A DNA stretch of 63,995 nt from an uncultured Anaeromyxobacter sp. GTDB lineage: Bacteria > Myxococcota > Myxococcia > Myxococcales > Anaeromyxobacteraceae. A program made the translations under genes and the position numbers. Location: positions 1 through 63,995 of the forward strand of contig CAIQRS010000062.1 in the NCBI GenBank assembly GCA_903874275.1. Reading direction: 5' to 3'. A model generated the notes under the pieces. It was not told where the DNA came from. It did not search any database and was given only the letters and a program-made list of their open reading frames with translations. How positions within the stretch are numbered: the first letter of the stretch is position 1; each line of letters opens with the position of its first letter. Below are positions 1 to 63,995 of the stretch, in pieces.

Positions 1-1
1 C

Positions 2-2761
2 CTCCCGCCCTCCGCCGAGATCCCGGTCATCAACATCGAGTCGTCCGACAGCCAGTTCGCCTCGGCCTACCTGAGCTTCTCCTCCCAGTTCCTGAAGCAG
101 AACGAGATCACCGACTACCTGGTCCGGGTGGTGCAGCCCCGGCTCTCCGCGGTGGAGGGCGTGCAGCGCGCCGACATCCTGGGCGCCCGCACCTTCGCCA
201 TGCGCATCTGGCTGAAGCCCGACAAGATGGCCGCCCTCAACGTGAGCCCGGCCCAGGTGCGCCAGGCGCTCGCCGCCAACAACTACCTCTCGGCGCTGGG
301 CCAGACCAAGGGCTCGCTCGTCCAGGTGAACCTCACCGCCAACACCGACCTGCGCTCGGTGAAGGAGTTCCAGCAGCTGGTGATCCGGGAGAAGGACGGC
401 TCGGTGGTCCGGCTCGGCGACGTGGGCGACGTGGTGCTCGGCGCCGAGGACTACGACGTGATGGTGAACTTCAGCGGCGACACCGCGGTGTTCGTGGGCA
501 TCTGGGCGCTCCCCAACGCCAACTCGCTCGACGTGATCAAGAGGGTCCGCACCGAGATGCTGGAGATCCAGCGGGAGATCCCCGAGCAGATCAAGGCCAC
601 CATCGCCTACGACGGCACCGCCTACATCCAGAACGCCATCGACGAGGTGGTCCAGACCCTGCTCGAGACCATCCTCATCGTGGTGGTGGTGATCTTCCTC
701 TTCCTGGGCTCGCTGCGGTCGGTGCTGGTGCCGGTGGTGGCCATCCCGGTGTCGCTCATCGGCGCCGTCTTCCTCATGCAGCTCTTCGGCTTCACCATCA
801 ACCTGCTCACCCTGCTCGCCATCGTGCTCTCGGTGGGGCTCGTCGTGGACGACGCCATCGTGGTGGTGGAGAACGTGGAACGGCACGTGCGCGAGGGGAT
901 GAAGCCCTTCGACGCCGCGCTGGTGGGGGCCCGCGAGCTCATCGGTCCCATCATCTCCATGACCATCACGCTGGCGGCGGTCTACGCCCCCATCGCCTTC
1001 CAGGGCGGCCTCACCGGCTCCCTCTTCCGCGAGTTCGCCCTCACCCTGGCCGGCGCGGTCTTCATCTCCGGGGTCGTGGCCCTCACCCTCTCCCCCATGA
1101 TGTCGGCCCGCCTCCTCACGGCCAGTCACGAGAACGAGGGGCTCTCCGGCCTCGTCAACCGGACCTTCGAGCGGATCAAGAACACCTACGCCCGCCACCT
1201 GGAGGCGTCGTTCCAGGCCCGCGGCATCATCTACGCCTCCTGGGTGGTGATCTCGCTGCTGGCGGCCGTCATGTTCTTCCAGTCGCCCCGCGAGCTGGCG
1301 CCGGTGGAGGACCAGGGGATCATCTTCGGCATCGTGAACACCCCGGCCAACTCCACCCTCGACCAGGTGGCCCAGTCCACGCGGGAGATCAACCGGCAGG
1401 TCATGACCATCCCGGAGACCAAGTTCACCTTCCAGATCACCTTCCCCTCGGGCGGCTTCTGGGGGGACGGGCTCAAGCCCTGGAAGGAGCGGAAGCGCTC
1501 TGCGGCGCAGATCCTCGGCGACGTCCAGCAGAAGGTGTCGGGCATCCCGGGCGTCCAGACCTTCCCCATCCTCCCCCCTGCCCTCCCGGGCGGCGGCAAC
1601 TTCCCGGTCGAGTTCGTCATCGCCTCCACCGCCGACACCACCGAGATCCTCGGCTTCGCCCGGCAACTGCAAGAGAAGGCGGCGAAGAGCGGCATGTTCG
1701 CCTTCCCCCCCCTCATCGACGTGAAGGTGGACCAGCCCGAGTCTGAGGTGGTCTTCGACCGGGAGAAGGTGGCCCAGCTGGGACTGAACCTCCAGACCGT
1801 CGGCCAGGACCTCTCGGCGGCCATGGGCGGCAACTTCGTGAACCGCTTCAGCGTGGACGGGCGCAGCTACAAGGTGATCCCGCAGCTGTCCCGGGCCGAC
1901 CGGCTCAACCCGGAGCAGCTCAAGGACATCTACGTCACCGGGCCAAACGGCCAGCTGGTGGCCCTGTCGTCCATCGCGACCATCAAGAACTCGGTGGCGC
2001 CGCGGTCGCTCAACCGCTTCCAGCAGCTCAACGCGGTGAAGATCTCCGGGGTGGCCATCCGCCCCCTCGACGAGTCGCTCCGCTTCCTGGAGGACGAGGC
2101 CGCCGGCATCCTGCCCAAGGGCTACGTGGTGGACTACACCGGCGAGTCGCGCCAGCTGCGCGTGGAAGGCAACAAGTTCGGGCCGGCCTTCCTGCTCTCG
2201 ATCCTGCTCATCTTCCTGATCCTGGCCGCGCAGTTCAACAGCTTCCGGGACCCCTTCGTCATCCTCATGGGGTCGGTGCCGCTCGCCATGTTCGGCTCGC
2301 TGGCGCTCACCTTCCTCAAGATGCCCAACCCCAACATGCGCTTCTGGACCGACGGCTGGACCACCACGCTGAACGTCTACTCGCAGGTCGGGCTCGTCAC
2401 CCTGGTGGGCCTGATCGCCAAGAACGGCATCCTCATCGTGCAGTTCGCCAACGAGCTGCAGCGCGAGGGGCAATCCAAGATGGAGGCGGTGAAGAACGCC
2501 TCGGTGGTCCGGCTCCGCCCCATCCTCATGACCAGCGCCGCCACCATCTTCGGCCACCTGCCGCTCACCTTCGTCTCCGGCCCGGGAGCCGCGGCCCGCA
2601 ACAGCATCGGCCTCGTCCTGGTGGCCGGCATGGCCGTCGGCACCGCCTTCACCATCTTCTTCGTGCCCTCGATCTACCTGCTCATCGCCAAGGACCACGG
2701 AAAGAAGGCCCGCGCGGGGGCGGCGGCAAGCCAGGGCGCGGGGAGCGTGGCGGGGGCCTGA
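2..2761 (+). CDS. RND family efflux pump inner-membrane transporter, 5' end cut by window
   Basis: Inner-membrane proton-driven drug/solute exporter of the HAE-1 type, which works in a trimer with a periplasmic adaptor and an outer-membrane channel. The reading frame is open from the first bases, so the true start lies upstream; 919 residues are visible and roughly 120 are missing compared with the usual 1030-1050. Both halves of the fold can be seen: a first transmembrane bundle with the motif VGLVVDDAIVVVENVERH (the paired Asp of the proton relay), a porter region, then a second bundle with GLIAKNGILIVQFANE. The adaptor gene is expected just upstream. It ends 21 bp before a convergent gene. 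Substrate cannot be told from sequence. Confidence 0.95.
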   Translation, partial: LPPSAEIPVINIESSDSQFASAYLSFSSQFLKQNEITDYLVRVVQPRLSAVEGVQRADILGARTFAMRIWLKPDKMAALNVSPAQVRQALAANNYLSALGQTKGSLVQVNLTANTDLRSVKEFQQLVIREKDGSVVRLGDVGDVVLGAEDYDVMVNFSGDTAVFVGIWALPNANSLDVIKRVRTEMLEIQREIPEQIKATIAYDGTAYIQNAIDEVVQTLLETILIVVVVIFLFLGSLRSVLVPVVAIPVSLIGAVFLMQLFGFTINLLTLLAIVLSVGLVVDDAIVVVENVERHVREGMKPFDAALVGARELIGPIISMTITLAAVYAPIAFQGGLTGSLFREFALTLAGAVFISGVVALTLSPMMSARLLTASHENEGLSGLVNRTFERIKNTYARHLEASFQARGIIYASWVVISLLAAVMFFQSPRELAPVEDQGIIFGIVNTPANSTLDQVAQSTREINRQVMTIPETKFTFQITFPSGGFWGDGLKPWKERKRSAAQILGDVQQKVSGIPGVQTFPILPPALPGGGNFPVEFVIASTADTTEILGFARQLQEKAAKSGMFAFPPLIDVKVDQPESEVVFDREKVAQLGLNLQTVGQDLSAAMGGNFVNRFSVDGRSYKVIPQLSRADRLNPEQLKDIYVTGPNGQLVALSSIATIKNSVAPRSLNRFQQLNAVKISGVAIRPLDESLRFLEDEAAGILPKGYVVDYTGESRQLRVEGNKFGPAFLLSILLIFLILAAQFNSFRDPFVILMGSVPLAMFGSLALTFLKMPNPNMRFWTDGWTTTLNVYSQVGLVTLVGLIAKNGILIVQFANELQREGQSKMEAVKNASVVRLRPILMTSAATIFGHLPLTFVSGPGAAARNSIGLVLVAGMAVGTAFTIFFVPSIYLLIAKDHGKKARAGAAASQGAGSVAGA

Positions 2762-2782
2762 TCGCGTCCTCCGGCCCGGGGA

Positions 2783-3787
2783 CTACCGCGACGCCTTGTG
2801 CGGCGTCCCCTCGTGCCACCCGCTCGGCGTGATGACCACGTAGTTCAGCTTCCGCTGCAGTTCGCGAATGGTGCGGCTCCCGGCGTAGGTGAGCCCGGAC
2901 CGCAGCCCGCCCACCAGGTCGGCGACGATGGCCTCCTCGTCGTCCCGGTACGGGACGGTCACCGATACGCCCTCGGCCGTCTTCCACTCGGCGATCCCGC
3001 CGTGGTGCTCCTCGGCAACCTCGCGGCTGGCCATCCCGCGGTAGGCCTTCACCCAGCCGCCCTTGCTCTTGACCTTCTTCCCGGGGGTGGGGCGCGTCCC
3101 GGCCAGCATCCCGCCGATCATCACGAAGTCGGCGCCGAAGGCGAGCGCCTTCACGACGTCACCGGGGTGGCGGAGGCCGCCGTCGGCCACGATGGAGCGA
3201 TCGCAGCGGGCGCAGTCCTGGATGGCGGTGAGCTGCGGGACTCCGTGGCCGGTCTTGAGGCGCGTGGTGCAGACGCTCCCCGGGCCGATGCCAACCTTCA
3301 CGATGTCGGCCCCCACCGAGGCCAGGTAGTCGGCCCCGGCGTAGGTGGCCACGTTGCCCGCCATGAGACAGGCCTCGGGCAGCAGCTGCCGGAGGTTCTT
3401 CAAGGTCTTCCCCACGTAGCGGGCGTGGCCGTGGGCCACGTCCACGACGAAGTGGGTTGCCCCGGCGTCCCGCAGGGCCTCGGCCCGCTCCATCTCCTCG
3501 TCGGCGCAGCCCACCGACACGAAGACGGTGTCGCGGCACCGCCGGAACTCGGCCACGTTCCGGTCGATCGACATCATCCGGTGGAGGACGCCGATGCCGC
3601 CCTTCCCCCCGATGAAGTTCGCCATGGCCGACTCGGTGATGGTGTCCATGTTGGCGGTCATCACTGGGAGCTGAAGCGAGAGCTTTCCGGTCCGGTCGGT
3701 GACCGACAGCTCCACGTGCTGCCGCGACTCGTAGTGGTTGTACGCCGGGACGAGCAGGACGTCGTCGAAGGTGAAGGCCTCGCGCAT
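2783..3787 (-). CDS. guaC: GMP reductase (IMPDH/GMPR family)
   Basis: Predicted to reduce GMP to IMP with NADPH, releasing ammonia (purine salvage, cytoplasm). The 334-residue TIM barrel has no CBS pair, which argues for GMP reductase over IMP dehydrogenase. The catalytic loop GIGPGSVCTTR carries the nucleophile Cys173, followed by the phosphate-binding IVADGGLRHPGDVVKAL and GADFVMIGGMLAGT. Length is close to known GuaC proteins. It starts 11 bp after the stop of the transsulfuration enzyme gene, so the two are probably co-transcribed. A single-domain IMP dehydrogenase is the main alternative. Confidence 0.85.
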   Translation of the reverse strand: MREAFTFDDVLLVPAYNHYESRQHVELSVTDRTGKLSLQLPVMTANMDTITESAMANFIGGKGGIGVLHRMMSIDRNVAEFRRCRDTVFVSVGCADEEMERAEALRDAGATHFVVDVAHGHARYVGKTLKNLRQLLPEACLMAGNVATYAGADYLASVGADIVKVGIGPGSVCTTRLKTGHGVPQLTAIQDCARCDRSIVADGGLRHPGDVVKALAFGADFVMIGGMLAGTRPTPGKKVKSKGGWVKAYRGMASREVAEEHHGGIAEWKTAEGVSVTVPYRDDEEAIVADLVGGLRSGLTYAGSRTIRELQRKLNYVVITPSGWHEGTPHKASR

Positions 3788-3798
3788 GTGCCCTCCGC

Positions 3799-5079
3799 TC
3801 AGGCCGGCAGGGTGGAGAGCGCCTGCTCCAGGTCGGCGACGAGGTCCTTCGGGTCCTCGATGCCGATGGAGAGCCGGATGACGCCGTCGGTGATCCCGGC
3901 GCGCGCCCTCGCCTCCGGGGTCATCGACGCGTGGGTCATCGAGGCCGGGTGGGCCACCAGGCTCTCCACCCCGCCCAGGCTCTCCGCCAGCGTGAACCAG
4001 CGCAGGGAGCGGAGCACGTGGTCCACCCGGTCCTGCCGGAACCCGGCCAGCTCGAAGCTGACCATGCCCCCGAAGCCGTCCTGCTGCGCCTTCGCGAGCG
4101 CGTGCTGCGGGTGGCTCTCGAGCCCCGGGAAGTGGACCTTGGCGACGGCCGGGTGACCTGCCAGGTAGCGCGCCACGACCTGCGCACCGGCCTCGTGGGC
4201 TCGCATCCTGAGCAGCAGGGTCTTCAGTCCACGGAGCACCAGGAAGGCGTCGTGGGGGCTCTGGGAGGTCCCCAGTAGATTATTCATGCTCTGGATGCGC
4301 TGGAGGAGGGCGAGCTGGCCCGGTGCCGAGACCACCGCGCCGCCCACCACGTCGCTGTGGCCGTTCAGGTACTTGGTGGTGGAGTGGACCACCAGGTCGG
4401 CGCCGAAGCGGAAGGGGCGCTGCTGGACCGGGGAGAGGAACGTGTTGTCCACCACGGTGAGGGCGCCGCCGGCCTTGGCGATCGCAGCAACCGCCCGGAT
4501 GTCGGTGAGGCGAAGCAACGGATTGGACGGGGTCTCGATCCAGACCATCCGGGTGTTGGGGCGGAAGGCGGCGGCGACGGCGCGCAGGTCGGCCAGGTCC
4601 AGGTAGGAAACTTGAAGTCCGTAGGCCGCCCTGGCGTGCTCCAGGGCCCGGAAGGTCCCGCCGTAGCAGTCCACCGTGCAGAGGAGGTGGCTGCCGGTGG
4701 GGAGCAGGTTGAGCGCCACGATCACCGCGCTCATGCCGGTGCTGGTGCAGGTGGCGCCCATGCCCCCCTCGAGGACGGCGATGGCCTCCTCCAGCGCCGC
4801 GCGGGTGGGGTTTCCGCTCCGCGTGTAGTCGTACCCGGCGTTCACGCAGACGTCACGGAAGGCGAAGGTCGAGCTCTGGTAGATGGGCGGCATGACCGCC
4901 CCGTAGGCCGGGTCGGGCTGCACGCCGGCGTGGACGCACTGCGTGGCCAGGCCGGCCCCGGGGACGAGCGGGGCGCGCTGCGCCCAGCCAACGCGCCCGG
5001 GCGTGCCCGCCGGGACGATGGTGAAGTGGTAGGCGGGGTTCCCGGGGACGTTGGAGTCGAGGTGGACTTCGTCGGTCAT
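3799..5079 (-). CDS. PLP-dependent transsulfuration enzyme (cystathionine gamma-synthase / gamma-lyase family)
   Basis: Cys/Met metabolism PLP enzyme of fold type I, 426 residues. The PLP lysine is Lys236 in VVHSTTKYLNGHSD; SGNPTR near residue 88 and the VVDNTF motif near 209 are also present, all typical of the family. The first 40 or so residues, before LATQCVHAGV, are an extension not usual in the family, so the true start may be further in. Sequence alone does not separate cystathionine gamma-synthase from gamma-lyase or methionine gamma-lyase. It sits directly upstream of guaC with an 11-bp gap. Confidence 0.85.
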   Translation of the reverse strand: MTDEVHLDSNVPGNPAYHFTIVPAGTPGRVGWAQRAPLVPGAGLATQCVHAGVQPDPAYGAVMPPIYQSSTFAFRDVCVNAGYDYTRSGNPTRAALEEAIAVLEGGMGATCTSTGMSAVIVALNLLPTGSHLLCTVDCYGGTFRALEHARAAYGLQVSYLDLADLRAVAAAFRPNTRMVWIETPSNPLLRLTDIRAVAAIAKAGGALTVVDNTFLSPVQQRPFRFGADLVVHSTTKYLNGHSDVVGGAVVSAPGQLALLQRIQSMNNLLGTSQSPHDAFLVLRGLKTLLLRMRAHEAGAQVVARYLAGHPAVAKVHFPGLESHPQHALAKAQQDGFGGMVSFELAGFRQDRVDHVLRSLRWFTLAESLGGVESLVAHPASMTHASMTPEARARAGITDGVIRLSIGIEDPKDLVADLEQALSTLPA

Positions 5080-5128
5080 TCCGAAGAGGTACCCTCGCCA
5101 GCGCCGGAAGGCAACGACTCCGGGGGCT

Positions 5129-7069
5129 TCATCGCCGCAGCTGCTGCTCCAGGAACTGCAGCATGGCCCCCAGCTCGAGGACCTGGTTCCCCCGCTTGGC
5201 CGAACCGTGCCCCTCGTCCGGGAAGATGATCAGGGAGGCGGCGACCTTCCGGGCGTTCAGGGCGTCGTACACCTGGATCGCCTCGCCCGCGGGCACGCGC
5301 GGGTCGTTCGCACCCTGGATGATGAGCAGAGGCGCCCTCAACCGGTCGATGTAGGTGACCGGCGAGAGCTTGACGAGCGCGTCGCGGTCCTTCTCCGGAT
5401 CCCCGTACTCGTTCACGCGGAGCGCACGCCGGTAGGGGGCCGTGTTCTCGAGGAAGGTCACGAGATTGGAGATCCCCACGATGGCCACGCCCGCGTCGTA
5501 GGCGCCGGCGAACATCGTCATGCCGATGAGCGCCGAGTAGCCGCCGTAGCTCCCGCCCACGATGGCCACCTTCGGCGCCACCCCGTTCACCGCCCACTCC
5601 CTGCGAACGAAGCGGGAGGCGTCCTCGATGTCGGTGATGATGTCGAGCCGCCGGGGACCGTCGTCGGCGTGGAACCAGGTCTTCCCGTATCCGTCGCTTC
5701 CGCGGACGTTGGGCTCCACCACCACGAAACCGGCGTCGACCAGGAGCTGGGCGTAGGGGTTGAAGCCCGGGGTGGCCTGCCCCTCCGGGCCGCCGTGGAA
5801 CTCCACCACCACCGGGCAGGGAGCGACGCAGCTCACCGGGCGGCGCACGAACATGGGGATGGGGGTGCCGTCGCGCGCGGGGTAGCTCTCCAGCGTGGCG
5901 CGCACGAACCTCGACAGGTCCACCTCTGGCGCGCTGGGAAGCTGCCACTGCACCGCCTTGCCGGTCTTCCAGTCGACGACGTAGCCGACCGAGGGGGCCA
6001 CGCCGGTGTCCACCCACACCGTGAGGAAGCGGCCGTCGTCGCTGAAGCGGAAGGGGTAGACGTGATCGGCGGGAGGGAAGGCGGGCAGCTTCACGGGCCG
6101 GAACGTGCGGGCGTCGAGGGCGTGCAGTCGCGTGTAGCCGTCCTCGTTCACGGTGTAGACGATGCGCCGGCGGGCGTCGTCGACGACGAAGCCCGAGACG
6201 TCGTGCCTCACGTCCGGCGTGATCGGGTCGAGCTTCCCTGCCCGTAGCCGGTAGAGCCGGCGGAACTCCCCCAGCCTGGGCGTCAGCACGAGCACCTCGC
6301 CGTCGGCGAAGCCGTAGAGGGCGTCGTACTCCTCCTTCTCCCCCACCCCGATGACCGGGGTCAGGACCTTCCTCGCCGGGTCCCACTCGTGGATCTCGTT
6401 CTGCGCGCTCCCCAGCGCCCGCACGAGCAGGAGCCGCCCGTCGGGCCGGTGGTCGGCCACGCTCCAGAGCCCATCGCGGTCGAACACCGTCTCCTTCACC
6501 CGGGCCTTGCGATCCCACCGGTAGATGGCGAAGGAGTCGGGCTTCCGGTCGTTGGCGCGGAAGTACACCCAGCGGGAATCGTGGGAGACGAACTCGGCGA
6601 AGGTCTGGACCCGGGGCTCGTGCTGGATCGGCTCGAGGGCTCCTCCCTCCGGGGAGAGCAGGTAGAGGCCCGGGTACTCCTCCCCTGCCCGGTCGCGTTG
6701 CACGACGAGGAAGGTGCCGTCGGGGGAGACCGCCGCGAGGCCCGTCGCGTCCTCCCCGCCGGTGAGCTGGACGGGAAAGCGCTGGGGACCGTCGAGCCGC
6801 CAGATCTGTGAAGTCCCGGTGACCCGCCAGCCGAAGAAGAGCCTCCTTCCGTCGGGGGAGGTCACGCCGGCGCCCGGCGACCGCACGTCGAGCATCGCCT
6901 GGATCTTCCGGCTCAGCGCCGGCGGCAGCGGCGGGGGGGCGAACCTCGCGAGGACCTCGGGAGGGACGCTGCCCACCCCGTGGCCGGAGTACCCGGCGGG
7001 GGGCGTGGGCGCCGGCGACTGGGCCACTGCGGTCGAGGAGAGGACGGCGAGGAGGAGCGTGATCCGCAT
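5129..7069 (-). CDS. Secreted S9 (prolyl oligopeptidase family) peptidase
   Basis: Exported serine peptidase of the DPP/acylaminoacyl-peptidase type, 646 residues. The ATG at 7069 was chosen because it opens a clean signal peptide (MRITLLLAVLSSTAVAQS); the longer open frame upstream has no domain and is Arg/Pro-rich. Residues about 60-390 form a beta-propeller with repeated blades. The C-terminal hydrolase domain has the nucleophile Ser507 in GGSYGGY, Asp589 in GANDPR and His621 in PDEGHG, a complete triad. It likely trims oligopeptides in the periplasm or outside the cell. A strong hairpin lies just before its start. Confidence 0.9.
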   Translation of the reverse strand: MRITLLLAVLSSTAVAQSPAPTPPAGYSGHGVGSVPPEVLARFAPPPLPPALSRKIQAMLDVRSPGAGVTSPDGRRLFFGWRVTGTSQIWRLDGPQRFPVQLTGGEDATGLAAVSPDGTFLVVQRDRAGEEYPGLYLLSPEGGALEPIQHEPRVQTFAEFVSHDSRWVYFRANDRKPDSFAIYRWDRKARVKETVFDRDGLWSVADHRPDGRLLLVRALGSAQNEIHEWDPARKVLTPVIGVGEKEEYDALYGFADGEVLVLTPRLGEFRRLYRLRAGKLDPITPDVRHDVSGFVVDDARRRIVYTVNEDGYTRLHALDARTFRPVKLPAFPPADHVYPFRFSDDGRFLTVWVDTGVAPSVGYVVDWKTGKAVQWQLPSAPEVDLSRFVRATLESYPARDGTPIPMFVRRPVSCVAPCPVVVEFHGGPEGQATPGFNPYAQLLVDAGFVVVEPNVRGSDGYGKTWFHADDGPRRLDIITDIEDASRFVRREWAVNGVAPKVAIVGGSYGGYSALIGMTMFAGAYDAGVAIVGISNLVTFLENTAPYRRALRVNEYGDPEKDRDALVKLSPVTYIDRLRAPLLIIQGANDPRVPAGEAIQVYDALNARKVAASLIIFPDEGHGSAKRGNQVLELGAMLQFLEQQLRR

Positions 7070-7075
7070 GTCGAT

Positions 7076-7101
7076 ACCCCCGGGGCGAGCCCCGGGAGGG
7101 T
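7076..7101 (-). terminator. GC-rich hairpin between epimerase stop and peptidase start
   Basis: Perfect dyad CCCGGGGC-GA-GCCCCGGG, extended by a further imperfect ACCC/GGGT pair. It lies 45 bp past the epimerase stop and 6 bp before the peptidase ATG on the same strand. There is no U-run, so a simple intrinsic terminator is not assured. It could also fold over the peptidase ribosome-binding region and lower its translation. Confidence 0.4.
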
Positions 7102-7145
7102 ACCGCAACCGGCGGCGGCGATGGAACGGGGGCGCGGCCTGCGGC

Positions 7146-8089
7146 CTACGCGGCGACCTTCCGCCCGGCCCGGAAGAAGTCCACCGTCCGGAAGAGCCCC
7201 TCTCCCACCGCGACGGAGGGGGACCAGCCCAGCACCTCCCAGGCCTTTTCCGGGTCGATGCAGGAGCGCTTCTGCTCCCCGGCCCGGCCCGGCGCGTGGC
7301 TGGGCTTGGCCTGGACACCCGCGGCCGAGGCCATGATCGCGAAGACCTGGTTGACGTCGGTCTCCACGCCGGTGCCGACGTTCACCGCCCCGGCGAAGCC
7401 GGTCCTGGCCGCGAGGAGGTTGGCGCGGGCCACGTCCTCGACGAAGACGTAGTCGCGGGTCTGCTCGCCGTCTCCGTAGATGGTGCAGGGCCTCCCGTCG
7501 AGGAGGCGCGAGGCGAAAATGGCCACCACGCCCGCCTCCCCGTGCGGATTCTGGCGAGGTCCGTAGACGTTGGCGTAGCGGAGCGCCGCGGTCTTGATCC
7601 CGTAGAGGGAGGAGTAGACCCCCAGGTAGAGCTCGGACGAGCACTTGGCCGCGCCGTAGTGCGAGATGGGGCGGGCCGGGTGGGTCTCCGGGGTGGGGAT
7701 GACCTCGGTGTCGCCGTACATCGCGCCTCCTGAGGAGGCGAAGAGCACATGCTTCACCGTGCCCGACTTCCGGGCCGCCTCCATCACGTTGAGGAGCCCA
7801 CCCAGGTTCACGTCGCAGTCGAAGCGCGGGTCGGCGACCGACTTCCTCACGTCGATCTGCGCGGCCTGGTGGCAGACCACGTCGGGCTTCTCGGCCACGA
7901 TGGCCGCGGCCGCCTCCGGGCTGCGCACGTCGCAGACGTGGAGACGGACGCGCGGGTCGAGGTTGGCCCGCTTGCCCGAGGAGAGGTCGTCCACCACCGC
8001 CACCTCCCAGCCGTCGGCCAGGAACGCGTCGGCGATGTTCGAGCCGATGAAGCCCGCACCACCGGTGATGAGGATCCTCTGGGCCATGG

Positions 8090-8093
<4 letters not shown>
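7146..8093 (-). CDS. NAD-dependent nucleotide-sugar epimerase/dehydratase
   Basis: Extended SDR enzyme of 315 residues, probably a UDP-hexose 4-epimerase. The NAD-binding GGAGFIGS is at residues 11-18, and the catalytic set is Ser120/121, Tyr146 and Lys150 (HYGAAK). RYANVYGPRQNPHGEAGVV is the usual substrate-side motif. Its ATG overlaps the stop of glmS (ATGA at 8090-8093), so the two are translationally coupled; this suits amino-sugar supply for envelope or EPS synthesis. The precise substrate is not set by sequence. Confidence 0.85.
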
Positions 8094-9922
<1,829 letters not shown>

Positions 9923-10197
9923 GGGATGGGCTTCCTTTCGGGTGAGCGGAGCTGGGAGACGGAGGGGGCTTCTTCAAGCGGCGCGCCAACGTCGAGGCGC
10001 CAGGGCGCCGCCGGATCTGTTCCGCAAAGGCTCGATCGCCGGCCCGGGCGGGTCGGGAAGCTGTGCCGGTACGGGGCGGCCCTCGACCACCGGTCGGTTC
10101 GGAACGGCTGGGCGTCCCGGCAGGGGCTCATCCCTCGCCCCGGCGCTGGACGCGAACCGGACCGGCCGTGGAGGACGTGCTATGCAACGGGGAGTCG
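9923..10197. other. Divergent intergenic region between glmS and the OPX lipoprotein gene
   Basis: 275 bp that must hold promoters in both directions. It contains the 10-bp near-dyad GGTTCGGAAC at about 10097-10106, which recurs at 33439-33448 in the EPS control region. No convincing GG-N10-GC sigma-54 element was found toward the OPX gene; the nearest match is one base short. The OPX gene has an ordinary ribosome site (ACGGGGAG). No small gene was recognised. Confidence 0.5.
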
Positions 10198-10809
10198 ATG
10201 TCACGCCGAAACGCCATCCCCTGGTGGTTCCTGGCGGTGCTCCCCGTGGCGCTCGGCGCGTGCCGCTCGACCGGCGAGTACGTCAAGGTGGACGACTACG
10301 TCGCGCCGGCCGACAGCCCCGAATCGGAGTACGTCATCCGCCCGGGGGACGTCCTCCAGATCCGGGTCATGGCGCAGGACGCCGTGTCGGCCCGTGCCAA
10401 GGTCCGGCCCGACGGGAAGATCTCGATCCCGCTGCTCTCCGACGTCGTGGCGGCCGGCGTGACGCCCGCCGCGCTGGCCCGCCAGATCCAGGAACGGCTG
10501 GCCAAGTTCATCGTCAATCCCTCGGTGACGGTGTCGCTGGAGGAACCGCGGGCCATGATGGTCTCGGTCCTGGGGGAGGTGGCCAAGGTGGGCAGCTACC
10601 CGCTCGAGCAGGGAAGCGGCCTCATGGAGGCGATGGCCGCCGCGGGCGGACCCACCCAGTACGCCGCCACCGACCGCATCGTCGTCATCCGCCGCGAACC
10701 CTCCGGAAGCCGGGTCCGCATCCGCTTCGACTACGACGCCCTCACGCAGCTGCGGGGAGCGGCGGCCACGTTCCGGCTTCAGAACGGCGACGTGATCGTC
10801 GTCGAGTAG
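10198..10809 (+). CDS. OPX-type polysaccharide export lipoprotein (Wza-like, short class)
   Basis: Periplasmic/outer-membrane component of polysaccharide export, 203 residues. The start at 10198 gives a lipoprotein signal peptide with lipobox LGAC and follows the ribosome site ACGGGGAG. The polysaccharide export domain is at about 40-115 (YVIRPGDVLQIRV, then KVRPDGKISIPLLSDVVAAG), followed by one SLBB-type domain (VSVLGEVAKVGSYPLEQGSGLMEAMAAAGG). It ends at IVVE and lacks the C-terminal amphipathic helix that forms the pore in E. coli Wza. The next gene, 2 bp away, encodes a beta-barrel that could supply the missing pore. Confidence 0.9.
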   Translation: MSRRNAIPWWFLAVLPVALGACRSTGEYVKVDDYVAPADSPESEYVIRPGDVLQIRVMAQDAVSARAKVRPDGKISIPLLSDVVAAGVTPAALARQIQERLAKFIVNPSVTVSLEEPRAMMVSVLGEVAKVGSYPLEQGSGLMEAMAAAGGPTQYAATDRIVVIRREPSGSRVRIRFDYDALTQLRGAAATFRLQNGDVIVVE

Positions 10810-10811
10810 CC

Positions 10812-12248
10812 GTGCACCCTGCGCTCGCCGCGGCGCTCCTCTCCCTCCTGGCCGCTCAGGCGCAGGTCCCGGCCGATCCTCCCGCGGAGCCGCAACCCTC
10901 CCCGGCGATCGAGGCGCCGTCCATCGGCGAGGACGAGCCCCCCGCCGTGTCCGGGGCCGAGGTGGCGGTCGAGGCACGGCTCCCGGGAAACTCCGTCCCT
11001 CCCCCGACGCCGGTGGGGCTCTCCGACGTGATCGGGCGCTCGGAGGAAGCGGCGAACGAGGACCTGCGCCGATCCCGGGTCCCGTTCCTCCCGTCGGCCT
11101 CGGCTCCGGTGCGGAACCGGACCGGAACCCACCTGGCGGCCGGAGCCATGGGCCAGCTCCGCACCCGGAACGTGTCGGCCGAGACCGGATTCCGGCAGTG
11201 GGACACCGACCTGGAGGTGGTCCCGGGGATCTCGCTCTTTTCGGTCGGGCACAAGGCCCAGTTCACCCTGTCGTACGCGCCCCGCCTCTACTTCCCGGCC
11301 GTCTACCACGGGGTGGGGATGTCGATCCTGAACCGGGCCCGCCTCCGCCTGGACTGGAGTCCTTCCAAGGCCTGGGCGTTCGCCGTCTGGGGGAGCGGGA
11401 CCTACGGCGACTACTCCCAGCTCGTCCCCAGCTCCACCCCCGGGGGCCCCGGCCCGGCACCCCCGACCCTTGACCCGATCCGCACCTTCTCCTCCTTTCC
11501 CTACCTCGCCGTCGACGTGAACGGCTCCGTGACCGCGAGCCTGGGCAGGCGGCTCCGGCTCCGCCTCGCGGGAGGATGGGTCGACGTGGGTGGGGTGGGC
11601 GAGGCGGGTCAGGAGGCCCAGCCGCGCACCTGGGGTCCTCGCGCCAGCGCCGCGCTCGACATCCTCATGGGGTCGAGCGCCACCCTCTCCGCCACCTTCG
11701 CCGCCACCGACTCCGAGCTCGTGGGCGGCTCGGCCATCCGGATCGCCGCCGGAGCCGGGTCGTGGACGCAGCGCTGGTCGGGAAGCCTCGACACCTCGGT
11801 CTCGCTCGGCGTGGCGTTCGTGAACAACCCGCCGATGGCGAGCGCGACCCTGGGCCATGTCCTGCCCGTGGCGGGCCTGAAGCTCACCTGGGTCGATCCG
11901 TCCCGGGACCTGTTCCGGGTCATCGCCGAGCTGGGGCTGGGCCCGTACGTGGACACCTACCTGCAGGCCGCCTACCAGCGAATCACCGGGCGCGTCGGCG
12001 CCGAATGGTTCTTCCGCAAGGACTGGAAGCTCGAGGTCTCGCTCGCGTCGGCGCTCGTGCCGTTCACGATCCGTGCACCGGAATCCTACGGGGTGCTGGG
12101 GGCGTCGGCCGTCTGGAGCCCGGCGCGCTGGGCCACGCTGCTCGCGGGCGGCTATGCCCAGACCCAGCTCGCCGGAGGAACCGGCACGCGGTTCGTCCAG
12201 GTGACCGGCTACGTCTCGGCGTCCTTCCAGTCCCCCGACTTCCCCTGA
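10812..12248 (+). CDS. Outer-membrane beta-barrel protein paired with OPX lipoprotein (Wzp-like)
   Basis: 478 residues, read from a GTG 2 bp after the OPX stop; this start gives the signal peptide VHPALAAALLSLLAAQAQ. A Pro-rich linker follows to about residue 85. The rest is alternating short beta strands rich in aromatic residues (for example FTLSYAPRLYFPAVYHG and RLRLDWSPSKAWAFAVWGSGTYG), as in outer-membrane barrels, ending in a strand with terminal aromatic residues (FQSPDFP). In Myxococcus xanthus, short OPX proteins work with 18-strand barrels (Wzp proteins). Adjacency and size suggest the same here. It overlaps the convergent gene by 40 bp. Confidence 0.75.
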   Translation: MHPALAAALLSLLAAQAQVPADPPAEPQPSPAIEAPSIGEDEPPAVSGAEVAVEARLPGNSVPPPTPVGLSDVIGRSEEAANEDLRRSRVPFLPSASAPVRNRTGTHLAAGAMGQLRTRNVSAETGFRQWDTDLEVVPGISLFSVGHKAQFTLSYAPRLYFPAVYHGVGMSILNRARLRLDWSPSKAWAFAVWGSGTYGDYSQLVPSSTPGGPGPAPPTLDPIRTFSSFPYLAVDVNGSVTASLGRRLRLRLAGGWVDVGGVGEAGQEAQPRTWGPRASAALDILMGSSATLSATFAATDSELVGGSAIRIAAGAGSWTQRWSGSLDTSVSLGVAFVNNPPMASATLGHVLPVAGLKLTWVDPSRDLFRVIAELGLGPYVDTYLQAAYQRITGRVGAEWFFRKDWKLEVSLASALVPFTIRAPESYGVLGASAVWSPARWATLLAGGYAQTQLAGGTGTRFVQVTGYVSASFQSPDFP

Positions 12249-13600
12249 TGGCGGCGACGCCCGAGCCGGAGGAGAATCAGCGGGAAGAGAAGCAGCGGGA
12301 GCGCGTCCGCGACCGGGACGGTGGAACAACCGAACCCGGACTTGGTGGGAGCTGTCTCGGTCGTCCCGCCGCCCGTCCCAGCGGTCCCGCCACCCGCCGA
12401 ACCGCTGGTCGGCGGGGGGCCGAGCAAGGACTGCACCGCTCCGGGGACGAAGGCCAGGATCTGCGCACCGGAATTGAGGATGGCCTGGTCCTGCGTCAGC
12501 TGGCCCGCGGGAGGTGCGTCGGCGGGCAGGAAGGCGCCCTGGGTCGGGCCGGTGGGGATGGCCAGGACGGGGGGGCTCTCCAGGTCCAGCTGGAAGGCCA
12601 CGGGTGGACCGGCCGGGCGCCCGGCCAGCGGCACGAGCTGGAACGACGCACCGGCAGCCTCCTCGGCGACGAGCGCGGCCACGGCCCCGTCGACCGCGGC
12701 GACCAGCTTCAGATCCCCGCCGTCGTCGAGATCGGCCACCAGCATGGGCCAGCGGACCGCGGCCGGCAGCCTCACGAGCTTCCGGAGCACCCCGCCCTTC
12801 CAGCCGAACACCTGTCCCTGCATGTCGGCCCAGGCGATGCCGTGGTCGGATTTCCCGCCCCAGGCGACGAGCCCGCCCGGAGCGCCCACCGAGCCGGCCT
12901 GGACGAGCTGCGGAACGTCGGTCGTCACGCTCCAGCCGTGGAGGCTTCCCGTCTTCCCGAGGAACCAGATCACCGCCTGGCCGTCCGACCAGACCGCGCC
13001 CGGCACGGCGGCGGAGGCGATGGTGCCCCCGAAGCGCTTGCCATCGGACACCCGCACGGCGGCCAGGGTGCCGTCGACGCCTCCCACCACGAGGAGGTCC
13101 TGCCGGGAGGCCACCAGCACGCCGCGCGGAAGCTCGTGCCAGTCGACGACGGCGGGGATCACGGCCGTCAGGATTGCCACGGCTCCTGAGGGCCCCACGA
13201 GCGCCACGTCCCCGCTCTGGAGGACGATGGCGTGCTGGCAGCCGGTCGACGTCGTCACGGGCACGGCGGCGGACATGGCCTGGGCCGGGAGCGAGGCCGT
13301 CGTGACGAGCGACGCCGGGGACCCGGGGCCGAGCAGGAACACGCTCTTCCCGGAGGGGATGGCCAGGCGCGGGTCGGCGCCGGGGCAGAGGCCGGCCCCG
13401 AGCGCGGCGGAGACGTCGGCGACGACGACCGCCGCTGCGGTCGCCGAGCGGATGCCCATCCCACCGGGGGCGGAGGCGACCAGGATGACTCCGGAGGTGG
13501 GCTGGAGCGAGCCGGCCCAGAGGGGCCGCTCGTCGAGGAGGGCGGGAGAGGCGCCGAGAGAAGCGGCCAGGAGGATGGCGGTCAGGTTCATGTAGTTCAC
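12209..13600 (-). CDS. Exported protein with putative MYXO-CTERM sorting tail
   Basis: 463 residues of unknown function. It starts with a signal peptide (MNYMNLTAILLAASLGASPA). The body has repeated segments of the kind found in quinoprotein-like or beta-propeller folds (DGKRFGGTIASAAVPG, ADLDDGGDLKLVAAVDGAVAAL). A Gly/Ser/Thr-rich linker leads to GFGCSTVPVADALPLLLFPLILLRLGRRR: a Cys, a hydrophobic helix and an Arg cluster, the layout of MYXO-CTERM (TIGR03901) surface-sorting signals. The tail runs about 12 residues past the Arg cluster, longer than usual. The gene starts 2 bp after the stop of the 1067-residue exported protein, so they form one operon. Likely cell-surface or secreted. Confidence 0.7.
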   Translation of the reverse strand: MNYMNLTAILLAASLGASPALLDERPLWAGSLQPTSGVILVASAPGGMGIRSATAAAVVVADVSAALGAGLCPGADPRLAIPSGKSVFLLGPGSPASLVTTASLPAQAMSAAVPVTTSTGCQHAIVLQSGDVALVGPSGAVAILTAVIPAVVDWHELPRGVLVASRQDLLVVGGVDGTLAAVRVSDGKRFGGTIASAAVPGAVWSDGQAVIWFLGKTGSLHGWSVTTDVPQLVQAGSVGAPGGLVAWGGKSDHGIAWADMQGQVFGWKGGVLRKLVRLPAAVRWPMLVADLDDGGDLKLVAAVDGAVAALVAEEAAGASFQLVPLAGRPAGPPVAFQLDLESPPVLAIPTGPTQGAFLPADAPPAGQLTQDQAILNSGAQILAFVPGAVQSLLGPPPTSGSAGGGTAGTGGGTTETAPTKSGFGCSTVPVADALPLLLFPLILLRLGRRRHQGKSGDWKDAET

Positions 13601-13602
13601 CC

Positions 13603-16600
13603 TTAGTGGTTCTCGTCGAAGACCGACCTGCGGTCCCTCGGACGGTCGGCCCAGTCGGCCGCTGCGGGGTTGGCCGTCTTCTGGAAGGGGGTGAACTCGG
13701 GGTACCCGTTCCAGACCGGGGCTCCCTCGTAGCTCCAGCTGGGCATCGTCGCGGAGAGCGGGTGGATCATCACGAAGTCGAGGATGGTTCCGACCAGCGG
13801 CCCGCTCGAGACCACCTCGCTGGCACCGCCGTACAGGCTGCGGTGGACCTCATTGCCCTGCGGCCCGGTCAGGTAGGGCATGCGGAGATACGCGTCCCAG
13901 GGCGCTGCCCCCGCGGCGCCGTCCGGGTTCGATCCCGGGCTGGCGAGCGTGATCTCCAGGCGGGACAGCGCGCCGGGGCGGAATCCGGCCTGCCCGGAGA
14001 CCGTGTTGGTGTAGGCCCCGACCGCGGGCGGCAGGGCGTCCTTGGTGTCGGCGTAGATCTCGATGTCGATCGGCCCGGCGCCGGCGGTGGTGGTCCGGGA
14101 GACGACCTGCGACGGGTTGCCCGCCGCGAACCGGGTGACCGTGGCCGTCCAGGAGCCCACCACGGGGACGTGCTGCCGGAAGGCGTGGACATAGGACGCG
14201 CCCCGCGCCAGCGGCTCGTAGTCGATCGTGATGGACGACAGGCCGCCGCCCGACACGCCCTCGGTCGTCGCCATCCGGATGACGAAGTCGTTGTAGTCCC
14301 AGTCGTTCACGCCCGACCCGAGCATGTCCTCGAAGTAGAGGACCAGGTTCGTGCTGCGGCTGGCGCTCACGCCGGGAACCGCGCTGCGGGGAACGCCGTA
14401 CGGGCTGTAGAGGTTGCCCGTGTTCACCGCGCGCGCGCGGTACCAGTAGACCGTCCCGTTGGAGAGGTTCCCGTCGGTCACGGTCGCGCTCGGGCCGGGC
14501 ACGGGGATGGCCGTGATCACCGACCAGGGACCGGCCGAGCTCGTGGCCCGCTCCACCAGGTATCCCTTCAGGTCGGGGGTACCCGAGCCGGAGAGCGCGA
14601 CCGTCACCGTGCTGCTGGAGGGTGAGAGGGTCACCACGGGGGTGGGGGGCGGGGTGTTGTTTCGCGGCTGCCCCAGGACCGGCCCGGCGGTGCTCACGTC
14701 CCCGGTCGCCCCGGTGGCGACGACGCGGTAGTAGTAGTTCCCGTTGTTCAACGCCGTGGTGTCTGAGTAGACCGCGGCCGCGGGCGTCCCGTTGCCGGTG
14801 AAGGTGCTGCGGGCCGGGACGAGCTCGGTCCACGGGCCGGCGGTGGCGGCGCCGCGCTGCAAGGTGATGCTGCTCACCACGCCAGGCCCGGCCTGCTGCT
14901 CCCAGGTGAGGACGACCGCCGAGTTGGCCGATCCGGCCACCAGGTTGCTGATGGTCGCGACGCCGGCGGCGGGGGGGCGGGTCGCGGCGCTGGCGGTCTG
15001 GCCGATGTGGAGCCCGGCGTCGGTGGCGGTGGTGGAGACGTTCACCGAGGCGACCTGCCCGGTCGAGGCGGTGATGGTCACGTTCATGGCCAGGGCGGCC
15101 GACTCGCCGGGAGCCAGCGCGGGGAGGTTGTAGACCACCTCGGTGCCCTCGGCGACCGGAGTCACCGCGGTCTCGGGGCGGCCGGCCAGCGTGCCGTCGA
15201 CGTAGGTGAGGCCGTTCGGCACGGTCACCCGCGTCTCCACCGCCGTGATGCTCGACGACCCCTGGTTGGTGATGGCGCCGCCCATGGCGACCGTGCTCCC
15301 GACCGTGGCCGACGGAGGCGGGCTCACCTCGACCTTCGGGTTGAGCGGCGTGACCGAGGTGGCGAAGGCCATGATGTTGTCGTTCCAGTTGGACATGTTG
15401 ACGGCGATGGGCCCCCTCGAGTCGATCCGGAGGTAGGGGCGCTTGCCGGCCGCCGGGACGTTCATGGCGTTCCACTGAGCGGGCGTGATCTTCACGTCCA
15501 CGTACCCCCTGGGGGCAATGGCCACGGTCTGACTGAAGAGGGTGCCGTTCGTGTCGGCGTCGCGCACCCAGACGGCCGACTCGCCGGCGAGGCTGAAGAG
15601 ATAGATGTGGCTGAAGGTCCCGGCCTGGGTCGTGAGGGTCTCGGTCCCCGGAGGCCCGACGTAGACGACGAAGGTCTCGCTGCCGTCGGCGTTGAAGAAT
15701 CCGGGGGCGAAGTCGGCGTCGTCGCTGGTGCCGATCTGCCCGGTCTCCATCCAGTTGGCCTCGTAAACGGTGACGTTCCCGCCCGTGGAGGTGAGGTGGT
15801 AGAGGTCGTAGGTTCCGCCCACGTAGTCGGCGTGACCGAAGGGCGCGAGGGTCCAGGTCTTGATGACCGCCCAGGTGTTCGTGGCCGTGTTCCAGCCGTT
15901 CAGGGTCACCGTCGCCGGGACCGTGCCGGCGACGATCCGGAGTTCCTGCTCGTTCAGCGCCCCGATGTTGTGGGGGATGGCGAAGTAGAAGTCGTTGTCG
16001 ATGGCGTGGCCGGAGCGGCCCGGGACGAAGCCGGCGCCGTCGCGGGCCTGGTTCACCGTGGCAACGCTGTCGATCGATCCGAAGAGCGCGGTGACGTCCT
16101 TGGTCGAGACCACCTGGTACACGTGGCCGGGGAGGAAGATGTCCTTCCCGAGGCCGTACCGCCGGTTCAGGTCCTCTCCCTCGTTCAGGTCGGCGGAGAG
16201 GATCGGAGCCCCCGACCTCGCCTGCACCCGGGCGATGCCCGTGGTCGAGAGGACCACCGGGAGCTTCGTCACGTCGTAGATCTCGACGTGGGTCCCGTTC
16301 TCGTAGGCGAAGACGTCGATGTCCCGGTTCGTGCCCCCGGAGAACTGGGCATAGAGGAAGAACTCGGATCCGCGGAGCGTGCCGCTCGTGGCCGGGGCCC
16401 AGTCGTGCTCCCAGTCGGAGTCGGAGGCGATCATCACGCTGACCGGGAGGGACGCGTCGATGACGAAGTAGTCGCCGTCGGCCTTCGAGCCCCACTCGTC
16501 GTTCACCGCTCCCATCTTGAGGTAGATGACGATGCTCTCCCCCTTGGCGAGGCGCACTCCGTACTGGCTGTCGTCGGAATCGCCGTCGGCCGGGTCGTCG

Positions 16601-16806
16601 TACACGTCGACCACGCAAGGGGTGGTCGCGGAGCCGGCCTGCGCCGTGATGACCATGGCATTGGCGCGGCCGAAGGAGGCGGCGTTGGGGGGCAGGAAGA
16701 CCTGGAAGTGGGTGCCGACGTGGGACTCCTCCAGCGCCGGGGTGATGGCGGGAGCGAGCAGTGTTGCCAGAGCAGCGGCCGTGGCGAGGCGGATCCGTGG
16801 CGTCAT
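13603..16806 (-). CDS. Large exported adhesin-like protein (fibronectin III-like and LruC-type C-terminal domain)
   Basis: 1067 residues with a signal peptide ending near ITPALEE. The N-terminal 450 residues resemble an IgGFc-binding-type surface domain (GTHFQVFLPPN, DSDWEHDW, GHVYQVVSTKDVT). Next comes a DUF11-like repeat (SVTPLNPKVEVSPPPSATVGST to about 610), then two fibronectin III-like domains (about 620-800), and a C-terminal region with the acidic motif NDWDYNDFVIR typical of LruC/DUF4842-type domains. Probably an extracellular or surface matrix protein. It lies 37 bp after a glycosyltransferase gene and 2 bp before the MYXO-CTERM gene. Function is inferred from domain style only. Confidence 0.7.
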   Translation of the reverse strand: MTPRIRLATAAALATLLAPAITPALEESHVGTHFQVFLPPNAASFGRANAMVITAQAGSATTPCVVDVYDDPADGDSDDSQYGVRLAKGESIVIYLKMGAVNDEWGSKADGDYFVIDASLPVSVMIASDSDWEHDWAPATSGTLRGSEFFLYAQFSGGTNRDIDVFAYENGTHVEIYDVTKLPVVLSTTGIARVQARSGAPILSADLNEGEDLNRRYGLGKDIFLPGHVYQVVSTKDVTALFGSIDSVATVNQARDGAGFVPGRSGHAIDNDFYFAIPHNIGALNEQELRIVAGTVPATVTLNGWNTATNTWAVIKTWTLAPFGHADYVGGTYDLYHLTSTGGNVTVYEANWMETGQIGTSDDADFAPGFFNADGSETFVVYVGPPGTETLTTQAGTFSHIYLFSLAGESAVWVRDADTNGTLFSQTVAIAPRGYVDVKITPAQWNAMNVPAAGKRPYLRIDSRGPIAVNMSNWNDNIMAFATSVTPLNPKVEVSPPPSATVGSTVAMGGAITNQGSSSITAVETRVTVPNGLTYVDGTLAGRPETAVTPVAEGTEVVYNLPALAPGESAALAMNVTITASTGQVASVNVSTTATDAGLHIGQTASAATRPPAAGVATISNLVAGSANSAVVLTWEQQAGPGVVSSITLQRGAATAGPWTELVPARSTFTGNGTPAAAVYSDTTALNNGNYYYRVVATGATGDVSTAGPVLGQPRNNTPPPTPVVTLSPSSSTVTVALSGSGTPDLKGYLVERATSSAGPWSVITAIPVPGPSATVTDGNLSNGTVYWYRARAVNTGNLYSPYGVPRSAVPGVSASRSTNLVLYFEDMLGSGVNDWDYNDFVIRMATTEGVSGGGLSSITIDYEPLARGASYVHAFRQHVPVVGSWTATVTRFAAGNPSQVVSRTTTAGAGPIDIEIYADTKDALPPAVGAYTNTVSGQAGFRPGALSRLEITLASPGSNPDGAAGAAPWDAYLRMPYLTGPQGNEVHRSLYGGASEVVSSGPLVGTILDFVMIHPLSATMPSWSYEGAPVWNGYPEFTPFQKTANPAAADWADRPRDRRSVFDENH

Positions 16807-16843
16807 GGATCCATGTCAATTCAAGAGCTGGGCCAGGCGAAGA

Positions 16844-17964
16844 TCAGCGTCCCGAGGCCATCTCGTTCCGGAACGGCACGGTTCGTCCCGTCCGGGAGGC
16901 CCGGACCCGTTCCAGTCCGGCCAGGATCGGCTGGAACACCCGATCGGAGCGGTACACCAGGGCATCGGCGGCCGCCCGGGCCCCCAGGCGGGCGCAGAGG
17001 CCCGGATCCGCGGCCACGCGCCGCAGCGCCCCCTCGAGGCCCGCGGCCGAGCCCTCCGGGTAGAGGAGACCGTTCTCCATGTGCCGGACCAGCCTCCCGG
17101 GGGTGCCCGCGTCCGGCGCCACCGGGCAGAGCCCCGCCGCCATGGCCTCGAGCAGCGAGCGGCCGAACGGCTCGGGGCGGAGCGCGGTGTGGACGTAGAC
17201 CGAGCACCGGGAGCGAACGGCGTCGAGGTCGGGCGGCGACCTCCGCGGCGTGACTCCCGGTGGAAGGAGCTCGGGTGCGTCCACGGCGTCGGGGTGACCA
17301 GCGGGGAGCGTGGCGAAGCACAGCTGGAGCGGGGACGCGTCGGCGCCCAGCGCCCGGTAGGCGTCCAGGAGCAACGGAAGCCCCTTCCAGCCCACCAGCG
17401 CGGAGTTCCACAGCCACTCGCGGGCCCGGGGATCGCGTGCGGCGGGCCAGCGGTCCGGGTCGAGCCCCTCCTCGACCTGCGCAACCCCCGTGCAACCCAC
17501 CGCCGCCGCCATCCGGGTGCATTCGTCACCTACCGTGAATACCGCCCCGGAGGAGCGCAGCACCCGTCCGGCCAGCCGGCTCACCGGGAACGGCCCGCGC
17601 ACGTACTGGGCCACCGGCACCCCGGTGGCCCAGCCAGCCAGATGGGTGGCCAGGTTCGCGGTCGGACCGTTGTTGGCGAGCAGGACGTCGGGGCGCAGGC
17701 GGCGGCAGATCCGCCCGAGATCGAGCGCGCGACGGGTCTCCCGCGCGAAGTACCCCGCCCCCTGGATCCGCTCCCCGCGCCGGGAGAGCAGGTGCGGGAC
17801 GATCCCCTCCCCTTCCCAGCCCTCCGGCTGCATGGCGGCGACCTCCACGATCCACCCGGAGCGGACGAGAAAGGGGACGAGCGCGCCCAGGCTGGTGATC
17901 GATCCGCCCAGGCCGGGGCTCTCGTCGTGGACGAGGAGCAGCGGGGGGCGGCGTGGGCGCGGGG

Positions 17965-17968
<4 letters not shown>
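16844..17968 (-). CDS. Glycosyltransferase family 4
   Basis: GT-B type retaining glycosyltransferase, 374 residues, cytoplasmic or membrane-associated. The N-terminal half has ESPGLGGSITSLGALVPFL (the family glycine-rich acceptor loop). The C-terminal half has the donor-site motif RPEPFGRSLLEAMAAGLCPVAPDAGTPG, with the EX7E-type glutamates. Its ATG overlaps the stop of the hybrid kinase gene (ATGA at 17965-17968). Together with the two exported proteins downstream, this suggests it modifies a surface product or adds a sugar to the EPS unit. Confidence 0.85.
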
Positions 17969-20361
<2,393 letters not shown>

Positions 20362-20382
20362 GGTGCTCCAGTCGTGAAGGGG

Positions 20383-20700
20383 TCAGTGTACGGCGGGCGC
20401 TTCGGTCTCCTGCCCGAGGGAGGCCTCCAGCAGGGCGGCCAGGAGCGGCTCCACCATCGGCTCCTCCAGGACGCGGGGCGGACGGGCGACGACCGCCTCG
20501 CGCAGCTCCTGGGCGAGGTCCGAGACCTTCTCGAACCCGTACGTCCCCGAGGTGCCGTGCAGGCGGTGGAGGAACTTCGCCAGGCGGTCGCGCGCCTCCG
20601 GCTCCCCCTGGCCGAGCTGCTCCCAGAAGGAACGCAGGGTCTGCCCCTCCTGGAGGAGCTGCAGGCGGTAGGCGACGTAGGGATCCATGCGGCTGTTCAT
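20383..20700 (-). CDS. Small Hpt (phosphotransfer) domain protein
   Basis: 105 residues; the start at 20700 gives an ATGA overlap with the receiver gene. The core motif [16 protein letters not shown] contains the likely phospho-accepting His followed by GTSGTYG, as in Hpt four-helix bundles. No other domain is present. It probably shuttles phosphate between the hybrid kinase encoded next and a receiver protein; the adjacent one (20697-21092) and the NtrC-type regulator are the obvious candidates. Confidence 0.8.
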
Positions 20701-21092
20701 TGCAGCACCCCGGCGGCCCCACCGGGCCGCAGAAGAGGAGCGATCCCGGCGGCGATGGCGGCCGGAGGCGAGGGCTTGGGGAGGAACGCGTTCGCGCCGG
20801 CCTCCATGCCGGCGTGGCGCTGCGGACCGTCCTCGTGCCCCGAGAGGAAGACCACCGGGGTGGTCGCGCCCACCCGCAGCCGGATCTCGGCGCACAGCTC
20901 GGCCCCGTCGAAGTCGGGCAACTCGTAGTCGAGGAGCACCAGGTCGAACCGCCCGTCGCCGAGCAACGCCAGCGCGTGGTTCCCTGTGGTCGCGGTGACC
21001 ACCTCCACCCCGGCCAGGCGCGGCAGCGTGGCCGCCACGATGCGCAGCATGGCCTCGTCATCGTCCACGTAGAGGATTCGCTTTCCGTGCAT
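20697..21092 (-). CDS. Stand-alone response-regulator receiver protein
   Basis: 131 residues, receiver domain only. RILYVDDDE carries the acidic pocket, [13 protein letters not shown] the phospho-Asp, VVFLSGHED the Thr/Ser position and FLPKP the conserved Lys. The ATG at 21092 is chosen because the beta-1 strand starts directly after it. There is no Shine-Dalgarno sequence (the bases before ATG are CCCTCCC), and a candidate sigma-54 promoter would start the transcript 2 nt upstream. First gene of the operon that runs to 12209. Confidence 0.88.
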
Positions 21093-21104
21093 GGGAGGGT
21101 CTAC

Positions 21105-21120
21105 TGCACGCCCTGAGCCA
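21105..21120 (-). promoter_or_regulatory. Candidate sigma-54 promoter for the receiver/Hpt/kinase operon
   Basis: On the minus strand this reads TGGCTCAGGGCGTGCA, with GG-N10-GC spacing and three mismatches to TGGCACG-N4-TTGCA. The predicted start is near 21094, 2 nt before the ATG at 21092, implying a leaderless message. Confidence 0.55.
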
Positions 21121-21145
21121 CGGTGGAACGCTGGAATCGGAGCCC

Positions 21146-21168
21146 GGTGTTCCATGTCGGAACGCACC
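21146..21168. promoter_or_regulatory. Dyad, likely enhancer site for the NtrC-type regulator
   Basis: GGTGTTC-N7-GAACGCACC. The core GTTC-N7-GAAC is identical in spacing to the site at 33368-33388. It lies between two outward-facing sigma-54 promoters, about 26 bp from the nearer and 72 bp from the farther. Another dyad of GGAAC half-sites, GGAACG-N9-CGTTCC, follows at 21193-21213. Confidence 0.5.
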
Positions 21169-21192
21169 CAGGGTCGGGGAAAGCCTGGGCGT

Positions 21193-21213
21193 GGAACGGA
21201 ATCGTCCCGTTCC
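21193..21213. promoter_or_regulatory. Second GGAAC-type inverted repeat in the divergent control region
   Basis: GGAACG-N9-CGTTCC, a perfect 6-bp-arm dyad upstream of the NtrC gene, with another GTTCC half-site at 21222-21226. Arm order is inverted compared with the dyad at 21146, so it may be a second or weaker site for the same protein. Confidence 0.4.
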
Positions 21214-21239
21214 GGCGCAGCGTTCCGTCCCCGGCCATC

Positions 21240-21255
21240 CGGCCCACATCGTGCA
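21240..21255 (+). promoter_or_regulatory. Candidate sigma-54 promoter for the NtrC-type regulator gene
   Basis: CGGCCCACATCGTGCA, GG-N10-GC, with four mismatches outside the GG and GC core. The predicted transcript start is near 21266, 3 nt before the ATG at 21269. If real, the activator would regulate its own gene through the adjacent dyads. Confidence 0.5.
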
Positions 21256-21268
21256 GCCAAACTGGAAC

Positions 21269-22773
21269 ATGAGCCCTGCCCGTGACGACGACCGCCCTGG
21301 CGTGTTCGTGGTGGACGACGACTCCCACCTCCGCACACTCATCGGAAGCTGGGTGGAGGCCGCCGGCTTCCGGTCGGTGGAGCTCGACAGCGGCGAGGCC
21401 TGCCTGGCCGCCCTCCCCGTCGAGACGCCGGCCGCGGTGCTCCTCGACCTCTCCATGCCTGGGATGGGCGGCGCTGCGACGCTCGACCGGATCCGCTCGC
21501 ACCACCGCCACCTGCCCGTCATCGTCCTCACCGCCAACAAGGACGTGGACACGGTCGTGGACCTGATGCGGCGCGGCGCCTACGACTTCCTGCCGAAGCC
21601 GGTGGACCGGACCAAGCTCGTGACCACGCTCGTGAACGCCATGGAGCGCCACGCCATGGCCATGCGGCTCGCCACGCTGGAGCGGGAGGCCGCAGGGCGC
21701 TCCATCCCCGGATTCGTGGGCGCGTCGCCGGCCATGCGGGAGCTCTACCGGCAGATCGACCGCGTGGCCGCGTCCGACATCTCGGTCTACATCCACGGCG
21801 AGAGCGGAACCGGGAAGGAGCTGGTGGCCCGGGCCATCCACGACCGGTCGGGGCGCGGGAAGTCGCCCTTCATCGCCCTGAACTGCGCCGCCATCCCGGA
21901 GAACCTCCAGGAGTCGGAGCTCTTCGGCCACGAGCGGGGCTCCTTCACCGGGGCCGCCCAGCGGCGCGTCGGCTGCTTCGAGCAGGTGGCCGGCGGAACC
22001 CTCTTCCTCGACGAGGTGGCCGAGCTCTCCCCGGGCGCGCAGTCGAAGCTGCTGCGCGTGCTGCAGCAGCGGACCATCCAGCGGGTGGGCTCGAGCCAGG
22101 AGATCGAAGTGGACTTCCGCCTGCTCGCCGCCACCCACCAGGACCTCTCCGCGGCGGTCCGCGACGGGCGCTTCCGCGAGGACCTCTTCTACCGCATCGT
22201 CGTCTTCGAGCTGGAGCTCCCCCCGCTCCGCGAGCGCGCCGGCGACGTGGAGCTCCTGGCCCGCCACTTCGTCGCCCAGGCCGGGAAGGAGCTGGCCGGG
22301 CGCGAGGTCACCCTCTCCTCCGAGGCCCTCGCCGCGCTGGAACGCTACGGCTGGCCGGGAAACGTGCGGGAGCTCCAGAACGTCTGCCAGCGGGCCGCGG
22401 TCACCTGCGAGGGCGACTCCATCGTCCCCGCCGACCTGCCCCAGCGCGTCTGCTCGGCGGTCGCCCAGCCCCGCTGGGTTGCTTCCCCCGAACCCGCCGC
22501 TCCCCAGGTCCAGCCTCCCGCGCCCATCGCCGCCGAGGGGTTCCGCGTCGAGGGGCTGGCGCCCGTCATCGGCCATCTCGCGCCCGATCCGGACCTTCTC
22601 CCGTCGGTCGGACTCGAGGGTGGCGCCGCCGCGGCCCTGACCCTCTCCGGGATGGAGCGGAACGCCATCGTGGATGCGCTGCGCCGGGCTGGTGGGAACC
22701 GGGCGCGGGTCTCCCGGGAGCTGGGCATCGGCCGCACCACGCTCTACCGGAAGCTGAAGGAGTACGGGATCGC

Positions 22774-22777
<4 letters not shown>
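21269..22777 (+). CDS. NtrC-type sigma-54-dependent response regulator
   Basis: Transcription activator of 502 residues. Receiver domain 10-125 (VFVVDDD, phospho-Asp60 in [17 protein letters not shown]), AAA+ domain with Walker A GESGTGKE (177-184), sigma-54-contacting loop GSFTGA (224-229, usual form GAFTGA), Walker B LFLDE (246-250), and a Fis-type helix-turn-helix at 462-500 ([22 protein letters not shown]). The ATG at 21269 is preferred over a GTG at 21191. There is no Shine-Dalgarno sequence. It lies between two EPS operons, as EpsI/Nla24 does in M. xanthus. Its stop codon overlaps that of the convergent WbpP-like gene (22774-22777). Confidence 0.93.
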
Positions 22778-23822
<1,045 letters not shown>

Positions 23823-23826
<4 letters not shown>

Positions 23827-25220
23827 GCCTTCACCAGGCGGCAAGGAGGTGCGGCGTCGGGGAAGAGGGGCGCCACCAGGTTGCGGGTGTCGACCACCAG
23901 CTTCACCTTCCCGAAGAGCGCCGGGTCGCGGAAGGCGTCGTGCGCGGTCGAGACCACGACGGCGTCGTACTCCGCGAAGCGCTCCGGGCTGCAGGGCACC
24001 GACGACAGGGTCAGGTCGTGCTTGCGTCCCTTGCGCGCCTCGGGGAAGTGCGGGTCGCAGAAGTCGACGGTGGCCCCGGCTGCCTGGAGGTGCTCGATGA
24101 TCTCGTAGGAGGGGGACTCGCGATCGTCGTCCACGTTGGCCTTGTAGGCCAGCCCAAGCACCAGGATGCGCGAGCCACGGACGGCCTTGCCGTCGTCGTT
24201 CAGGGCGGTGGAGATGCGGCCGCAGACGTGGCGCGGCATGCTGGTGTTGATCTCACCGGCCAGCTCGACGAAGCGGGCCCACTGGCCGTTCTCGGCAGCC
24301 TTCCAGGAGAGGTAGAAGGGGTCGAGCGGGATGCAGTGGCCGCCCAGCCCGGGGCCCGGGTAGAAGGGCATGAACCCGAAGGGCTTGGTCTTGGCGGCCT
24401 CGATGACCTCCCAGATGTCGATGTCCATCCCGTCGAGGATCACCTTCATCTCGTTGACGAGGGCGATGTTCACCGACCGGAAGATGTTCTCGAGCAGCTT
24501 GGCCGACTCGGCCACGCGGGCCGAGGAGACGCGGACGACCTTGTCGACCGCGGCCGTGTAGAGCGCCACGGCGGCATCGGTGGAGGCGACGTCCACGCCG
24601 CCGACGACCTTGGGGATGCCGCGGGTGGAGAACTTCCCGTTGCCCGGGTCCTCGCGTTCGGGCGAGAAGGCCAGGAGGAAGTCCCCGGGGCAGCTGAGCC
24701 CGCTCCGCTCCAGGAGGGGCCGGACCTCGCCGTCGGTGGTCCCGGGGTAGGTGGTGGACTCGAGCACGACCAGCTGGCCCTTGCGCAGCCGGGGGGCGAT
24801 CGCCTCGGCGGTGCGGTGGATGTAGGAGTTGTCCGGCTCGCGGTGGGGTCCGAGCGGCGTGGGGACGCAGATGATGATGGCGTCGCACTCGCGCAGCCCT
24901 TCGAAGTCGGTCGTGGCGGTGAATCGGCCGCCGTGGATGGCCGCCGCGACGCGGTCCGGCCCGATGTGCTTGATGTAGGACTCACCCCGGCCGAGGGCCT
25001 CGACCTTGCGCGAGTCGACGTCGAAGCCGACCACCGGGAATCCGCCCTCGGCGAAGACCAGGGCCAGCGGAAGCCCCACGTATCCCTGCCCGATGATGCC
25101 GATGCGCGCCGTGCGTGCCTGGATCATGGCGATCAGGTCTTCGGCGACGGTCGAGCCCGTGGCGGTTGTCCGGGGCTGCGCGATGGTGGCGAGGCTGCGT
25201 GCTGCGGCGGTGGCGTTCAT
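23823..25220 (-). CDS. UDP-N-acetylhexosamine 6-dehydrogenase (WbpA-like)
   Basis: Oxidises a UDP-HexNAc to the uronic acid with two NAD molecules. 465 residues: NAD site [14 protein letters not shown] (40-53), middle helix bundle, and the active loop [20 protein letters not shown] with catalytic Cys296, then the C-terminal [19 protein letters not shown]. The [11 protein letters not shown] lead-in is typical of WbpA (UDP-GlcNAc) rather than of UDP-glucose dehydrogenases. An unusual 35-residue N-terminal extension precedes the Rossmann fold. Its stop overlaps the start of the WbpP-like gene, forming a likely two-step route to UDP-GalNAcA. Confidence 0.9.
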
Positions 25221-25262
25221 CGTGGCTCCGGGTGAATGGTGGGTCAGGCGAGAAAGGGGAGG

Positions 25263-25565
25263 CTAGGCGACGACGTTGCGCATCGGCTCGTTGGCCGGGG
25301 CCAGGTCGGGCAGCGGGCGCCCGTCGAGCATCCAGGCGAGGCCGAGGTCCCGGAGCATCTGGGCGACGTCGGGGGTGGCGTTCACGACACGGACCTTCCT
25401 GCCGCTGCGGGACACCTTCCCGTGCGTGCGGACCAGGGAGGAGAGGACGGCGGCGTCGAGCGAGGGGACCCCGGCGAGGGAGACCACGTCGGCTCCGGCG
25501 AAGGAGACGGCACGGGGGGCGGCGCTGGGAAGCGGGAGGGCGGCGGCGTAGGCGGGAGGGCTCAT
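25263..25565 (-). CDS. Small STAS-like (anti-anti-sigma fold) protein
   Basis: 100 residues. The pattern FAGADVVSLAGVPSLDAAVLSSLVRTHGKVSRSGRKVRVVNATPDVAQMLRDLGLAWML fits a STAS domain: a beta strand, the switch loop, a helix, a strand and the final helix. The usual switch motif DSSG, where the phosphorylated Ser sits, reads DAAV here, so phospho-switching looks lost. It lies 1 bp after the wecB stop and 42 bp before the dehydrogenase gene, inside the sugar-nucleotide block. Partner and role are unknown; a structural or regulatory role in EPS assembly is possible. Confidence 0.65.
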   Translation of the reverse strand: MSPPAYAAALPLPSAAPRAVSFAGADVVSLAGVPSLDAAVLSSLVRTHGKVSRSGRKVRVVNATPDVAQMLRDLGLAWMLDGRPLPDLAPANEPMRNVVA

Positions 25566-25566
25566 G

Positions 25567-26724
25567 TCAGGCGACCTTCAGGACGGGGTTGGGAATCACG
25601 ACCGGAACAGTCGGGTTCATTGCAGGACGCGTGCCGAGCAGCTTCACCAGCGAATCCGCGATGCGAATCGAGGCCCGGCCGTCTCCGTAGGGGTTCACCG
25701 TGCGGGTCCGGCGCACCGATGTGGTCAGCAGTGTTCCGAGGCGGCGCGCGATCCGTTCCGGATCGGTACCAACCAGCTCGGCCAGGCCGGCGTCCACTCC
25801 CTCGGGGCGCTCGGTGCTCTCGCGGACCACCAGGATCGGGGCACCGAAGGTCGGAGCCTCCTCCTGCACGCCACCCGAGTCGGTGACGATCACGTCGGCG
25901 CGCTTCATGAGCGAGACGAAGGGGAGGTAGGCCTGGGGCTCGACCAGCTCGACGCCGGGAACTCCGGCGAGCATCTCCGCCGCCGCCTGCCGGACGTGCG
26001 GGTTCGGGTGGACGGGCCAGATGACCCGCGCCCGGGGAACCCCGGCAATGGCCTCGCGGATGGCGCCGAGGACCCCGCGAAGCGGCGCCCCCAGGCTCTC
26101 GCGGCGGTGCAGCGTCACGAGGACCAGCCGGTCCACCGCGTCCACCGCGAACGGGAGCTCGGGGGCGCGGCCGGAGGCGTCGAGGAGCGCGTCGATCCCG
26201 GTGTTCCCGGTGACCACGATGCGGTCCGCCGGGACGCCCTCGGCGAGCAGGTTGGCGAGCGCCCCGCGCGTGGGGGCGAAGTGGATGGTGGCGAGCGCCC
26301 CGGCGAGCCGGCGATTGGCCTCCTCGGGGAACGGGCTGTCGATGCTCTCGGTGCGCAGCCCGGCCTCGACGTGTGCGAAGGGGATCCGCCGGTAGAAGGC
26401 CGACATGGCGGAGGCGAGGACGGTGGTGGTGTCCCCCTGCCCGATGACGACGTCGAAGCTCCGGGTGGCGAGGACCGCGTCGATGCCCTCGAGCAGCCGG
26501 GCGGTCAGGCTGGCCAGCCCCTGGTCGGGGCGCATCAGGTCGAGGTCCGCGTCGGCCACGAGCCCGAAGTCGGCGGCGGCCTGATCGAGCAGCCCCCGGT
26601 GCTGGCCGGTGAAGAGGACGTGGACGTCGAAGCGGCCGGTGGCGCGGAGGGCGCGGACGACCGGGGCCATCTTGATGGCCTCGGGGCGGGTGCCGATGAC
26701 GGCGAGGGCGTTGATCTTCTTCAT
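25567..26724 (-). CDS. wecB: UDP-N-acetylglucosamine 2-epimerase (non-hydrolysing)
   Basis: Interconverts UDP-GlcNAc and UDP-ManNAc. 385 residues from the ATG at 26724, which opens MKKINALAVIGTRPEAIKMAPV, the standard start of the family. QGDTTTVLASAMSAFY, HVEAGLRTESIDSPFPEEANRR and TDSGGVQEEAPTFGAP are family signatures covering the active site and the UDP site. The longer frame upstream lacks homology. It follows the flippase gene after 61 bp. With the WbpA-like enzyme it could also feed UDP-ManNAcA synthesis. Confidence 0.92.
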   Translation of the reverse strand: MKKINALAVIGTRPEAIKMAPVVRALRATGRFDVHVLFTGQHRGLLDQAAADFGLVADADLDLMRPDQGLASLTARLLEGIDAVLATRSFDVVIGQGDTTTVLASAMSAFYRRIPFAHVEAGLRTESIDSPFPEEANRRLAGALATIHFAPTRGALANLLAEGVPADRIVVTGNTGIDALLDASGRAPELPFAVDAVDRLVLVTLHRRESLGAPLRGVLGAIREAIAGVPRARVIWPVHPNPHVRQAAAEMLAGVPGVELVEPQAYLPFVSLMKRADVIVTDSGGVQEEAPTFGAPILVVRESTERPEGVDAGLAELVGTDPERIARRLGTLLTTSVRRTRTVNPYGDGRASIRIADSLVKLLGTRPAMNPTVPVVIPNPVLKVA

Positions 26725-26785
26725 GTCGTCCCTGGATTGCACGGGGGGTGCCAGCCCCGGGGACGACACGCGCCTGGGAAGTGCT

Positions 26786-28066
26786 TCAGCGCGGGACAGC
26801 GGGCGTCGCGCCAGGGACGCCCTGCACCGCTTCGGAACGGTTGACGCGGAACAGGTGGAACAGCCTCGGCCCGGCCAGGTAGACCGACAGCACACAGGCC
26901 TCGGCGACGAAGGTGGCGATGGCCGCTCCGTGCGCGCCCATGGTGGGGATGAGGAGCAGGTTCACGCCGACGTTGGCCACGGCCGCGAGCCCCTGGCCGA
27001 AGGGCATCACCTTCTCGCCACCGCCGGCGACGAGCCTGCGGGAGAGGAAGGCGGTCTGGACCTGGAGGACGCTGGCGCCGAGCAGCCAGGCGAAGGCCGG
27101 GGCCGCGTCGCTCCAGCCCTTTCCGTACAGGAGCGTGATGAAGGCGCCTGCGAACGGGAGGATGAGCAGCGGACCGGCCGAGAGCCCCAGGGAGGCGAGG
27201 ATCCCGATCTTTCGGGCCCTCTTCCGCGCCGCCGGATCCGCCGAGACCAGGCCGGGGAAGAGCGCCAGGGCGAACGCGCCCGCACCGGCGGCGACTCCGT
27301 TGATGACGCGGTAGGCGCCGCCGTAGAGGCCGAGCTGCACCGGAGTGGAGAGCCCCTCGAGGAGGATCATGTCCACCCGGGCCGAGATCGATCCGAACAC
27401 CGACGAGACGCCGATCCAGCGCCCGCGGCGCCTGAAGTGCTCGCGCACCTCCTCATCCCTGCGGGGGCGCAAGGGGAAGAGGTTGCGTTGGACCACCAGC
27501 GCCCGTCCCGCGGTCAGGGTGATCGCGCCTGCGAGCTGGCCGGCCATGGCGATGATCAGGCTGCCGCGCCAGGCGCCCAGGGCCACGCCGGCGAGCATCA
27601 CCGCCCGGGAGACGACGATGACCGGGAGGTCGCGGGCCGAGGCGTCCCGACCCAGGATGGAGTAGTTGAAGGTGGTCGCCAGGCCGTTCACGATGAGCGC
27701 GAGCAAGGCCAGGGCCAGCGAACCCGCTCCCTGGGCGTCGAGCCGGAGCCCCAACCCGATGGCGAGCCCCACCACCACGGTGATGGCTGTCCCCTTGGAG
27801 AGCGCCGCCAGCGAACCCTCCAGCACCGCACCGGGGTCGTGCTTGCGCTCGGCGTAGAGCGTGATGGCCACCTCCCCGGCCCCGAACAGGAGCACGATGG
27901 CCAAGATCCCGGCCACGGCCAGCGCGAAGGTGTAATGGCCCATTGCCACCGGCCCGAGCGCCCGGGCGACCAGGACGCCGGCGGCGACCTGGCTGCCCAT
28001 GTCGATGACCTGCACCACCATGGTGGCTGCGGCGGGAGGGAGGCGGAGCTTCTTCACGGCAGGCAC
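26786..28066 (-). CDS. Wzx-type polysaccharide flippase
   Basis: MATE/MVF-like integral membrane protein of 426 residues with about 12-14 hydrophobic segments (for example VAGVLVARALGPVAMGHYTFALAVAGILAIVLLFGAGEVAI near the N-terminus). The N-terminal LGPVAMGHYTFAL is typical of polysaccharide biosynthesis flippases. It would flip lipid-linked repeat units across the inner membrane. The start overlaps the preceding glycosyltransferase gene by 13 bp; a second ATG 15 codons in is a less likely start. Confidence 0.88.
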   Translation of the reverse strand: MPAVKKLRLPPAAATMVVQVIDMGSQVAAGVLVARALGPVAMGHYTFALAVAGILAIVLLFGAGEVAITLYAERKHDPGAVLEGSLAALSKGTAITVVVGLAIGLGLRLDAQGAGSLALALLALIVNGLATTFNYSILGRDASARDLPVIVVSRAVMLAGVALGAWRGSLIIAMAGQLAGAITLTAGRALVVQRNLFPLRPRRDEEVREHFRRRGRWIGVSSVFGSISARVDMILLEGLSTPVQLGLYGGAYRVINGVAAGAGAFALALFPGLVSADPAARKRARKIGILASLGLSAGPLLILPFAGAFITLLYGKGWSDAAPAFAWLLGASVLQVQTAFLSRRLVAGGGEKVMPFGQGLAAVANVGVNLLLIPTMGAHGAAIATFVAEACVLSVYLAGPRLFHLFRVNRSEAVQGVPGATPAVPR

Positions 28067-29178
28067 TCCTCGAACATGCGCCGGTAGGCGGCGGCCTTGG
28101 CCGCGAAGGTGAACTCGGAAACCACCCGGCGGCGCGCCTCGGCGCCCATCTTCCTCGCGGTCACGGGGTCGGCGAGGAGGTCGAGGATGCGCCGGGCCAA
28201 CTCCTCCGGCCGGCGCGGCGGGACGAGGTGCCCTCCCCGGCCGTCCTCGAGGACCTCTCCGGTCCCTCCCACCGCGGTGGCGACGATGGGCACCGCGCAG
28301 GCTCCGGCCTCGAGCACGACGTTGGGCATTCCCTCGGTGTGGGAGGACTGCACGAACAGGTCGGCGCTGGCCATGAGCCTGTCGAGGTCGTCCCGGAAGC
28401 CCGCCAGGACGAAGGTGTCCTCGAGACCCGCCGCCCGGATGGCCGCAGCGATCTCCTCGCGGAGGGGGCCGTCGCCGACGAGGAGGAATCCCGCCCGGGG
28501 GGCGCGGTCGGCCACGAGCCGTGCGGCCCGGACCAGGTCGCCGAAGCCCTTCTCGGGGCTCAGGCGCCCGGCCGCAACCACCAGGTGCTCCGGCCGGACC
28601 GGGAAGAGCGCCTCCATCTCACGCCGGGTGGCCTGGTCCGGCGCCGGGAAACGGGCCGGGTCGATGGCGTTCCGCACAACCACCACGCGCTCGGGGCGCA
28701 CGCCGGCATCCTTCACCCGCTCGCCCTGCCGCTGCGAGACGGCCACCACGCGCCGGGCGCGGCGCATCACGAGCTTGTCGACGGCCTCGTTCAGCCGGAC
28801 CCGGAAGCTCGCCCCGGTCCAGCCGTGGGCGACCGCGATGAGCGGCACCTTGGTCCGCCGGGTGGCCAGGAGCCCCACCAGGTCGGGCTTGTAGCCGTGG
28901 GTGATGACCACGTCGGGCGCGAGCCTGCGGATCCAGCCCTCCACCTCGCGAATGGAACGGCGGAGCGGCCGCCCGGTCGAGGCGAGCAGGTGGGACTCGA
29001 TGCCCTCCCGGCGGAGCCGCGCATCGAAGTCGCCCCCCTCGGGGAAGCCGAGGAACACGGTCCTCTCGGCTCCGCGCTGCGCGCGGGCCAGGCCGATCAT
29101 CTGCCGCTCTGGCCCTCCCAGGAATGGCGAGGCGACGAGGTGCAGGACGGTGCGCGGCGTCGAGGTGGGGAGGTCCAT
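28054..29178 (-). CDS. Glycosyltransferase family 4
   Basis: 374-residue GT-B enzyme. The N-terminal acceptor loop is FLGGPERQMIGLA. VAAGRLSPEKGFGDLVRAARLV starts the donor domain, and SSHTEGMPNVVLEAGACAVPIVATAVGGTGEVLEDG holds the catalytic E-X7-E motif. It probably adds one sugar to the lipid-linked EPS repeat. The gene lies 3 bp after the acyltransferase gene and overlaps the flippase gene by 13 bp. Confidence 0.9.
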   Translation of the reverse strand: MDLPTSTPRTVLHLVASPFLGGPERQMIGLARAQRGAERTVFLGFPEGGDFDARLRREGIESHLLASTGRPLRRSIREVEGWIRRLAPDVVITHGYKPDLVGLLATRRTKVPLIAVAHGWTGASFRVRLNEAVDKLVMRRARRVVAVSQRQGERVKDAGVRPERVVVVRNAIDPARFPAPDQATRREMEALFPVRPEHLVVAAGRLSPEKGFGDLVRAARLVADRAPRAGFLLVGDGPLREEIAAAIRAAGLEDTFVLAGFRDDLDRLMASADLFVQSSHTEGMPNVVLEAGACAVPIVATAVGGTGEVLEDGRGGHLVPPRRPEELARRILDLLADPVTARKMGAEARRRVVSEFTFAAKAAAYRRMFEECLP

Positions 29179-29181
29179 GGC

Positions 29182-29910
29182 TCAGGCCACCGCGCCGACG
29201 GCGGAGACGGGGATGGGGCGGAGGTCGCGGACCGGCTTGGCCGGGGCCCCGGCGACCAGCGTGTACGGCGGCACGTCCCGGGTGACGATGGAGCCGGCCC
29301 CGACGACCGCTCCCTCGCCGATGGTGACGCCCGGCATGATCTTGCTGCCGTGGCCGATCCACACGTCGTCGCCGATGGTGACCGGGCGGATCTGGTCCGG
29401 CTCCACGCCCTGGACACGCCGCTTCATGGCGTCCATGGGGTGGCCGGGGTTGTCGGCGATGAAGACGTCGTTGGCGATGAGGACGTGGTTGCCGATGGTC
29501 ACGCGGCTCCCCACGCTGATGGAGACCTTGTGCCCCAGGTAGGTCTTGTTCCCGATCTCCAGCACGGGGCTCCGTCCCACGCTGGTGGCCACGAAGCTGG
29601 AGATGGCGTTCATGGTGCAGTCGTCGCCGATGCGGATGCGGATGTCCCCGTAGACGTAGGGTGCGCCGAGGTCGACGCGAAGGTTCCGCCCCACCTTCTC
29701 GCAGCGGGCCCGGAACATGGGCTGGTAGTAGAAGCTCCTGGTGAACCAGCGGACGCCGTTGCGGATGGCGTGGTGCGCGTACCACACCGGCAGGAAGATC
29801 ACCCGGGGCGCCGGCACCTCGAAGGTGCGCACGCGCTTGGCGAGCCGGTAGAGCCTGTCGAAGAACGGCGTCTCGCGCCGCTTCACCTTCCGGATCAGTC
29901 CCTGGATCAT
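29182..29910 (-). CDS. Left-handed beta-helix acyltransferase (maltose/serine acetyltransferase type)
   Basis: 242 residues. The C-terminal half is hexapeptide repeats ([38 protein letters not shown], then [52 protein letters not shown]), the trimeric acyl-CoA-dependent fold. NPGHPMD supplies the likely catalytic His. It probably O-acetylates a sugar of the EPS. The start at 29910 gives an ATGA overlap with the Wzy-like gene; the much longer open frame upstream is a shadow of that gene. Confidence 0.85.
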
Positions 29911-31247
29911 GTCTTTGCTCCTTGCATTTCGGGTGCCGCGGGCAGGCTGCGCTCCGTCGCGGCGACGAGCGCGAGCAGGATGAAGGTGAACCAGCTCCAG
30001 CACTGGGACAGGAAGAAGGCGGAGATGAAGAAGGCGGTCATGGTGGGGAGCAACGAGGATGCCGCCGCCCGTTCCATCGGGTCGTCGAGCTCGTTGCGCC
30101 GCCTCCGCACCCGCACCGCCGACCGGAAGGACAGGACGACCATCGTCATGAAGGGAACGAAGCCGACGATGCCCGTCTCGGCCACGGCCTTGACGAACGA
30201 GTTGTGGGCCTCGAGCTTCCCCCAGATGACGGCGTTCGTGACGTAGGTCGGGTAGTTGTCGGCGAACCGGTCGTACCCGACGCCCAGGATGGGGCGCGCC
30301 TTCACCATGCGCATCCCCGCCATCCAGGCGTCGAGCCGTCCCTGTGCCGACTCGTCGATCCCGTCCCCTTCCCCGCCGCCGCTGGAGCGGTCCGACATGC
30401 CGGAGACCGCCATGAGGCCGGCCATCCCGACGGCCAGGATCCCGATCTGCAGGGCGCGACTCTTCACCTTGTCCTGCAGCAGGATGAAGGCGGCGGCCCC
30501 CAGCCCCATGAACCCTCCTCGGGACTGGGTGGAGACGATGCCGGCGATCACCACGGCGAGGAGAAGCCCGTAGATCCACCGGCGGGATCCGTGGGTCATC
30601 ATGACCACGCTGGCGAGGAACGGCATGCCCATGAGCAGCACGAGGGCGAGGTCGTTGGGGTCGCCGAGGAGGCCCACGAACCCGGCCCGGCTGCCCTCGA
30701 TCTGGGCCTGCCCGGTGAGCTTGGCGTTCAGGGCGTAGGCGCCCAGGGCCGCGCCGACCGCGCCCAACGTGGTGAGCGTCGCGGCGGCCCGCGCCGGAGT
30801 GTTCACCAGGTTCCGGATCAGGACGTACAGGATGATGACCTTGACGAAGACGTCCTGGAACAGCGCGATGCTGGTGGCCGGGTCGGTCCCGACGAACGAG
30901 GACGCCAGCAGCGCCACGGTGAGCCAGGCGAAGTAGCGGTCGAGCTTGCTCCCCGGCCAGGTGGTGTCCTGGCGCACCATCTTCTCGACGGCCCAGAGGC
31001 CGAGCGCCGACAACGCGAAGATCTTGGCCGGCTGGAGCACCGCAAGCTCCGGCACGATGTCGGCCGGGCGCAAGAGCAGCGTGGCCATGAACCCGAGAAG
31101 GGCCCGGAAGGGGCTCGCGAAGACCCAGACCGCGAGCGCCGCCCCCGCCACGGCGCCAGCCGGGGCGAACGGGTGGAACGCGGCCAGCGAGCCGACGCCG
31201 GCCGCGCCGACGGCGGTCGCCGCGGCGATGGCCGGGGCGCGCCTCAC
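29907..31247 (-). CDS. O-antigen polymerase/ligase-like membrane protein (Wzy family)
   Basis: 446 residues, about 12 membrane segments, starting at a GTG that overlaps the Wzc-like stop. The large periplasmic loop contains [48 protein letters not shown] and [17 protein letters not shown], the hallmark of Wzy_C (PF04932) proteins. It would polymerise repeat units in the periplasm. An O-antigen ligase cannot be excluded, but position between the Wzc-like and Wzx-like genes favours a polymerase. Confidence 0.88.
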
Positions 31248-32689
31248 GGGCGGCTCCGGGATCCGAGTGTCCCGACCAGGTCGACGCCGGCGATGGTGGC
31301 CACCCGGTCGCGACGGACCACGCCGGAGAGGATCTCGGCGGCGGCGGCCAGCACGATGCCCAGCACGATGCCGCCCAGGAGGCCGCCGATGGCGACGATG
31401 GGCGTGGCCGGCTTGGTGGCGTGGAGGGGGCGGCTGGGGGGCTCCACGATCCAGACCTGCCCCTTCTCGTCGAAGAGGGCCAGTTCGCGCGTCACCAGCG
31501 CGTCCTCGTACTTCACGAGGAGCTCGCGGTAGACCTTCGACTTGGCGTCGACGTCGCGCTGCATGCCGGCCACGTTCATCTCGTTTCGCGCGAAGTCGCG
31601 AACCTGGCCGTCGGACTGGACGAGGCGCCGCTTGACGGCCTGCACCCTGCCGCGCGCCCCCTCGATGTCGCCGAGCACCGCCCTGTAGGCGAGGATGTCG
31701 TTGGACAGCAGGTCTCCCCGGCCGTCGGCGCCGCCGTTCGTGCGCTGGTCCCCTCCGCGGGAGCTGGCCAGCGCCTCGAGGTGCAACAGGTCGACGTCCT
31801 TCCCGGTGGGGACGGCTGCTTCGTGCTCGTCCTCCAGGCGCCGGATGAGGGCCCGCTGGTTCTCGAGCACGGGGTGCTCATCGGTGTAGACGCCGCGCAG
31901 GTCCCTCAGGCGGGCCTTGGCCTCGAGGATCTTGACCTCCACCAGCCTCGAGGTCGGGGTCTGGGAACGCAGGCGCGCCTCCAGCAGGTCCTTCTTCCGG
32001 ATGGCGGCCTCGAGGCCAGTCTCGGCCTCGGCCAGGGCCCGGCGGAGCTGCAGGGTCATGTCCAGGTTCTGGTGGAACACCTCGGGCAGCTCGGTGGCGT
32101 TCTCCCCCTTGTACTTGGCGAGGAGACGCTCGTCGCCCTGGAGCTCGCGTCGCAGCCGGTCGATCTGGACCCGGAGGAACTCGGCCGACTCGCTGATCGA
32201 CTCCTTCTGGGGACGGAGCATCTCGGCGATGAAGGTCGAGACGAGGGCCTGGAGGGTCTCGTAGGTGTCGTCGGGGCTTCCGCGCGTCACGGTGAGCTGC
32301 GCCATCGTGTTGGCCACCCCGAACACCTCGACCTCCCGGCGGAACTGGTTGATCTTGGCGTCAACGGCCTCCGGGCCGTCGGCCGCGGTGACCATCCCGC
32401 GCTGCCGCAGCACCTTCTCCAGGATGGCGTTGCCCCGGATGAGCTCGGAGAGCACCTTGATGCGGTTCTTGACGTTCCAGTCCACCATCTTGTCGTTCAG
32501 GATGGGGTTGAGCGCCTTGCTCTCCTGGATGAGCACGCGCGCGGACGCCTTGTAGCGGTTGGGCATGGCCCGGTGAACGGCCAGGGCCGCGATGGGCGTG
32601 ACCACCACGGCGACGACCACGAGCAGCCAGCGGCGCCGGACCGCGGTGGCGATGAGGGTCCAGGTCCCGGCCTTGGTGGTGGGCTTCAC
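31244..32689 (-). CDS. Wzz/Wzc-type polysaccharide co-polymerase (chain-length regulator)
   Basis: 481 residues from a GTG at 32689 that overlaps the stop of the ATPase gene. Transmembrane helix 1 is about 20-40, then the Wzz domain ([17 protein letters not shown]), a long periplasmic coiled coil to about 400, the pre-TM2 motif [16 protein letters not shown] and helix 2 (435-460). The cytoplasmic kinase domain found in Wzc is absent; it is encoded separately by the preceding gene, as in Gram-positive CpsC/CpsD pairs. It sets chain length and connects polymerisation to export. Confidence 0.88.
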
Positions 32690-33330
32690 GCAACGCTCCC
32701 GTGACCGGTCCGGCGGAAGAGGGCGACGCCCGGCTTTCCGCGCCCGCTCGCCTCCGCCCGCGTGGCTTCGGGGGCGGCCTTGCCGCCCGGGAACATCTGG
32801 CGGACCGACGAGGCCCTGCGCTTGAGCGCTCCGAGGAGGGACGGGAGGCCGCGGTCGTCGCGGTCGTTCCAGACCACCCCGACGGGAGGAATCTCCAGCG
32901 CGTCGAGGCGGGCGCGCAGCTGCGCCACCTCGTCCTCGGTGGTGCGCCCGGCGAGCAGGACGATGAGGGCCCCGTCGAGGGCCTTCATCCACTCGTCGTT
33001 GAGCTGGATGCCGCCGTCGCCGTCGAGCAACGCCGCCCCGTCGATGACCACCCGCCGCGGCGCCTGGAAGTCCCCGGGGGAGGCCCGGGCTGCGCCGTTC
33101 ACGTCGAGGAAGGACCAGGCCTCGGGCTCGGCGGTCGCGAGCACCGACTCGAGCGTGCTGAAGAGGTGGCTCTTGCCGTCTCCATTGCGGGCCGAGACGA
33201 CCAGGATGTAACGGCAGGACGTCGCTCCGAGGGCGGCGGCGACCCCCTCGGCGAGGAGGCGGTGGGCCAGGACCTCCTTCTTCGGAGCTCCGGCGTCGGC
33301 ATTCTGGTCGTGTCGGGCAATGGAGCGCAT
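32686..33330 (-). CDS. BY-kinase-like ATPase (CpsD-type), degenerate
   Basis: 214 residues. A P-loop-like ARNGDGKS (47-54), a Walker A'-position strand WSFLDVNGAA and a Walker B strand RRVVIDGAAL are recognisable in CpsD/Wzc order. The usual DxDxR motif is altered and there is no C-terminal tyrosine cluster, so tyrosine autokinase activity is doubtful. It may act only as a cytoplasmic partner of the co-polymerase. The start at 33330 has no Shine-Dalgarno sequence and sits 6 nt after a predicted sigma-54 start. First gene of the ten-gene EPS operon. Confidence 0.75.
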   Translation of the reverse strand: MRSIARHDQNADAGAPKKEVLAHRLLAEGVAAALGATSCRYILVVSARNGDGKSHLFSTLESVLATAEPEAWSFLDVNGAARASPGDFQAPRRVVIDGAALLDGDGGIQLNDEWMKALDGALIVLLAGRTTEDEVAQLRARLDALEIPPVGVVWNDRDDRGLPSLLGALKRRASSVRQMFPGGKAAPEATRAEASGRGKPGVALFRRTGHGSVA

Positions 33331-33346
33331 GTCTGCAGGGACCAAC

Positions 33347-33362
33347 TGCAACTCACGATCCA
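33347..33362 (-). promoter_or_regulatory. Candidate sigma-54 promoter for the minus-strand EPS operon
   Basis: Minus strand TGGATCGTGAGTTGCA: GG-N10-GC with only two mismatches to TGGCACG-N4-TTGCA, the best match in the window. Predicted start near 33336, 6 nt before the ATG of the BY-kinase-like gene. Confidence 0.65.
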
Positions 33363-33367
33363 GCCGC

Positions 33368-33388
33368 GGTGTTCGTCGATGGAACACC
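33368..33388. promoter_or_regulatory. Perfect dyad, likely enhancer site shared by both EPS operons
   Basis: GGTGTTC-N7-GAACACC, 7-bp perfect arms with a 7-bp spacer. The same core and spacing occur at 21146-21168 next to the NtrC-type gene. It is about 110 bp from the plus-strand sigma-54 promoter and close to the minus-strand one. Further GGAAC half-sites occur at 33442 (within GGTTCGGAACAC) and 33463. Confidence 0.55.
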
Positions 33389-33498
33389 CGCCCGTCCCTG
33401 CCGGGGCGGCTCCCGATCGAACGGCGTCGGCTCATCCCGGTTCGGAACACACGCCCGGGAATGGAACGCCTTTCGACCCTGCCGGGCGCCGAAGTCGT

Positions 33499-33514
33499 CG
33501 GCACGCCACTTGCC
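33499..33514 (+). promoter_or_regulatory. Candidate sigma-54 promoter for the plus-strand EPS operon
   Basis: CGGCACGCCACTTGCC: GG-N10-GC, mismatching the consensus only at the first and last base. Predicted start near 33525, 2 nt before the ATG at 33527. A good Shine-Dalgarno sequence (AAGGGAGAG, 33515-33523) lies upstream of that start and would be lost, so either another start is used or the promoter match is fortuitous. Confidence 0.5.
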
Positions 33515-33526
33515 AAGGGAGAGTGC

Positions 33527-34636
33527 ATGGCACGACGGCTTCGAGTGGCGCAGCTCATCCAGTACTTCGGCATCGGCGGCATCGAGCGGATGGTCGAAGG
33601 GCTCGTCCCGGCCTTCGACGCCCGCGGCGTGGACACCGTGGTCGCGGCCTACCGCGGCGACGGCCCGGTGCGCGAGGCGCTCGAGGCCAGGGGCGCCCCC
33701 GCCGTGCTCCTCCCCGGCCGGTCCGGGCTCGACCCCCTCCTCCCCTTCCGCCTGGCCCGTTGGATCCGCACATCCGGCGCGGATGTGCTCCACACGCACC
33801 ACCTCGGCCCCTTCATCTACGGCGCGGCCGCGGCCCGCCAGGCCGGCGTGCCCCACGTCCACACCGAGCACTCCCACGAGATCTACGACGCCCCCCGCAG
33901 GCTGGCGCTGGGCAAGCGCATGGACGGACTGGCCACCGTGGTGGCCGTATCGGAGGAGATCGCCGCCTGGAGGGAGTCGGCCATGGGGCAGCGCTGCATC
34001 GTGATCCCGAACGGGGTCCCGGTTCCCCCCACGCCCACGCCCGAGGTCCGCGCCCAGGCCCGGCGGCTGCTCGGGGTGGCGGAAGGGGACGTCGTGGTCG
34101 GCTGCGTGGCCCGGCTCGCCCCCGAGAAGGACCACGCGACCCTCGTCCGGGCCATCCACACCGCCCTCCCGGCCGCGCCGGCCCTGCGCCTCGTCCTCGT
34201 CGGCGACGGACCCGAGCGGGCCGCGCTCGCGTCGCTTGCCTCTGAACTCGGAGTGACCGATCGGGTCCTCTTCCTGGGCGCCCGGTCCGACGTGGCGGCG
34301 CTCCTGCCGGGCCTCGACCTCTTCACGCTCTCGAGCCGCCGCGAGGGGCTTCCCCTCTCCCTGCTGGAGGCCCTGGCCTCCGGGGTCCCGGCGGTGACCA
34401 CCGCGGTGGGCGAGATGCCGCGCGTCCTCGCCGGTGGCGCCGGGCGCACCGTTCCCTCCGGGAGCGTCGCCGACCTGGCCGCGGTCCTGGCCGGGGCGGC
34501 CCTGGACCCGGACTGGCGGCGCGTGGCCGGGAACACCGGTCGTGAACTGGTCCGCACCCGCTACTCGATGGATGCCATGGCCGACGCCTACGTCCACTCC
34601 TACAGGGCCGCGCTGCACCGCCGGAGGGCGGCATGA
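33527..34636 (+). CDS. Glycosyltransferase family 4
   Basis: 369-residue GT-B enzyme. YFGIGGIERMVEGLVPAF is the acceptor loop, HTEHSHEIYD lies in the N-terminal domain, VARLAPEKDHATLVRAIH opens the donor domain and SSRREGLPLSLLEALASGVPAVTTAVGEMP carries the E-X7-E motif. The start was set at 33527 from the AAGGGAGAG ribosome site and the beginning of homology. First gene of the plus-strand EPS operon; its stop overlaps the next start (ATGA at 34633-34636). Confidence 0.9.
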   Translation: MARRLRVAQLIQYFGIGGIERMVEGLVPAFDARGVDTVVAAYRGDGPVREALEARGAPAVLLPGRSGLDPLLPFRLARWIRTSGADVLHTHHLGPFIYGAAAARQAGVPHVHTEHSHEIYDAPRRLALGKRMDGLATVVAVSEEIAAWRESAMGQRCIVIPNGVPVPPTPTPEVRAQARRLLGVAEGDVVVGCVARLAPEKDHATLVRAIHTALPAAPALRLVLVGDGPERAALASLASELGVTDRVLFLGARSDVAALLPGLDLFTLSSRREGLPLSLLEALASGVPAVTTAVGEMPRVLAGGAGRTVPSGSVADLAAVLAGAALDPDWRRVAGNTGRELVRTRYSMDAMADAYVHSYRAALHRRRAA

Positions 34637-35760
34637 CCTGCCTCGTGTTCGGCGACGACTGGGGACGCCACCCCTCGACCACCCAGCACCTGGCCCGGCA
34701 GCTCGGCGAGCAGTCGCGGGTGGTCTGGATCGACTCGATCGCCATGCGCTCCCCGAAGCTCACCGCCGCCGACGCCCGGCGGGTGTGGGGAAAGCTGCGG
34801 GGCGGGCGCCCGGCCGTCGGGTCGGCGCCGGATCCCGCCTGGCTTGTCCGTCCCCGCCCGAGGGTCCTCCCCTGGCACCTCTCCCCCGCCGTGGCCTCCC
34901 TGAACCGCGCGGCCATCACCCGCTCCGTGACCGAGGCACTCCGGGGCGAGCTCCCGGTCGTTCTGGCGGCGAACCCGGTCGCCGCCTTCTACCTGGAGGG
35001 CATCCCGCGCGAGGCGCTCGTCTACCTCCGGCTCGACGACTACGCCGAGCTCCCCGGGGTGGACCCGGACCTGGCCCGGGCCGCCGAGGCCCGCATGCTC
35101 CGGATGGCCGACGTGGTGGCCGCGACGGCGCGGCGCCTGCTTCCTCCCGGCGTGCCGGGGCTCTACCTCCCCCAGGGAGTGGACACGGCGCACTTCGGCC
35201 AGGTGTCGCTCGTCCCGCCACCGGGCAAGGTGCTGGGGTTCTTCGGCCTTCTCGCCCCCTGGATCGACCTCGCGCTCGTCGCGGCGGTGGCCCGGGCCGC
35301 CCCGGACTGGACGCTCGAGTTCGTGGGGCGCTCCGACGTGGACACCGCGGCGCTCCGGGCCCTCCCCAACGTCCGGATCCTCCCCGCCGTCCCCTACTCC
35401 GAGCTCCCCTCGGTCATGCGCCACTGGCGCGCCGCCTGGGCTCCGTTCGCCATGAACGAGCTCACCGCCGCGGTGAACCCGCTCAAGATCCGCGAGTACC
35501 TGGCGGCCGGTCTCCCCTCCTTCTGCACCCCGCTCCCGGAGGTCCGGGAGATCGACGGCGTCCGCCTGGGGCGGACCGCCGACGACGTGACCACCTGGCT
35601 CCGGGAGGAGGCAGCCGTCGATGCCCCGGCACGGCGGGCCGCCCGCCGCCGCGGCGTCGCCGGAGACTCCTGGACCGCCCGCGCCGCCGAGCTCGAACGA
35701 TGCATCCGCGCCATTCCCGGGCACGCCCTTCCCGCCACCGCACTGGAGAACCGACGATGA
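34633..35760 (+). CDS. Glycosyltransferase (GT1/GT4-like GT-B fold)
   Basis: 375 residues. LVFGDDWGRHPSTTQHLARQL starts the N-terminal domain. LRLDDYAELPGVD, LPQGVDTAHFG, GFFGLLAPWIDLALV and VNPLKIREYLAAGLPSFCTPLPEV are motifs seen in EPS transferases of the TuaH/GumK-like kind. The C-terminal EX7E is replaced by a KIREYLAAG motif. It overlaps both neighbours by 4 bp. Acceptor and donor are unknown. Confidence 0.8.
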   Translation: MTCLVFGDDWGRHPSTTQHLARQLGEQSRVVWIDSIAMRSPKLTAADARRVWGKLRGGRPAVGSAPDPAWLVRPRPRVLPWHLSPAVASLNRAAITRSVTEALRGELPVVLAANPVAAFYLEGIPREALVYLRLDDYAELPGVDPDLARAAEARMLRMADVVAATARRLLPPGVPGLYLPQGVDTAHFGQVSLVPPPGKVLGFFGLLAPWIDLALVAAVARAAPDWTLEFVGRSDVDTAALRALPNVRILPAVPYSELPSVMRHWRAAWAPFAMNELTAAVNPLKIREYLAAGLPSFCTPLPEVREIDGVRLGRTADDVTTWLREEAAVDAPARRAARRRGVAGDSWTARAAELERCIRAIPGHALPATALENRR

Positions 35761-37550
35761 GCGAGCTTTCCCTCTGGATCCTCTTCGCCGCGCTCTGCGG
35801 GCTGGCCCTCTTCCCGTACGCGGGCTACCCGCTCGCGGTCCTGCTCTTCCCGCGGCGCAGCCCCAGATCTGGCCCGCCCGTGGAGGGCGACATCAGCGTG
35901 GTCATCCCGGCCCGAAACGAGGCGGCCACCCTGGCCGCGAAGCTGGACGCCACCCTGGCCCTCGAGCCCCGCGCCCGCATCCGCGAGGTGCTGGTCGGCT
36001 CCGATGGCTCGACCGACGCCACCGCATCGATCGTACTGGCGGCCGGCTCCCGGGACCCGCGCGTTCGCCTCGTGGACCGGGGCGCCCGCCGCGGCAAGGC
36101 CGCCGTGATCACCGACCTGGCCCGGCAGGCCGGGGGCGAGTTCGTCCTCTTCACCGACGCCGGCGCCACCGTGGCTCCCGATGTGATCCCGGCGCTGCTC
36201 GAGGCCATGCGCGACCCCGAGGTCGCCGTCGCCGTTCCCCGCTACGAGACCCGCGGGCAGGAGGGGGGCGAGGGGGCGTACTGGCGCATGATGACCGCGC
36301 TCAAGAGGGCGGAGTCCGACCGGGGGCTGGTGGTCGGGGCCCACGGGGCCTGCTACCTGGCGCGGCGCTCCGCCGTCCCGCCGCTCCCGAGCGGAACCGT
36401 GAACGACGACCTCCTTCTGCCGGCGATGATCCGCGCCGATGGCGGGCGGGTGGTCTACGTGCACGAGGTCGCCTCCTCCGAGGGCGCCACGTCCGGACCG
36501 GACGCCGTCTGGGGGCGCCTGGCGCGGATCTCGCGCGGCAACTGGCAGCTCTTCTCCCGCCACACCGAGCTCCTCTCCCCGCTCCGCCCCCGGCTCGCCT
36601 TCCCGCTCGTCGCCACCAAGCTCCTTCGAATCCTCGGCCCCTGGCTCCTCGTCGCCGCGCTCGTCACCGCAGTGGTGGGGGCGACGCGGTACCCGTCCTT
36701 CCAGGCCATCCTCGCCACCGGGCTCGTGGTCCTGGCGGCCGCTGGCCTGGCCCTCTGGCGGCAGCTCGACGGCCGCGTCGTGCGCGGCCCGCTCGGCCTG
36801 CTCGGCTACGGCCTCCTGGGTCAGGCGGCCACCGCCGCCGGGGCCTGGCAGGCGCTCCGGGGAGGCCACGGCGCGGGCTGGGAGTCCGTAGACGGCGAGG
36901 CGGAAGGCGACGTCCCGCCCCCGCTGCCGCTCAGCGTCCGGGGCGCCAAGAGGACCTTCGACGTCCTGGGCTCGGCCCTGCTCCTGCTCGTGACCTGGCC
37001 CTTCATGCTCGCCTCCGCGCTCGCGGTGAAGCTCACCTCGCCCGGCCCGGCCATCTTCAGGCAGGAGCGGGTCCGGCACGACGCGCGCGGCCGCCCCATC
37101 TCCTTCCAGATGTACAAGTTCCGCAGCATGTGGGTGGACGCCGAGGCCCGCAGCGGCCCGGTCTGGGCCACCGTGGCCGACCCGCGCATCACTCCGGTGG
37201 GGCGCTTCCTGCGCAAGGCCCGGCTCGACGAGCTGCCCCAGCTCTGGAACGTCTTCCGCGGCGACATGACGCTGGTCGGTCCCCGCCCCGAGCGCCCCTC
37301 CTTCGTGAAGCAGCTCTCCGACATGATCCCCGGCTACACGGACCGGGTGGCCCGCTGCAAGCCGGGCGTCACCGGCTGGGCCCAGATTCACTGCGAGTAT
37401 GATACCTCGATCGACAGCGTCCGCACCAAGGTGCTCTACGACCTGGCCTACGTGGCCCACCTCTACGACCTGCGCAGCTACCTTGGCATGGAGGTCAACG
37501 TGGCCCTGCGAACCGTGATGGTGATGGTGAAGGGCAAGGGCGCGCACTGA
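35757..37550 (+). CDS. Fusion: GT2 glycosyltransferase + priming phosphoglycosyl transferase
   Basis: 597 residues in two modules. Residues 1-370: a membrane helix (5-30), a GT2 domain (ISVVIPARNEAATL, VGSDGSTDAT, FTDAGA, NDDLLLP and RGNWQLF) and two to three membrane segments (280-365). Residues 393-597: a bacterial sugar transferase (PF02397) with the re-entrant helix, YKFRSM, catalytic pair Asp491-Glu492 (ARLDELPQ) and LVGPRPERP. The second module would place the first sugar phosphate on undecaprenyl phosphate, and the first would add the next sugar. Start chosen by the ATGA overlap at 35757. Confidence 0.9.
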   Translation: MSELSLWILFAALCGLALFPYAGYPLAVLLFPRRSPRSGPPVEGDISVVIPARNEAATLAAKLDATLALEPRARIREVLVGSDGSTDATASIVLAAGSRDPRVRLVDRGARRGKAAVITDLARQAGGEFVLFTDAGATVAPDVIPALLEAMRDPEVAVAVPRYETRGQEGGEGAYWRMMTALKRAESDRGLVVGAHGACYLARRSAVPPLPSGTVNDDLLLPAMIRADGGRVVYVHEVASSEGATSGPDAVWGRLARISRGNWQLFSRHTELLSPLRPRLAFPLVATKLLRILGPWLLVAALVTAVVGATRYPSFQAILATGLVVLAAAGLALWRQLDGRVVRGPLGLLGYGLLGQAATAAGAWQALRGGHGAGWESVDGEAEGDVPPPLPLSVRGAKRTFDVLGSALLLLVTWPFMLASALAVKLTSPGPAIFRQERVRHDARGRPISFQMYKFRSMWVDAEARSGPVWATVADPRITPVGRFLRKARLDELPQLWNVFRGDMTLVGPRPERPSFVKQLSDMIPGYTDRVARCKPGVTGWAQIHCEYDTSIDSVRTKVLYDLAYVAHLYDLRSYLGMEVNVALRTVMVMVKGKGAH

Positions 37551-37552
37551 CC

Positions 37553-39358
37553 ATGTGGGCCGTGGTCCTCGCCGCGCTGCTGCTCGCCCAGGGCCCGGCC
37601 GCTCCGGCCGCCCCGCCCCCTCCGCCCGATCCCCTCGCCGCGGAGTTCGAGCCGCGCATCGACACCAATCCGGCTCACTACCCCTCGTCCGTCTGGGTGA
37701 CCGGGAGCATGGCCAAGGTCCGGCGCACCGACCCGCCCGGGCCGGTCCACTGGGCGTTCCTCTCGGCGGCCCGCAACGAGGTCGAGAGCTTCCAGGTCCA
37801 CGTTCACGCCCCGACCAGCCTCGCGGACGTGACCGTGGAGCCGTCCGACCTGGTCGATGCCCGGACCGGCGCGCGCATCCACGCCGCCACGCACGTCTCG
37901 GTCTCGCGGGAGCTCTACCAGCGCGTCCCCCCGGGACAGCGAAGCGACGCCAACGGCCTGGCCGGCGACATCCCGGACGCGCTCGTCCCGGCCCGGGACC
38001 GGTACTGGGGCGAGGTCCGCAACGCCTTCCCCGCCGAGGTCCGGGCCGCCGAGAACCTCTCGGCATGGATCGACGTGCACGTCCCCCTGGGCATCCCCTC
38101 CGGCTGGTACGTCGGCGACGTCGCGGTGCGGTCCGGCGACAGGCTGCTCGCCACCATCCCGGTGCGGCTCAAGGTCTGGAACGTGGACCTGCCATCGACC
38201 GCGTCGCTCCACTCCCACTTCGCCATGAGCTGGAACGGCGCCTGCGTGCAGGAGTTCGGCAGCTACGAGCGCTGCGGGGCCGCCACGCCGTCGGGCAAGC
38301 CGGACGCCGGCGTGGAGCAGTTCCACGTCCTCTACTCCACCTTCGGCCTCGACCGGCGCGTCTCCATCGCCAACGTGGTCTACGGCCCGCACCGGGGGAA
38401 CGACTGGTCCCGGTTCGACGCCCTCTACGGGCCGCTCCTCGAGGGGGGAGCGGAGACCCGCTTCCCGGGCGCGCGGCTCACCCGCATCACCTACGCGGGG
38501 GGGGGCGACGACACCCAGGTCATGTCCCGATGGGTGAACCACTTCCGGAAGCGCGGCTGGCTGGACAGGCTGGTCTTCTACCGCTGCGACGAGCCCGGGA
38601 ACGGCACCTGCACCTTCGCCGACGCCCGCGCCGAGGGCGATCGGGTCCACTCGGTCTCCCCCGACTTCCGCACCCTCCTCACCACCGACATCGAGCACCT
38701 CACCACCCACGGCCTGCTCGACTCGGTGGACGTCGCCGTCCCGGTCCTCGACCGCATGCAGCCCCACGGCAAGGAGAGCCGCCGCCCCCTCTACGACGCC
38801 TTCCTCTCCCGGTCGCCGAGGAAGCAGCTCTTCTGGTACCAGTCCTGCGACCAGCACGAGAGCTGCGCGAACGGGCGCATGGGCCCGGCCCAGGCCACCT
38901 GGCCGAGCTACATGGTGGACGCCTCCCCCATGCGGAACAGGGTCTTCCAGTGGATGGCCTTCCTGGAGCGCGTCCAGGGGGAGCTCTACTACGCGGTGGA
39001 TTACTGCTTCAACCGGGAGTGCGGCCCTGCCGGGTCGGCGTCGCGCGACCCGTTCCGCTCCGTCTACGCCTTCGGTGGCCACGGGGACGGCACCCTCCTC
39101 TACCCCGGCAACACCCGCACCATCGGGGGCAAGCACCACGTCCCGCTCTCCTCCATCCGGCTCGAGCTCATCCGCGAGGGCATGGAGGACTACGAGCTCC
39201 TCCACCTGCTCGAGGCCCAGGGAGAGGGCGACTTCGCCCGGGCCAAGGCTGCCTCCTTCATCCGCCGCGCCGACGAGTTCGCCTCCGACCCGGCCCGGCT
39301 CCTCACGGTCCGGGAGGCGCTGGGCGACCGACTCCACGCCCGCTCGCTCCGGCGCTGA
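37553..39358 (+). CDS. Exported DUF4091/GH123-like glycoside hydrolase
   Basis: 601 residues, 2 bp after the priming-transferase gene. It has a signal peptide (MWAVVLAALLLAQGPAAPA) and a Pro-rich linker. The N-terminal beta-sandwich (45-210) is followed by a barrel with an adjacent Asp346-Glu347 pair in FYRCDEPGNG, as in the substrate-assisted GH123 beta-N-acetylgalactosaminidases, and the DUF4091 end motif SIRLELIREGMEDYELLHLL. It may trim or degrade the polymer in the periplasm. A GalNAc-active enzyme would suit the WbpP-like epimerase of this locus. Catalysis is inferred. Confidence 0.8.
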   Translation: MWAVVLAALLLAQGPAAPAAPPPPPDPLAAEFEPRIDTNPAHYPSSVWVTGSMAKVRRTDPPGPVHWAFLSAARNEVESFQVHVHAPTSLADVTVEPSDLVDARTGARIHAATHVSVSRELYQRVPPGQRSDANGLAGDIPDALVPARDRYWGEVRNAFPAEVRAAENLSAWIDVHVPLGIPSGWYVGDVAVRSGDRLLATIPVRLKVWNVDLPSTASLHSHFAMSWNGACVQEFGSYERCGAATPSGKPDAGVEQFHVLYSTFGLDRRVSIANVVYGPHRGNDWSRFDALYGPLLEGGAETRFPGARLTRITYAGGGDDTQVMSRWVNHFRKRGWLDRLVFYRCDEPGNGTCTFADARAEGDRVHSVSPDFRTLLTTDIEHLTTHGLLDSVDVAVPVLDRMQPHGKESRRPLYDAFLSRSPRKQLFWYQSCDQHESCANGRMGPAQATWPSYMVDASPMRNRVFQWMAFLERVQGELYYAVDYCFNRECGPAGSASRDPFRSVYAFGGHGDGTLLYPGNTRTIGGKHHVPLSSIRLELIREGMEDYELLHLLEAQGEGDFARAKAASFIRRADEFASDPARLLTVREALGDRLHARSLRR

Positions 39359-39552
39359 TCGCCCTGGTGGGTGAGCCGATCCGGTCCGTTTCGACCCTCA
39401 TGGATCCGCCACCCGTGGGTGGATGTGGGATGAGCGTGGCTCGGCCTAAAGAAATTCTCAGGAAGTACCGGTCGCTCCGGTGACGGTCTCCTCCGCGTGC
39501 CAGGAACCGGCGATGGCCCGGCCCGTGCTCTTCCTTTGCGCCGAGGGCAAAC
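39359..39552. promoter_or_regulatory. Intergenic region with candidate sigma-54 promoter for the receiver gene
   Basis: A short perfect dyad CCACCC-GT-GGGTGG lies near 39410 with no U-run. At 39514-39529, TGGCCCGGCCCGTGCT matches sigma-54 spacing (GG-N10-GC, two mismatches). The predicted start near 39540 leaves a 13-nt leader that includes a GAGG ribosome site before the ATG at 39553. Confidence 0.45.
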
Positions 39553-40029
39553 ATGACCGCCACCGCCTCCCCCGTCGCCGCCACGCAGGAATGCCAGACC
39601 GCCGCCGCACATCCCCGGACCGAGGCGGCGGAGTCCTGGCCCACGGTGTTCGTGGTGGACGACGACGAGTGCCTCCGCTCCCTCGTGGGCGACTGGGTGG
39701 ATGACGCCGGCTTCCGCGCGGTCCGCCTCGACGGCGGGGAGGCCTGCCTGGCCCTCCTGGCCCTGGAGCGACCCGTCGCCGTCATCCTGGACCTGCACAT
39801 GTCGGGGCTCTCCGGTGTGGAGACCCTCGACTTCATCCGGATCGTGGACCTCGACGTCCCCGTGATCGCGATGACCGGCGAGTGCGATCCCGCCATCGCC
39901 CTCGACATGGTGGACCGCGGCGCCGACGAGTTCCTGATCAAGCCCGTCAGCCGGACCCGCCTGGTCCGATCGCTCCTCGCGAACGTGGTCCCGGGCCGGC
40001 TCCCGAGCCGGGTCCCGGAACCCGCCTGA
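39553..40029 (+). CDS. Stand-alone receiver-domain response regulator
   Basis: 158 residues: a 30-residue Ala/Thr-rich lead, then one receiver domain (VFVVDDDECLRSLVGDWVDDAGFRAV, phospho-Asp in VILDLHMSGLSG, MTGE, FLIKPVS). The domain is strikingly close to the receiver of the NtrC-type protein at 21269 (shared VFVVDDD, GxWVxxAGFR, GGEACLA/SGEACLA), so the two are probably duplicates. There is no output domain. It could compete for, or pass on, phosphate in the EPS control circuit. Confidence 0.85.
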   Translation: MTATASPVAATQECQTAAAHPRTEAAESWPTVFVVDDDECLRSLVGDWVDDAGFRAVRLDGGEACLALLALERPVAVILDLHMSGLSGVETLDFIRIVDLDVPVIAMTGECDPAIALDMVDRGADEFLIKPVSRTRLVRSLLANVVPGRLPSRVPEPA

Positions 40030-40085
40030 ATCGGGCGCTCCGCCCCAAATCGGAGCAAGACTTGTGTCCCCCGGCCCCCGTACGC

Positions 40086-40101
40086 TGGCGCACGACGTGC
40101 A
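40086..40101 (+). promoter_or_regulatory. Candidate sigma-54 promoter for the solute-binding protein/kinase pair
   Basis: TGGCGCACGACGTGCA, GG-N10-GC with three mismatches. Predicted start near 40112, giving an 18-nt leader with ribosome site AAAGGGA before the ATG at 40130. Unlike the other sites in this locus, the leader geometry is ordinary. Confidence 0.5.
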
Positions 40102-40129
40102 TCTCCCTTCCGGCCGAAAGGGAATTCAC

Positions 40130-40930
40130 ATGCCACCCATCCGCATCCTCCTCGTCGCCCTGCTCCTCGCGGGCGGATCCGCCACTGCCAGGGACCCCGC
40201 GCCAACCGGTCGCCTCGCGCGGATCCAGGCCGCGGGAGTCCTCAAGGTCTGCATCTGGCCCGACTACCACTCGATCACGTTCCGCAATCCAAAGTCGGGT
40301 GAGTTGTCCGGGATCGACGCCACGCTCTCGGCGGCCTTCGCGAAGGACCTGGGCGTGAAGACAGCCTACGTGGACTCGAGCTTCCCGACCTTCATCGGCG
40401 ACCTCCTGGGCGACCGCTGCGACATCGCCATGTTCGGCGTCGGCATGCTCCCCGAGCGGGCCGCCAAGGTGCGCTTCTCCCAGCCCTACCTCCGATCGGA
40501 CATCTACGCGGTCACCACGAAGACCCATCCCGCCATCAAGTCCTGGGACGACATCGACAGGCCCGGACGGGTGGTGGCCGTGCAGGCCGGGACCTTCATG
40601 GAGCCGGTCATGCGCGCCTGGCTCAAGGAGGCCACGATGCTCTCGGTGCGCCCTCCCGACACCCGCGAACGGGAGGTCCAGTCCGGACGGGCCGACGTCT
40701 TCATGACCGACTACCCGTACAGCCGGCGCGTCCTCGACAACGCCGACTGGGCCCGCGTCATGCCCCCGGAGAAGCCCATCTTCCCGCTCTCCTACGCCTA
40801 CGCGGTGGCCCCCGGAGACGACGCCTGGCTTGCCCGGGTGGACCAGTTCGTCGCCGACGTGAAGCGGGACGGCCGCCTGCTGGCGGCTGCCCGGGCCAGC
40901 AAGCTCGAGCCCATCGTCCTGACCCAGTGA
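40130..40930 (+). CDS. Periplasmic family 3 solute-binding protein
   Basis: 266 residues. The start at 40130 gives a signal peptide (MPPIRILLVALLLAGGSATARD). LARIQAAGVLKVCIWPDYHSITFRNPKSGELSGIDATLSAAFAKDLG is the classic SBP_bac_3 opening; RCDIAMFGVGMLPERAAKVRFSQPYLRSDIYAV and GRVVAVQAGTFMEPVMRAWL continue it. No ABC transporter gene is nearby. Its stop overlaps the start of a membrane hybrid kinase (GTGA), so it more likely acts as a ligand sensor for the kinase than in uptake. Amino acids are the usual ligands. Confidence 0.88.
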   Translation: MPPIRILLVALLLAGGSATARDPAPTGRLARIQAAGVLKVCIWPDYHSITFRNPKSGELSGIDATLSAAFAKDLGVKTAYVDSSFPTFIGDLLGDRCDIAMFGVGMLPERAAKVRFSQPYLRSDIYAVTTKTHPAIKSWDDIDRPGRVVAVQAGTFMEPVMRAWLKEATMLSVRPPDTREREVQSGRADVFMTDYPYSRRVLDNADWARVMPPEKPIFPLSYAYAVAPGDDAWLARVDQFVADVKRDGRLLAAARASKLEPIVLTQ

Positions 40931-43878
40931 CCTCCCCGGCGCCCACGCTGGCGCCCACGCCGGCGCCCACGCCTCCCCCGTCGCCGCGGCGCCGGCTCGT
41001 GGTGGTGGTGCGGCGCGCCTCGCTGACCCTGGCCGCGGTGCTGATCGCGGCCACCGCCGGGCACATGGTGCAACTCTGGCGCGCCATGAAGGAGGACGCC
41101 GAGGCAGACCGGTCCACCTACGCGCGCATCCTCGCCAAGGAGGTGAACCGGAGCCTGGCCGAGGTGGGAACGCAGATGGAGGCCGTGGACGGCCCGGTCC
41201 TGGAGGCCCTGCGGTCCGGGGACCCCGGGGTGGCCGATTCCCTTCTCTCCCAGGAGACCCGGAAGAACAGCCTGCTGCGCGAGCTCGCCGTGGTCTCCCC
41301 CGATGGCCGGGTGCTGGCCTCGTCCAGCCCCACCAGCCGGGGGGTCGTCCTCTCCGGGTACGACTTCCTGGCGTCGCCGCGCGACGGCCGCCTCAAGGTG
41401 GGCGTCCCCAAGGAAGGGCGATCGTTCGCCTCCCGCGGAGCCGGGCGCGAGGGCGAGGAGTTCGCCCGATCCGGATTCCTCACCGTCTCCCGGCACGCAG
41501 AGTCGGGCCCGGACAGTCCGCTGCTCGTCGCGGTGATCGGCGCCGACAGCCTCCTGAACGAGCTGCAGCGCATGGCCGGCGAACCCGAGACCATCACCGT
41601 GATGCGCTACGACGGGGAACTCCTGGCGGCGAGCTCCGAGCAGTTCCTCAGACCGAGCGGCTCGAACCCGATCTTCACCCGCTTCCTCCCGGCCCGGGAG
41701 TCGGCCGCCTTCACCGACGTCTCTGCGGACGGTGAACGGTGGCTCGCCCACTTCGACACGGCCGAGGAGTTCCCGGTGCTGGTCGAGACCCGGATCCCGG
41801 TGGCGACCGTCATCGCCCGCTGGCGCGCCGAGCTGGTCTTCCCCGTCGCCGTGCTCGCCATGGTCCTGGCGGCGGTCTGGGTCTACGCCCGCCTGCTCTC
41901 CCGGTCGCTCCTCCAGCTCGACCGGTCGGCCCGGCTCGCCGAGACCCAGGAGCGGCGCCTGCGCAACATCATCGGCTCGGCCGCCGACGGCATCGTCACC
42001 ATCGACCAGCGCGGGGTGATCCGGGAGTACAACCAGGCCGCCGAGGCCATCTTCCAGATGCCCGCGGGGGAGGCCATCGGCCGCCCCATCGCCGACCTCC
42101 TCCCCCCCGAACTGGCCGACCACCAGGCCTACATCGAGCGCTACCTCTCCACCGGGCAGGCCGTCATCATCGGGCACGGGCGCACGCTCCAGACCCGGCG
42201 CCGCGACGGGACGCCCATGGTGGTGAACCTGGCGGTGAGCGAGGTGATCGACCAGGGGGAGCGCTACTTCACCGGCATCGTCCGCGACGTGACCGAGATC
42301 CGCGAGGCGGAGCAGCGCTTCCGGATCCTCTTCCAGCGCTCCGGCGAGCCGCACCTGCTCTTCGACTCCACCGGGCTCGTGGACTGCAACGACGCCGCGC
42401 TCCGGATCCTGGGCGCAGGATCCCTGGCCGAGATCGTGGGCAGGCGCCTCGAAGACCTGGCGGCGCCGGGCCAGGGCACCGGCTCCTTCGCCTCCGCCGA
42501 GGTCCTCCGGGGCATCGAGGGGGTGGCCCGCCAGGAAGGGGTGGCCCGACTGGAGTGGGCGGCCAGGGCCCTCGACGGCCGCGCCATGCCGGTGGAGATG
42601 ACGCTCACCCCCATCCGGCTCGCCGACCACGACGCCATGCTGGTCTCCTGGCACGACATCGCCGAGCGGCAGCGCTACGAGCAGGAGCTGCGGGGTGCGC
42701 GCGACGAGGCCGAGGCCGCGGCGCTCGCCAAGTCGAGCTTCCTGGCCATGATGAGCCACGAGCTGCGCACCCCCATGACCGGCATGATCGGCATGATCGA
42801 GCTGCTGGCCGACTCCACCGTGTCCCCCGACCAGAAGCGCTTCGTCTCGGCGCTCGACACCTCGGCCAAGTCGCTGCTCCGAGTGCTGAACGACGTCCTC
42901 GACTTCTCCAAGATCGAGGCCGGGCAGCTCCGGCTCGAGGAGGTGGACTTCGACCCGCTCGAGGTCGCGCGCGAGGTGGTCGAGGTCTTCGGCAACGCCG
43001 CCTCGCGCAAGGGGAACGAGATCCGGACCGACTGGGACGCCGCCGCTGTCCCCCGCGTCGCCGGCGATCCCACCCGCCTCCGGCAGCTGCTCTTCAACCT
43101 CGTCGGCAACGCCGTGAAGTTCACCGAGCGTGGGACGATCACCCTGGGCGTCCGGGCCGCCCCGGGCTCCGACGAGGGGTGCGTCGCCCTCCGGTTCGAG
43201 GTGCGTGACACCGGCGTGGGCATCCCGGAAGACGTGCTGCCCATCCTCTTCCGCCCCTTCCAGCAGGCCGACAGCTCCACGACGCGGCGGTTCGGGGGCA
43301 CCGGCCTCGGGCTCGCCATCTGCCGGCGGCTCGCCGAGGCCATGGGCGGGGAGATCGGGGTGGAGAGCCAGCCGGGCAAGGGCTCCACCTTCTGGTTCGA
43401 GCTCCGGATGCAGCGCGCCGCCGCCACGGCGCCCGCGCCGCCGCCCGCGGCCCCGGTGGCCGCGGAGCCACCGGTGAAGCCCATGCGCATCCTGGTCGCC
43501 GAGGACAACGCGGTGAACCGTCTCCTCATCAGCACGCGACTCCGGCGGGCGGGGCACCACGTCGTCCTGGTCGAGGACGGGCTGCAGGCGGTCCAGGCCG
43601 TGCGGGACGGCGCGTTCGACCTCGTCCTCATGGACATGCAGATGCCCGAGCTCGACGGCGCCGGCGCCACCCGGCAGATCCGGCAGCTCCCCGGAGCCCA
43701 GGGGCGCGTGCCCATCGTGGCCCTCACCGCAGACGCGTTGCCCGAGTTCCGGGAGCACTACATGAAGTCCGGGCTCGACGACTACCTGACGAAGCCGGTG
43801 GACTGGGGCGCGCTCGACAAGGTGCTGCAGCGTTTCGCCGGCCCCGTCGAGCGCCCCGCCCGGACGGGCGGGGCGTGA
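40927..43878 (+). CDS. Membrane hybrid histidine kinase with periplasmic sensor, two PAS domains and receiver
   Basis: 983 residues from a GTG overlapping the preceding stop. Pro-rich cytoplasmic tip, transmembrane helix 1 (about 28-47), periplasmic Cache-like sensor (50-300), helix 2 (303-322), PAS (340-455), PAS (462-580), HisKA with His611 in [12 protein letters not shown], HATPase ([25 protein letters not shown]) and receiver with Asp903 ([13 protein letters not shown]). No Hpt domain, so it would need the separate Hpt protein. Coupling to the solute-binding gene suggests the periplasmic domain reads the liganded protein. It ends 4 bp before the convergent RHS gene. Confidence 0.92.
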
Positions 43879-43882
43879 CGGC

Positions 43883-46800
43883 TCACGCCTTGGTGCCGCC
43901 CGATGACGCAAGGGCCTGCGGCGACATCTGCGTTCCCCTCGAGGCATCGATGGCGAGGTTTGGCGGCGAGCTGGCGAGGTTCGACCTCAGAACCACCCCG
44001 GTCTGGCCGCCGACCGAGATCTCGACCCAGTTGGGGTCGGCGGGATCGGTTCGAAGGAAGACGACCGGCTGGCCCGGCGCCAGAAAGGGGCGCCCGGGCA
44101 ACGTCACCTGGTCGGAGCCAGGCGCGGCCCTGCTCAGAAGCTTGGTGTCCTTGCTCTTGATGTAGAGCGTGTCGCCGCTCTTCACGTTTCGCTTGGCCGC
44201 ACACTCCTCGGCAAGGCCTGTCGGGTCGATGAAGTTCACCGGGTCGTTGCCCGCGTACGCGTAGAGGTTGGTGTCCCCTGCGTCGAAGCCGAGCGGGTCC
44301 TTAGAGGTCCATCGGCCGGTGGCCGGATCGTAGTCGCGGGCACCGAAGTGGAGGAGTCCGGTGTCCCGGTCGAGCAACCCTCCGGCGAACCCGAATGGCT
44401 GGAAGCCGGGGTTCGAGTCGAGGACGACCTGCCCGAAGGCGTCGTAGTCGAGCCGCTGCACGACCAATCCGGTGGCAGCGTCCACGGCGAGCCGCGGGCT
44501 TCCCAGGTGGTCGGCGATGATGCGGAAGGTGCCCGTCTGGGAGACGAGGTACTCGGGCGCGTGGCCCCGCGGCCCGTAGACGAACACGCCCTTCACGGCA
44601 CCCGCCCCGTCGAGCCACGCCACGGGACGGAGCTGTCCGTCGTAGAGGAACGCCTCGGTGAGCGCGCCGTTCACCCTCTTCACGACGCGTCGCCCCAGGC
44701 CATCCACGAGGTACTGGAGTTGCCGGCCGTCCGGCAGCACGACCGTCCTGAGCCGGCCATGCGCGTCGTGCTGGAACGAGGTCGTCCCTCCCGGTCCGGC
44801 ACGGGAGAGCAGCGCGCCGGTTGCGCTCCATCCGTAGGAGGTCGATCCCGATGCAACCAGCCGGTCCTGGGCGTCGAAGGTCGCGCTCTCGGTGACGCCA
44901 CCGATCGTGCGAGAGATCCGGTTCCCCTGGCCGTCGTATCCGTAGTCGATGACCGCCCCGTCCACCGAGGCCGACGAGAGACGTCCAGCCGCGTCGTAGG
45001 CGTAGGCGAGGGCCCGCGAGAGGCCCTGCACCGTCTCCGCGACCGTGGTGAGGCGCCCGAGCGTGTCGCGCGTGAGCGTCGCCGCGTAGAGCGCGGTGCC
45101 GCCAGCCGACGCCGAGGCCCCGGAGATCTCGCCGTAGGAACTGTACGCGCCCGTCGTCGTCACCGTCCCGAGCGCGGTCGCGACCGGGTGCCCGGTTGCG
45201 GCGTTCCTGGTCACCGCAAGGTCGCCCGCGCCTATGACCAGGCCATCCGGGTCATAGGTGTACGCCGCCGAGACGCCGCCGACGGTGATGGATGCCGGCC
45301 TGTGCTGGGCGTCGAATATGGTGGCGACGGTTCCGACCACCGCGCCGGACCACGATTGGCTCGCGACCAGGGAACCGTCGTAGCCAGGAGTGGAGGTCAC
45401 CCCGTCCGCTGCAGCGGAGGAAAGCCTGCCAACCGCGTCCCAGGCGTAGAGGGTCGCGCCGTCGGCGCTGGTCATCGAGGTGAGCCGGCCATCGGTGCCC
45501 ACCAGTCCGCCAGTGGGACTCGCGTATCCGAGCACCACGGCGTCACCGTCCGGCAGGTCGATCCGCGTGAGGTTCCGGTCGGCATCCCACGCGTAGGCGG
45601 TCGAGACCGTGCCGGCGTCGCCCACGGGAGGCGGCGTCACGAGGGCGAGCAGGTCGCTCGCCGTCCGGCCGAAGGCGTGTGCACCCCGCCCTGGCGGCGT
45701 CAGCGCCGTGACGTTCCCGGCGGCGTCGTGGGCAATCCCCACGGAACGGCCACCGGGGAGCGCCTCCCCCGTCACCCGTCCCGCGAGGTCCCGGGTGAAG
45801 CCGTAGGCACGTGAGACCGGGTCGACGATCCCGGCCAGCAGGCCGTCCGTGCCGTAGGTCAAGGACGTGGGCCTCGCACCCTCCGCGTACTCCACGACCC
45901 GCCCCTGAGCGTCGTAGGTGAAGGCCATCGCCGCGGAGCCAGCCTGAGCGCTGTTCACGACGCGCCCCTTCTCATCGAGCTGGACCGTGGAGACGCGCCC
46001 CGCCGGAGAGGTCATCGTCCAGGCGCGGGCTGCCGAGTCGTAGGTCTGGTTCCAGGTCTGGCCAGCCTCGGTCACGGTCTCGACGAGCGCCGTGGCGCTC
46101 AGGGGATCGTCGGGATTCGCCAGGGTGGCAGTCCGGGTCGCGGTGACGGTCCTGGCGTTCCCGCCCGGCGTCGTGATGACGGTCTTCGCCGAGACAGGAG
46201 CCGCCATGCCCCATCGCGGATCCGGGCCCCAGGTCACGGACGTGGTGGTTCCGTCCGACGCCGTCGCCAGCGTGGAACCATCGGGCGCGGTGGTCCATGC
46301 GCGTGTCGCGCCGGAGGTCTCCACGACCGTGCGGCCAACGCTCCCATCCGCGAGCCGGACGACCGTGTACCGGTGCGATCGACCGAGAGCCGACGTGGTG
46401 GTGACGGTGTGTCCGCCGGTCACGGCGGCACGTGCCAGCGTCGTCACCGCGCCGTCGGGACCGCGGTCCTCTACAAGACGCCCCGTCGTGTCGTAGGCGA
46501 AGGAATGGGAACGGCCCAGCGGATCGACGAGCCCCTGGAGGAGGCCGCTGGTGGCGCTGGTCATCGTCCAGGCCTCCCCTGCCGGATTCTCCAGGCGGGA
46601 GAGCCAGCCTGCTGCGTCCACGGAGAGCCGGGTGCGCTGGCCGGAGGGCGCGACGATGGCGGTCGGCGCGCTCCCGCTCCGCTCGACGGTCGTGACGTTG
46701 CCGGAGACGTCGGTCACGGTGGCGAGGAAGCCGGCGGCGTCGTAGGCGAAGGAGCGGAGAACGGCACCCGTCGTGGCGTCCCGGGTGCGGAGGTGGCGCC

Positions 46801-49800
46801 CGGCGGAGCTGAAGACGTGCACCTCGCGACCGTCCTCGTCGGAAATGAGGATGTCGGTCGCCGCGCCGTCCGGGAAGGCCGATCGGATGCGGCGGATGGC
46901 GCCGGTCGGCCTGGCTCCCCCCGGGGTCGAGTCCCACGTGCTGCCGACGTAGAGGTTCCGGTCCGGGCCCCAGACCACGTCGGGGATGTCGCTCAAGGGG
47001 CCCATGAAGGCGAGCAGGGCGGGGCCGTCGCCTCCGCTGCCGCCGATGGCAGGGGCTGGCGCGTTGGTGCCGCCGGGGCCGCCGGCGATGGTGGAGATGG
47101 TGCCGTCGGCTCGCACCAACCGGATCCGGAAGGCTTGCTCCCAGCCTTCGCCCCGCAAGGATCCCCAGTTCTGGATGATGGCGAGGTCACCGTCCGGCGA
47201 GAGGCCGATGCCCGAAACCGTCAAGTTAGCGGCCGTGGCCGGCCCGCCGTCCCCCGTGTAGCCCTGCGTGCCATTCCCTGCCACGGTGGTGATGATCCCA
47301 CTCGGCCAGATGCGTCGCACCCGGAAGTTGAACGGGTCGGACAGGTAGACGCTCCCGTCGGACCCGACAGCGATCCCCTGTGCAGCCACGCCAGCGACCG
47401 TGGCCAGGCCGCCATCCCCGCTGCTGACCATGGTCCCGTTCCCGGCGATGGTGGAGATGATTCCGTCCGGCCCGACCCTGCGAACGCGGTAGCGGCTGGA
47501 ACCCTCGGTGAAGAAGATGGCCCCGTCCCGCCCCACGGCGAGCGCCAGGGGCGAGATCAAGGCCAGGTTCGCCGGCCCGCCGTCGCCGCTGCCCGGCCTG
47601 ACGTATTCCGGCACGGAGTCCCTGCCTGCCACCGCCACTCCACTGGAGAGGTCGGGCGCGAGGCGAACGACGCACATGTTGGCGCAGCCGTAGCCGCTGA
47701 GCGGACTGGCGATGGCGTAGACCGAGCCGTCGGGACCGACAACGGGGGTCCTCGCGTCGGGAACCCGGTTCCCCGGCCCGTTCACGAGGGAGAAGGCCGT
47801 GAGGTCCTTCAGGCCTGAAAGCCCTCCCATGTCGGAGGGTCTTTTGGTGGCCACGTAGAGCATGCCGTCGTGCCCGAACGCCAGGTTGCCCGTGAACCTG
47901 ATGCCGGAGGACCCGCCCCCGATGATCTCCGTGTACGGATAGTTCACGTCGGCGGCCAGCGTCGTCTCGACGACCGGCGGCAGCGCATCGGCCTCCCGCC
48001 TGCGCCCGTCTCCGTAGAGGATCCGGTGGCCGGCCGGGTCGTAGGCGTGGTGGACGGAGAGCGCCCAGCCTCCCAGGCCGTTGCCGGCCGCGCTCCACCG
48101 GCGGACGGACGTCGTGTACTCCTGCCAGAGCGTGATCTCCGCGCTGGCCCGGTCCCGGGAATAGACGATCCCGTTTCCGTTCATGCCGAAGCGCTCGGTG
48201 ACCATGCGCGTGAGGCTGTAGACGTAGCCGATGCGGACGTTCACCGGCTGGGCGCCCCAGGCGTCGCGGCCGTAGACGTCCTTCCCGTCGAAGTCGAACG
48301 GCTGGGAGAGGCTCGCGGAGGCCGGGTGGCTCCAGGCGAACGCCCGCCCGGCCACACGCACCTCGAGCACGATCCGCCTCAGGCTGGGTGGGATTCCGGC
48401 GCCGCTGAGCGGGATCTCGAGGTGGCTGTCGCTACGGAAGCCCGGCGTCCGGTCGCTCCGGTGATGGATCCGCCACGGCGTCCCGACGATGGGGAACGAT
48501 TCCCCAAGTGTCTGGGTCTCGCAGCCTATGACCGAACCGCACTCCTCGCTGGGATCGGCCACCGGCGGGGCCTGCTCCGTCGGTACCGATGGCACGACCG
48601 CGTCGGCCGGCGGACCACCGGACCAGTTGAGGTCCATCGGGGAGAAATGGGATGTCCGGACGCGCCAGAGCGACTGGCCCGCCAAGTACAGCGAGCCCAG
48701 GGCCTGCCGCTCCTCGAGGTCGATTCCGAGCGCCAGGAGGGCCGCCGGGCCTGCCGCGGTCCCGCTCGCGTCCACCACGACGTCGGCGATGCCCCCGGTG
48801 ACGCCGAGGATGGAGAGGACCACGCCGCTGTCCTCCGCCTTCCAGAGGCCGTCCGACCGGTCGTACCAGCCCACCGGGACGGCAGTGCCGGCAGGGAAGT
48901 CGAGGAAGTTCTCGACATAGTGGACGACCGGCTTCGAGAAGGTCACGTGGCTCGCACCCGCCGCGATCGCCTCGTCGGCGGAGTTCTCCACCGCATAGGT
49001 GTACACGCTCGTCGGTGGGAGGACCCCGGGCATCGCGTCGGGACCGGTCGGACCGACCGTGTACTCGGTGGACCGGACGTGAAGGACCGGTGCCGGCGCC
49101 GTCGTGCCGTTGGGGAGGAGCAGGGTAGCGGAGGTGCCGGCGGCGAAGAGGAGCGTGGACTGGCGCGGCCCTCTCGCGTCGGTGGACACGGTTCCGCGGG
49201 CGATCTGCAGGACGCCGGCCCCGGAGGAGACCGGGGACACGACGGGGTCGAGCGCCACGAGGACCATGTCGGGGACGTCGGTGAACTGGGCCCAGGGAGC
49301 GACCACCCGCCGCTGGGACGGAAGGTAGGCCTCGGCCACCACGTCCACGACCAGCGCGCCGCCGCCGTTCACGGCCATGTCGTAGCGACCATCGGCACGG
49401 GAGAGCGTCTCGCCGAGTTCCGGATGGCCGAGTACGACCACCGAAGCGCCCGGGATGGGCGCGCCGTCACGGGTCTTCACCACGCCCCGGAGAACGGCGG
49501 CCCGGGCGGGGACGATGGTTCCCGCGACCACGCCGGTCTGGATGGGGTTCGGCCCCTGGTACAGGAAGGAGGTCGAGGTGGCGAGGTTGGTGGCCACGCC
49601 GGAGGAGACGGGCGAGGCTACCGTGGCCGGGTCGGGCGGCAGCGCGCCGGTGGGCGGGGGGCCGGAGGAGATGACCAGGTCCACCGGGAAGAGGGCGAGC
49701 ACGATCTCGCCAGCGGCGGGGTTCTGGGAGATCACGCTGCCGGACGGGATGGTGGCCGAGGTGGCCGTCGTCACTGCGCCCACGAGCAGGCCGGCGGCGA

Positions 49801-50389
49801 TGAGCGCCGCCTCGGCCTGGGCCTGGGTGAGCCCCACGACGGAGGGAGCCACAATCGTGGAAGGGCCGGTCGAGACGACGAGGGCCACGGCGGAGCCGGG
49901 CGCGACCGACGCGCCTGCCGCCGGGTCCTGGCTGATGACGCTGCCGGCCGGAACGGTGGCGCTGCTCGCCGTCGTCACCGTTCCCAGTGCGAGGCCGACG
50001 CCGGTGAGAGCGCTCGTGGCCGCCGCCTGCGTGAGCCCGACCACGCCCGGAACGGTCACGGTCGCCGGTGGTGGAATGCCGGTAGAGACGACGAGAGCGA
50101 CCGCCGATCCGGGCGCCACCGACACGCCTGCCGCCGGGTCCTGGCTGACGACGCTGCCGGCGGGAACCGTGGCGCTGCTGGCCGTCGTCACCGCTCCCAG
50201 GGTGAGACCGGCACCGGCGAGAGCCGTCGTGGCCGCCGCCTGGGTGAGCCCGACCACGCTCGGGACGGTCACCGGAGGCGGGGAATTGCCCGTCGATTCA
50301 CCGGCGGAACCACCGCTGCAAGACGCGGCGAGGAGAGCCCCCGCGAGAAGGAGGAGACCCCGTGTGGACAGGTGGACCAGGTGGCGCAT
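43883..50389 (-). CDS. Giant surface lipoprotein: PASTA x3, NHL-like repeats, RHS/YD repeats, SH3-like tail
   Basis: 2168 residues with a strong ribosome site (GGAGG). The lipoprotein signal has lipobox Cys24 (LLAASC). Three PASTA-like domains lie at 40-104, 111-174 and 181-243, the first two nearly identical. A carboxypeptidase-regulatory-like domain follows near 300-375, then a region with teneurin-style NHL motifs (GDGGPA) at about 880-1140, and a long YD-repeat shell to about 1990. The RHS core motif ([20 protein letters not shown], then [19 protein letters not shown]) ends near 2060. The last 108 residues look like an SH3-like domain rather than a known toxin. No immunity gene follows. 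Confidence 0.9.
49868..50272 (-). repeat. Near-identical tandem PASTA-encoding repeats
   Basis: Two copies of about 195 bp (50078-50272 and 49868-50059), separated by an IPPPAT linker, encode almost the same domain ([21 protein letters not shown] versus [21 protein letters not shown]). The DNA is also close to identical, which points to recent duplication or gene conversion. A third, diverged copy lies at 49661-49849. Confidence 0.85.
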
Positions 50390-50575
50390 GTTCCCTCCTC
50401 CTCACTCGGGACGATCGCTCCGAGGCCCTGGCTCCTGGTTTCACGGAGCGTAGACGGCTGTCTCGGCGAACGGGACTGCTCCCCACAGACAGGATCGAAC
50501 CCGCTTCCTGACCCCCTTATCGAGCGTGAAGTCAGGACGGGCCGCGCCCTGCGACCCGGAATGAGAAGACGATAA

Positions 50576-50851
50576 TCGAGTAGTGAAGTCCGGCTACGAG
50601 GCGCTCCCCGGGATCTCGCCGCCGGGACCAAGGCGAACCTGCTCGCCCTGTGGCGCGCCGTGGAGAAGGACCCGGCCCTCACCGAGCTCATCAACCTCCA
50701 GCGGGCGGCCCAGTGGCGGCTCGACTTCGTGGCCGCCGAGAACTCCATGGGCTTCCACGCCCCGCAGGAGATGGCCCGCATCCTGGCCGAGTCCATCGAC
50801 CTCTCGCGCCAGGCCGAGATCAAGGCGGCTGGGCTGAAGGGCGCGAAGTAG
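50576..50851 (+). pseudogene. C-terminal remnant of a cytochrome c nitrite reductase-like gene
   Basis: About 90 codons in one frame, with a stop codon just upstream at 50573 and no start or haem motif. The end reads [39 protein letters not shown], which resembles the C-terminus of ammonia-forming cytochrome c552 nitrite reductases (NrfA). The catalytic and haem-binding part is missing, so this is a decayed fragment. The frame upstream ([22 protein letters not shown]) continues the similarity before it breaks off. Confidence 0.6.
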
Positions 50852-50894
50852 GATCCAGTCCGAGGTCGGAGACGGGCGCCTCCGGCACCACCGG

Positions 50895-51314
50895 CTACGT
50901 CTTGCGCTTCTCCTCGACTTCCCGGGCGAGCTCCTCGAGCTTGGCCTGCCCGGCTGTCTCCGCGTCGACCTTCTTCTCGTCGCTGGCCTTGCCGGTGAAG
51001 TGCGCGGCGCCAGGGGCCCAGCCTGGGGTGATGGTCGCGCCCAGGTCCTGGGCGGAGCGGCTGAACATCTTGCCGACCGGGCTCAGCACGGCCTTCCCCG
51101 TCATGTAGAGGCCGATGAAGGGGAGGAAGACGACCATGAGGCCGCCGAGCACCGGCATGAGCGCCAGGGCCGCAGCCGTCGGGACCTGCACGTAGTGCTC
51201 GGACGCGGGGCCGGGAAGCGTCTGGCCGTCGCGAGCGATCGGGAAGATCTCCCAGTTGCTCTTCGAGAGGTAGTAGCCACCCTTCACTGCGCTGCCGCCG
51301 TCGATGGTCTTCAT
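50895..51314 (-). CDS. Hypothetical small membrane protein
   Basis: 139 residues from the ATG at 51314, with ribosome site GGGGA. The longer frame upstream is Arg-rich and unsupported. The N-terminal 40 residues are polar (KGGYYLSKSNWEIFPIARDGQ); one or two membrane segments follow (PTAAALALMPVLGGLMVVFLPFIGLYMTGKAVL, about 48-80); the C-terminus is a charged helix (AKLEELAREVEEKRKT). Not recognised; no neighbouring gene gives a role. Confidence 0.65.
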   Translation of the reverse strand: MKTIDGGSAVKGGYYLSKSNWEIFPIARDGQTLPGPASEHYVQVPTAAALALMPVLGGLMVVFLPFIGLYMTGKAVLSPVGKMFSRSAQDLGATITPGWAPGAAHFTGKASDEKKVDAETAGQAKLEELAREVEEKRKT

Positions 51315-51619
51315 GGTCCGTTCCCCTTTCTGAAGAGGACTGTGCCCCATCCTGCGGGCGGCCGATATTGGGAGAGGTCCGGATCGGGCCGGCATTGATC
51401 CCGGTCTCGCCCTCGGGAAAACACCCGAACCCGGATGGGGCGCCTGCCTCCGGTCCGTCGATCGAGGGACGTGGCCAGGGCCTGAAGGCGTCCTGCCTAC
51501 ACTCGCAGTCCATGTTTCCGCGACCCTCGATCCCACGTGGGCTGGTCGCGGGGCTTTCTGCGTCCTGCGCCGGGGCGCAAGGATGTGTCGGACGCTGGAC
51601 GAGGCCGTGAGGGTGCGCA
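51315..51619. other. Divergent intergenic region, nothing recognised
   Basis: 305 bp between two divergent genes. It should hold both promoters, but no clear -35/-10 pair, sigma-54 element, repeat or small gene was seen. Confidence 0.4.
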
Positions 51620-52426
51620 GTGCACGAGAGACTGGCGATGCGGGCGACGAGGGCGACGGCGGCGGCCTTCGCGGCCGCCCTCGCGCTCCTCCCGCCGTCC
51701 ATCGGCCGCCACGACGGGCCCGGCCTCCCCCGCCCCTCCTCGGCACTGCCCGCCCGCGTCGATCCCCTGGCCACCCTGATCCTCGCGCGCGTCCCGTCGG
51801 CGAGCGTGGAGCTGGGCGGGGCCATCGTTGGCGCGGTCCGGGCCGGAACCCAGGCGACCGGACTCGACCCGCTGCTCGTCCTGGCGGTCATCGAGGTCGA
51901 GTCGGACTGGGAGGCGGACGCGGTCTCCGGGCATGGCGCTCGTGGGCTCATGCAGCTGCGCAAGGCGGCGCTGGCCGAGGCGGAGCGCGCCGCGGGGGTC
52001 CTGCCCGGCGACGCCCACGACCCGGTCCACAACGTCCGCATGGGCATCCGCTACCTGGCCCTGATGGTCGCGAAGTTCGGCGACGTGGATCTCGGCCTGA
52101 TGGCCTACAACGCTGGCCCCACCCGGCTGCGGTCCTACCAGGCGGACGAGGAGGTCCCGGATTCGGTCCGTTCGTACGTCCGGAAGGTGCGGCGCGAGGA
52201 GCGCAGTCTCCGGGAAGAGCAGTCGAAGGACCGGGAGAGCGCGCCGAGGGTCCTGGCCCGCTGCGCCGCCTCACACCGACCGCCGCTGGCTGGCACGGTG
52301 CTCGACGCCGCCATCGCGTGGCGCATGCCGGCCATGCGGGGGCCGCTCGCGTGGGAGAAGGCGCCCGGGCTGGCGGCGGCTCGCCGGAGGGCGTGGAGCC
52401 CGGAGGGGGCGAACGCCACGGCGTAG
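51620..52426 (+). CDS. SLT-domain lytic transglycosylase
   Basis: 268 residues from a GTG; an ATG six codons later is a possible alternative start. A signal peptide (RATRATAAAFAAALALLPPS) is followed by an SLT domain at about 70-190 with the catalytic Glu94 in VIEVESDWEADAVS, then GARGLMQL and MAYNAGPTR. It would cleave peptidoglycan in the periplasm. The C-terminal 60 residues after RESAPRVL are not family-typical. The DNA for that junction is part of a 28-bp perfect repeat found again at 55734-55761, so the tail may come from a rearrangement. Confidence 0.85.
   Translation: MHERLAMRATRATAAAFAAALALLPPSIGRHDGPGLPRPSSALPARVDPLATLILARVPSASVELGGAIVGAVRAGTQATGLDPLLVLAVIEVESDWEADAVSGHGARGLMQLRKAALAEAERAAGVLPGDAHDPVHNVRMGIRYLALMVAKFGDVDLGLMAYNAGPTRLRSYQADEEVPDSVRSYVRKVRREERSLREEQSKDRESAPRVLARCAASHRPPLAGTVLDAAIAWRMPAMRGPLAWEKAPGLAAARRRAWSPEGANATA
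52228..52255 (+). repeat. 28-bp direct repeat, copy A
   Basis: Begins GGACCGGGAGAGCG and ends GAGGGTCCTG; the ends GGACC and GGTCC are inverted to each other. Identical to 55734-55761. Copy A lies in the transglycosylase reading frame. Confidence 0.85.
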
Positions 52427-52460
52427 GCGTCACGCCCGTGGCTGGAACACCCAAGAACAA

Positions 52461-52488
52461 CCCCGCCTCCGGGACGACGGAGACGGGG
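52461..52488 (-). terminator. Intrinsic terminator following a tRNA 3' fragment (copy 1)
   Basis: On the minus strand, stem arms CCCCG-x-CTCCG and CGGAG-x-CGGGG enclose a 6-nt loop and are followed by TTGTTCTT. It sits directly after the tRNA 3' fragment at 52495-52517. Copy 2 at 60502-60529 has compensating base changes in the stem. Confidence 0.75.
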
Positions 52489-52494
52489 CGATGC

Positions 52495-52517
52495 TGGTGA
52501 CCCCTACGGGACTTGAA
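52495..52517 (-). repeat. tRNA 3'-end fragment, likely attachment-site scar (copy 1)
   Basis: The minus strand reads TTCAAGT (T-loop), CCCGT (T-stem 3' side), AGGGGTC (acceptor 3' side), A, CCA. The 5' side of the T-stem and the rest of the tRNA are absent. The same 23 nt occur at 60534-60556. Fragments of this kind are left by elements that integrate into tRNA 3' ends. tRNA identity is not assigned. Confidence 0.7.
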
Positions 52518-52684
52518 GATGCCGGGCCGTGGTGGCGCAACCTGCCGACGGGGCACGCCTTTCGTCACAAAGGCCCTGCGGCCCGGTGTTCTTCTGTCGA
52601 TCGTCGAGTTCACTCCCGGCGACACCCGTCCACGCGAGTCGGCCTGGGTCGTGGAGACGGTTTGGAGACTGGAGGGCCCTCGCT

Positions 52685-52733
52685 GGCTCGGTGCTGCGCG
52701 ACGACTTCACGCCCGACAGCGACGCGGACGTCA
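52685..52733 (+). pseudogene. Remnant of an MNT-type nucleotidyltransferase
   Basis: One frame encodes GSVLRDDFTPDSDADV, which matches the GS-x9-D-x-D active-site motif of minimal nucleotidyltransferases (MntA-type antitoxins). Homology stops on both sides, so only the active-site segment survives. It abuts the antitoxin gene below. Confidence 0.5.
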
Positions 52734-53036
52734 GGGGTGCGCGGGCTGCACGACCAGGCGGACGCCGAGCGCCGCGCAGACGCGTCGTACCGTGTCGAAG
52801 CGCGGGGCGCTCCCCGGTCGAAGCGCCTTGTAGAGGGCCTCGCGGGTGATCCCGGCCGACTTGGCGATCTCGGTCATCCCGCGAGCCCGGGCGATGTCGC
52901 CCAGCGCTGCCGCCAACAGGGACGCATCGTTCGCGTCGATGACGTCGGTCAGGTAGGCGGCAACGGCCGCCTCGCTGTCGAGGTAGGGCGCCGCGTCGAA
53001 CTCGGGTAGATCGGCTACCTTGATGCGCTTCCTCAT
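52731..53036 (-). CDS. HigA-like addiction-module antitoxin (HTH)
   Basis: 101 residues with ribosome site GGAGG. The form is that of the HI1420/TIGR02684 antitoxin family: FDAAPYLDSEAAVAAYLTDVIDANDASLLAAALGDIARARGMTEIAKSAGITREALYKAL, with the helix-turn-helix in the last part. It would bind and neutralise a RelE/ParE-type toxin and repress the operon. The upstream toxin gene is cut to its first 30 or so codons, so this is now an orphan antitoxin. The dyad at 53147-53166 is its likely operator. Confidence 0.88.
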   Translation of the reverse strand: MRKRIKVADLPEFDAAPYLDSEAAVAAYLTDVIDANDASLLAAALGDIARARGMTEIAKSAGITREALYKALRPGSAPRFDTVRRVCAALGVRLVVQPAHP

Positions 53037-53139
53037 GCTTCCTCCGCTTGATCCTGGCGACCACCACGCCGCGGACCGACGGATCGGCCAGGTCGTTCAG
53101 CCACGCGGTGAATTCGGGGAGCGGCCGGATCGACCACAC
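53037..53139 (-). pseudogene. Truncated HI1419-type (RelE/ParE fold) toxin
   Basis: A GTG at 53139 opens WSIRPLPEFTAWLNDLADPSVRGVVVARIKR, the N-terminal third of HI1419/TIGR02683 toxins (normally about 100 residues). Sequence similarity then stops and the frame runs into the antitoxin start. The C-terminal sheet with the active residues is missing, so no toxin activity is expected. Confidence 0.7.
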
Positions 53140-53145
53140 GGTCAG

Positions 53146-53174
53146 GCTGTAATCGAACGGCTACAGTCGGTCAA
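53146..53174 (-). promoter_or_regulatory. Sigma-70-type promoter with overlapping operator for the toxin-antitoxin locus
   Basis: Minus strand: -35 TTGACC (53169-53174), 17-bp spacer, -10 TACAGC (53146-53151). The dyad CTGTA-N10-TACAG (53147-53166) covers the -10 and spacer, as expected for an autorepressor site. The predicted start coincides with the toxin GTG at 53139. Confidence 0.6.
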
Positions 53175-53519
53175 GCTCGGGGGATGGGTGGAGAGGGAAC
53201 AGGCGAAACAACCCCTCGGTCCGTGATCGGGTAACCGCAGTCACGGAAACCGGTTGCCCTGGTCCAGGATGATCTGAACGGGTTCGCCCGCCCCGGAAGG
53301 GGGCGAGCGACCGGCACCAGGACAGGGCCGGGCCTCACCGACGAGGGCGGGGGAGATTCAGTCGGCGTGGACGGGGTCGGCGCCGTCGTAGCTGGGACCG
53401 GATTCGCTGAAGTCCGGCGGTGCCTGAGCTCTCGCCGCCGGCGGCCCCGCTCGTCGGCCTGCCAGCGCGGCTGGTCGGCAGCGTCCGGCGACGGCGGGTG
53501 GGGCGTGGATACTCAGAGC
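53175..53519. other. Intergenic region, nothing recognised
   Basis: 345 bp between the toxin-antitoxin promoter and a small membrane-protein gene. It is GC-rich; no gene, hairpin with U-run or repeat could be supported. Confidence 0.35.
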
Positions 53520-53771
53520 ATGAACTCGCGGGTGCGGCTCTGGATCGATGCGGCCCTGCTGGTCGCGGTGCTCGTCACGCTCGCCTCCGGCGCTACCCTC
53601 CTGCTCGCCTTCCACGTGGGAGGCAGGTGGTATCGCCCCGAAGCGGCCGGGACGAAGTGGGTGAGAGAGCTTCCACGGCCGCGTGCCCGTGGGCCAGCAG
53701 TGACCGCGCCGGCGGCCATGTCGCGGGCGCTCCCGGGCCCGCGATGGCATCCCCTTCCTCCGATCAGGTAG
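53520..53771 (+). CDS. Small membrane protein, possibly a truncated DUF4405-like protein
   Basis: 83 residues. MNSRVRLWIDAALLVAVLVTLASGATLLLAFHVG forms one membrane helix after a short basic start, like the first helix of DUF4405/cytochrome b561-like proteins. The rest is Pro/Arg-rich and has no second helix, so it may be a fragment. It ends 40 bp before the GMC oxidoreductase gene. Confidence 0.4.
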   Translation: MNSRVRLWIDAALLVAVLVTLASGATLLLAFHVGGRWYRPEAAGTKWVRELPRPRARGPAVTAPAAMSRALPGPRWHPLPPIR

Positions 53772-53811
53772 CCTCGGGCCACCTGATACCGACGCGCGCC
53801 GGGGGGACGGG

Positions 53812-55386
53812 ATGGAGATCGACTACCTGATCGTGGGCTCCGGGTTCGGAGGCAGCGTGTCGGCCCTGCGCCTCGCCGAGAAGGGGCACCGGGTCCTGGT
53901 CCTCGAGAAAGGACGCCGCTTCGCTCCCGAGGATTTCCCCGCCTCTAACTGGAACCTCCGGCGCTGGCTGTGGATGCCGCGGCTCGGGTTCCGGGGGCTC
54001 TTCAAGATGACCTTCCTTCGCCACCTGACCGCGCTTTCCGGCGTCGGCGTCGGCGGGGGGTCGCTCGTCTACGCCAACACCCTCCCCACGCCGAAGGACC
54101 CGTTCTTCGAGGCGTCGTCCTGGGCCCACCTCTCCGACTGGAAGGCCGAGCTCGCGCCGCACTACGCCACCGCGCTCCGGATGCTGGGCGCGAAGGAGAA
54201 CCCCAGCCTCGGCCCCGCCGACGAGGCGCTCCGCGCCGTGGGTGCCGAGATCGGCCGCGAGGATGGCTTCGAGCCCGTCCGCGTCGCGGTCTACTTCGGG
54301 GCGGCCGGGGAGACGGTCCCCGACCCCTTCTTCGGCGGCGAGGGACCGGCGCGGACCGGGTGCACGCTGTGCGGCGGCTGCATGATCGGTTGCCGTCACG
54401 GGGCGAAGAACACGCTCGACAGGAACTACCTCTGGCTCGCCGAGCGGCGCGGCGCCCGGGTCGATGCCGACACGGAGGTCACCTGGGTGCGGCCGGCGGA
54501 GGGCGGGGGGTACGACGTCGAGGCCATGCAGGGCGCCTCGTGGTTCCGGAAGCGTGTCCTGCTGCGGGCCCGGAACGTCGTCTTCGCTGGCGGCGTGCTG
54601 GGCACCATCCCCCTCCTGCTCAAGCTGCGGGCGAGCCCCGACGGGCTGCCGGGGCTCTCCGCGCGCCTCGGCCACGGGGTTCGGTCCAACTCGGAGGCGC
54701 TCATCGGCGTGACGACGCTTCAGAAGGATCTCGACGTCTCCCGCGGCGTCGCCATCACGAGCATCCTCCACACCGACCCGCACTCCCACCTCGAGCCGGT
54801 CCGCTACCCCGCGGGTTCGGGCTTCTTCCGGTTGCTGATGGCCCCCCTCGTCTCCGGCGAGGGCCCGGCGGAGCGCTTCCTCCGCACCTTCGCCGCCGTG
54901 GCCCGGCGACCGCTGGCCCATCTTCGCGCCTGGCTCGTGCGGGACTGGGCCCGATCCACGCTCATCCTCCTCTACATGCGGACCATCGAGGGAACGATGC
55001 GGCTGCGCCTCGCCCTGGGCGGCCGCCTCGCCTCGGGGCTCTCGGGGGGAGCGGCGCCGACGGCGAACATGCCGGAGGCCAAGGACCTGGCGGATCGGGT
55101 GGCGCTGCGGATCGACGGGGTCCCGACGACGCTCGTCACCGAGACGCTGATCGGAACGCCCACGACGGCGCATATCCTGGGCGGCGCGTGCATGGGCGCC
55201 ACGCCCGAGGAAGGGGTCATCGATGCCTGCCACCGCGTGTTCGGGTACGAGGGGCTCTACGTCGTGGACGGGTCGGCGATCTCGGCGAATCCCGGGGTGA
55301 ACCCTTCCCTCACCATCACCGCGCTGGCGGAGCGAGCGATGGCGTTCGTCCCGGCACCGGCGGGACGAAGTCCTACCGCCGGGTGA
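53812..55386 (+). CDS. GMC-family FAD oxidoreductase (cholesterol-oxidase-like)
   Basis: 524 residues. The FAD-binding VGSGFGGSVSALRLAEKGHRVLVLEKG is at 8-34, then GVGVGGGSLVYANTLP, and the C-terminal NPSLTITALAERA that closes the FAD site. A Cys cluster CTLCGGCMIGC precedes RHGAKNTLD, as in the cholesterol-oxidase-like branch. GACMGATPEEGVID near the C-terminus holds the usual gamma-glutamyl-like loop. It oxidises an alcohol of unknown identity. The ribosome site is GGGGGGA. Its stop codon lies in a perfect hairpin. Confidence 0.88.
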   Translation: MEIDYLIVGSGFGGSVSALRLAEKGHRVLVLEKGRRFAPEDFPASNWNLRRWLWMPRLGFRGLFKMTFLRHLTALSGVGVGGGSLVYANTLPTPKDPFFEASSWAHLSDWKAELAPHYATALRMLGAKENPSLGPADEALRAVGAEIGREDGFEPVRVAVYFGAAGETVPDPFFGGEGPARTGCTLCGGCMIGCRHGAKNTLDRNYLWLAERRGARVDADTEVTWVRPAEGGGYDVEAMQGASWFRKRVLLRARNVVFAGGVLGTIPLLLKLRASPDGLPGLSARLGHGVRSNSEALIGVTTLQKDLDVSRGVAITSILHTDPHSHLEPVRYPAGSGFFRLLMAPLVSGEGPAERFLRTFAAVARRPLAHLRAWLVRDWARSTLILLYMRTIEGTMRLRLALGGRLASGLSGGAAPTANMPEAKDLADRVALRIDGVPTTLVTETLIGTPTTAHILGGACMGATPEEGVIDACHRVFGYEGLYVVDGSAISANPGVNPSLTITALAERAMAFVPAPAGRSPTAG

Positions 55387-55658
55387 GAACTTCTCTCACC
55401 CGCCTCCGGAGCGCGTCCGGGGTGAATGGCTTCGCGATGAAGTCGATGCCCTCGTCGAGGACACCGTTCCTGCCGATCTCATCCTGGCTGAATCCGGACA
55501 TGTAGAGAACCCGCACGTCGGGCCTCTTCGCGACGACGAGGCGCGCGATCTCCGGGCCCCCTCTTCCGGGCAGCACGACGTCGGTGAGGAGCAGGTGCAC
55601 GGGGCCAGGTGACGTTCTCCGTCAGGAGAGTCAGCTTGCCGCCATTGGGCATGGCGTC
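55373..55658 (-). pseudogene. Decayed hybrid histidine kinase (HATPase scrap plus receiver tail)
   Basis: At 55605-55658 one frame encodes DAMPNGGKLTLLTENVTW, the segment after the N-box of HATPase domains. At 55373-55605 another frame encodes HLLLTDVVLPGRGGPEIARLVVAKRPDVRVLYMSGFSQDEIG and FIAKPFTPDALRRRVREVL, the receiver tail of kinases of this type. About 170 residues that normally separate the two are missing and the frame is shifted, so the gene is dead. The receiver still has its phospho-Asp and Lys. Confidence 0.65.
55381..55401. terminator. Perfect hairpin between convergent gene ends
   Basis: GGGTGAGA-ACTTC-TCTCACCC, 8-bp stem and 5-nt loop, spanning the end of the GMC gene and the end of the receiver fragment. 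There is no U-run on either strand, so it is a weak bidirectional terminator candidate. Confidence 0.4.
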
Positions 55659-55852
55659 GCTGGCCTTGGGAAGGCGGCGGCCGGGATCTCGAAGGTGTCC
55701 ATGGCGTCGGCGACCGCCGAGATGACGCCGACGGGACCGGGAGAGCGCGCCGAGGGTCCTGCTACGGGTCGCCACCATGCTGGCCGTGGCCGTCGGGCCG
55801 CTGGCCGTCCTCGTGGCGGTGTCCCTGACCTTCTGGAACCGGTAGGGCGAGT
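55659..55852. other. Scrap region with 28-bp repeat copy B and a membrane-helix remnant
   Basis: The 28-bp repeat copy B is at 55734-55761. In the same frame as in the transglycosylase, it continues as RVATMLAVAVGPLAVLVAVSLTFWNR and a stop: a single membrane helix with no start codon. It looks like the lost C-terminus of another protein. Confidence 0.45.
55734..55761 (+). repeat. 28-bp direct repeat, copy B
   Basis: Identical to 52228-52255, same orientation, 3.5 kb apart. It leads into a membrane-helix-coding remnant. Confidence 0.85.
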
Positions 55853-58627
55853 TCACGCCTCCGCAGGCGCCGCAGGCAACTCCACCCGGAACGTCGAGCC
55901 CATGCCGACCTCGCTCTCGACCGTGATGGTCCCTCCGTGGGCCGTCACGATGGCGTGGATGATGGGCAGTCCGAGCCCGGTGCCTTCCCCTGCGGCCCGC
56001 GTCGTGAAGAACGGGTCGAAGATCCGCTCGACCACGTCCGGGGCCATGCCCACACCGTGGTCGATCACCTCGATGCGAGCCATCCCCGGGCTGCCCGGCC
56101 CGAGCCGGACGACGACCTCACCCTTCCTGCCCCGGGGCATGGCCTTGGCGGCGTTCGTGACCAGGTTCACGAGCACCTGACCGATCTGACCGAACGAGGC
56201 CAGGATGTCGGGCGCCCCCCGGTCCTCCACGCGGAGGGTCACCGTGGTTCCCACGGACGCGGGCAGCCAGCGCATGGCCTGGCTGACGACCTCGATGATC
56301 CGCACCCGGGCCCGCAGCGGGTCGGGACGGGCGAAGAGCGCCAGGTCCTTGACGATCTGAGCGATCCGCTGGCTTCCGGCCTGCACGTCGGCGAGGGAGT
56401 CGAGCCCCTCGTCGAGCAGGCGGGCGGTCTCCGCCCGGCTCGTCGGCGTGTCCTCGTCGAGGAGGCGGCGCGCCTCCTTCACGTCCTCGGAGGCCACCCC
56501 GGCGCCCGCCAGCACGCCGGCGAGGGGGCTGTTCACCTCGTGGGAGACGCCCGCCACGAGCGTCCCCATCGCGGCGAGCCGCGACGCGACCGCGATCTGG
56601 TCCTGGAGCTTGCGGATCTCCGTCACGTCCTTGGCGACGCCGGCGATCCCGACGACGTGCCCGGCGGGATCGCGAAGGGGCGCTTTGGTCGACAGGAACC
56701 GGCGCATTCCGGTCGGAGTGTCGACGACCTCCTCGAAGCTCCGGGCCGTGCCCGTCTCCAGGACCTCGCGATCATTGCTCGCCAGGGTCCTCACCAGCGC
56801 GACGTCGCCCATGATCTCCGCATCGGATCTGCCCAGGACCTCATCGGCGGGCTTCCCGGCGACCTGGAGCGCCGCCGTGTTCGCGAAGGTCCACCTTCCC
56901 TCCCGGTCCTTCGCGAAGATGGAGTCGGGGCTGGAGTTGGCGATGGCGCGCAGGAGCGCCTCGCTGGCCCGGACGGCGGCCTCGGCCTGCTTGCGCTCGG
57001 TGACGTCCTGCACGGTGCCCAGCGAGCGCAGCGACGTGCCGTCGGGACCGTAGAAGGTCTCGCAGTTCTCCTGCACGAACTTGACGCGGCCGTCCGGCAG
57101 GAGGAGCCGATGGGTGATCTCGTACGGGGCCCGCGTCTCCAGGGAGCGCTGGTAGGCAGCGTCCACCGCTGCGCGATCCCCCGGGTGGATGGCTGCGAGG
57201 AAGGCCTCGTAGGACGCCCCGAACCTCGCCGGATCGATCTCGAAGATGCGGAAGATCTCCTCGGACCAGGAGAGGACGCCGGTCTGGAGGTCGAGCTCCC
57301 AGTTGCCCAGGTGGGCCAGCCGCTGCGCCTCCTGGAGCCGCTCCTGGCTCGCCTGCAACGTCCTCTCGGCCCTCCGGCGCTCCGTGATGTCCCGGATGAA
57401 TGCGACGACCCGCCCCCCGCCGAAGGGCAGGACCGTCGCGGAGACGTCCACCTCGATGATCCGTCCGTCCCTTCGGCGATGCCGGGACTCGAACCGGGCG
57501 CCGCCGGCCCTCACCATCTCCTGCATGCGGTCCGCGATCTCCTCGGCCCCCATGGCCTCCTCGACGTCCCCGATCCCCCGGGCGAGCAGTTCCTCCCGGG
57601 TGAACCCGAGCATGCTGCACGCGGCGTCGTTGGCCTCCAGGAGTTGCCCCGTGTTGTCCACCACCCAGAACGCGTCCAGGGACGTGGCCAGCACCATGTC
57701 GAGGAACCGCTCGCGCTCCTTGCGCTGCTGCACCGCCTCGTCCTTCTCCGCGACCGCCCGGTCCCTGGCCTGGCGCTGCCGGATGGCGCCCACGCCGAAG
57801 GCCACCTCGTCCGTGAGCCTCCCGAGGTATCCGAGCTCGTCCTCCGTGAACGCCGCGACGTCGCCCGAGTACATGACGATGGCGCCGAGGACGTCGCCGT
57901 CCAGGATGAGAGGGAGGGAGGTCACGGACCGATAGCCGCGCCGGCGCGCCTCTCTCCTCCAGGGCACCATCGACGAGTCGGTGGAGAAGTTCTGCCCCAC
58001 GACCATTCGCCTCTCCCGGATGGCCGTGCCCGTCGTGCCTCGCCCCCGCGGTTCGTCGGCCCAGACGACGTCGACGAACCCGAGGTAGCCGTCCTCGTGA
58101 CCGGCATGGGACACGGGACGGACCGTCTTCCGATCGTCGCGTTCCGCAAGCCCCACCCAGCACATGCGATAGCCGCCCACGTCCACGATCACCCTGCAGA
58201 TGTCGGCGTAAAGTTGTTCCTCGGCGCGAGCACGAAGGATCGCCTCGTTGCACTGGGTGATCATGAGCAGCGTCCGGCGCACCGCTGCTTCCCGGCGCCG
58301 GAGTCGCCGCAGGAACTCGAAGGTGACTCCGATGGCGATGCCGCTCACCAGGAAGATGGCGAGTTCGACCTGATCCCGGTGCTTGGGGACGAGGAACGTC
58401 CTCACGGGTTCGGTCTGGAAGTAGATCTCCTCCACGAGGCCCACCGCCGTCGCCACGGCTGCGGGACCGAAGCCGCCAAGGGCTCCTGCGATGGCCACGG
58501 CCGAGAGCAGGAGATCGGGTTCGGGCCCTCCCGTGCTCCCGAGGACGGCGCTGCGCAAGGCGATGGCGGCGCCGACCAGGGCGGGCGCCGCAAGATACGC
58601 CAGGAACTTTCGATTTCGGGCCCTCAC
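55853..58627 (-). CDS. Membrane histidine kinase (KdpD-like TM region, GAF, three PAS)
   Basis: 924 residues from a GTG at 58627; the frame stays open to 58786, but those 53 residues lack domain character. A membrane region with about four helices (FLAYLAAPALVGAAIALRSAVLG, then LLLSAVAIAGALGGFGPAAVAT) resembles DUF4118. Next come a GAF domain (TLLMITQCNEAILRA to about 290), three PAS domains (about 310-640), HisKA (GVSHEVNSPLAGVLAG) and HATPase (NLVTNAAKAMP, DHGVGM, GTGLGLPI). No receiver or regulator gene is adjacent. It is intact and lies within the tRNA-scar-bounded segment. Confidence 0.88.
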   Translation of the reverse strand: MRARNRKFLAYLAAPALVGAAIALRSAVLGSTGGPEPDLLLSAVAIAGALGGFGPAAVATAVGLVEEIYFQTEPVRTFLVPKHRDQVELAIFLVSGIAIGVTFEFLRRLRRREAAVRRTLLMITQCNEAILRARAEEQLYADICRVIVDVGGYRMCWVGLAERDDRKTVRPVSHAGHEDGYLGFVDVVWADEPRGRGTTGTAIRERRMVVGQNFSTDSSMVPWRREARRRGYRSVTSLPLILDGDVLGAIVMYSGDVAAFTEDELGYLGRLTDEVAFGVGAIRQRQARDRAVAEKDEAVQQRKERERFLDMVLATSLDAFWVVDNTGQLLEANDAACSMLGFTREELLARGIGDVEEAMGAEEIADRMQEMVRAGGARFESRHRRRDGRIIEVDVSATVLPFGGGRVVAFIRDITERRRAERTLQASQERLQEAQRLAHLGNWELDLQTGVLSWSEEIFRIFEIDPARFGASYEAFLAAIHPGDRAAVDAAYQRSLETRAPYEITHRLLLPDGRVKFVQENCETFYGPDGTSLRSLGTVQDVTERKQAEAAVRASEALLRAIANSSPDSIFAKDREGRWTFANTAALQVAGKPADEVLGRSDAEIMGDVALVRTLASNDREVLETGTARSFEEVVDTPTGMRRFLSTKAPLRDPAGHVVGIAGVAKDVTEIRKLQDQIAVASRLAAMGTLVAGVSHEVNSPLAGVLAGAGVASEDVKEARRLLDEDTPTSRAETARLLDEGLDSLADVQAGSQRIAQIVKDLALFARPDPLRARVRIIEVVSQAMRWLPASVGTTVTLRVEDRGAPDILASFGQIGQVLVNLVTNAAKAMPRGRKGEVVVRLGPGSPGMARIEVIDHGVGMAPDVVERIFDPFFTTRAAGEGTGLGLPIIHAIVTAHGGTITVESEVGMGSTFRVELPAAPAEA

Positions 58628-58826
58628 CCACCTGCGCTTCTCCCGCCGTCCGGGCGGAACTGCAAGTCTCGCGCGAGCACTGCCCCAGAAGGGGGTTCTC
58701 GCGGAATTCCCCGCCGGGACGACGGCCACGCCTATTCGATCGTCGAGCCGACCTTCCCGGACAGCAGCCACCCGAGGGCCTCGCACGCGGTGGTCGCGCC
58801 GAGGCGCCGGTGGAGCCCCGGGAGCG

Positions 58827-59165
58827 TCAGGAGCGGCGCGCCCGGGCCCGCTCCACCGAGGACCAGTGGCGGTCGGCCCAGTGGCACACCTGGCGATAGA
58901 TGGGCGAGAGGCTCCGGCCGAGGTCGGTGACCGCGTATTCCACTCGTAGCGGAACCTCCGGGTAGAGCGTCCGCGAGACGAGACCGGCGCGCTCCAGGTC
59001 GCGGAGCTGCTTCGTGAGCATCCGCTGGCTCACGCCGGGGATGAGGCGCCGCAATGCGGAGAAGCGCTGCACGCCCTGGTTCACGAGCGCGTACATGATG
59101 GCCGGCCGCCAGCGGCCGCCGATGAGTGCCATGGCGTGCTCCACCTGCTCCACGCGGGGGTCCAT
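58827..59165 (-). CDS. HxlR-family transcriptional regulator
   Basis: 112 residues with ribosome site GGAGG. ALIGGRWRPAIMYALVNQGVQRFSALRRLIPGVSQRMLTKQLRDLERAGLVSRTLYPEVPLRVEYAVTDLGRSL is the full winged-helix HxlR domain. It is divergent from the NAD(P)-binding oxidoreductase gene and probably represses it. No conserved redox Cys is visible in the N-terminal part. Confidence 0.93.
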   Translation of the reverse strand: MDPRVEQVEHAMALIGGRWRPAIMYALVNQGVQRFSALRRLIPGVSQRMLTKQLRDLERAGLVSRTLYPEVPLRVEYAVTDLGRSLSPIYRQVCHWADRHWSSVERARARRS

Positions 59166-59202
59166 CTCCGTGCCTCCTCGGGGTGGTTACCCGGATGTGC
59201 CT

Positions 59203-59219
59203 GGTTGACAATGTATACC
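59203..59219. promoter_or_regulatory. Dyad operator between HxlR regulator and oxidoreductase genes
   Basis: GGT-N2-AC-N3-GT-N2-ACC, an imperfect 17-bp dyad in the short divergent region. It includes TTGACA (59205-59210), a possible -35 for the plus-strand gene, though no good -10 follows at 16-18 bp. Position and symmetry suit an HxlR dimer site. Confidence 0.45.
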
Positions 59220-59240
59220 AGATATCGAAAGGGTACCGAC

Positions 59241-59909
59241 ATGAGCGATCCAGGTACCCCATTCACGCCTGGCGCGTCGCGCCGGATCCTCGTCGTGGGT
59301 GCAACAGGTCCCACCGGCCGGGAGATCCTGAACCATGCCGGGGAGGCCGGGCTCGGCGTGCGGGCGCTGGCCCGGAATCCGTCGGCGCTCGACGGGGCGG
59401 GGCCGGGCGTCGAGGTCGTGCAGGGCGACGCGCTTGACGCGGTCTCCCTCGTCCGCGCCGTCCGCGGCGTCGACGCGGTGGTGAGTGCGCTGGGGACGCC
59501 GCTCGTTCTCCGAACGGTGACCCTCCTCTCCGAGGGGACGCGAAACCTGGTGGCCGCGATGAAGGAGGCGGGCGTGTCCCGGCTCGTCTGCATCACCGGC
59601 ATGGGCGCCGGCGACAGCCGCGGCCACGGCGGATTCGTCTACGACCGTTTGCTCCTGCCGCTCCTCCTCGGGCGCATCTACGCCGACAAGGACCGGCAGG
59701 AGGCGGTGGTCTCCGAAAGCGGGCTCGACTGGGTGATCGTCCGCCCGGCACGGCTGGTGAACACTCCGGGCACCGGCCGCTGGCGCGAGATCGAGCGGTT
59801 CTCGGGCGAGCGGATGACGACCATCTCCCGCGCCGACGTCGCCGACCTCGTGGTTCGCGAGGTGCTCGCGCCGCGCCATCACCGCCAGGTGTTGAACCTC
59901 ACCGCCTGA
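59241..59909 (+). CDS. NAD(P)-binding atypical SDR / NmrA-like oxidoreductase
   Basis: 222 residues from the ATG at 59241 (ribosome site AAAGG). ILVVGATGPTGREIL is the NADP-binding GxxGxxG motif, VVSALG and RLVCITGMGAGDS follow, and the C-terminal part has DWVIVRPARLVN. Such proteins reduce flavins or quinones or sense NADPH; the substrate is unknown. Divergent from an HxlR regulator, a common pairing for stress- or quinone-responsive genes. Confidence 0.87.
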   Translation: MSDPGTPFTPGASRRILVVGATGPTGREILNHAGEAGLGVRALARNPSALDGAGPGVEVVQGDALDAVSLVRAVRGVDAVVSALGTPLVLRTVTLLSEGTRNLVAAMKEAGVSRLVCITGMGAGDSRGHGGFVYDRLLLPLLLGRIYADKDRQEAVVSESGLDWVIVRPARLVNTPGTGRWREIERFSGERMTTISRADVADLVVREVLAPRHHRQVLNLTA

Positions 59910-59924
59910 CCCTCGGAGGACACC

Positions 59925-60368
59925 ATGGACCCCGCTCTCATCTCCACCTTCTCGGCGCTCGCCGGAACGGTCGTCGGCGGCGTGACCTCCTTCGCCACCA
60001 CCTGGATGACCACCACCGCGCAGAACCGGGCCGCGCGTCTCTCCGCCGAACGGGCGAAGCGCGAGGAGCTCTACGGCAGGTTCATGGACGAGCTGGCCAC
60101 GCTCTACGCCGGCGCGCTCTCCAGCTCGACCGTGGACTACGCAAAGCTGACGGGGGCCTTCGCGCTGCGCGGCCGGATCACGCTCCTGGCGTCCGACGCC
60201 GTCGTCGCCGCCGCCGACCGTGCGCTGAAGTTCGTCGTGGACCTCGCCATGGGGCCTCCGCGAGAGGCTTCCGAGGTGCGCCGCATGATGGACGACCGCA
60301 ACGCCGACACCATCACCGAGTTCGCACGGGCAAGCCGGGAGGAGCTTCAGGCCCTGCGGGCTGCCTGA
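59925..60368 (+). CDS. Hypothetical membrane-anchored protein
   Basis: 147 residues with ribosome site GGAGG, 15 bp after the oxidoreductase gene. One N-terminal helix (ALISTFSALAGTVVGGVTSFATTWM) is followed by a charged helical region (RAARLSAERAKREELYGRFMDELATLYAGAL). Not recognised. The operon position suggests co-regulation by the HxlR protein. Confidence 0.65.
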   Translation: MDPALISTFSALAGTVVGGVTSFATTWMTTTAQNRAARLSAERAKREELYGRFMDELATLYAGALSSSTVDYAKLTGAFALRGRITLLASDAVVAAADRALKFVVDLAMGPPREASEVRRMMDDRNADTITEFARASREELQALRAA

Positions 60369-60377
60369 CAGAAAGGC

Positions 60378-60450
60378 GGCCCGAACCGGCGTAGAGGCCG
60401 CTGGGCGCGACGTTGAGCATGCGGCAGAGCTTCTGCACCGCATGCTTCGC
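60378..60450 (-). pseudogene. Remnant of an IS3-family transposase OrfB
   Basis: The minus frame encodes AKHAVQKLCRMLNVAPSGLYAGSGR, matching the N-terminal segment of IS3-type OrfB proteins (V-x2-LCR-x-L-x-V-x2-SG-x-YA). No other part of the transposase or terminal inverted repeats was found. Confidence 0.5.
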
Positions 60451-60501
60451 CCTGGAGGTTACAGCCAAGGTTACAGCCTACGGGACGCCATCAATGAAAA
60501 A

Positions 60502-60529
60502 CCCCGCCACCGGGACGACGGTGACGGGG
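60502..60529 (-). terminator. Intrinsic terminator following a tRNA 3' fragment (copy 2)
   Basis: Stem arms CCCCG-x-CACCG and CGGTG-x-CGGGG with the same 6-nt loop as copy 1; on the minus strand TTTTT follows at once. Compared with 52461-52488, the A-T pair in the stem is flipped, a compensated change that shows selection for the fold. Confidence 0.8.
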
Positions 60530-60533
60530 CACT

Positions 60534-60556
60534 TGGTGACCCCTACGGGACTTGAA
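60534..60556 (-). repeat. tRNA 3'-end fragment, likely attachment-site scar (copy 2)
   Basis: The same 23 nt as 52495-52517 (T-loop, T-stem 3' side, acceptor 3' side, A, CCA), again without the matching 5' side of the T-stem. The two copies bracket 8.0 kb. Confidence 0.7.
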
Positions 60557-61136
60557 GGCGGTGTTTTTGCTGGCGTTTCCAGCGTCTACGCGTTTCCAGG
60601 CGGACCCGCACCCAGCGTGACACGGCCGCTCGACGGGTCGGACGCGTCGGACCCGGCCGGACTTCCCCCGCCCAGCGCGGAATTGTTCATGGCCGCTGGT
60701 GCCATCGTGGCCCGCCACGGCGTAGCAACCGGCGCTCGAACAGGTGACGTCCAGGCAGCACTTCGTCGGGCGGCAGAGCAGGCCGCCAAGCTTGCGTAGG
60801 AGCACCTCGAACGCGACACCTCTCACCCTGGACCGAAGTTGCCATCACGCATCTGGCGCAAGTCCCGCGAACGGCGGCTCCCAGGAAGCCGTCCTGTAAG
60901 CCGGGCTCGAGACACTGTCGGTATGGGTCGCTTCCCGGGGCGACCGGGCGCGACAAGTGGGCGGAAACACCGGAGCGAGCACGACTGGCGGCGAGGGGGC
61001 GTGACACCGAGGCGACATCGTAAGGCAGGTCAAGTCAGAGGAACTTGCCGAATAGTGAATGGCGTTCCCAACCCACACACCTGCATCGTCCGAGCCGGCA
61101 CGCGACTACCCTTCCCTCAGCAGTTCACCGGCCGCG

Positions 61137-61409
61137 TCAGAGCCTCGCATTCACGTACTTCGCGAGGATCATCTTGGCCGCGGTCTGGTACCCGACTCCC
61201 AGCTCGCGGCCACGCCGCCGAAGGGCCTCCTTCAACTCGTCGCTGAGCAGGATGGACGTCGGCCGCTGAGGACGGACGACGACGGCGGCCCCCTCCGATG
61301 CGATGTCGTCACCGAGGTCCTTCTGTTCGAATTCGCGCAGTGTCGCGTCACGGCGAGCGGTGGCGTTCTTCATCTTCCGCGCACCGGCGGTCTTCCTACG
61401 TCGCTGCAT
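61137..61409 (-). CDS. BrnA/CopG-like antitoxin (ribbon-helix-helix)
   Basis: 90 residues from the ATG at 61409. A basic N-terminus is followed by RPTSILLSDELKEALRRRGRELGVGYQTAAKMILAKYVNARL, a ribbon-helix-helix DNA-binding end like that of BrnA-type antitoxins. It overlaps the end of the toxin-like gene by 14 bp, the usual toxin-first order of brnTA. It would neutralise the partner and repress the operon through the ATAGCTAT sites. Confidence 0.75.
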   Translation of the reverse strand: MQRRRKTAGARKMKNATARRDATLREFEQKDLGDDIASEGAAVVVRPQRPTSILLSDELKEALRRRGRELGVGYQTAAKMILAKYVNARL

Positions 61410-61593
61410 CGTACGCCTCCTTCTCCTTCCTCCGCATCGCGCGGCAACTGATCGGGCGGAGCCTCTCGCCGCGCCGCGCGAAGACCAATGCCGCACTGCG
61501 ACCATCCGCCGTCGCTCCGAGGAGCAGGTAACGCGGCTCCTCGTGTGCCGGCTCGACGATGCGCCCGGCGATCCGCTTCACCGAACGAATCAT
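61396..61593 (-). CDS. BrnT-like toxin, apparently N-terminally truncated
   Basis: 65 residues from the ATG at 61593. EEPRYLLLGATADGRSAALVFARRGERLRPISCRAMRRKEKEAYDAAT is the C-terminal half of BrnT (RelE-like RNase fold), including the RPIS-x2-x-M-x-R-x-E segment. The N-terminal half, usually W-D-x2-K-x3-N-x2-KH-G, is missing; the frame upstream has no similarity. It is therefore probably inactive. Its first codon overlaps an operator-like repeat. Confidence 0.6.
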   Translation of the reverse strand: MIRSVKRIAGRIVEPAHEEPRYLLLGATADGRSAALVFARRGERLRPISCRAMRRKEKEAYDAAT

Positions 61594-61610
61594 AGCTATA
61601 TCATAGCTAT
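61592..61610. promoter_or_regulatory. Paired ATAGCTAT palindromes, operator-like site of the BrnTA locus
   Basis: Two 8-bp palindromes ATAGCTAT at 61592-61599 and 61603-61610, 11 bp apart, one helical turn, as ribbon-helix-helix repressors prefer. TATGAT (minus strand, 61600-61605) could be a -10 element. The site is an AT-rich island in very GC-rich DNA. Confidence 0.55.
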
Positions 61611-61718
61611 CCATCCACCCGGACGGCGGCTGGGCGTGACCGCTGCTGGCCCGTCCAGGAGGGCGGCTCCGGCCACCCGTTGGGCAGTGTCTGGGCAGGC
61701 CGCCTCGACCCGTGACGC

Positions 61719-63995
61719 TCAGTCCACCGGCAGGTTCATCTTGCGGAGAAAGTCCTTCCACCGTGGGTCGGAGTGGAGGTTGCGGAGCAGGGGGTCGAAT
61801 CGAACCAATCCAGATTGGGCGCTACCCACCATCCCCCTCCCATGGAATGACCTGTCGAGCAACGCGAAGGATTGGTTCAGGCGGCCGTGCCAAGCCTCGA
61901 CTGCTGCTGCCGGCAAGGGGTTCTCCGCGCCGAATTGGCTGACTAACTGCTCGCGAGCGGACGCCGCCGCCTGTGGATGCCCAAGCGAATGCTCGGCCAG
62001 GGCCGTCCAGTAGAGCCTGTTCTCGCTGTCCTTGTCCTGGGAGGCATCAACAAGGACCCGGTCACCGTGCCCGTCGAGGAGGTCCGCTTTCATCAGCTCG
62101 TCTTTCGCGACCACATAATTGGGGAGGATCGCGGTGGCAGCCCGGGCCGCCGCTCGCGCGCCTGCATAGTCTCCTTTCGCGTTGAGGAGAACGGCCAACT
62201 CCCACCAAGGGTATGGGTCCAACGGGTTCAGTTCCACGGACTTCTTGAAGCCTTGGATGGCGTCATCGAGTCGACCCAGCGCCGCGTCGGCGAGCCCCAG
62301 CAGCGCGATGGCGTGTCCGCCGCCCGGCTTGAGGCGAATCGCCTTTTCGATGTCGGACCGGGCTCCGGCCCAGTCCCGATCCAGTTGCATCCTCAGCCAC
62401 CCGCGCGCCGAGTACCCTACGCTGTCCCCGGGAGCGAGTTCGATGGCCCGAGCCGCAGCCTCGCGGGCCGCCCTTTCATTCCTCTCTTTGCACCCGGAGT
62501 TCGTGCAGTCCTGATACAACAGAAACATCGCGAGACGAGCCCAGGCGGGGGCGAGAGTCGGGTCGGCCGCGACGGCACCCTTGTATGCAGCAATGGCACG
62601 GGCGACCACGTCGGTCCACCCGGTCCCATCGAATTGGTATTCGTTGAGGATCTCGTTGCCCTGCAAGTAGAGAGAGTAGGCCTCCGGTGCCGGATTCCCA
62701 GGCTCGCGGGCCGCAAGCACCATTCTGACCCTCAGCGCGCTGGCCACGTCCCGAGCGACGTCGTCCTGGATGGCCAGGACCGCGCCCATTTCCCGGTCGT
62801 AGCTCTCCGACCAGAGCCGGGCTCCGTCGACGGCGTTCACGAGCTGTGCACTGACCCGGATGCGATTCCCGTCGCGGCGAACGCTACCCTCCAGGAGCGA
62901 GTTCACCCCGAGTTTCTTCCCGATCTCACCTGGCTCGACGGTCTTCCCCTTGAAGAAGAAGGATGAAGTGCGGCCGATGACCTTCAGCCCATCGACCCGG
63001 CCGAGGACATTGAGGATCTCCTCGGCCAGCCCATCCGCCAGGTACTCTTGATCCTTCCCCGGGCTCATGTCGGCGAAGGGCAGCACCGCGATGGATGGCG
63101 CGACAGTGGGCGCCGCCTTCCCTCGCTCGCCAGACTGCTTCCAGGCGTACCAGGCGCCGCCTCCGGCCCCGACGAGGGCGAGTACCGTGACCGACACCGA
63201 CAGGGGCATGAGGAACCGGGAACTCCGGGACAGCGGCGGCCCCGAGGCCGTAGGCGTCCGCTTCACCCCCTGGGCCGTCAGGTCGTAGACCCAGGCCAGG
63301 ATCACGGCTACCGGGAATCCCAGGGCGAGAGTCACGAGCACGACCTTCAGCACCCAGTCCTGAAGCCCCGCCCCGTGCATGATCGGCTCGGTCACCTGGA
63401 GCACGGCGAAGGAGAAGATCCCGTACCACACCATCACGCGGAAGACGTGGCGTCGCTTGAGCTCCGCCAGCAGGTCGCGGAAGATCGCCTTCCTCCGCTT
63501 CGCGTGCTCCGGCAGCTTGCCGTCGGCCGGCTTCGCCCGCAGCCGGTCCTCGATGGGCGTGAGCGCCGCCAGCACCGCGGCGCCGTCGCGAGGCCGCGCC
63601 TTGGTCGCCCGATCGAGCATCTTCTCGACCAGTTCCGAGAGCCCCGGCGCACCGGGAACGTCCAGCTTCGGCACCGCCGCTGGCTCCGCGGCCCACCTCC
63701 CTTGCCCCTCCGGGAACGGGTACTCCCCCGTCAGCATCCGGAAGAGCATCACGCCGAGCGCGAAGACGTCGGTCCGCTCGTCCTCCGGCTCGTCCTCCCA
63801 CTGCTCCGGGGCCATGTAGGCCGGCGTGCCCCCGGAGAGTCGGCGGCGCCCGAACGCATGCGCCATCCCGAAGTCGAGGATCTTCACCTGACCCTTGTTC
63901 GTGACGAACACGTTCGCGGGCTTGAGATCACGGTGGATCACCCCCTCGGCGTGGGCATGGGCGAGCCCCCGGGCCACCTCCGTCGCGACGTGCAC
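61719..63995 (-). CDS. Ser/Thr protein kinase with TolB-like and TPR regions, 5' end beyond window
   Basis: 758 residues visible; the N-terminal lobe lies beyond the right edge. The kinase part shows GVIHRDLKPANVF, KILDFGMAHAF, GTPAYMAPEQW and DVFALGVMLFRMLTGEYPF, so the catalytic Asp and DFG are intact. After about residue 150 there are three membrane segments (VMVWYGIFSFAVLQV, VVLVTLALGFPVAVILAWVYDL and FLMPLSVSVTVLALVGAGGGAWYAW). A TolB-like domain follows (SIAVLPFADMSPGKDQEYLADGLAEEILNVL to ALRVRM), then TPR-like repeats to the end (NPLDPYPWWELAVLLNAKGDYAGARAAARAA). Membrane-bound signalling kinase; targets unknown. Confidence 0.92.
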   Translation of the reverse strand: MHVATEVARGLAHAHAEGVIHRDLKPANVFVTNKGQVKILDFGMAHAFGRRRLSGGTPAYMAPEQWEDEPEDERTDVFALGVMLFRMLTGEYPFPEGQGRWAAEPAAVPKLDVPGAPGLSELVEKMLDRATKARPRDGAAVLAALTPIEDRLRAKPADGKLPEHAKRRKAIFRDLLAELKRRHVFRVMVWYGIFSFAVLQVTEPIMHGAGLQDWVLKVVLVTLALGFPVAVILAWVYDLTAQGVKRTPTASGPPLSRSSRFLMPLSVSVTVLALVGAGGGAWYAWKQSGERGKAAPTVAPSIAVLPFADMSPGKDQEYLADGLAEEILNVLGRVDGLKVIGRTSSFFFKGKTVEPGEIGKKLGVNSLLEGSVRRDGNRIRVSAQLVNAVDGARLWSESYDREMGAVLAIQDDVARDVASALRVRMVLAAREPGNPAPEAYSLYLQGNEILNEYQFDGTGWTDVVARAIAAYKGAVAADPTLAPAWARLAMFLLYQDCTNSGCKERNERAAREAAARAIELAPGDSVGYSARGWLRMQLDRDWAGARSDIEKAIRLKPGGGHAIALLGLADAALGRLDDAIQGFKKSVELNPLDPYPWWELAVLLNAKGDYAGARAAARAATAILPNYVVAKDELMKADLLDGHGDRVLVDASQDKDSENRLYWTALAEHSLGHPQAAASAREQLVSQFGAENPLPAAAVEAWHGRLNQSFALLDRSFHGRGMVGSAQSGLVRFDPLLRNLHSDPRWKDFLRKMNLPVD

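Follow-up and report, generated by a model that had tools for sequence, protein, structure and literature searches.

Background

In the Vibrionaceae, the syp clusters encode glycosyltransferases (SypH, SypI, SypJ, SypN, SypP and SypQ), a Wzz protein (SypO) and a priming enzyme (SypR), with sypP, sypQ and sypR forming an operon, and the same source describes syp homologues outside this family in few genomes (PMC5801674). Mutants of sypR and sypQ were reported to be disrupted in their polysaccharide (PMC8546588, PMC11841056), and SypQ was still termed a "putative glycosyltransferase" in 2015 (PMC4517449). In the EpsL/EpsD system of B. subtilis the second step is carried out by a separate GT4 enzyme, EpsD, according to PMC10653937, which also lists the hallmarks of small mono-PGTs (phosphoglycosyl transferases) as a basic motif, a re-entrant helix, a DE dyad and a PRP motif. 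Proteins in which a mono-PGT core is fused at its N or C terminus to a functional domain have been designated Bi-PGTs (PMC10942596, which cites the 2021 network study named below). For PcManGT (6YV7), an archaeal protein with a GT2 domain and a membrane part, the title of its own paper assigns a role in N-glycan synthesis, and PMC8993221 states that the function could not be confirmed.

Domain composition of the fusion gene

The window (the whole stretch of Anaeromyxobacter DNA analysed here, 63,995 nucleotides in length) contains at positions 35757-37550 of the plus strand a single reading frame of 597 amino acids, starting with ATG at 35757, ending with TGA at 37548-37550 and free of stops in translation. 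The preliminary description had placed a GT2 domain, membrane helices and a complete PF02397 module with an Asp-Glu pair in this one chain, which was borne out to the nucleotide by Pfam, hydropathy and residue conservation. A membrane helix at residues ~3-30 (35757-35846; by hydropathy, and 3-30 in AF2 models) is followed by the GT2 catalytic domain at residues ~45-275 (35889-36581), which matched PF00535 with 82 bits at residues 47-207 and PF13641 at 46-256, and in which D83, D134, D218 and R254/R257 were invariant in an alignment of seven rows (A2). The C-terminal membrane part of the GT2 half, at residues ~278-367 (36588-36857), consists of two strong and one weak hydrophobic helices (278-309, 313-337 and 345-367 in AF2 models), and a linker at residues 372-392 (36870-36932) leads into the PGT module (36948-37529). 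PF02397 matched this module with 184.5 bits at residues 398-591, spanning profile positions 1-178 of 179, and the mono-PGT core is complete, with the basic motif K398-R399, a proline-containing re-entrant helix (392-427), the D491-E492 dyad and P509-R510-P511. Residues K398, R399, D402, R438, D491, E492 and R510-P511 were invariant or at least 90% conserved (alignment A1), and the catalytic residues of both halves were retained in the relatives; their loss there had been named in the preliminary description as evidence against it.

Residues 393-595 could be aligned with the catalytic module of the large PGTs WbaP and WcaJ (8T53, 9S7S and others), from which the fusion differs in lacking PF13727: no match to this family was found by Pfam anywhere in the chain. 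The fusion thus does not carry the PF13727 domain and four-helix bundle that precede PF02397 in large PGTs, whereas a PGT on contig C109 of the same genome has PF13727, and its matches to TIGR03025/3013/3023/3022 were all below the respective cut-offs. In appearance the PGT half is a small PGT. It matches PglC (8E37, 8G1N) over residues 397-595 and in the fold predicted by AF2; PglC chains are about 200 residues long and have no fused glycosyltransferase. In the search for an internal start that could release the PGT by itself, residues 300-440 were found to hold one in-frame GTG common to the three orthologues described below, at codon 424 inside the re-entrant helix. In-frame GTG codons are otherwise scattered along the fusion genes.

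The surrounding polysaccharide locus

The fusion lies third in a row of four plus-strand genes. A GT4 glycosyltransferase in a SypP-like position (33530-34636; PF00534/PF13439) overlaps by 4 nucleotides a TuaH-like GT-B glycosyltransferase (34633-35760; PF13692, with NF047676 below its cut-off), the end of which in turn overlaps the start of the fusion by 4 nucleotides, and a GH123-like protein (37553-39358; PF13320, 43.6 bits), kept beside the fusion in loci L071 and L072, starts 2 nucleotides past the fusion stop. Because of the 4-base overlap upstream and the 2-base distance downstream, the four genes at 33530-39358 appear to form a single transcription unit; a scan of 33000-40200 for promoters and terminators found none.

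Upstream, the minus strand carries a SypO-like Wzz/GNVR chain-length determinant (31244-32695; PF02706 and PF13807, TIGR03007 below cut-off), a protein of the Wzy/O-antigen ligase family (29907-31247; PF04932), a hexapeptide acyltransferase (29182-29910; PF00132), a GT4 glycosyltransferase (28054-29178; PF00534), a candidate Wzx flippase (26786-28066; PF01943), a UDP-GlcNAc 2-epimerase (WecB; 25567-26895, TIGR00236 above cut-off), a nucleotide-sugar dehydrogenase (23823-25220; TIGR03026 above cut-off), a TviC-like nucleotide-sugar epimerase (22774-23844; PF01370, with NF011728 under its cut-off at 358 bits) and a further GT4 glycosyltransferase (16844-17968; PF00534). A Wza-type polysaccharide export protein with an SLBB domain, which may have a SypC-like role, is encoded on the plus strand at 10063-10809 (PF02563, PF10531). 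These genes make up a polysaccharide locus of the Wzx/Wzy type, probably related to the syp/eps clusters. No further PF02397 gene is present in the window, which makes the fusion the obvious candidate for priming synthesis at this locus; the two other PF02397 genes of the genome are on other contigs, one being large (PF13727 and PF02397) and one small. The host is a lake bacterium.

The arrangement resembles that of sypQ and sypR of Vibrio and of their relatives on the Plesiomonas plasmid NZ_CP062197, in both of which a GT2 is followed by a priming PGT within a P-Q-R unit beside Wzz; the two domains are separate proteins there and one protein in the window. The window also differs in having the TuaH-like gene between the GT4 gene and the fusion, and Wzz on the opposite strand. 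We read the fusion as the Q and R proteins of a syp/eps P-Q-R unit joined into one, a reading that rests on gene order, domain content and the Plesiomonas cluster as a bridge.

Authenticity and distribution of the fusion

A full-length, in-frame fusion was also present in two other metagenome-assembled genomes labelled Anaeromyxobacter, at 89% (locus L034, genome G001) and 83% (L035, G003) protein identity to that of the window, so that the orthologues come from three species-level genomes in all. The nucleotide differences between them fell mostly on third codon positions (45/27/195 and 76/49/188), and dN/dS, at 0.12-0.25 for the chain as a whole, was only 0.05-0.09 in the 21 residues of the linker (372-392), which is thus under strong purifying selection. 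In a fourth genome of the genus (G002, 74% complete) the fusion was absent, and the adjoining TuaH-like and Wzz genes were absent too; this genome is therefore uninformative on the fusion. The preliminary description had named a frameshift artefact as what would overturn it. That an assembly or frameshift error joined two genes is a negligible prospect: the kindred Plesiomonas genes are indeed adjacent yet separate, but no support for an error was found, and the identical in-frame architecture in three genomes, without stops and with a constrained linker, rules it out.

Among the matches listed from 195 Myxococcota genomes, 188 of which had some match, a full-length fusion was found in three, all of the same genus. 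Other members of the order were matched by GT2 (31-39% identity) and by PGT, mostly large (39-57%), apart from each other among the matches listed, and where large-PGT matches had long open frames (loci L001-L056) the GT2 half was absent from every frame checked. A tblastn search with the whole fusion matched 1143 of 72,556 plasmid records; no fusion was found among the best 40 of these, three of which had both halves, namely two from Plesiomonas, where they are two annotated genes, and one from Indioceanicola, where they lie in different frames. Indioceanicola was not accepted as another unfused counterpart, since the PGT there has ordinary spacing (see below) and groups with other PGTs. None of 55 PGT loci in viral contigs had a GT2 half in the same frame, and a scan of 84,980 GTDB species returned two fusions, both from Anaeromyxobacter, by exact peptide patterns, an insensitive method; outside the Myxococcota the coverage consisted of the plasmids, the viral contigs and these patterns, and does not imply rarity there.

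Bifunctional PGT fusions are already known, and the GT2-PGT fusion of Anaeromyxobacter is a further example, with a PF02397 core and another functional domain in one chain in three genomes. Glycosyl transferases are reportedly among the common fusion partners of mono-PGTs in the network study of O'Toole, Imperiali and Allen (2021). What sets the fusion apart within the Bi-PGT class is the pairing of a membrane GT2, probably of SypQ type, with a small PGT, probably of SypR type, in an Anaeromyxobacter host; literature searches found no description of this exact pairing in the publications covered, among which the 2021 Bi-PGT survey was not included.

Unfused relatives and origin of the fusion

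The two Plesiomonas plasmids took the top rank in the whole-fusion search of the plasmid records. On NZ_CP062197, genes for GNVR, GT4, GT2 and sugar transferase proteins are consecutive, with STAS, SLBB and SpoIIE genes after them, and the GT2 and small-PGT genes adjoin with a one-base overlap. Eight genes of this cluster matched genes of the window, seven of them with at least 130 bits (PGT 187, GNVR 185, GT4 166, TuaH-like 158, Wzy 158, acyltransferase 152 and GT2 130 bits; SLBB 34 bits). When window proteins were used singly against the 72,556 plasmid records, Plesiomonas stood first among the rows listed for Wzz (147 against 66 bits for the next), for the PGT half (187 against 174) and for the GT2 half (120 against 105), and Wzz had matches in just seven of these records. 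For the GT4 protein encoded at 33530 the Plesiomonas row was first, yet two other records were higher in bits, and for the TuaH-like protein Nitratidesulfovibrio scored slightly above Plesiomonas. In a reverse search of 189 Myxococcota genomes with the Plesiomonas PGT, the three best matches were the three fusions.

Two spacing markers were followed in 104 PGT domains, those without the respective anchor pattern being left out. A distance of exactly 23 between GPRP and KPG was found in four of 74 domains, the three fusions and Plesiomonas, and a distance of 14 between QxR and KFR in five of 54, these same four and an Oscillospiraceae PGT (L042). Plesiomonas also ranked first in rare shared residues for both halves, by small margins (10 against 7, and 16 against 12). 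In pruned trees each half of the fusion grouped with Plesiomonas at 93/90, with long branches meeting there. The first GT2 tree had given 98/95 for this grouping together with a long-branch warning, and 93/90 was obtained after removal of two long rows; the first PGT tree (71 rows) did not resolve the neighbourhood of the fusion. The AU test did not reject other positions for either half (p 0.06-0.31), and by raw score some Myxococcales GT2 proteins matched the GT2 half with up to 168 bits, against 131 bits for Plesiomonas.

According to the preliminary description, the GT2 part stands in place of the N-terminal half usual in WcaJ/WbaP proteins. The absence of PF13727 agrees with this; the history itself, in which a large Myxococcales PGT would have exchanged its four-helix/PF13727 half for a GT2 part, is probably not what happened, and we hold it to be improbable. 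In its favour, PGTs of the order, mostly large, share up to 57% identity with that half of the fusion, a grouping of the fusion PGT with all Myxococcales large PGTs was not rejected (p 0.305), and six loci of the same family carry such PGTs. Those six loci, which had been picked for containing a PGT and five of which also have a TuaH-like gene, nevertheless lacked a matching GT2, and their Wzz matches were weak, whereas the Wzz adjoining the fusion is far closer to that of the Plesiomonas cluster, in which a small PGT stands beside the GT2, and the spacing markers are common only or nearly only to the fusions and the Plesiomonas small PGT.

Proposed function and alternatives

The fusion is thus probably composed of a SypQ-type GT2 (residues ~1-370) and a SypR-type small monotopic PGT (~393-597), acting in two steps within a syp/eps-related Wzx/Wzy locus. 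Through its DE dyad the PGT half would load undecaprenyl phosphate with a sugar-1-phosphate taken from a UDP-sugar, and the GT2 site, kept on that same side of the membrane, would most likely add the second sugar to the resulting Und-PP-sugar; GT4 enzymes could then extend the chain, and the Wzx, Wzy, Wzz and Wza proteins would flip, polymerise and export the product. The addition of the first two sugars by one protein, as proposed in the preliminary description, is plausible given the fusion and the P-Q-R unit, for which a second-step GT2 is the simplest reading, although the corresponding step in B. subtilis belongs to a separate GT4 enzyme. The accompanying idea that the fusion fixes the order of the sugars was not upheld, because the PGT, as maker of the Und-PP-sugar acceptor, would have to act first whatever the order of the domains. 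A stronger version, in which the GT2 site receives the covalent product straight from the PGT and SypQ-type GT2 proteins act right after SypR across syp/eps biofilm loci, is offered tentatively, and we regard it as possible but doubtful.

Membrane-bound GT2 proteins occupy many pathway positions, and the GT2 half of the same fusion might instead act at a later step or add a branch, in which case joining the halves would fix just 1:1 amounts and a common membrane location. Four other glycosyltransferase genes were found in the locus, and the use of a GT4 for the second step in B. subtilis (PMC10653937) fits such an arrangement as well; adjacent steps agree better with the fusion of the GT2 to a priming enzyme and with the conservation of the P-Q-R neighbourhood, and we consider the later position rather unlikely. 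Far less probable still is that the GT2 half works as a processive synthase of the PNAG type for which the PGT half provides the primer. This idea finds some encouragement in the link between V. parahaemolyticus sypQ and poly-N-acetylglucosamine (Ye 2014, cited in PMC4517449) and in the match to the PgaC/IcaA model TIGR03937, but this match reached 47.3 bits against a cut-off of 422.3, and the locus contains a full Wzx/Wzy/Wzz set. The position of the QxxRW motif reads RLARI in the fusion, which also speaks against such a synthase.

Should the two-step reading hold, one expressible protein would allow a joint assay of the two opening membrane steps in the synthesis of a syp/eps-type polysaccharide, and the glycosyltransferase that acts next after priming in Vibrio biofilm loci could be predicted. 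The significance is that of a Rosetta-stone style fusion and is modest; no new kind of system is involved.

Membrane topology and structure models

Hydrophobic windows were found at residues 4-22, 289-307, 315-333 and 406-424, the last being the re-entrant helix of the PGT, with a weak one at 346-364. The chemistry requires that both active sites face the cytoplasm, and they would do so if just the two strong helices between the domains cross the membrane. The weak helix, if membrane-crossing, would place the PGT on the wrong face; its mean hydropathy was 1.03 in the window fusion and 0.29 in Plesiomonas. The AF2 model of the whole chain was poor (pLDDT 64.6, pTM 0.40) and too weak to judge the placement of the domains, and the GT2 half modelled alone gave a pLDDT of 69.4 and a pTM of 0.63. 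The best match of the GT2-half model, its membrane part included, was PcManGT (TM 0.68/0.74), which shares the GT2 domain and membrane part with the fusion and differs in being archaeal and in having no PGT.

Genomic context of the fusion gene

Immediately downstream of the fusion gene in the window lies a gene for a GH123-like glycoside hydrolase (37553-39358, + strand; PF13320, 43.6 bits), and a GH123-like gene was also found next to the fusion in both of the other genomes that carry it (2/2). In six loci from the same family, Anaeromyxobacteraceae (L065-L070), the polysaccharide locus differed from that of the window, with its own phosphoglycosyl transferase, Wzy and GT4; a TuaH-like gene was present in five of the six, at 36-40% identity to the TuaH-like gene of the window.

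The polysaccharide locus of the window also encloses a hybrid sensor kinase (17965-20361, - strand) together with a PEP-CTERM response regulator/NtrC-type sigma-54 activator (21191-22777, + strand); the two recall the SypF/SypG pair described in PMC5801674. A syp/eps-like polysaccharide cluster (L156), including STAS and SpoIIE regulator genes, is plasmid-borne in Plesiomonas shigelloides (NZ_CP062197.1, 184000-216000), a host outside the Vibrionaceae.

Adjoining the polysaccharide locus, a 1067-aa protein (13603-16806, - strand) matched DUF4842 and, weakly, DUF11. A 2168-aa frame (43883-50389, - strand), read by eye only, appeared to encode an RHS/YD-repeat protein bearing PASTA-like repeats at its N-terminal end.

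What the first reader, a model, noticed from the sequence alone, without database searches (positions are those of the whole stretch)
43883..50389. Lipoprotein joining PASTA domains to a teneurin-like RHS shell, without a toxin or immunity gene
PASTA domains usually bind peptidoglycan in PBPs and PrkC-type kinases. Here three of them follow a lipobox and lead into NHL-like repeats and a full YD shell with an intact RHS core motif. The tail past the cleavage region is an SH3-like domain, not a recognisable toxin, and the next gene is convergent, so no immunity gene follows. It may be an adhesive or wall-binding cage rather than a toxin carrier.
Basis: partly seen in the sequence, partly recalled or inferred. 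Interest (0 to 1): 0.65.

Follow-up and report, generated by a model that had tools for sequence, protein, structure and literature searches.

The report
Bacterial teneurin-like protein without recognisable toxin
This is a bacterial relative of the animal nerve-wiring protein teneurin, a cage-shaped protein tethered to the cell surface; its relatives usually carry a toxin in the cage, but this one carries what looks like a small cell-wall-binding domain and has no antidote gene beside it.

Summary
Window 43883-50389 (-) is one intact 2168-aa gene: lipobox, three PASTA domains, TTR, a conserved TIP-position region, FN-plug, NHL, YD-shell, intact RHS core, then a 108-aa tail. The next gene is a convergent histidine kinase 4 bp away. 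The architecture is that of bacterial teneurin-like proteins (TLPs), described in 2026 as lipid-anchored polymorphic toxins with changeable N-terminal adhesion modules and changeable C-terminal toxins, so the cage is not new. PASTA is one of those modules (8 of 83 TLP N-termini surveyed). The unusual part is the tail. It models confidently as a bacterial SH3b domain, best matched by SH3b domains of wall hydrolases. It is homologous to the front part of a secreted protein kept in most Myxococcaceae-like genomes, in an operon with a CHASE2-cyclase and an M48 protease. The helical rear part is missing, and the tail ends where the kinase begins. No other surveyed tail is like it, and no immunity gene is adjacent. 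Most likely the toxin was replaced by a captured wall-binding domain, giving a display or wall-binding TLP; a crippled toxin carrier or an unrecognised effector remain possible.

The parts
43883..50389 (-). Teneurin-like protein (TLP) gene, 2168 aa
   Evidence: ribosome-binding site GGAGGAGG upstream and GC3 0.85-0.91 along the body
50318..50389 (-). Lipoprotein signal peptide, residues 1-24 (LLAASC, lipidated Cys24)
   Evidence: read from the translation; lipobox-like N-termini also in most relatives with a complete start
49667..50272 (-). Three PASTA domains, residues 40-241; units 1 and 2 are an 87% identical 213-bp tandem duplication
   Evidence: Pfam PF03793; tandem repeat
49262..49507 (-). 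Teneurin TTR-like domain, residues 295-376
   Evidence: Pfam PF25020, E 2.4e-18
48590..49261 (-). Conserved region between TTR and FN-plug, residues 377-600, at the position of the TIP domain
   Evidence: alignment A1 with eight relatives, 43-51% identity over the whole TTR to FN-plug stretch; TIP position from PMC13018210
48215..48541 (-). FN-plug with the conserved Gly618-Ser619 pair, residues 617-725
   Evidence: Pfam PF24329, sub-threshold E 1.1e-4; Gly-Ser kept in 8 of 9 rows of A1; cleavage at Gly|Ser shown in BiTLP (PMC13018210)
46850..47593 (-). NHL propeller: assigned part, residues 933-1180 (the propeller probably starts earlier)
   Evidence: Pfam PF25021, E 5.2e-10
44213..46849 (-). 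YD-shell and RHS core, residues 1181-2059, with GRW...DPLG...DPTGL
   Evidence: Pfam PF25023 and PF05593; NCBIfam TIGR03696; motif positions 2025, 2031 and 2055
43886..44212 (-). C-terminal tail after the predicted cleavage, residues 2060-2168: SH3b fold (about 2070-2141) plus a disordered end
   Evidence: AF2 with a 22-row alignment, pLDDT about 90 over the SH3b core; 4krt Z 9.8, rmsd 1.4, 65 aligned; homology to a standalone secreted protein, E to 5e-17
40927..43878 (+). Convergent PAS hybrid histidine kinase: occupies the place where an immunity gene would be expected
   Evidence: Pfam; orthologues 68-71% identical in two congeners; synteny up to its 3' end

Best explanation
It is a bacterial teneurin-like protein in which the C-terminal toxin has been replaced by a captured, non-enzymatic SH3b domain. 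Shown here: the domain order, the intact RHS core motif, the SH3b fold of the tail (by prediction), its homology to a secreted envelope protein of related bacteria, its truncation relative to that protein, and the lack of an adjacent immunity gene. Inferred: the protein is exported as a lipoprotein and held on the outer membrane by Cys24; the PASTA units act as a stalk or peptidoglycan-binding module; the FN-plug and NHL close the YD-shell; the RHS core cuts the chain after DPTGL2059; and the SH3b domain is kept in or released from the shell to bind cell wall or another surface ligand instead of killing. Without a toxin no immunity gene is needed.
For: TLP domains in order. The tail is SH3b, closest to SH3b domains of endolysin, NlpC/P60 and LytB wall hydrolases, with no catalytic domain and no toxin-family match. 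The tail's relatives are standalone genes in 89 other genomes of the phylum, none in an RHS-length frame; those read out carry a signal peptide. In the loci examined the standalone gene lies between a CHASE2-cyclase and an M48 protease gene. No immunity gene: the kinase stop is 4 bp away. Tails are exchangeable in the family: 53 tails fall into 37 clusters, while the 400 aa before them align in all 53 with median 46% identity.
Against: TLP tails with experimental data include toxins (PMC13018210), and an SH3-like fold does not prove harmlessness. The intact RHS core predicts that the tail is still cut and packed like a toxin. Immunity could lie elsewhere in the genome. The tail stops abruptly where the neighbouring gene starts, which also fits a broken carrier. 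No second TLP with this tail was found to show that the combination is kept by selection.
Confidence: 0.5

Rival explanations
1. A crippled toxin carrier: the gene once had a full tail and an immunity gene; recombination or deletion up to the histidine kinase removed both, leaving a partial SH3b tail and a shell with no function or only a residual one.
For: The tail lacks the helical rear half of its standalone relatives and ends 4 bp from the kinase stop. Synteny with a congener holds up to the kinase 3' end and breaks at this gene. No significant remnant of the missing part follows the stop.
Against: The 2168-codon frame, ribosome-binding site, RHS core residues and codon bias are intact, and the SH3b core still folds in prediction with pLDDT about 90.
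Confidence: 0.25
2. A real but unrecognised effector: the SH3b tail is the cargo, acting on a target's envelope (for example by occupying peptidoglycan or a periplasmic partner), with immunity encoded elsewhere or not needed.
For: TLP architecture, intact RHS core and a tail in the usual size range (about 11 kDa here; TLP average about 15 kDa, PMC13018210). Immunity genes need not be adjacent, and 20 of 47 surveyed TLPs lack an adjacent same-strand ORF by my criterion.
Against: The tail's relatives are secreted proteins kept as single genes in most genomes of a neighbouring family, in an operon with a protease and a cyclase; no catalytic domain is present.
Confidence: 0.2
3. A lipoprotein carrier like SitA of Myxococcus, moved to neighbours by outer-membrane exchange.
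For: A lipobox in this protein and most of its relatives with a complete start; SitA toxins are lipoproteins delivered this way (PMC5562445, PMC8546572; abstracts).
Against: No sequence relation was tested, SitA carries no YD-shell as far as I know (own knowledge), and TraA/TraB were not looked for in this genome.
Confidence: 0.05

Closest known systems
Bacterial teneurin-like proteins (TLPs; BiTLP of Bacillus inaquosorum, MfTLP of Methylosarcina fibrata; PMC13018210)
   Same: TTR, a domain in the TIP position, FN-plug, NHL, YD-shell, RHS core cleavage motif, SPII signal as in Myxococcota TLPs, changeable N- and C-terminal modules
   Different: Tail is SH3b rather than a recognised toxin or OMP-like domain; no gene immediately downstream on the same strand; PASTA and SH3 are not mentioned in the paper's main text
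Metazoan teneurins
   Same: TTR-FN-plug-NHL-YD-shell order
   Different: Lipoprotein anchor and PASTA instead of a transmembrane helix and EGF repeats; RHS cleavage motif present; no ABD or Tox-GHH
SH3b accessory domains of wall hydrolases (4krt phage endolysin, NlpC/P60 enzymes, LytB)
   Same: SH3b fold, Z 7.8-9.8
   Different: 12-14% identity; no hydrolase domain attached; no Pfam SH3 match
Standalone secreted SH3b protein of the CHASE2-cyclase / M48 protease operon in Myxococcaceae-like genomes
   Same: 27-47% identity over nearly the whole tail
   Different: Own signal peptide and a helical C-terminal half that the TLP tail lacks
SitA lipoprotein toxins (PMC5562445)
   Same: Lipoprotein with exchangeable C-terminus in myxobacteria
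   Different: No relation tested; no immunity gene found here

Membership tests
Bacterial teneurin-like protein (TLP) | YD-shell | tested here: met
   PF25023 E 5.4e-37, over cut-off
Bacterial teneurin-like protein (TLP) | NHL propeller | tested here: met
   PF25021 E 5.2e-10, over cut-off
Bacterial teneurin-like protein (TLP) | FN-plug | tested here: inconclusive
   PF24329 E 1.1e-4, 22.8 bits against a cut-off of 27.8; right position, conserved in the relatives
Bacterial teneurin-like protein (TLP) | TTR followed by a TIP insertion before the FN-plug (96% of TLPs have TIP) | tested here: inconclusive
   TTR met; a conserved domain lies at the TIP position but was not compared with a published TIP sequence or structure
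Bacterial teneurin-like protein (TLP) | RHS core cleavage motif (two DPxG motifs and a conserved Arg) | tested here: met
   [10 protein letters not shown]...DPTGL at 2025-2059
Bacterial teneurin-like protein (TLP) | SPII (lipoprotein) signal as in Myxococcota members | tested here: met
   LLAASC ending at Cys24, Arg2 and Arg10 in the N-region, read by eye; no signal-peptide predictor was run
Polymorphic toxin-immunity system | Variable C-terminal domain on a conserved carrier | tested here: met
   53 tails in 37 clusters against a core aligning in all 53 at median 46% identity
Polymorphic toxin-immunity system | Immunity gene immediately downstream | tested here: not met
   Convergent kinase 4 bp away
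Polymorphic toxin-immunity system | Toxic C-terminal domain | not testable with these tools
   No match to a toxin family; toxicity needs an experiment
Bacterial SH3b domain (tail) | SH3b fold | tested here: met
   AF2 core pLDDT about 90; Z 9.8, rmsd 1.4, 65 residues aligned to 4krt; Foldseek best E only 5.4e-3
Bacterial SH3b domain (tail) | Sequence match to an SH3 profile | tested here: not met
   No SH3 family in Pfam at E up to 1; PDB profile search best E 0.16, an SH3 domain. Membership by sequence is therefore not claimed, only the fold
PASTA domain | PF03793 over its gathering cut-off | tested here: met
   141.5 bits against 23.2, three copies
SitA-type outer-membrane-exchanged toxin | Delivery through TraA/TraB | not tested
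   TraA/TraB were not searched for

The most novel reading that the evidence does not exclude
Some bacterial teneurin-like proteins have given up toxin delivery and use the cage to display or hold a wall-binding domain, a bacterial parallel to the change from toxin to adhesion receptor in animals. This protein would be one caught with a captured SH3b domain in place of the toxin and with no immunity gene.
Probability: 0.35. Interest if true: 0.7.

Novelty: new variant of a known kind. Interest (0 to 1): 0.42.

Why it matters
Teneurins are thought to come from bacterial cage toxins that became adhesion receptors. A bacterial member that seems to have swapped its toxin for a wall-binding domain, with no antidote gene, would show such a change of use within bacteria and can be tested by expression and binding assays. 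It also warns that a teneurin-like shell in a genome is not by itself evidence of a toxin.

Tried and rejected
Single-sequence AlphaFold of the tail was useless (pLDDT 38.5), so the model with a 22-row alignment was used. Relatives of the core end plus tail in viral contigs, and of the tail in plasmids: none. PASTA-plus-RHS elsewhere in the phylum: the other long PASTA frames opened (L172-L174) do not look like RHS proteins, but PASTA does occur before the TTR block in 8 of 83 TLPs from a wider survey. Remnants of the missing tail half beyond the stop: none significant (best E 0.039 within the kinase gene and 0.006 inside the TLP itself, none continuing the tail). Idea that the multi-copy gene upstream (50895-51442) is the immunity gene: rejected because it occurs in many copies in all four genomes of the genus, including those without a full-length TLP found. 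The second TLP's downstream gene was not resolved. Counting adjacent same-strand ORFs as a proxy for immunity genes (27 of 47 against 8.6 in shuffles) is crude in high-GC genomes and gives fewer positives than the 'almost all' of PMC13018210.

Full report
Observation. The window holds one intact gene at 43883-50389 on the minus strand, 2168 aa, with a strong ribosome-binding site before its ATG and typical codon bias throughout. Pfam finds three PASTA domains, a teneurin TTR domain, a teneurin NHL domain, RHS repeats and a teneurin YD-shell, all above their cut-offs, and a sub-threshold FN-plug between TTR and NHL; NCBIfam adds the Rhs core domain at 1982-2059. The chain begins with a lipoprotein signal (LLAASC). 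PASTA units 1 and 2 are an 87% identical tandem duplication.

What family. The order TTR, TIP, FN-plug, NHL, YD-shell, RHS core is that of bacterial teneurin-like proteins, TLPs (PMC13018210, Nat Commun 2026, read). That paper reports that Myxococcota TLPs carry SPII signals, that N-termini hold exchangeable adhesion domains, that C-terminal domains are short, highly variable and in several tested cases toxic, and that an additional gene lies immediately downstream of almost all TLPs. The window's genome is a draft of 5.07 Mb in 285 contigs; one relative from the same family (G012) lies on a contig of the same length, 7149 bp, as one titled Anaeromyxobacter sp. RBG_16_69_14, so the source is probably an unnamed Anaeromyxobacteraceae. 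The genome has a second TLP (G000:C258, locus L008) with a different N-terminus and a Gly-rich tail. The TTR to FN-plug part matches in 11 of 60 related genomes, its own included and three of them only weak partial matches; the eight relatives aligned are 43-51% identical to it over that part.

N-terminus. Among 83 TLP N-termini, from a scan of named genomes plus the order's own members, PKD and Ig-like modules are commonest and PASTA occurs in 8. The eight are from Methylobacter (two), Methylovulum psychrotolerans, a Methylococcaceae genome, and delta-, beta- and gammaproteobacterial genomes; in each the last PASTA unit lies just before the TTR block. The PASTA-to-RHS order is therefore recurrent, not unique, and PASTA-bearing TLPs have other kinds of tail.

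Tail. After the conserved DPTGL2059 the chain continues for 109 residues. Pfam, NCBIfam and PHROGs give no family over cut-off. A phylum-wide search gives matches in 90 of 195 genomes, E down to 5e-17 and mostly 27-47% identity over nearly the whole tail; apart from this gene, the frames are shorter than an RHS protein. The proteins read out have a signal peptide, the same SH3-like part, and then a helical-looking rear half which the TLP tail lacks. In the loci examined the gene sits between a CHASE2-cyclase gene and an M48 protease gene, in two cases overlapping the protease gene by 4 bp. No relative of the tail was found in other genomes of the window's own family. With these relatives as alignment, AlphaFold2 gives an SH3-type barrel at pLDDT about 90 (residues about 2070-2141); the best structural matches are SH3b domains of an endolysin, NlpC/P60 enzymes and LytB, Z 7.8-9.8. 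Foldseek's own E-values are weak (best 5.4e-3). Among 53 TLP tails surveyed there are 37 clusters, and this tail is alone in its cluster, while the preceding 400 residues align in all 53.

No immunity gene. The next gene is a hybrid histidine kinase on the other strand whose stop codon is 4 bp from the TLP stop. It is a real gene: orthologues of 68-71% identity exist in two congeners. With one congener, DNA is collinear from about 34.0 to 43.84 kb, up to the kinase's 3' end, and then stops matching; genes on the other side of the TLP are scattered over different contigs in the genus. The TLP thus lies at a breakpoint. In the survey, 27 of 47 TLPs have a same-strand ORF of 80 aa or more starting within -30 to +60 of the stop, against 8.6 in shuffled sequence; 20 do not, this one included. 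Lack of an adjacent same-strand ORF is thus seen elsewhere, for instance in six of ten TLPs that share one Gly-rich tail type.

Interpretation. Shown: TLP architecture, an SH3b-like tail homologous to a secreted protein, absence of that protein's rear half, and no adjacent immunity gene. Inferred: a toxin tail was replaced by a captured wall-binding domain; the protein is an anchored, PASTA-stalked shell that displays or releases SH3b. I give this 0.5. A crippled toxin carrier (0.25) fits the breakpoint and the abrupt tail end. An unrecognised effector (0.2) fits the intact RHS core. Membership: TLP by shell, NHL, TTR and RHS core, with FN-plug and TIP inconclusive by profile; polymorphic toxin-immunity system not established, because the adjacent immunity gene was tested and not met and toxicity cannot be tested here.

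Novelty. The cage, lipid anchor and exchangeable N-terminal module belong to a described family; the SH3b cargo without immunity gene is a variant that I have not seen described (one search found no paper with both 'PASTA domain' and 'teneurin'; absence from that library is weak evidence).

Noticed in passing
L008:4708-11286 (G000:C258): Second TLP in the same genome, 2192 aa, lipobox, cysteine-rich N-terminus, Gly-rich tail; 52% identical to this one over TTR to FN-plug.
   Followed up: partly
Tails of L008, L081, L082, L086, L103, L120, L127, L136, L139, L141: One Gly-rich tail type (FCIGGSVYAGVGGG-like) recurs in TLPs of Myxococcota, Bacillota and other phyla; six of the ten lack an adjacent same-strand ORF by my criterion, so this may be another class of TLP without immunity gene.
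   Followed up: partly
L145:9668-15730 (C-terminal 128 aa): TLP tail that by eye resembles a FecR-like domain (ITGRKTRLIVDLPDGSTLRMG); the tail itself was not profile-tested.
   Followed up: no
window 50895-51442 (-): Small membrane-protein-like gene upstream that is repeated in many copies (about 76-84% identity) in all genomes of the genus searched.
   Followed up: partly
L154, L156, L158 (Myxococcaceae-like genomes): Conserved gene row CHASE2-cyclase, secreted SH3b protein, M48 protease; no Pfam or NCBIfam family for the SH3b protein.
   Followed up: partly
L026 and L028 tails (G027): Two TLPs of one genome whose tails look by eye distantly alike (an HGxxxG-like strand and a later Cys-containing strand), possibly peptidase-like; they do not cluster by BLAST.
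   Followed up: no
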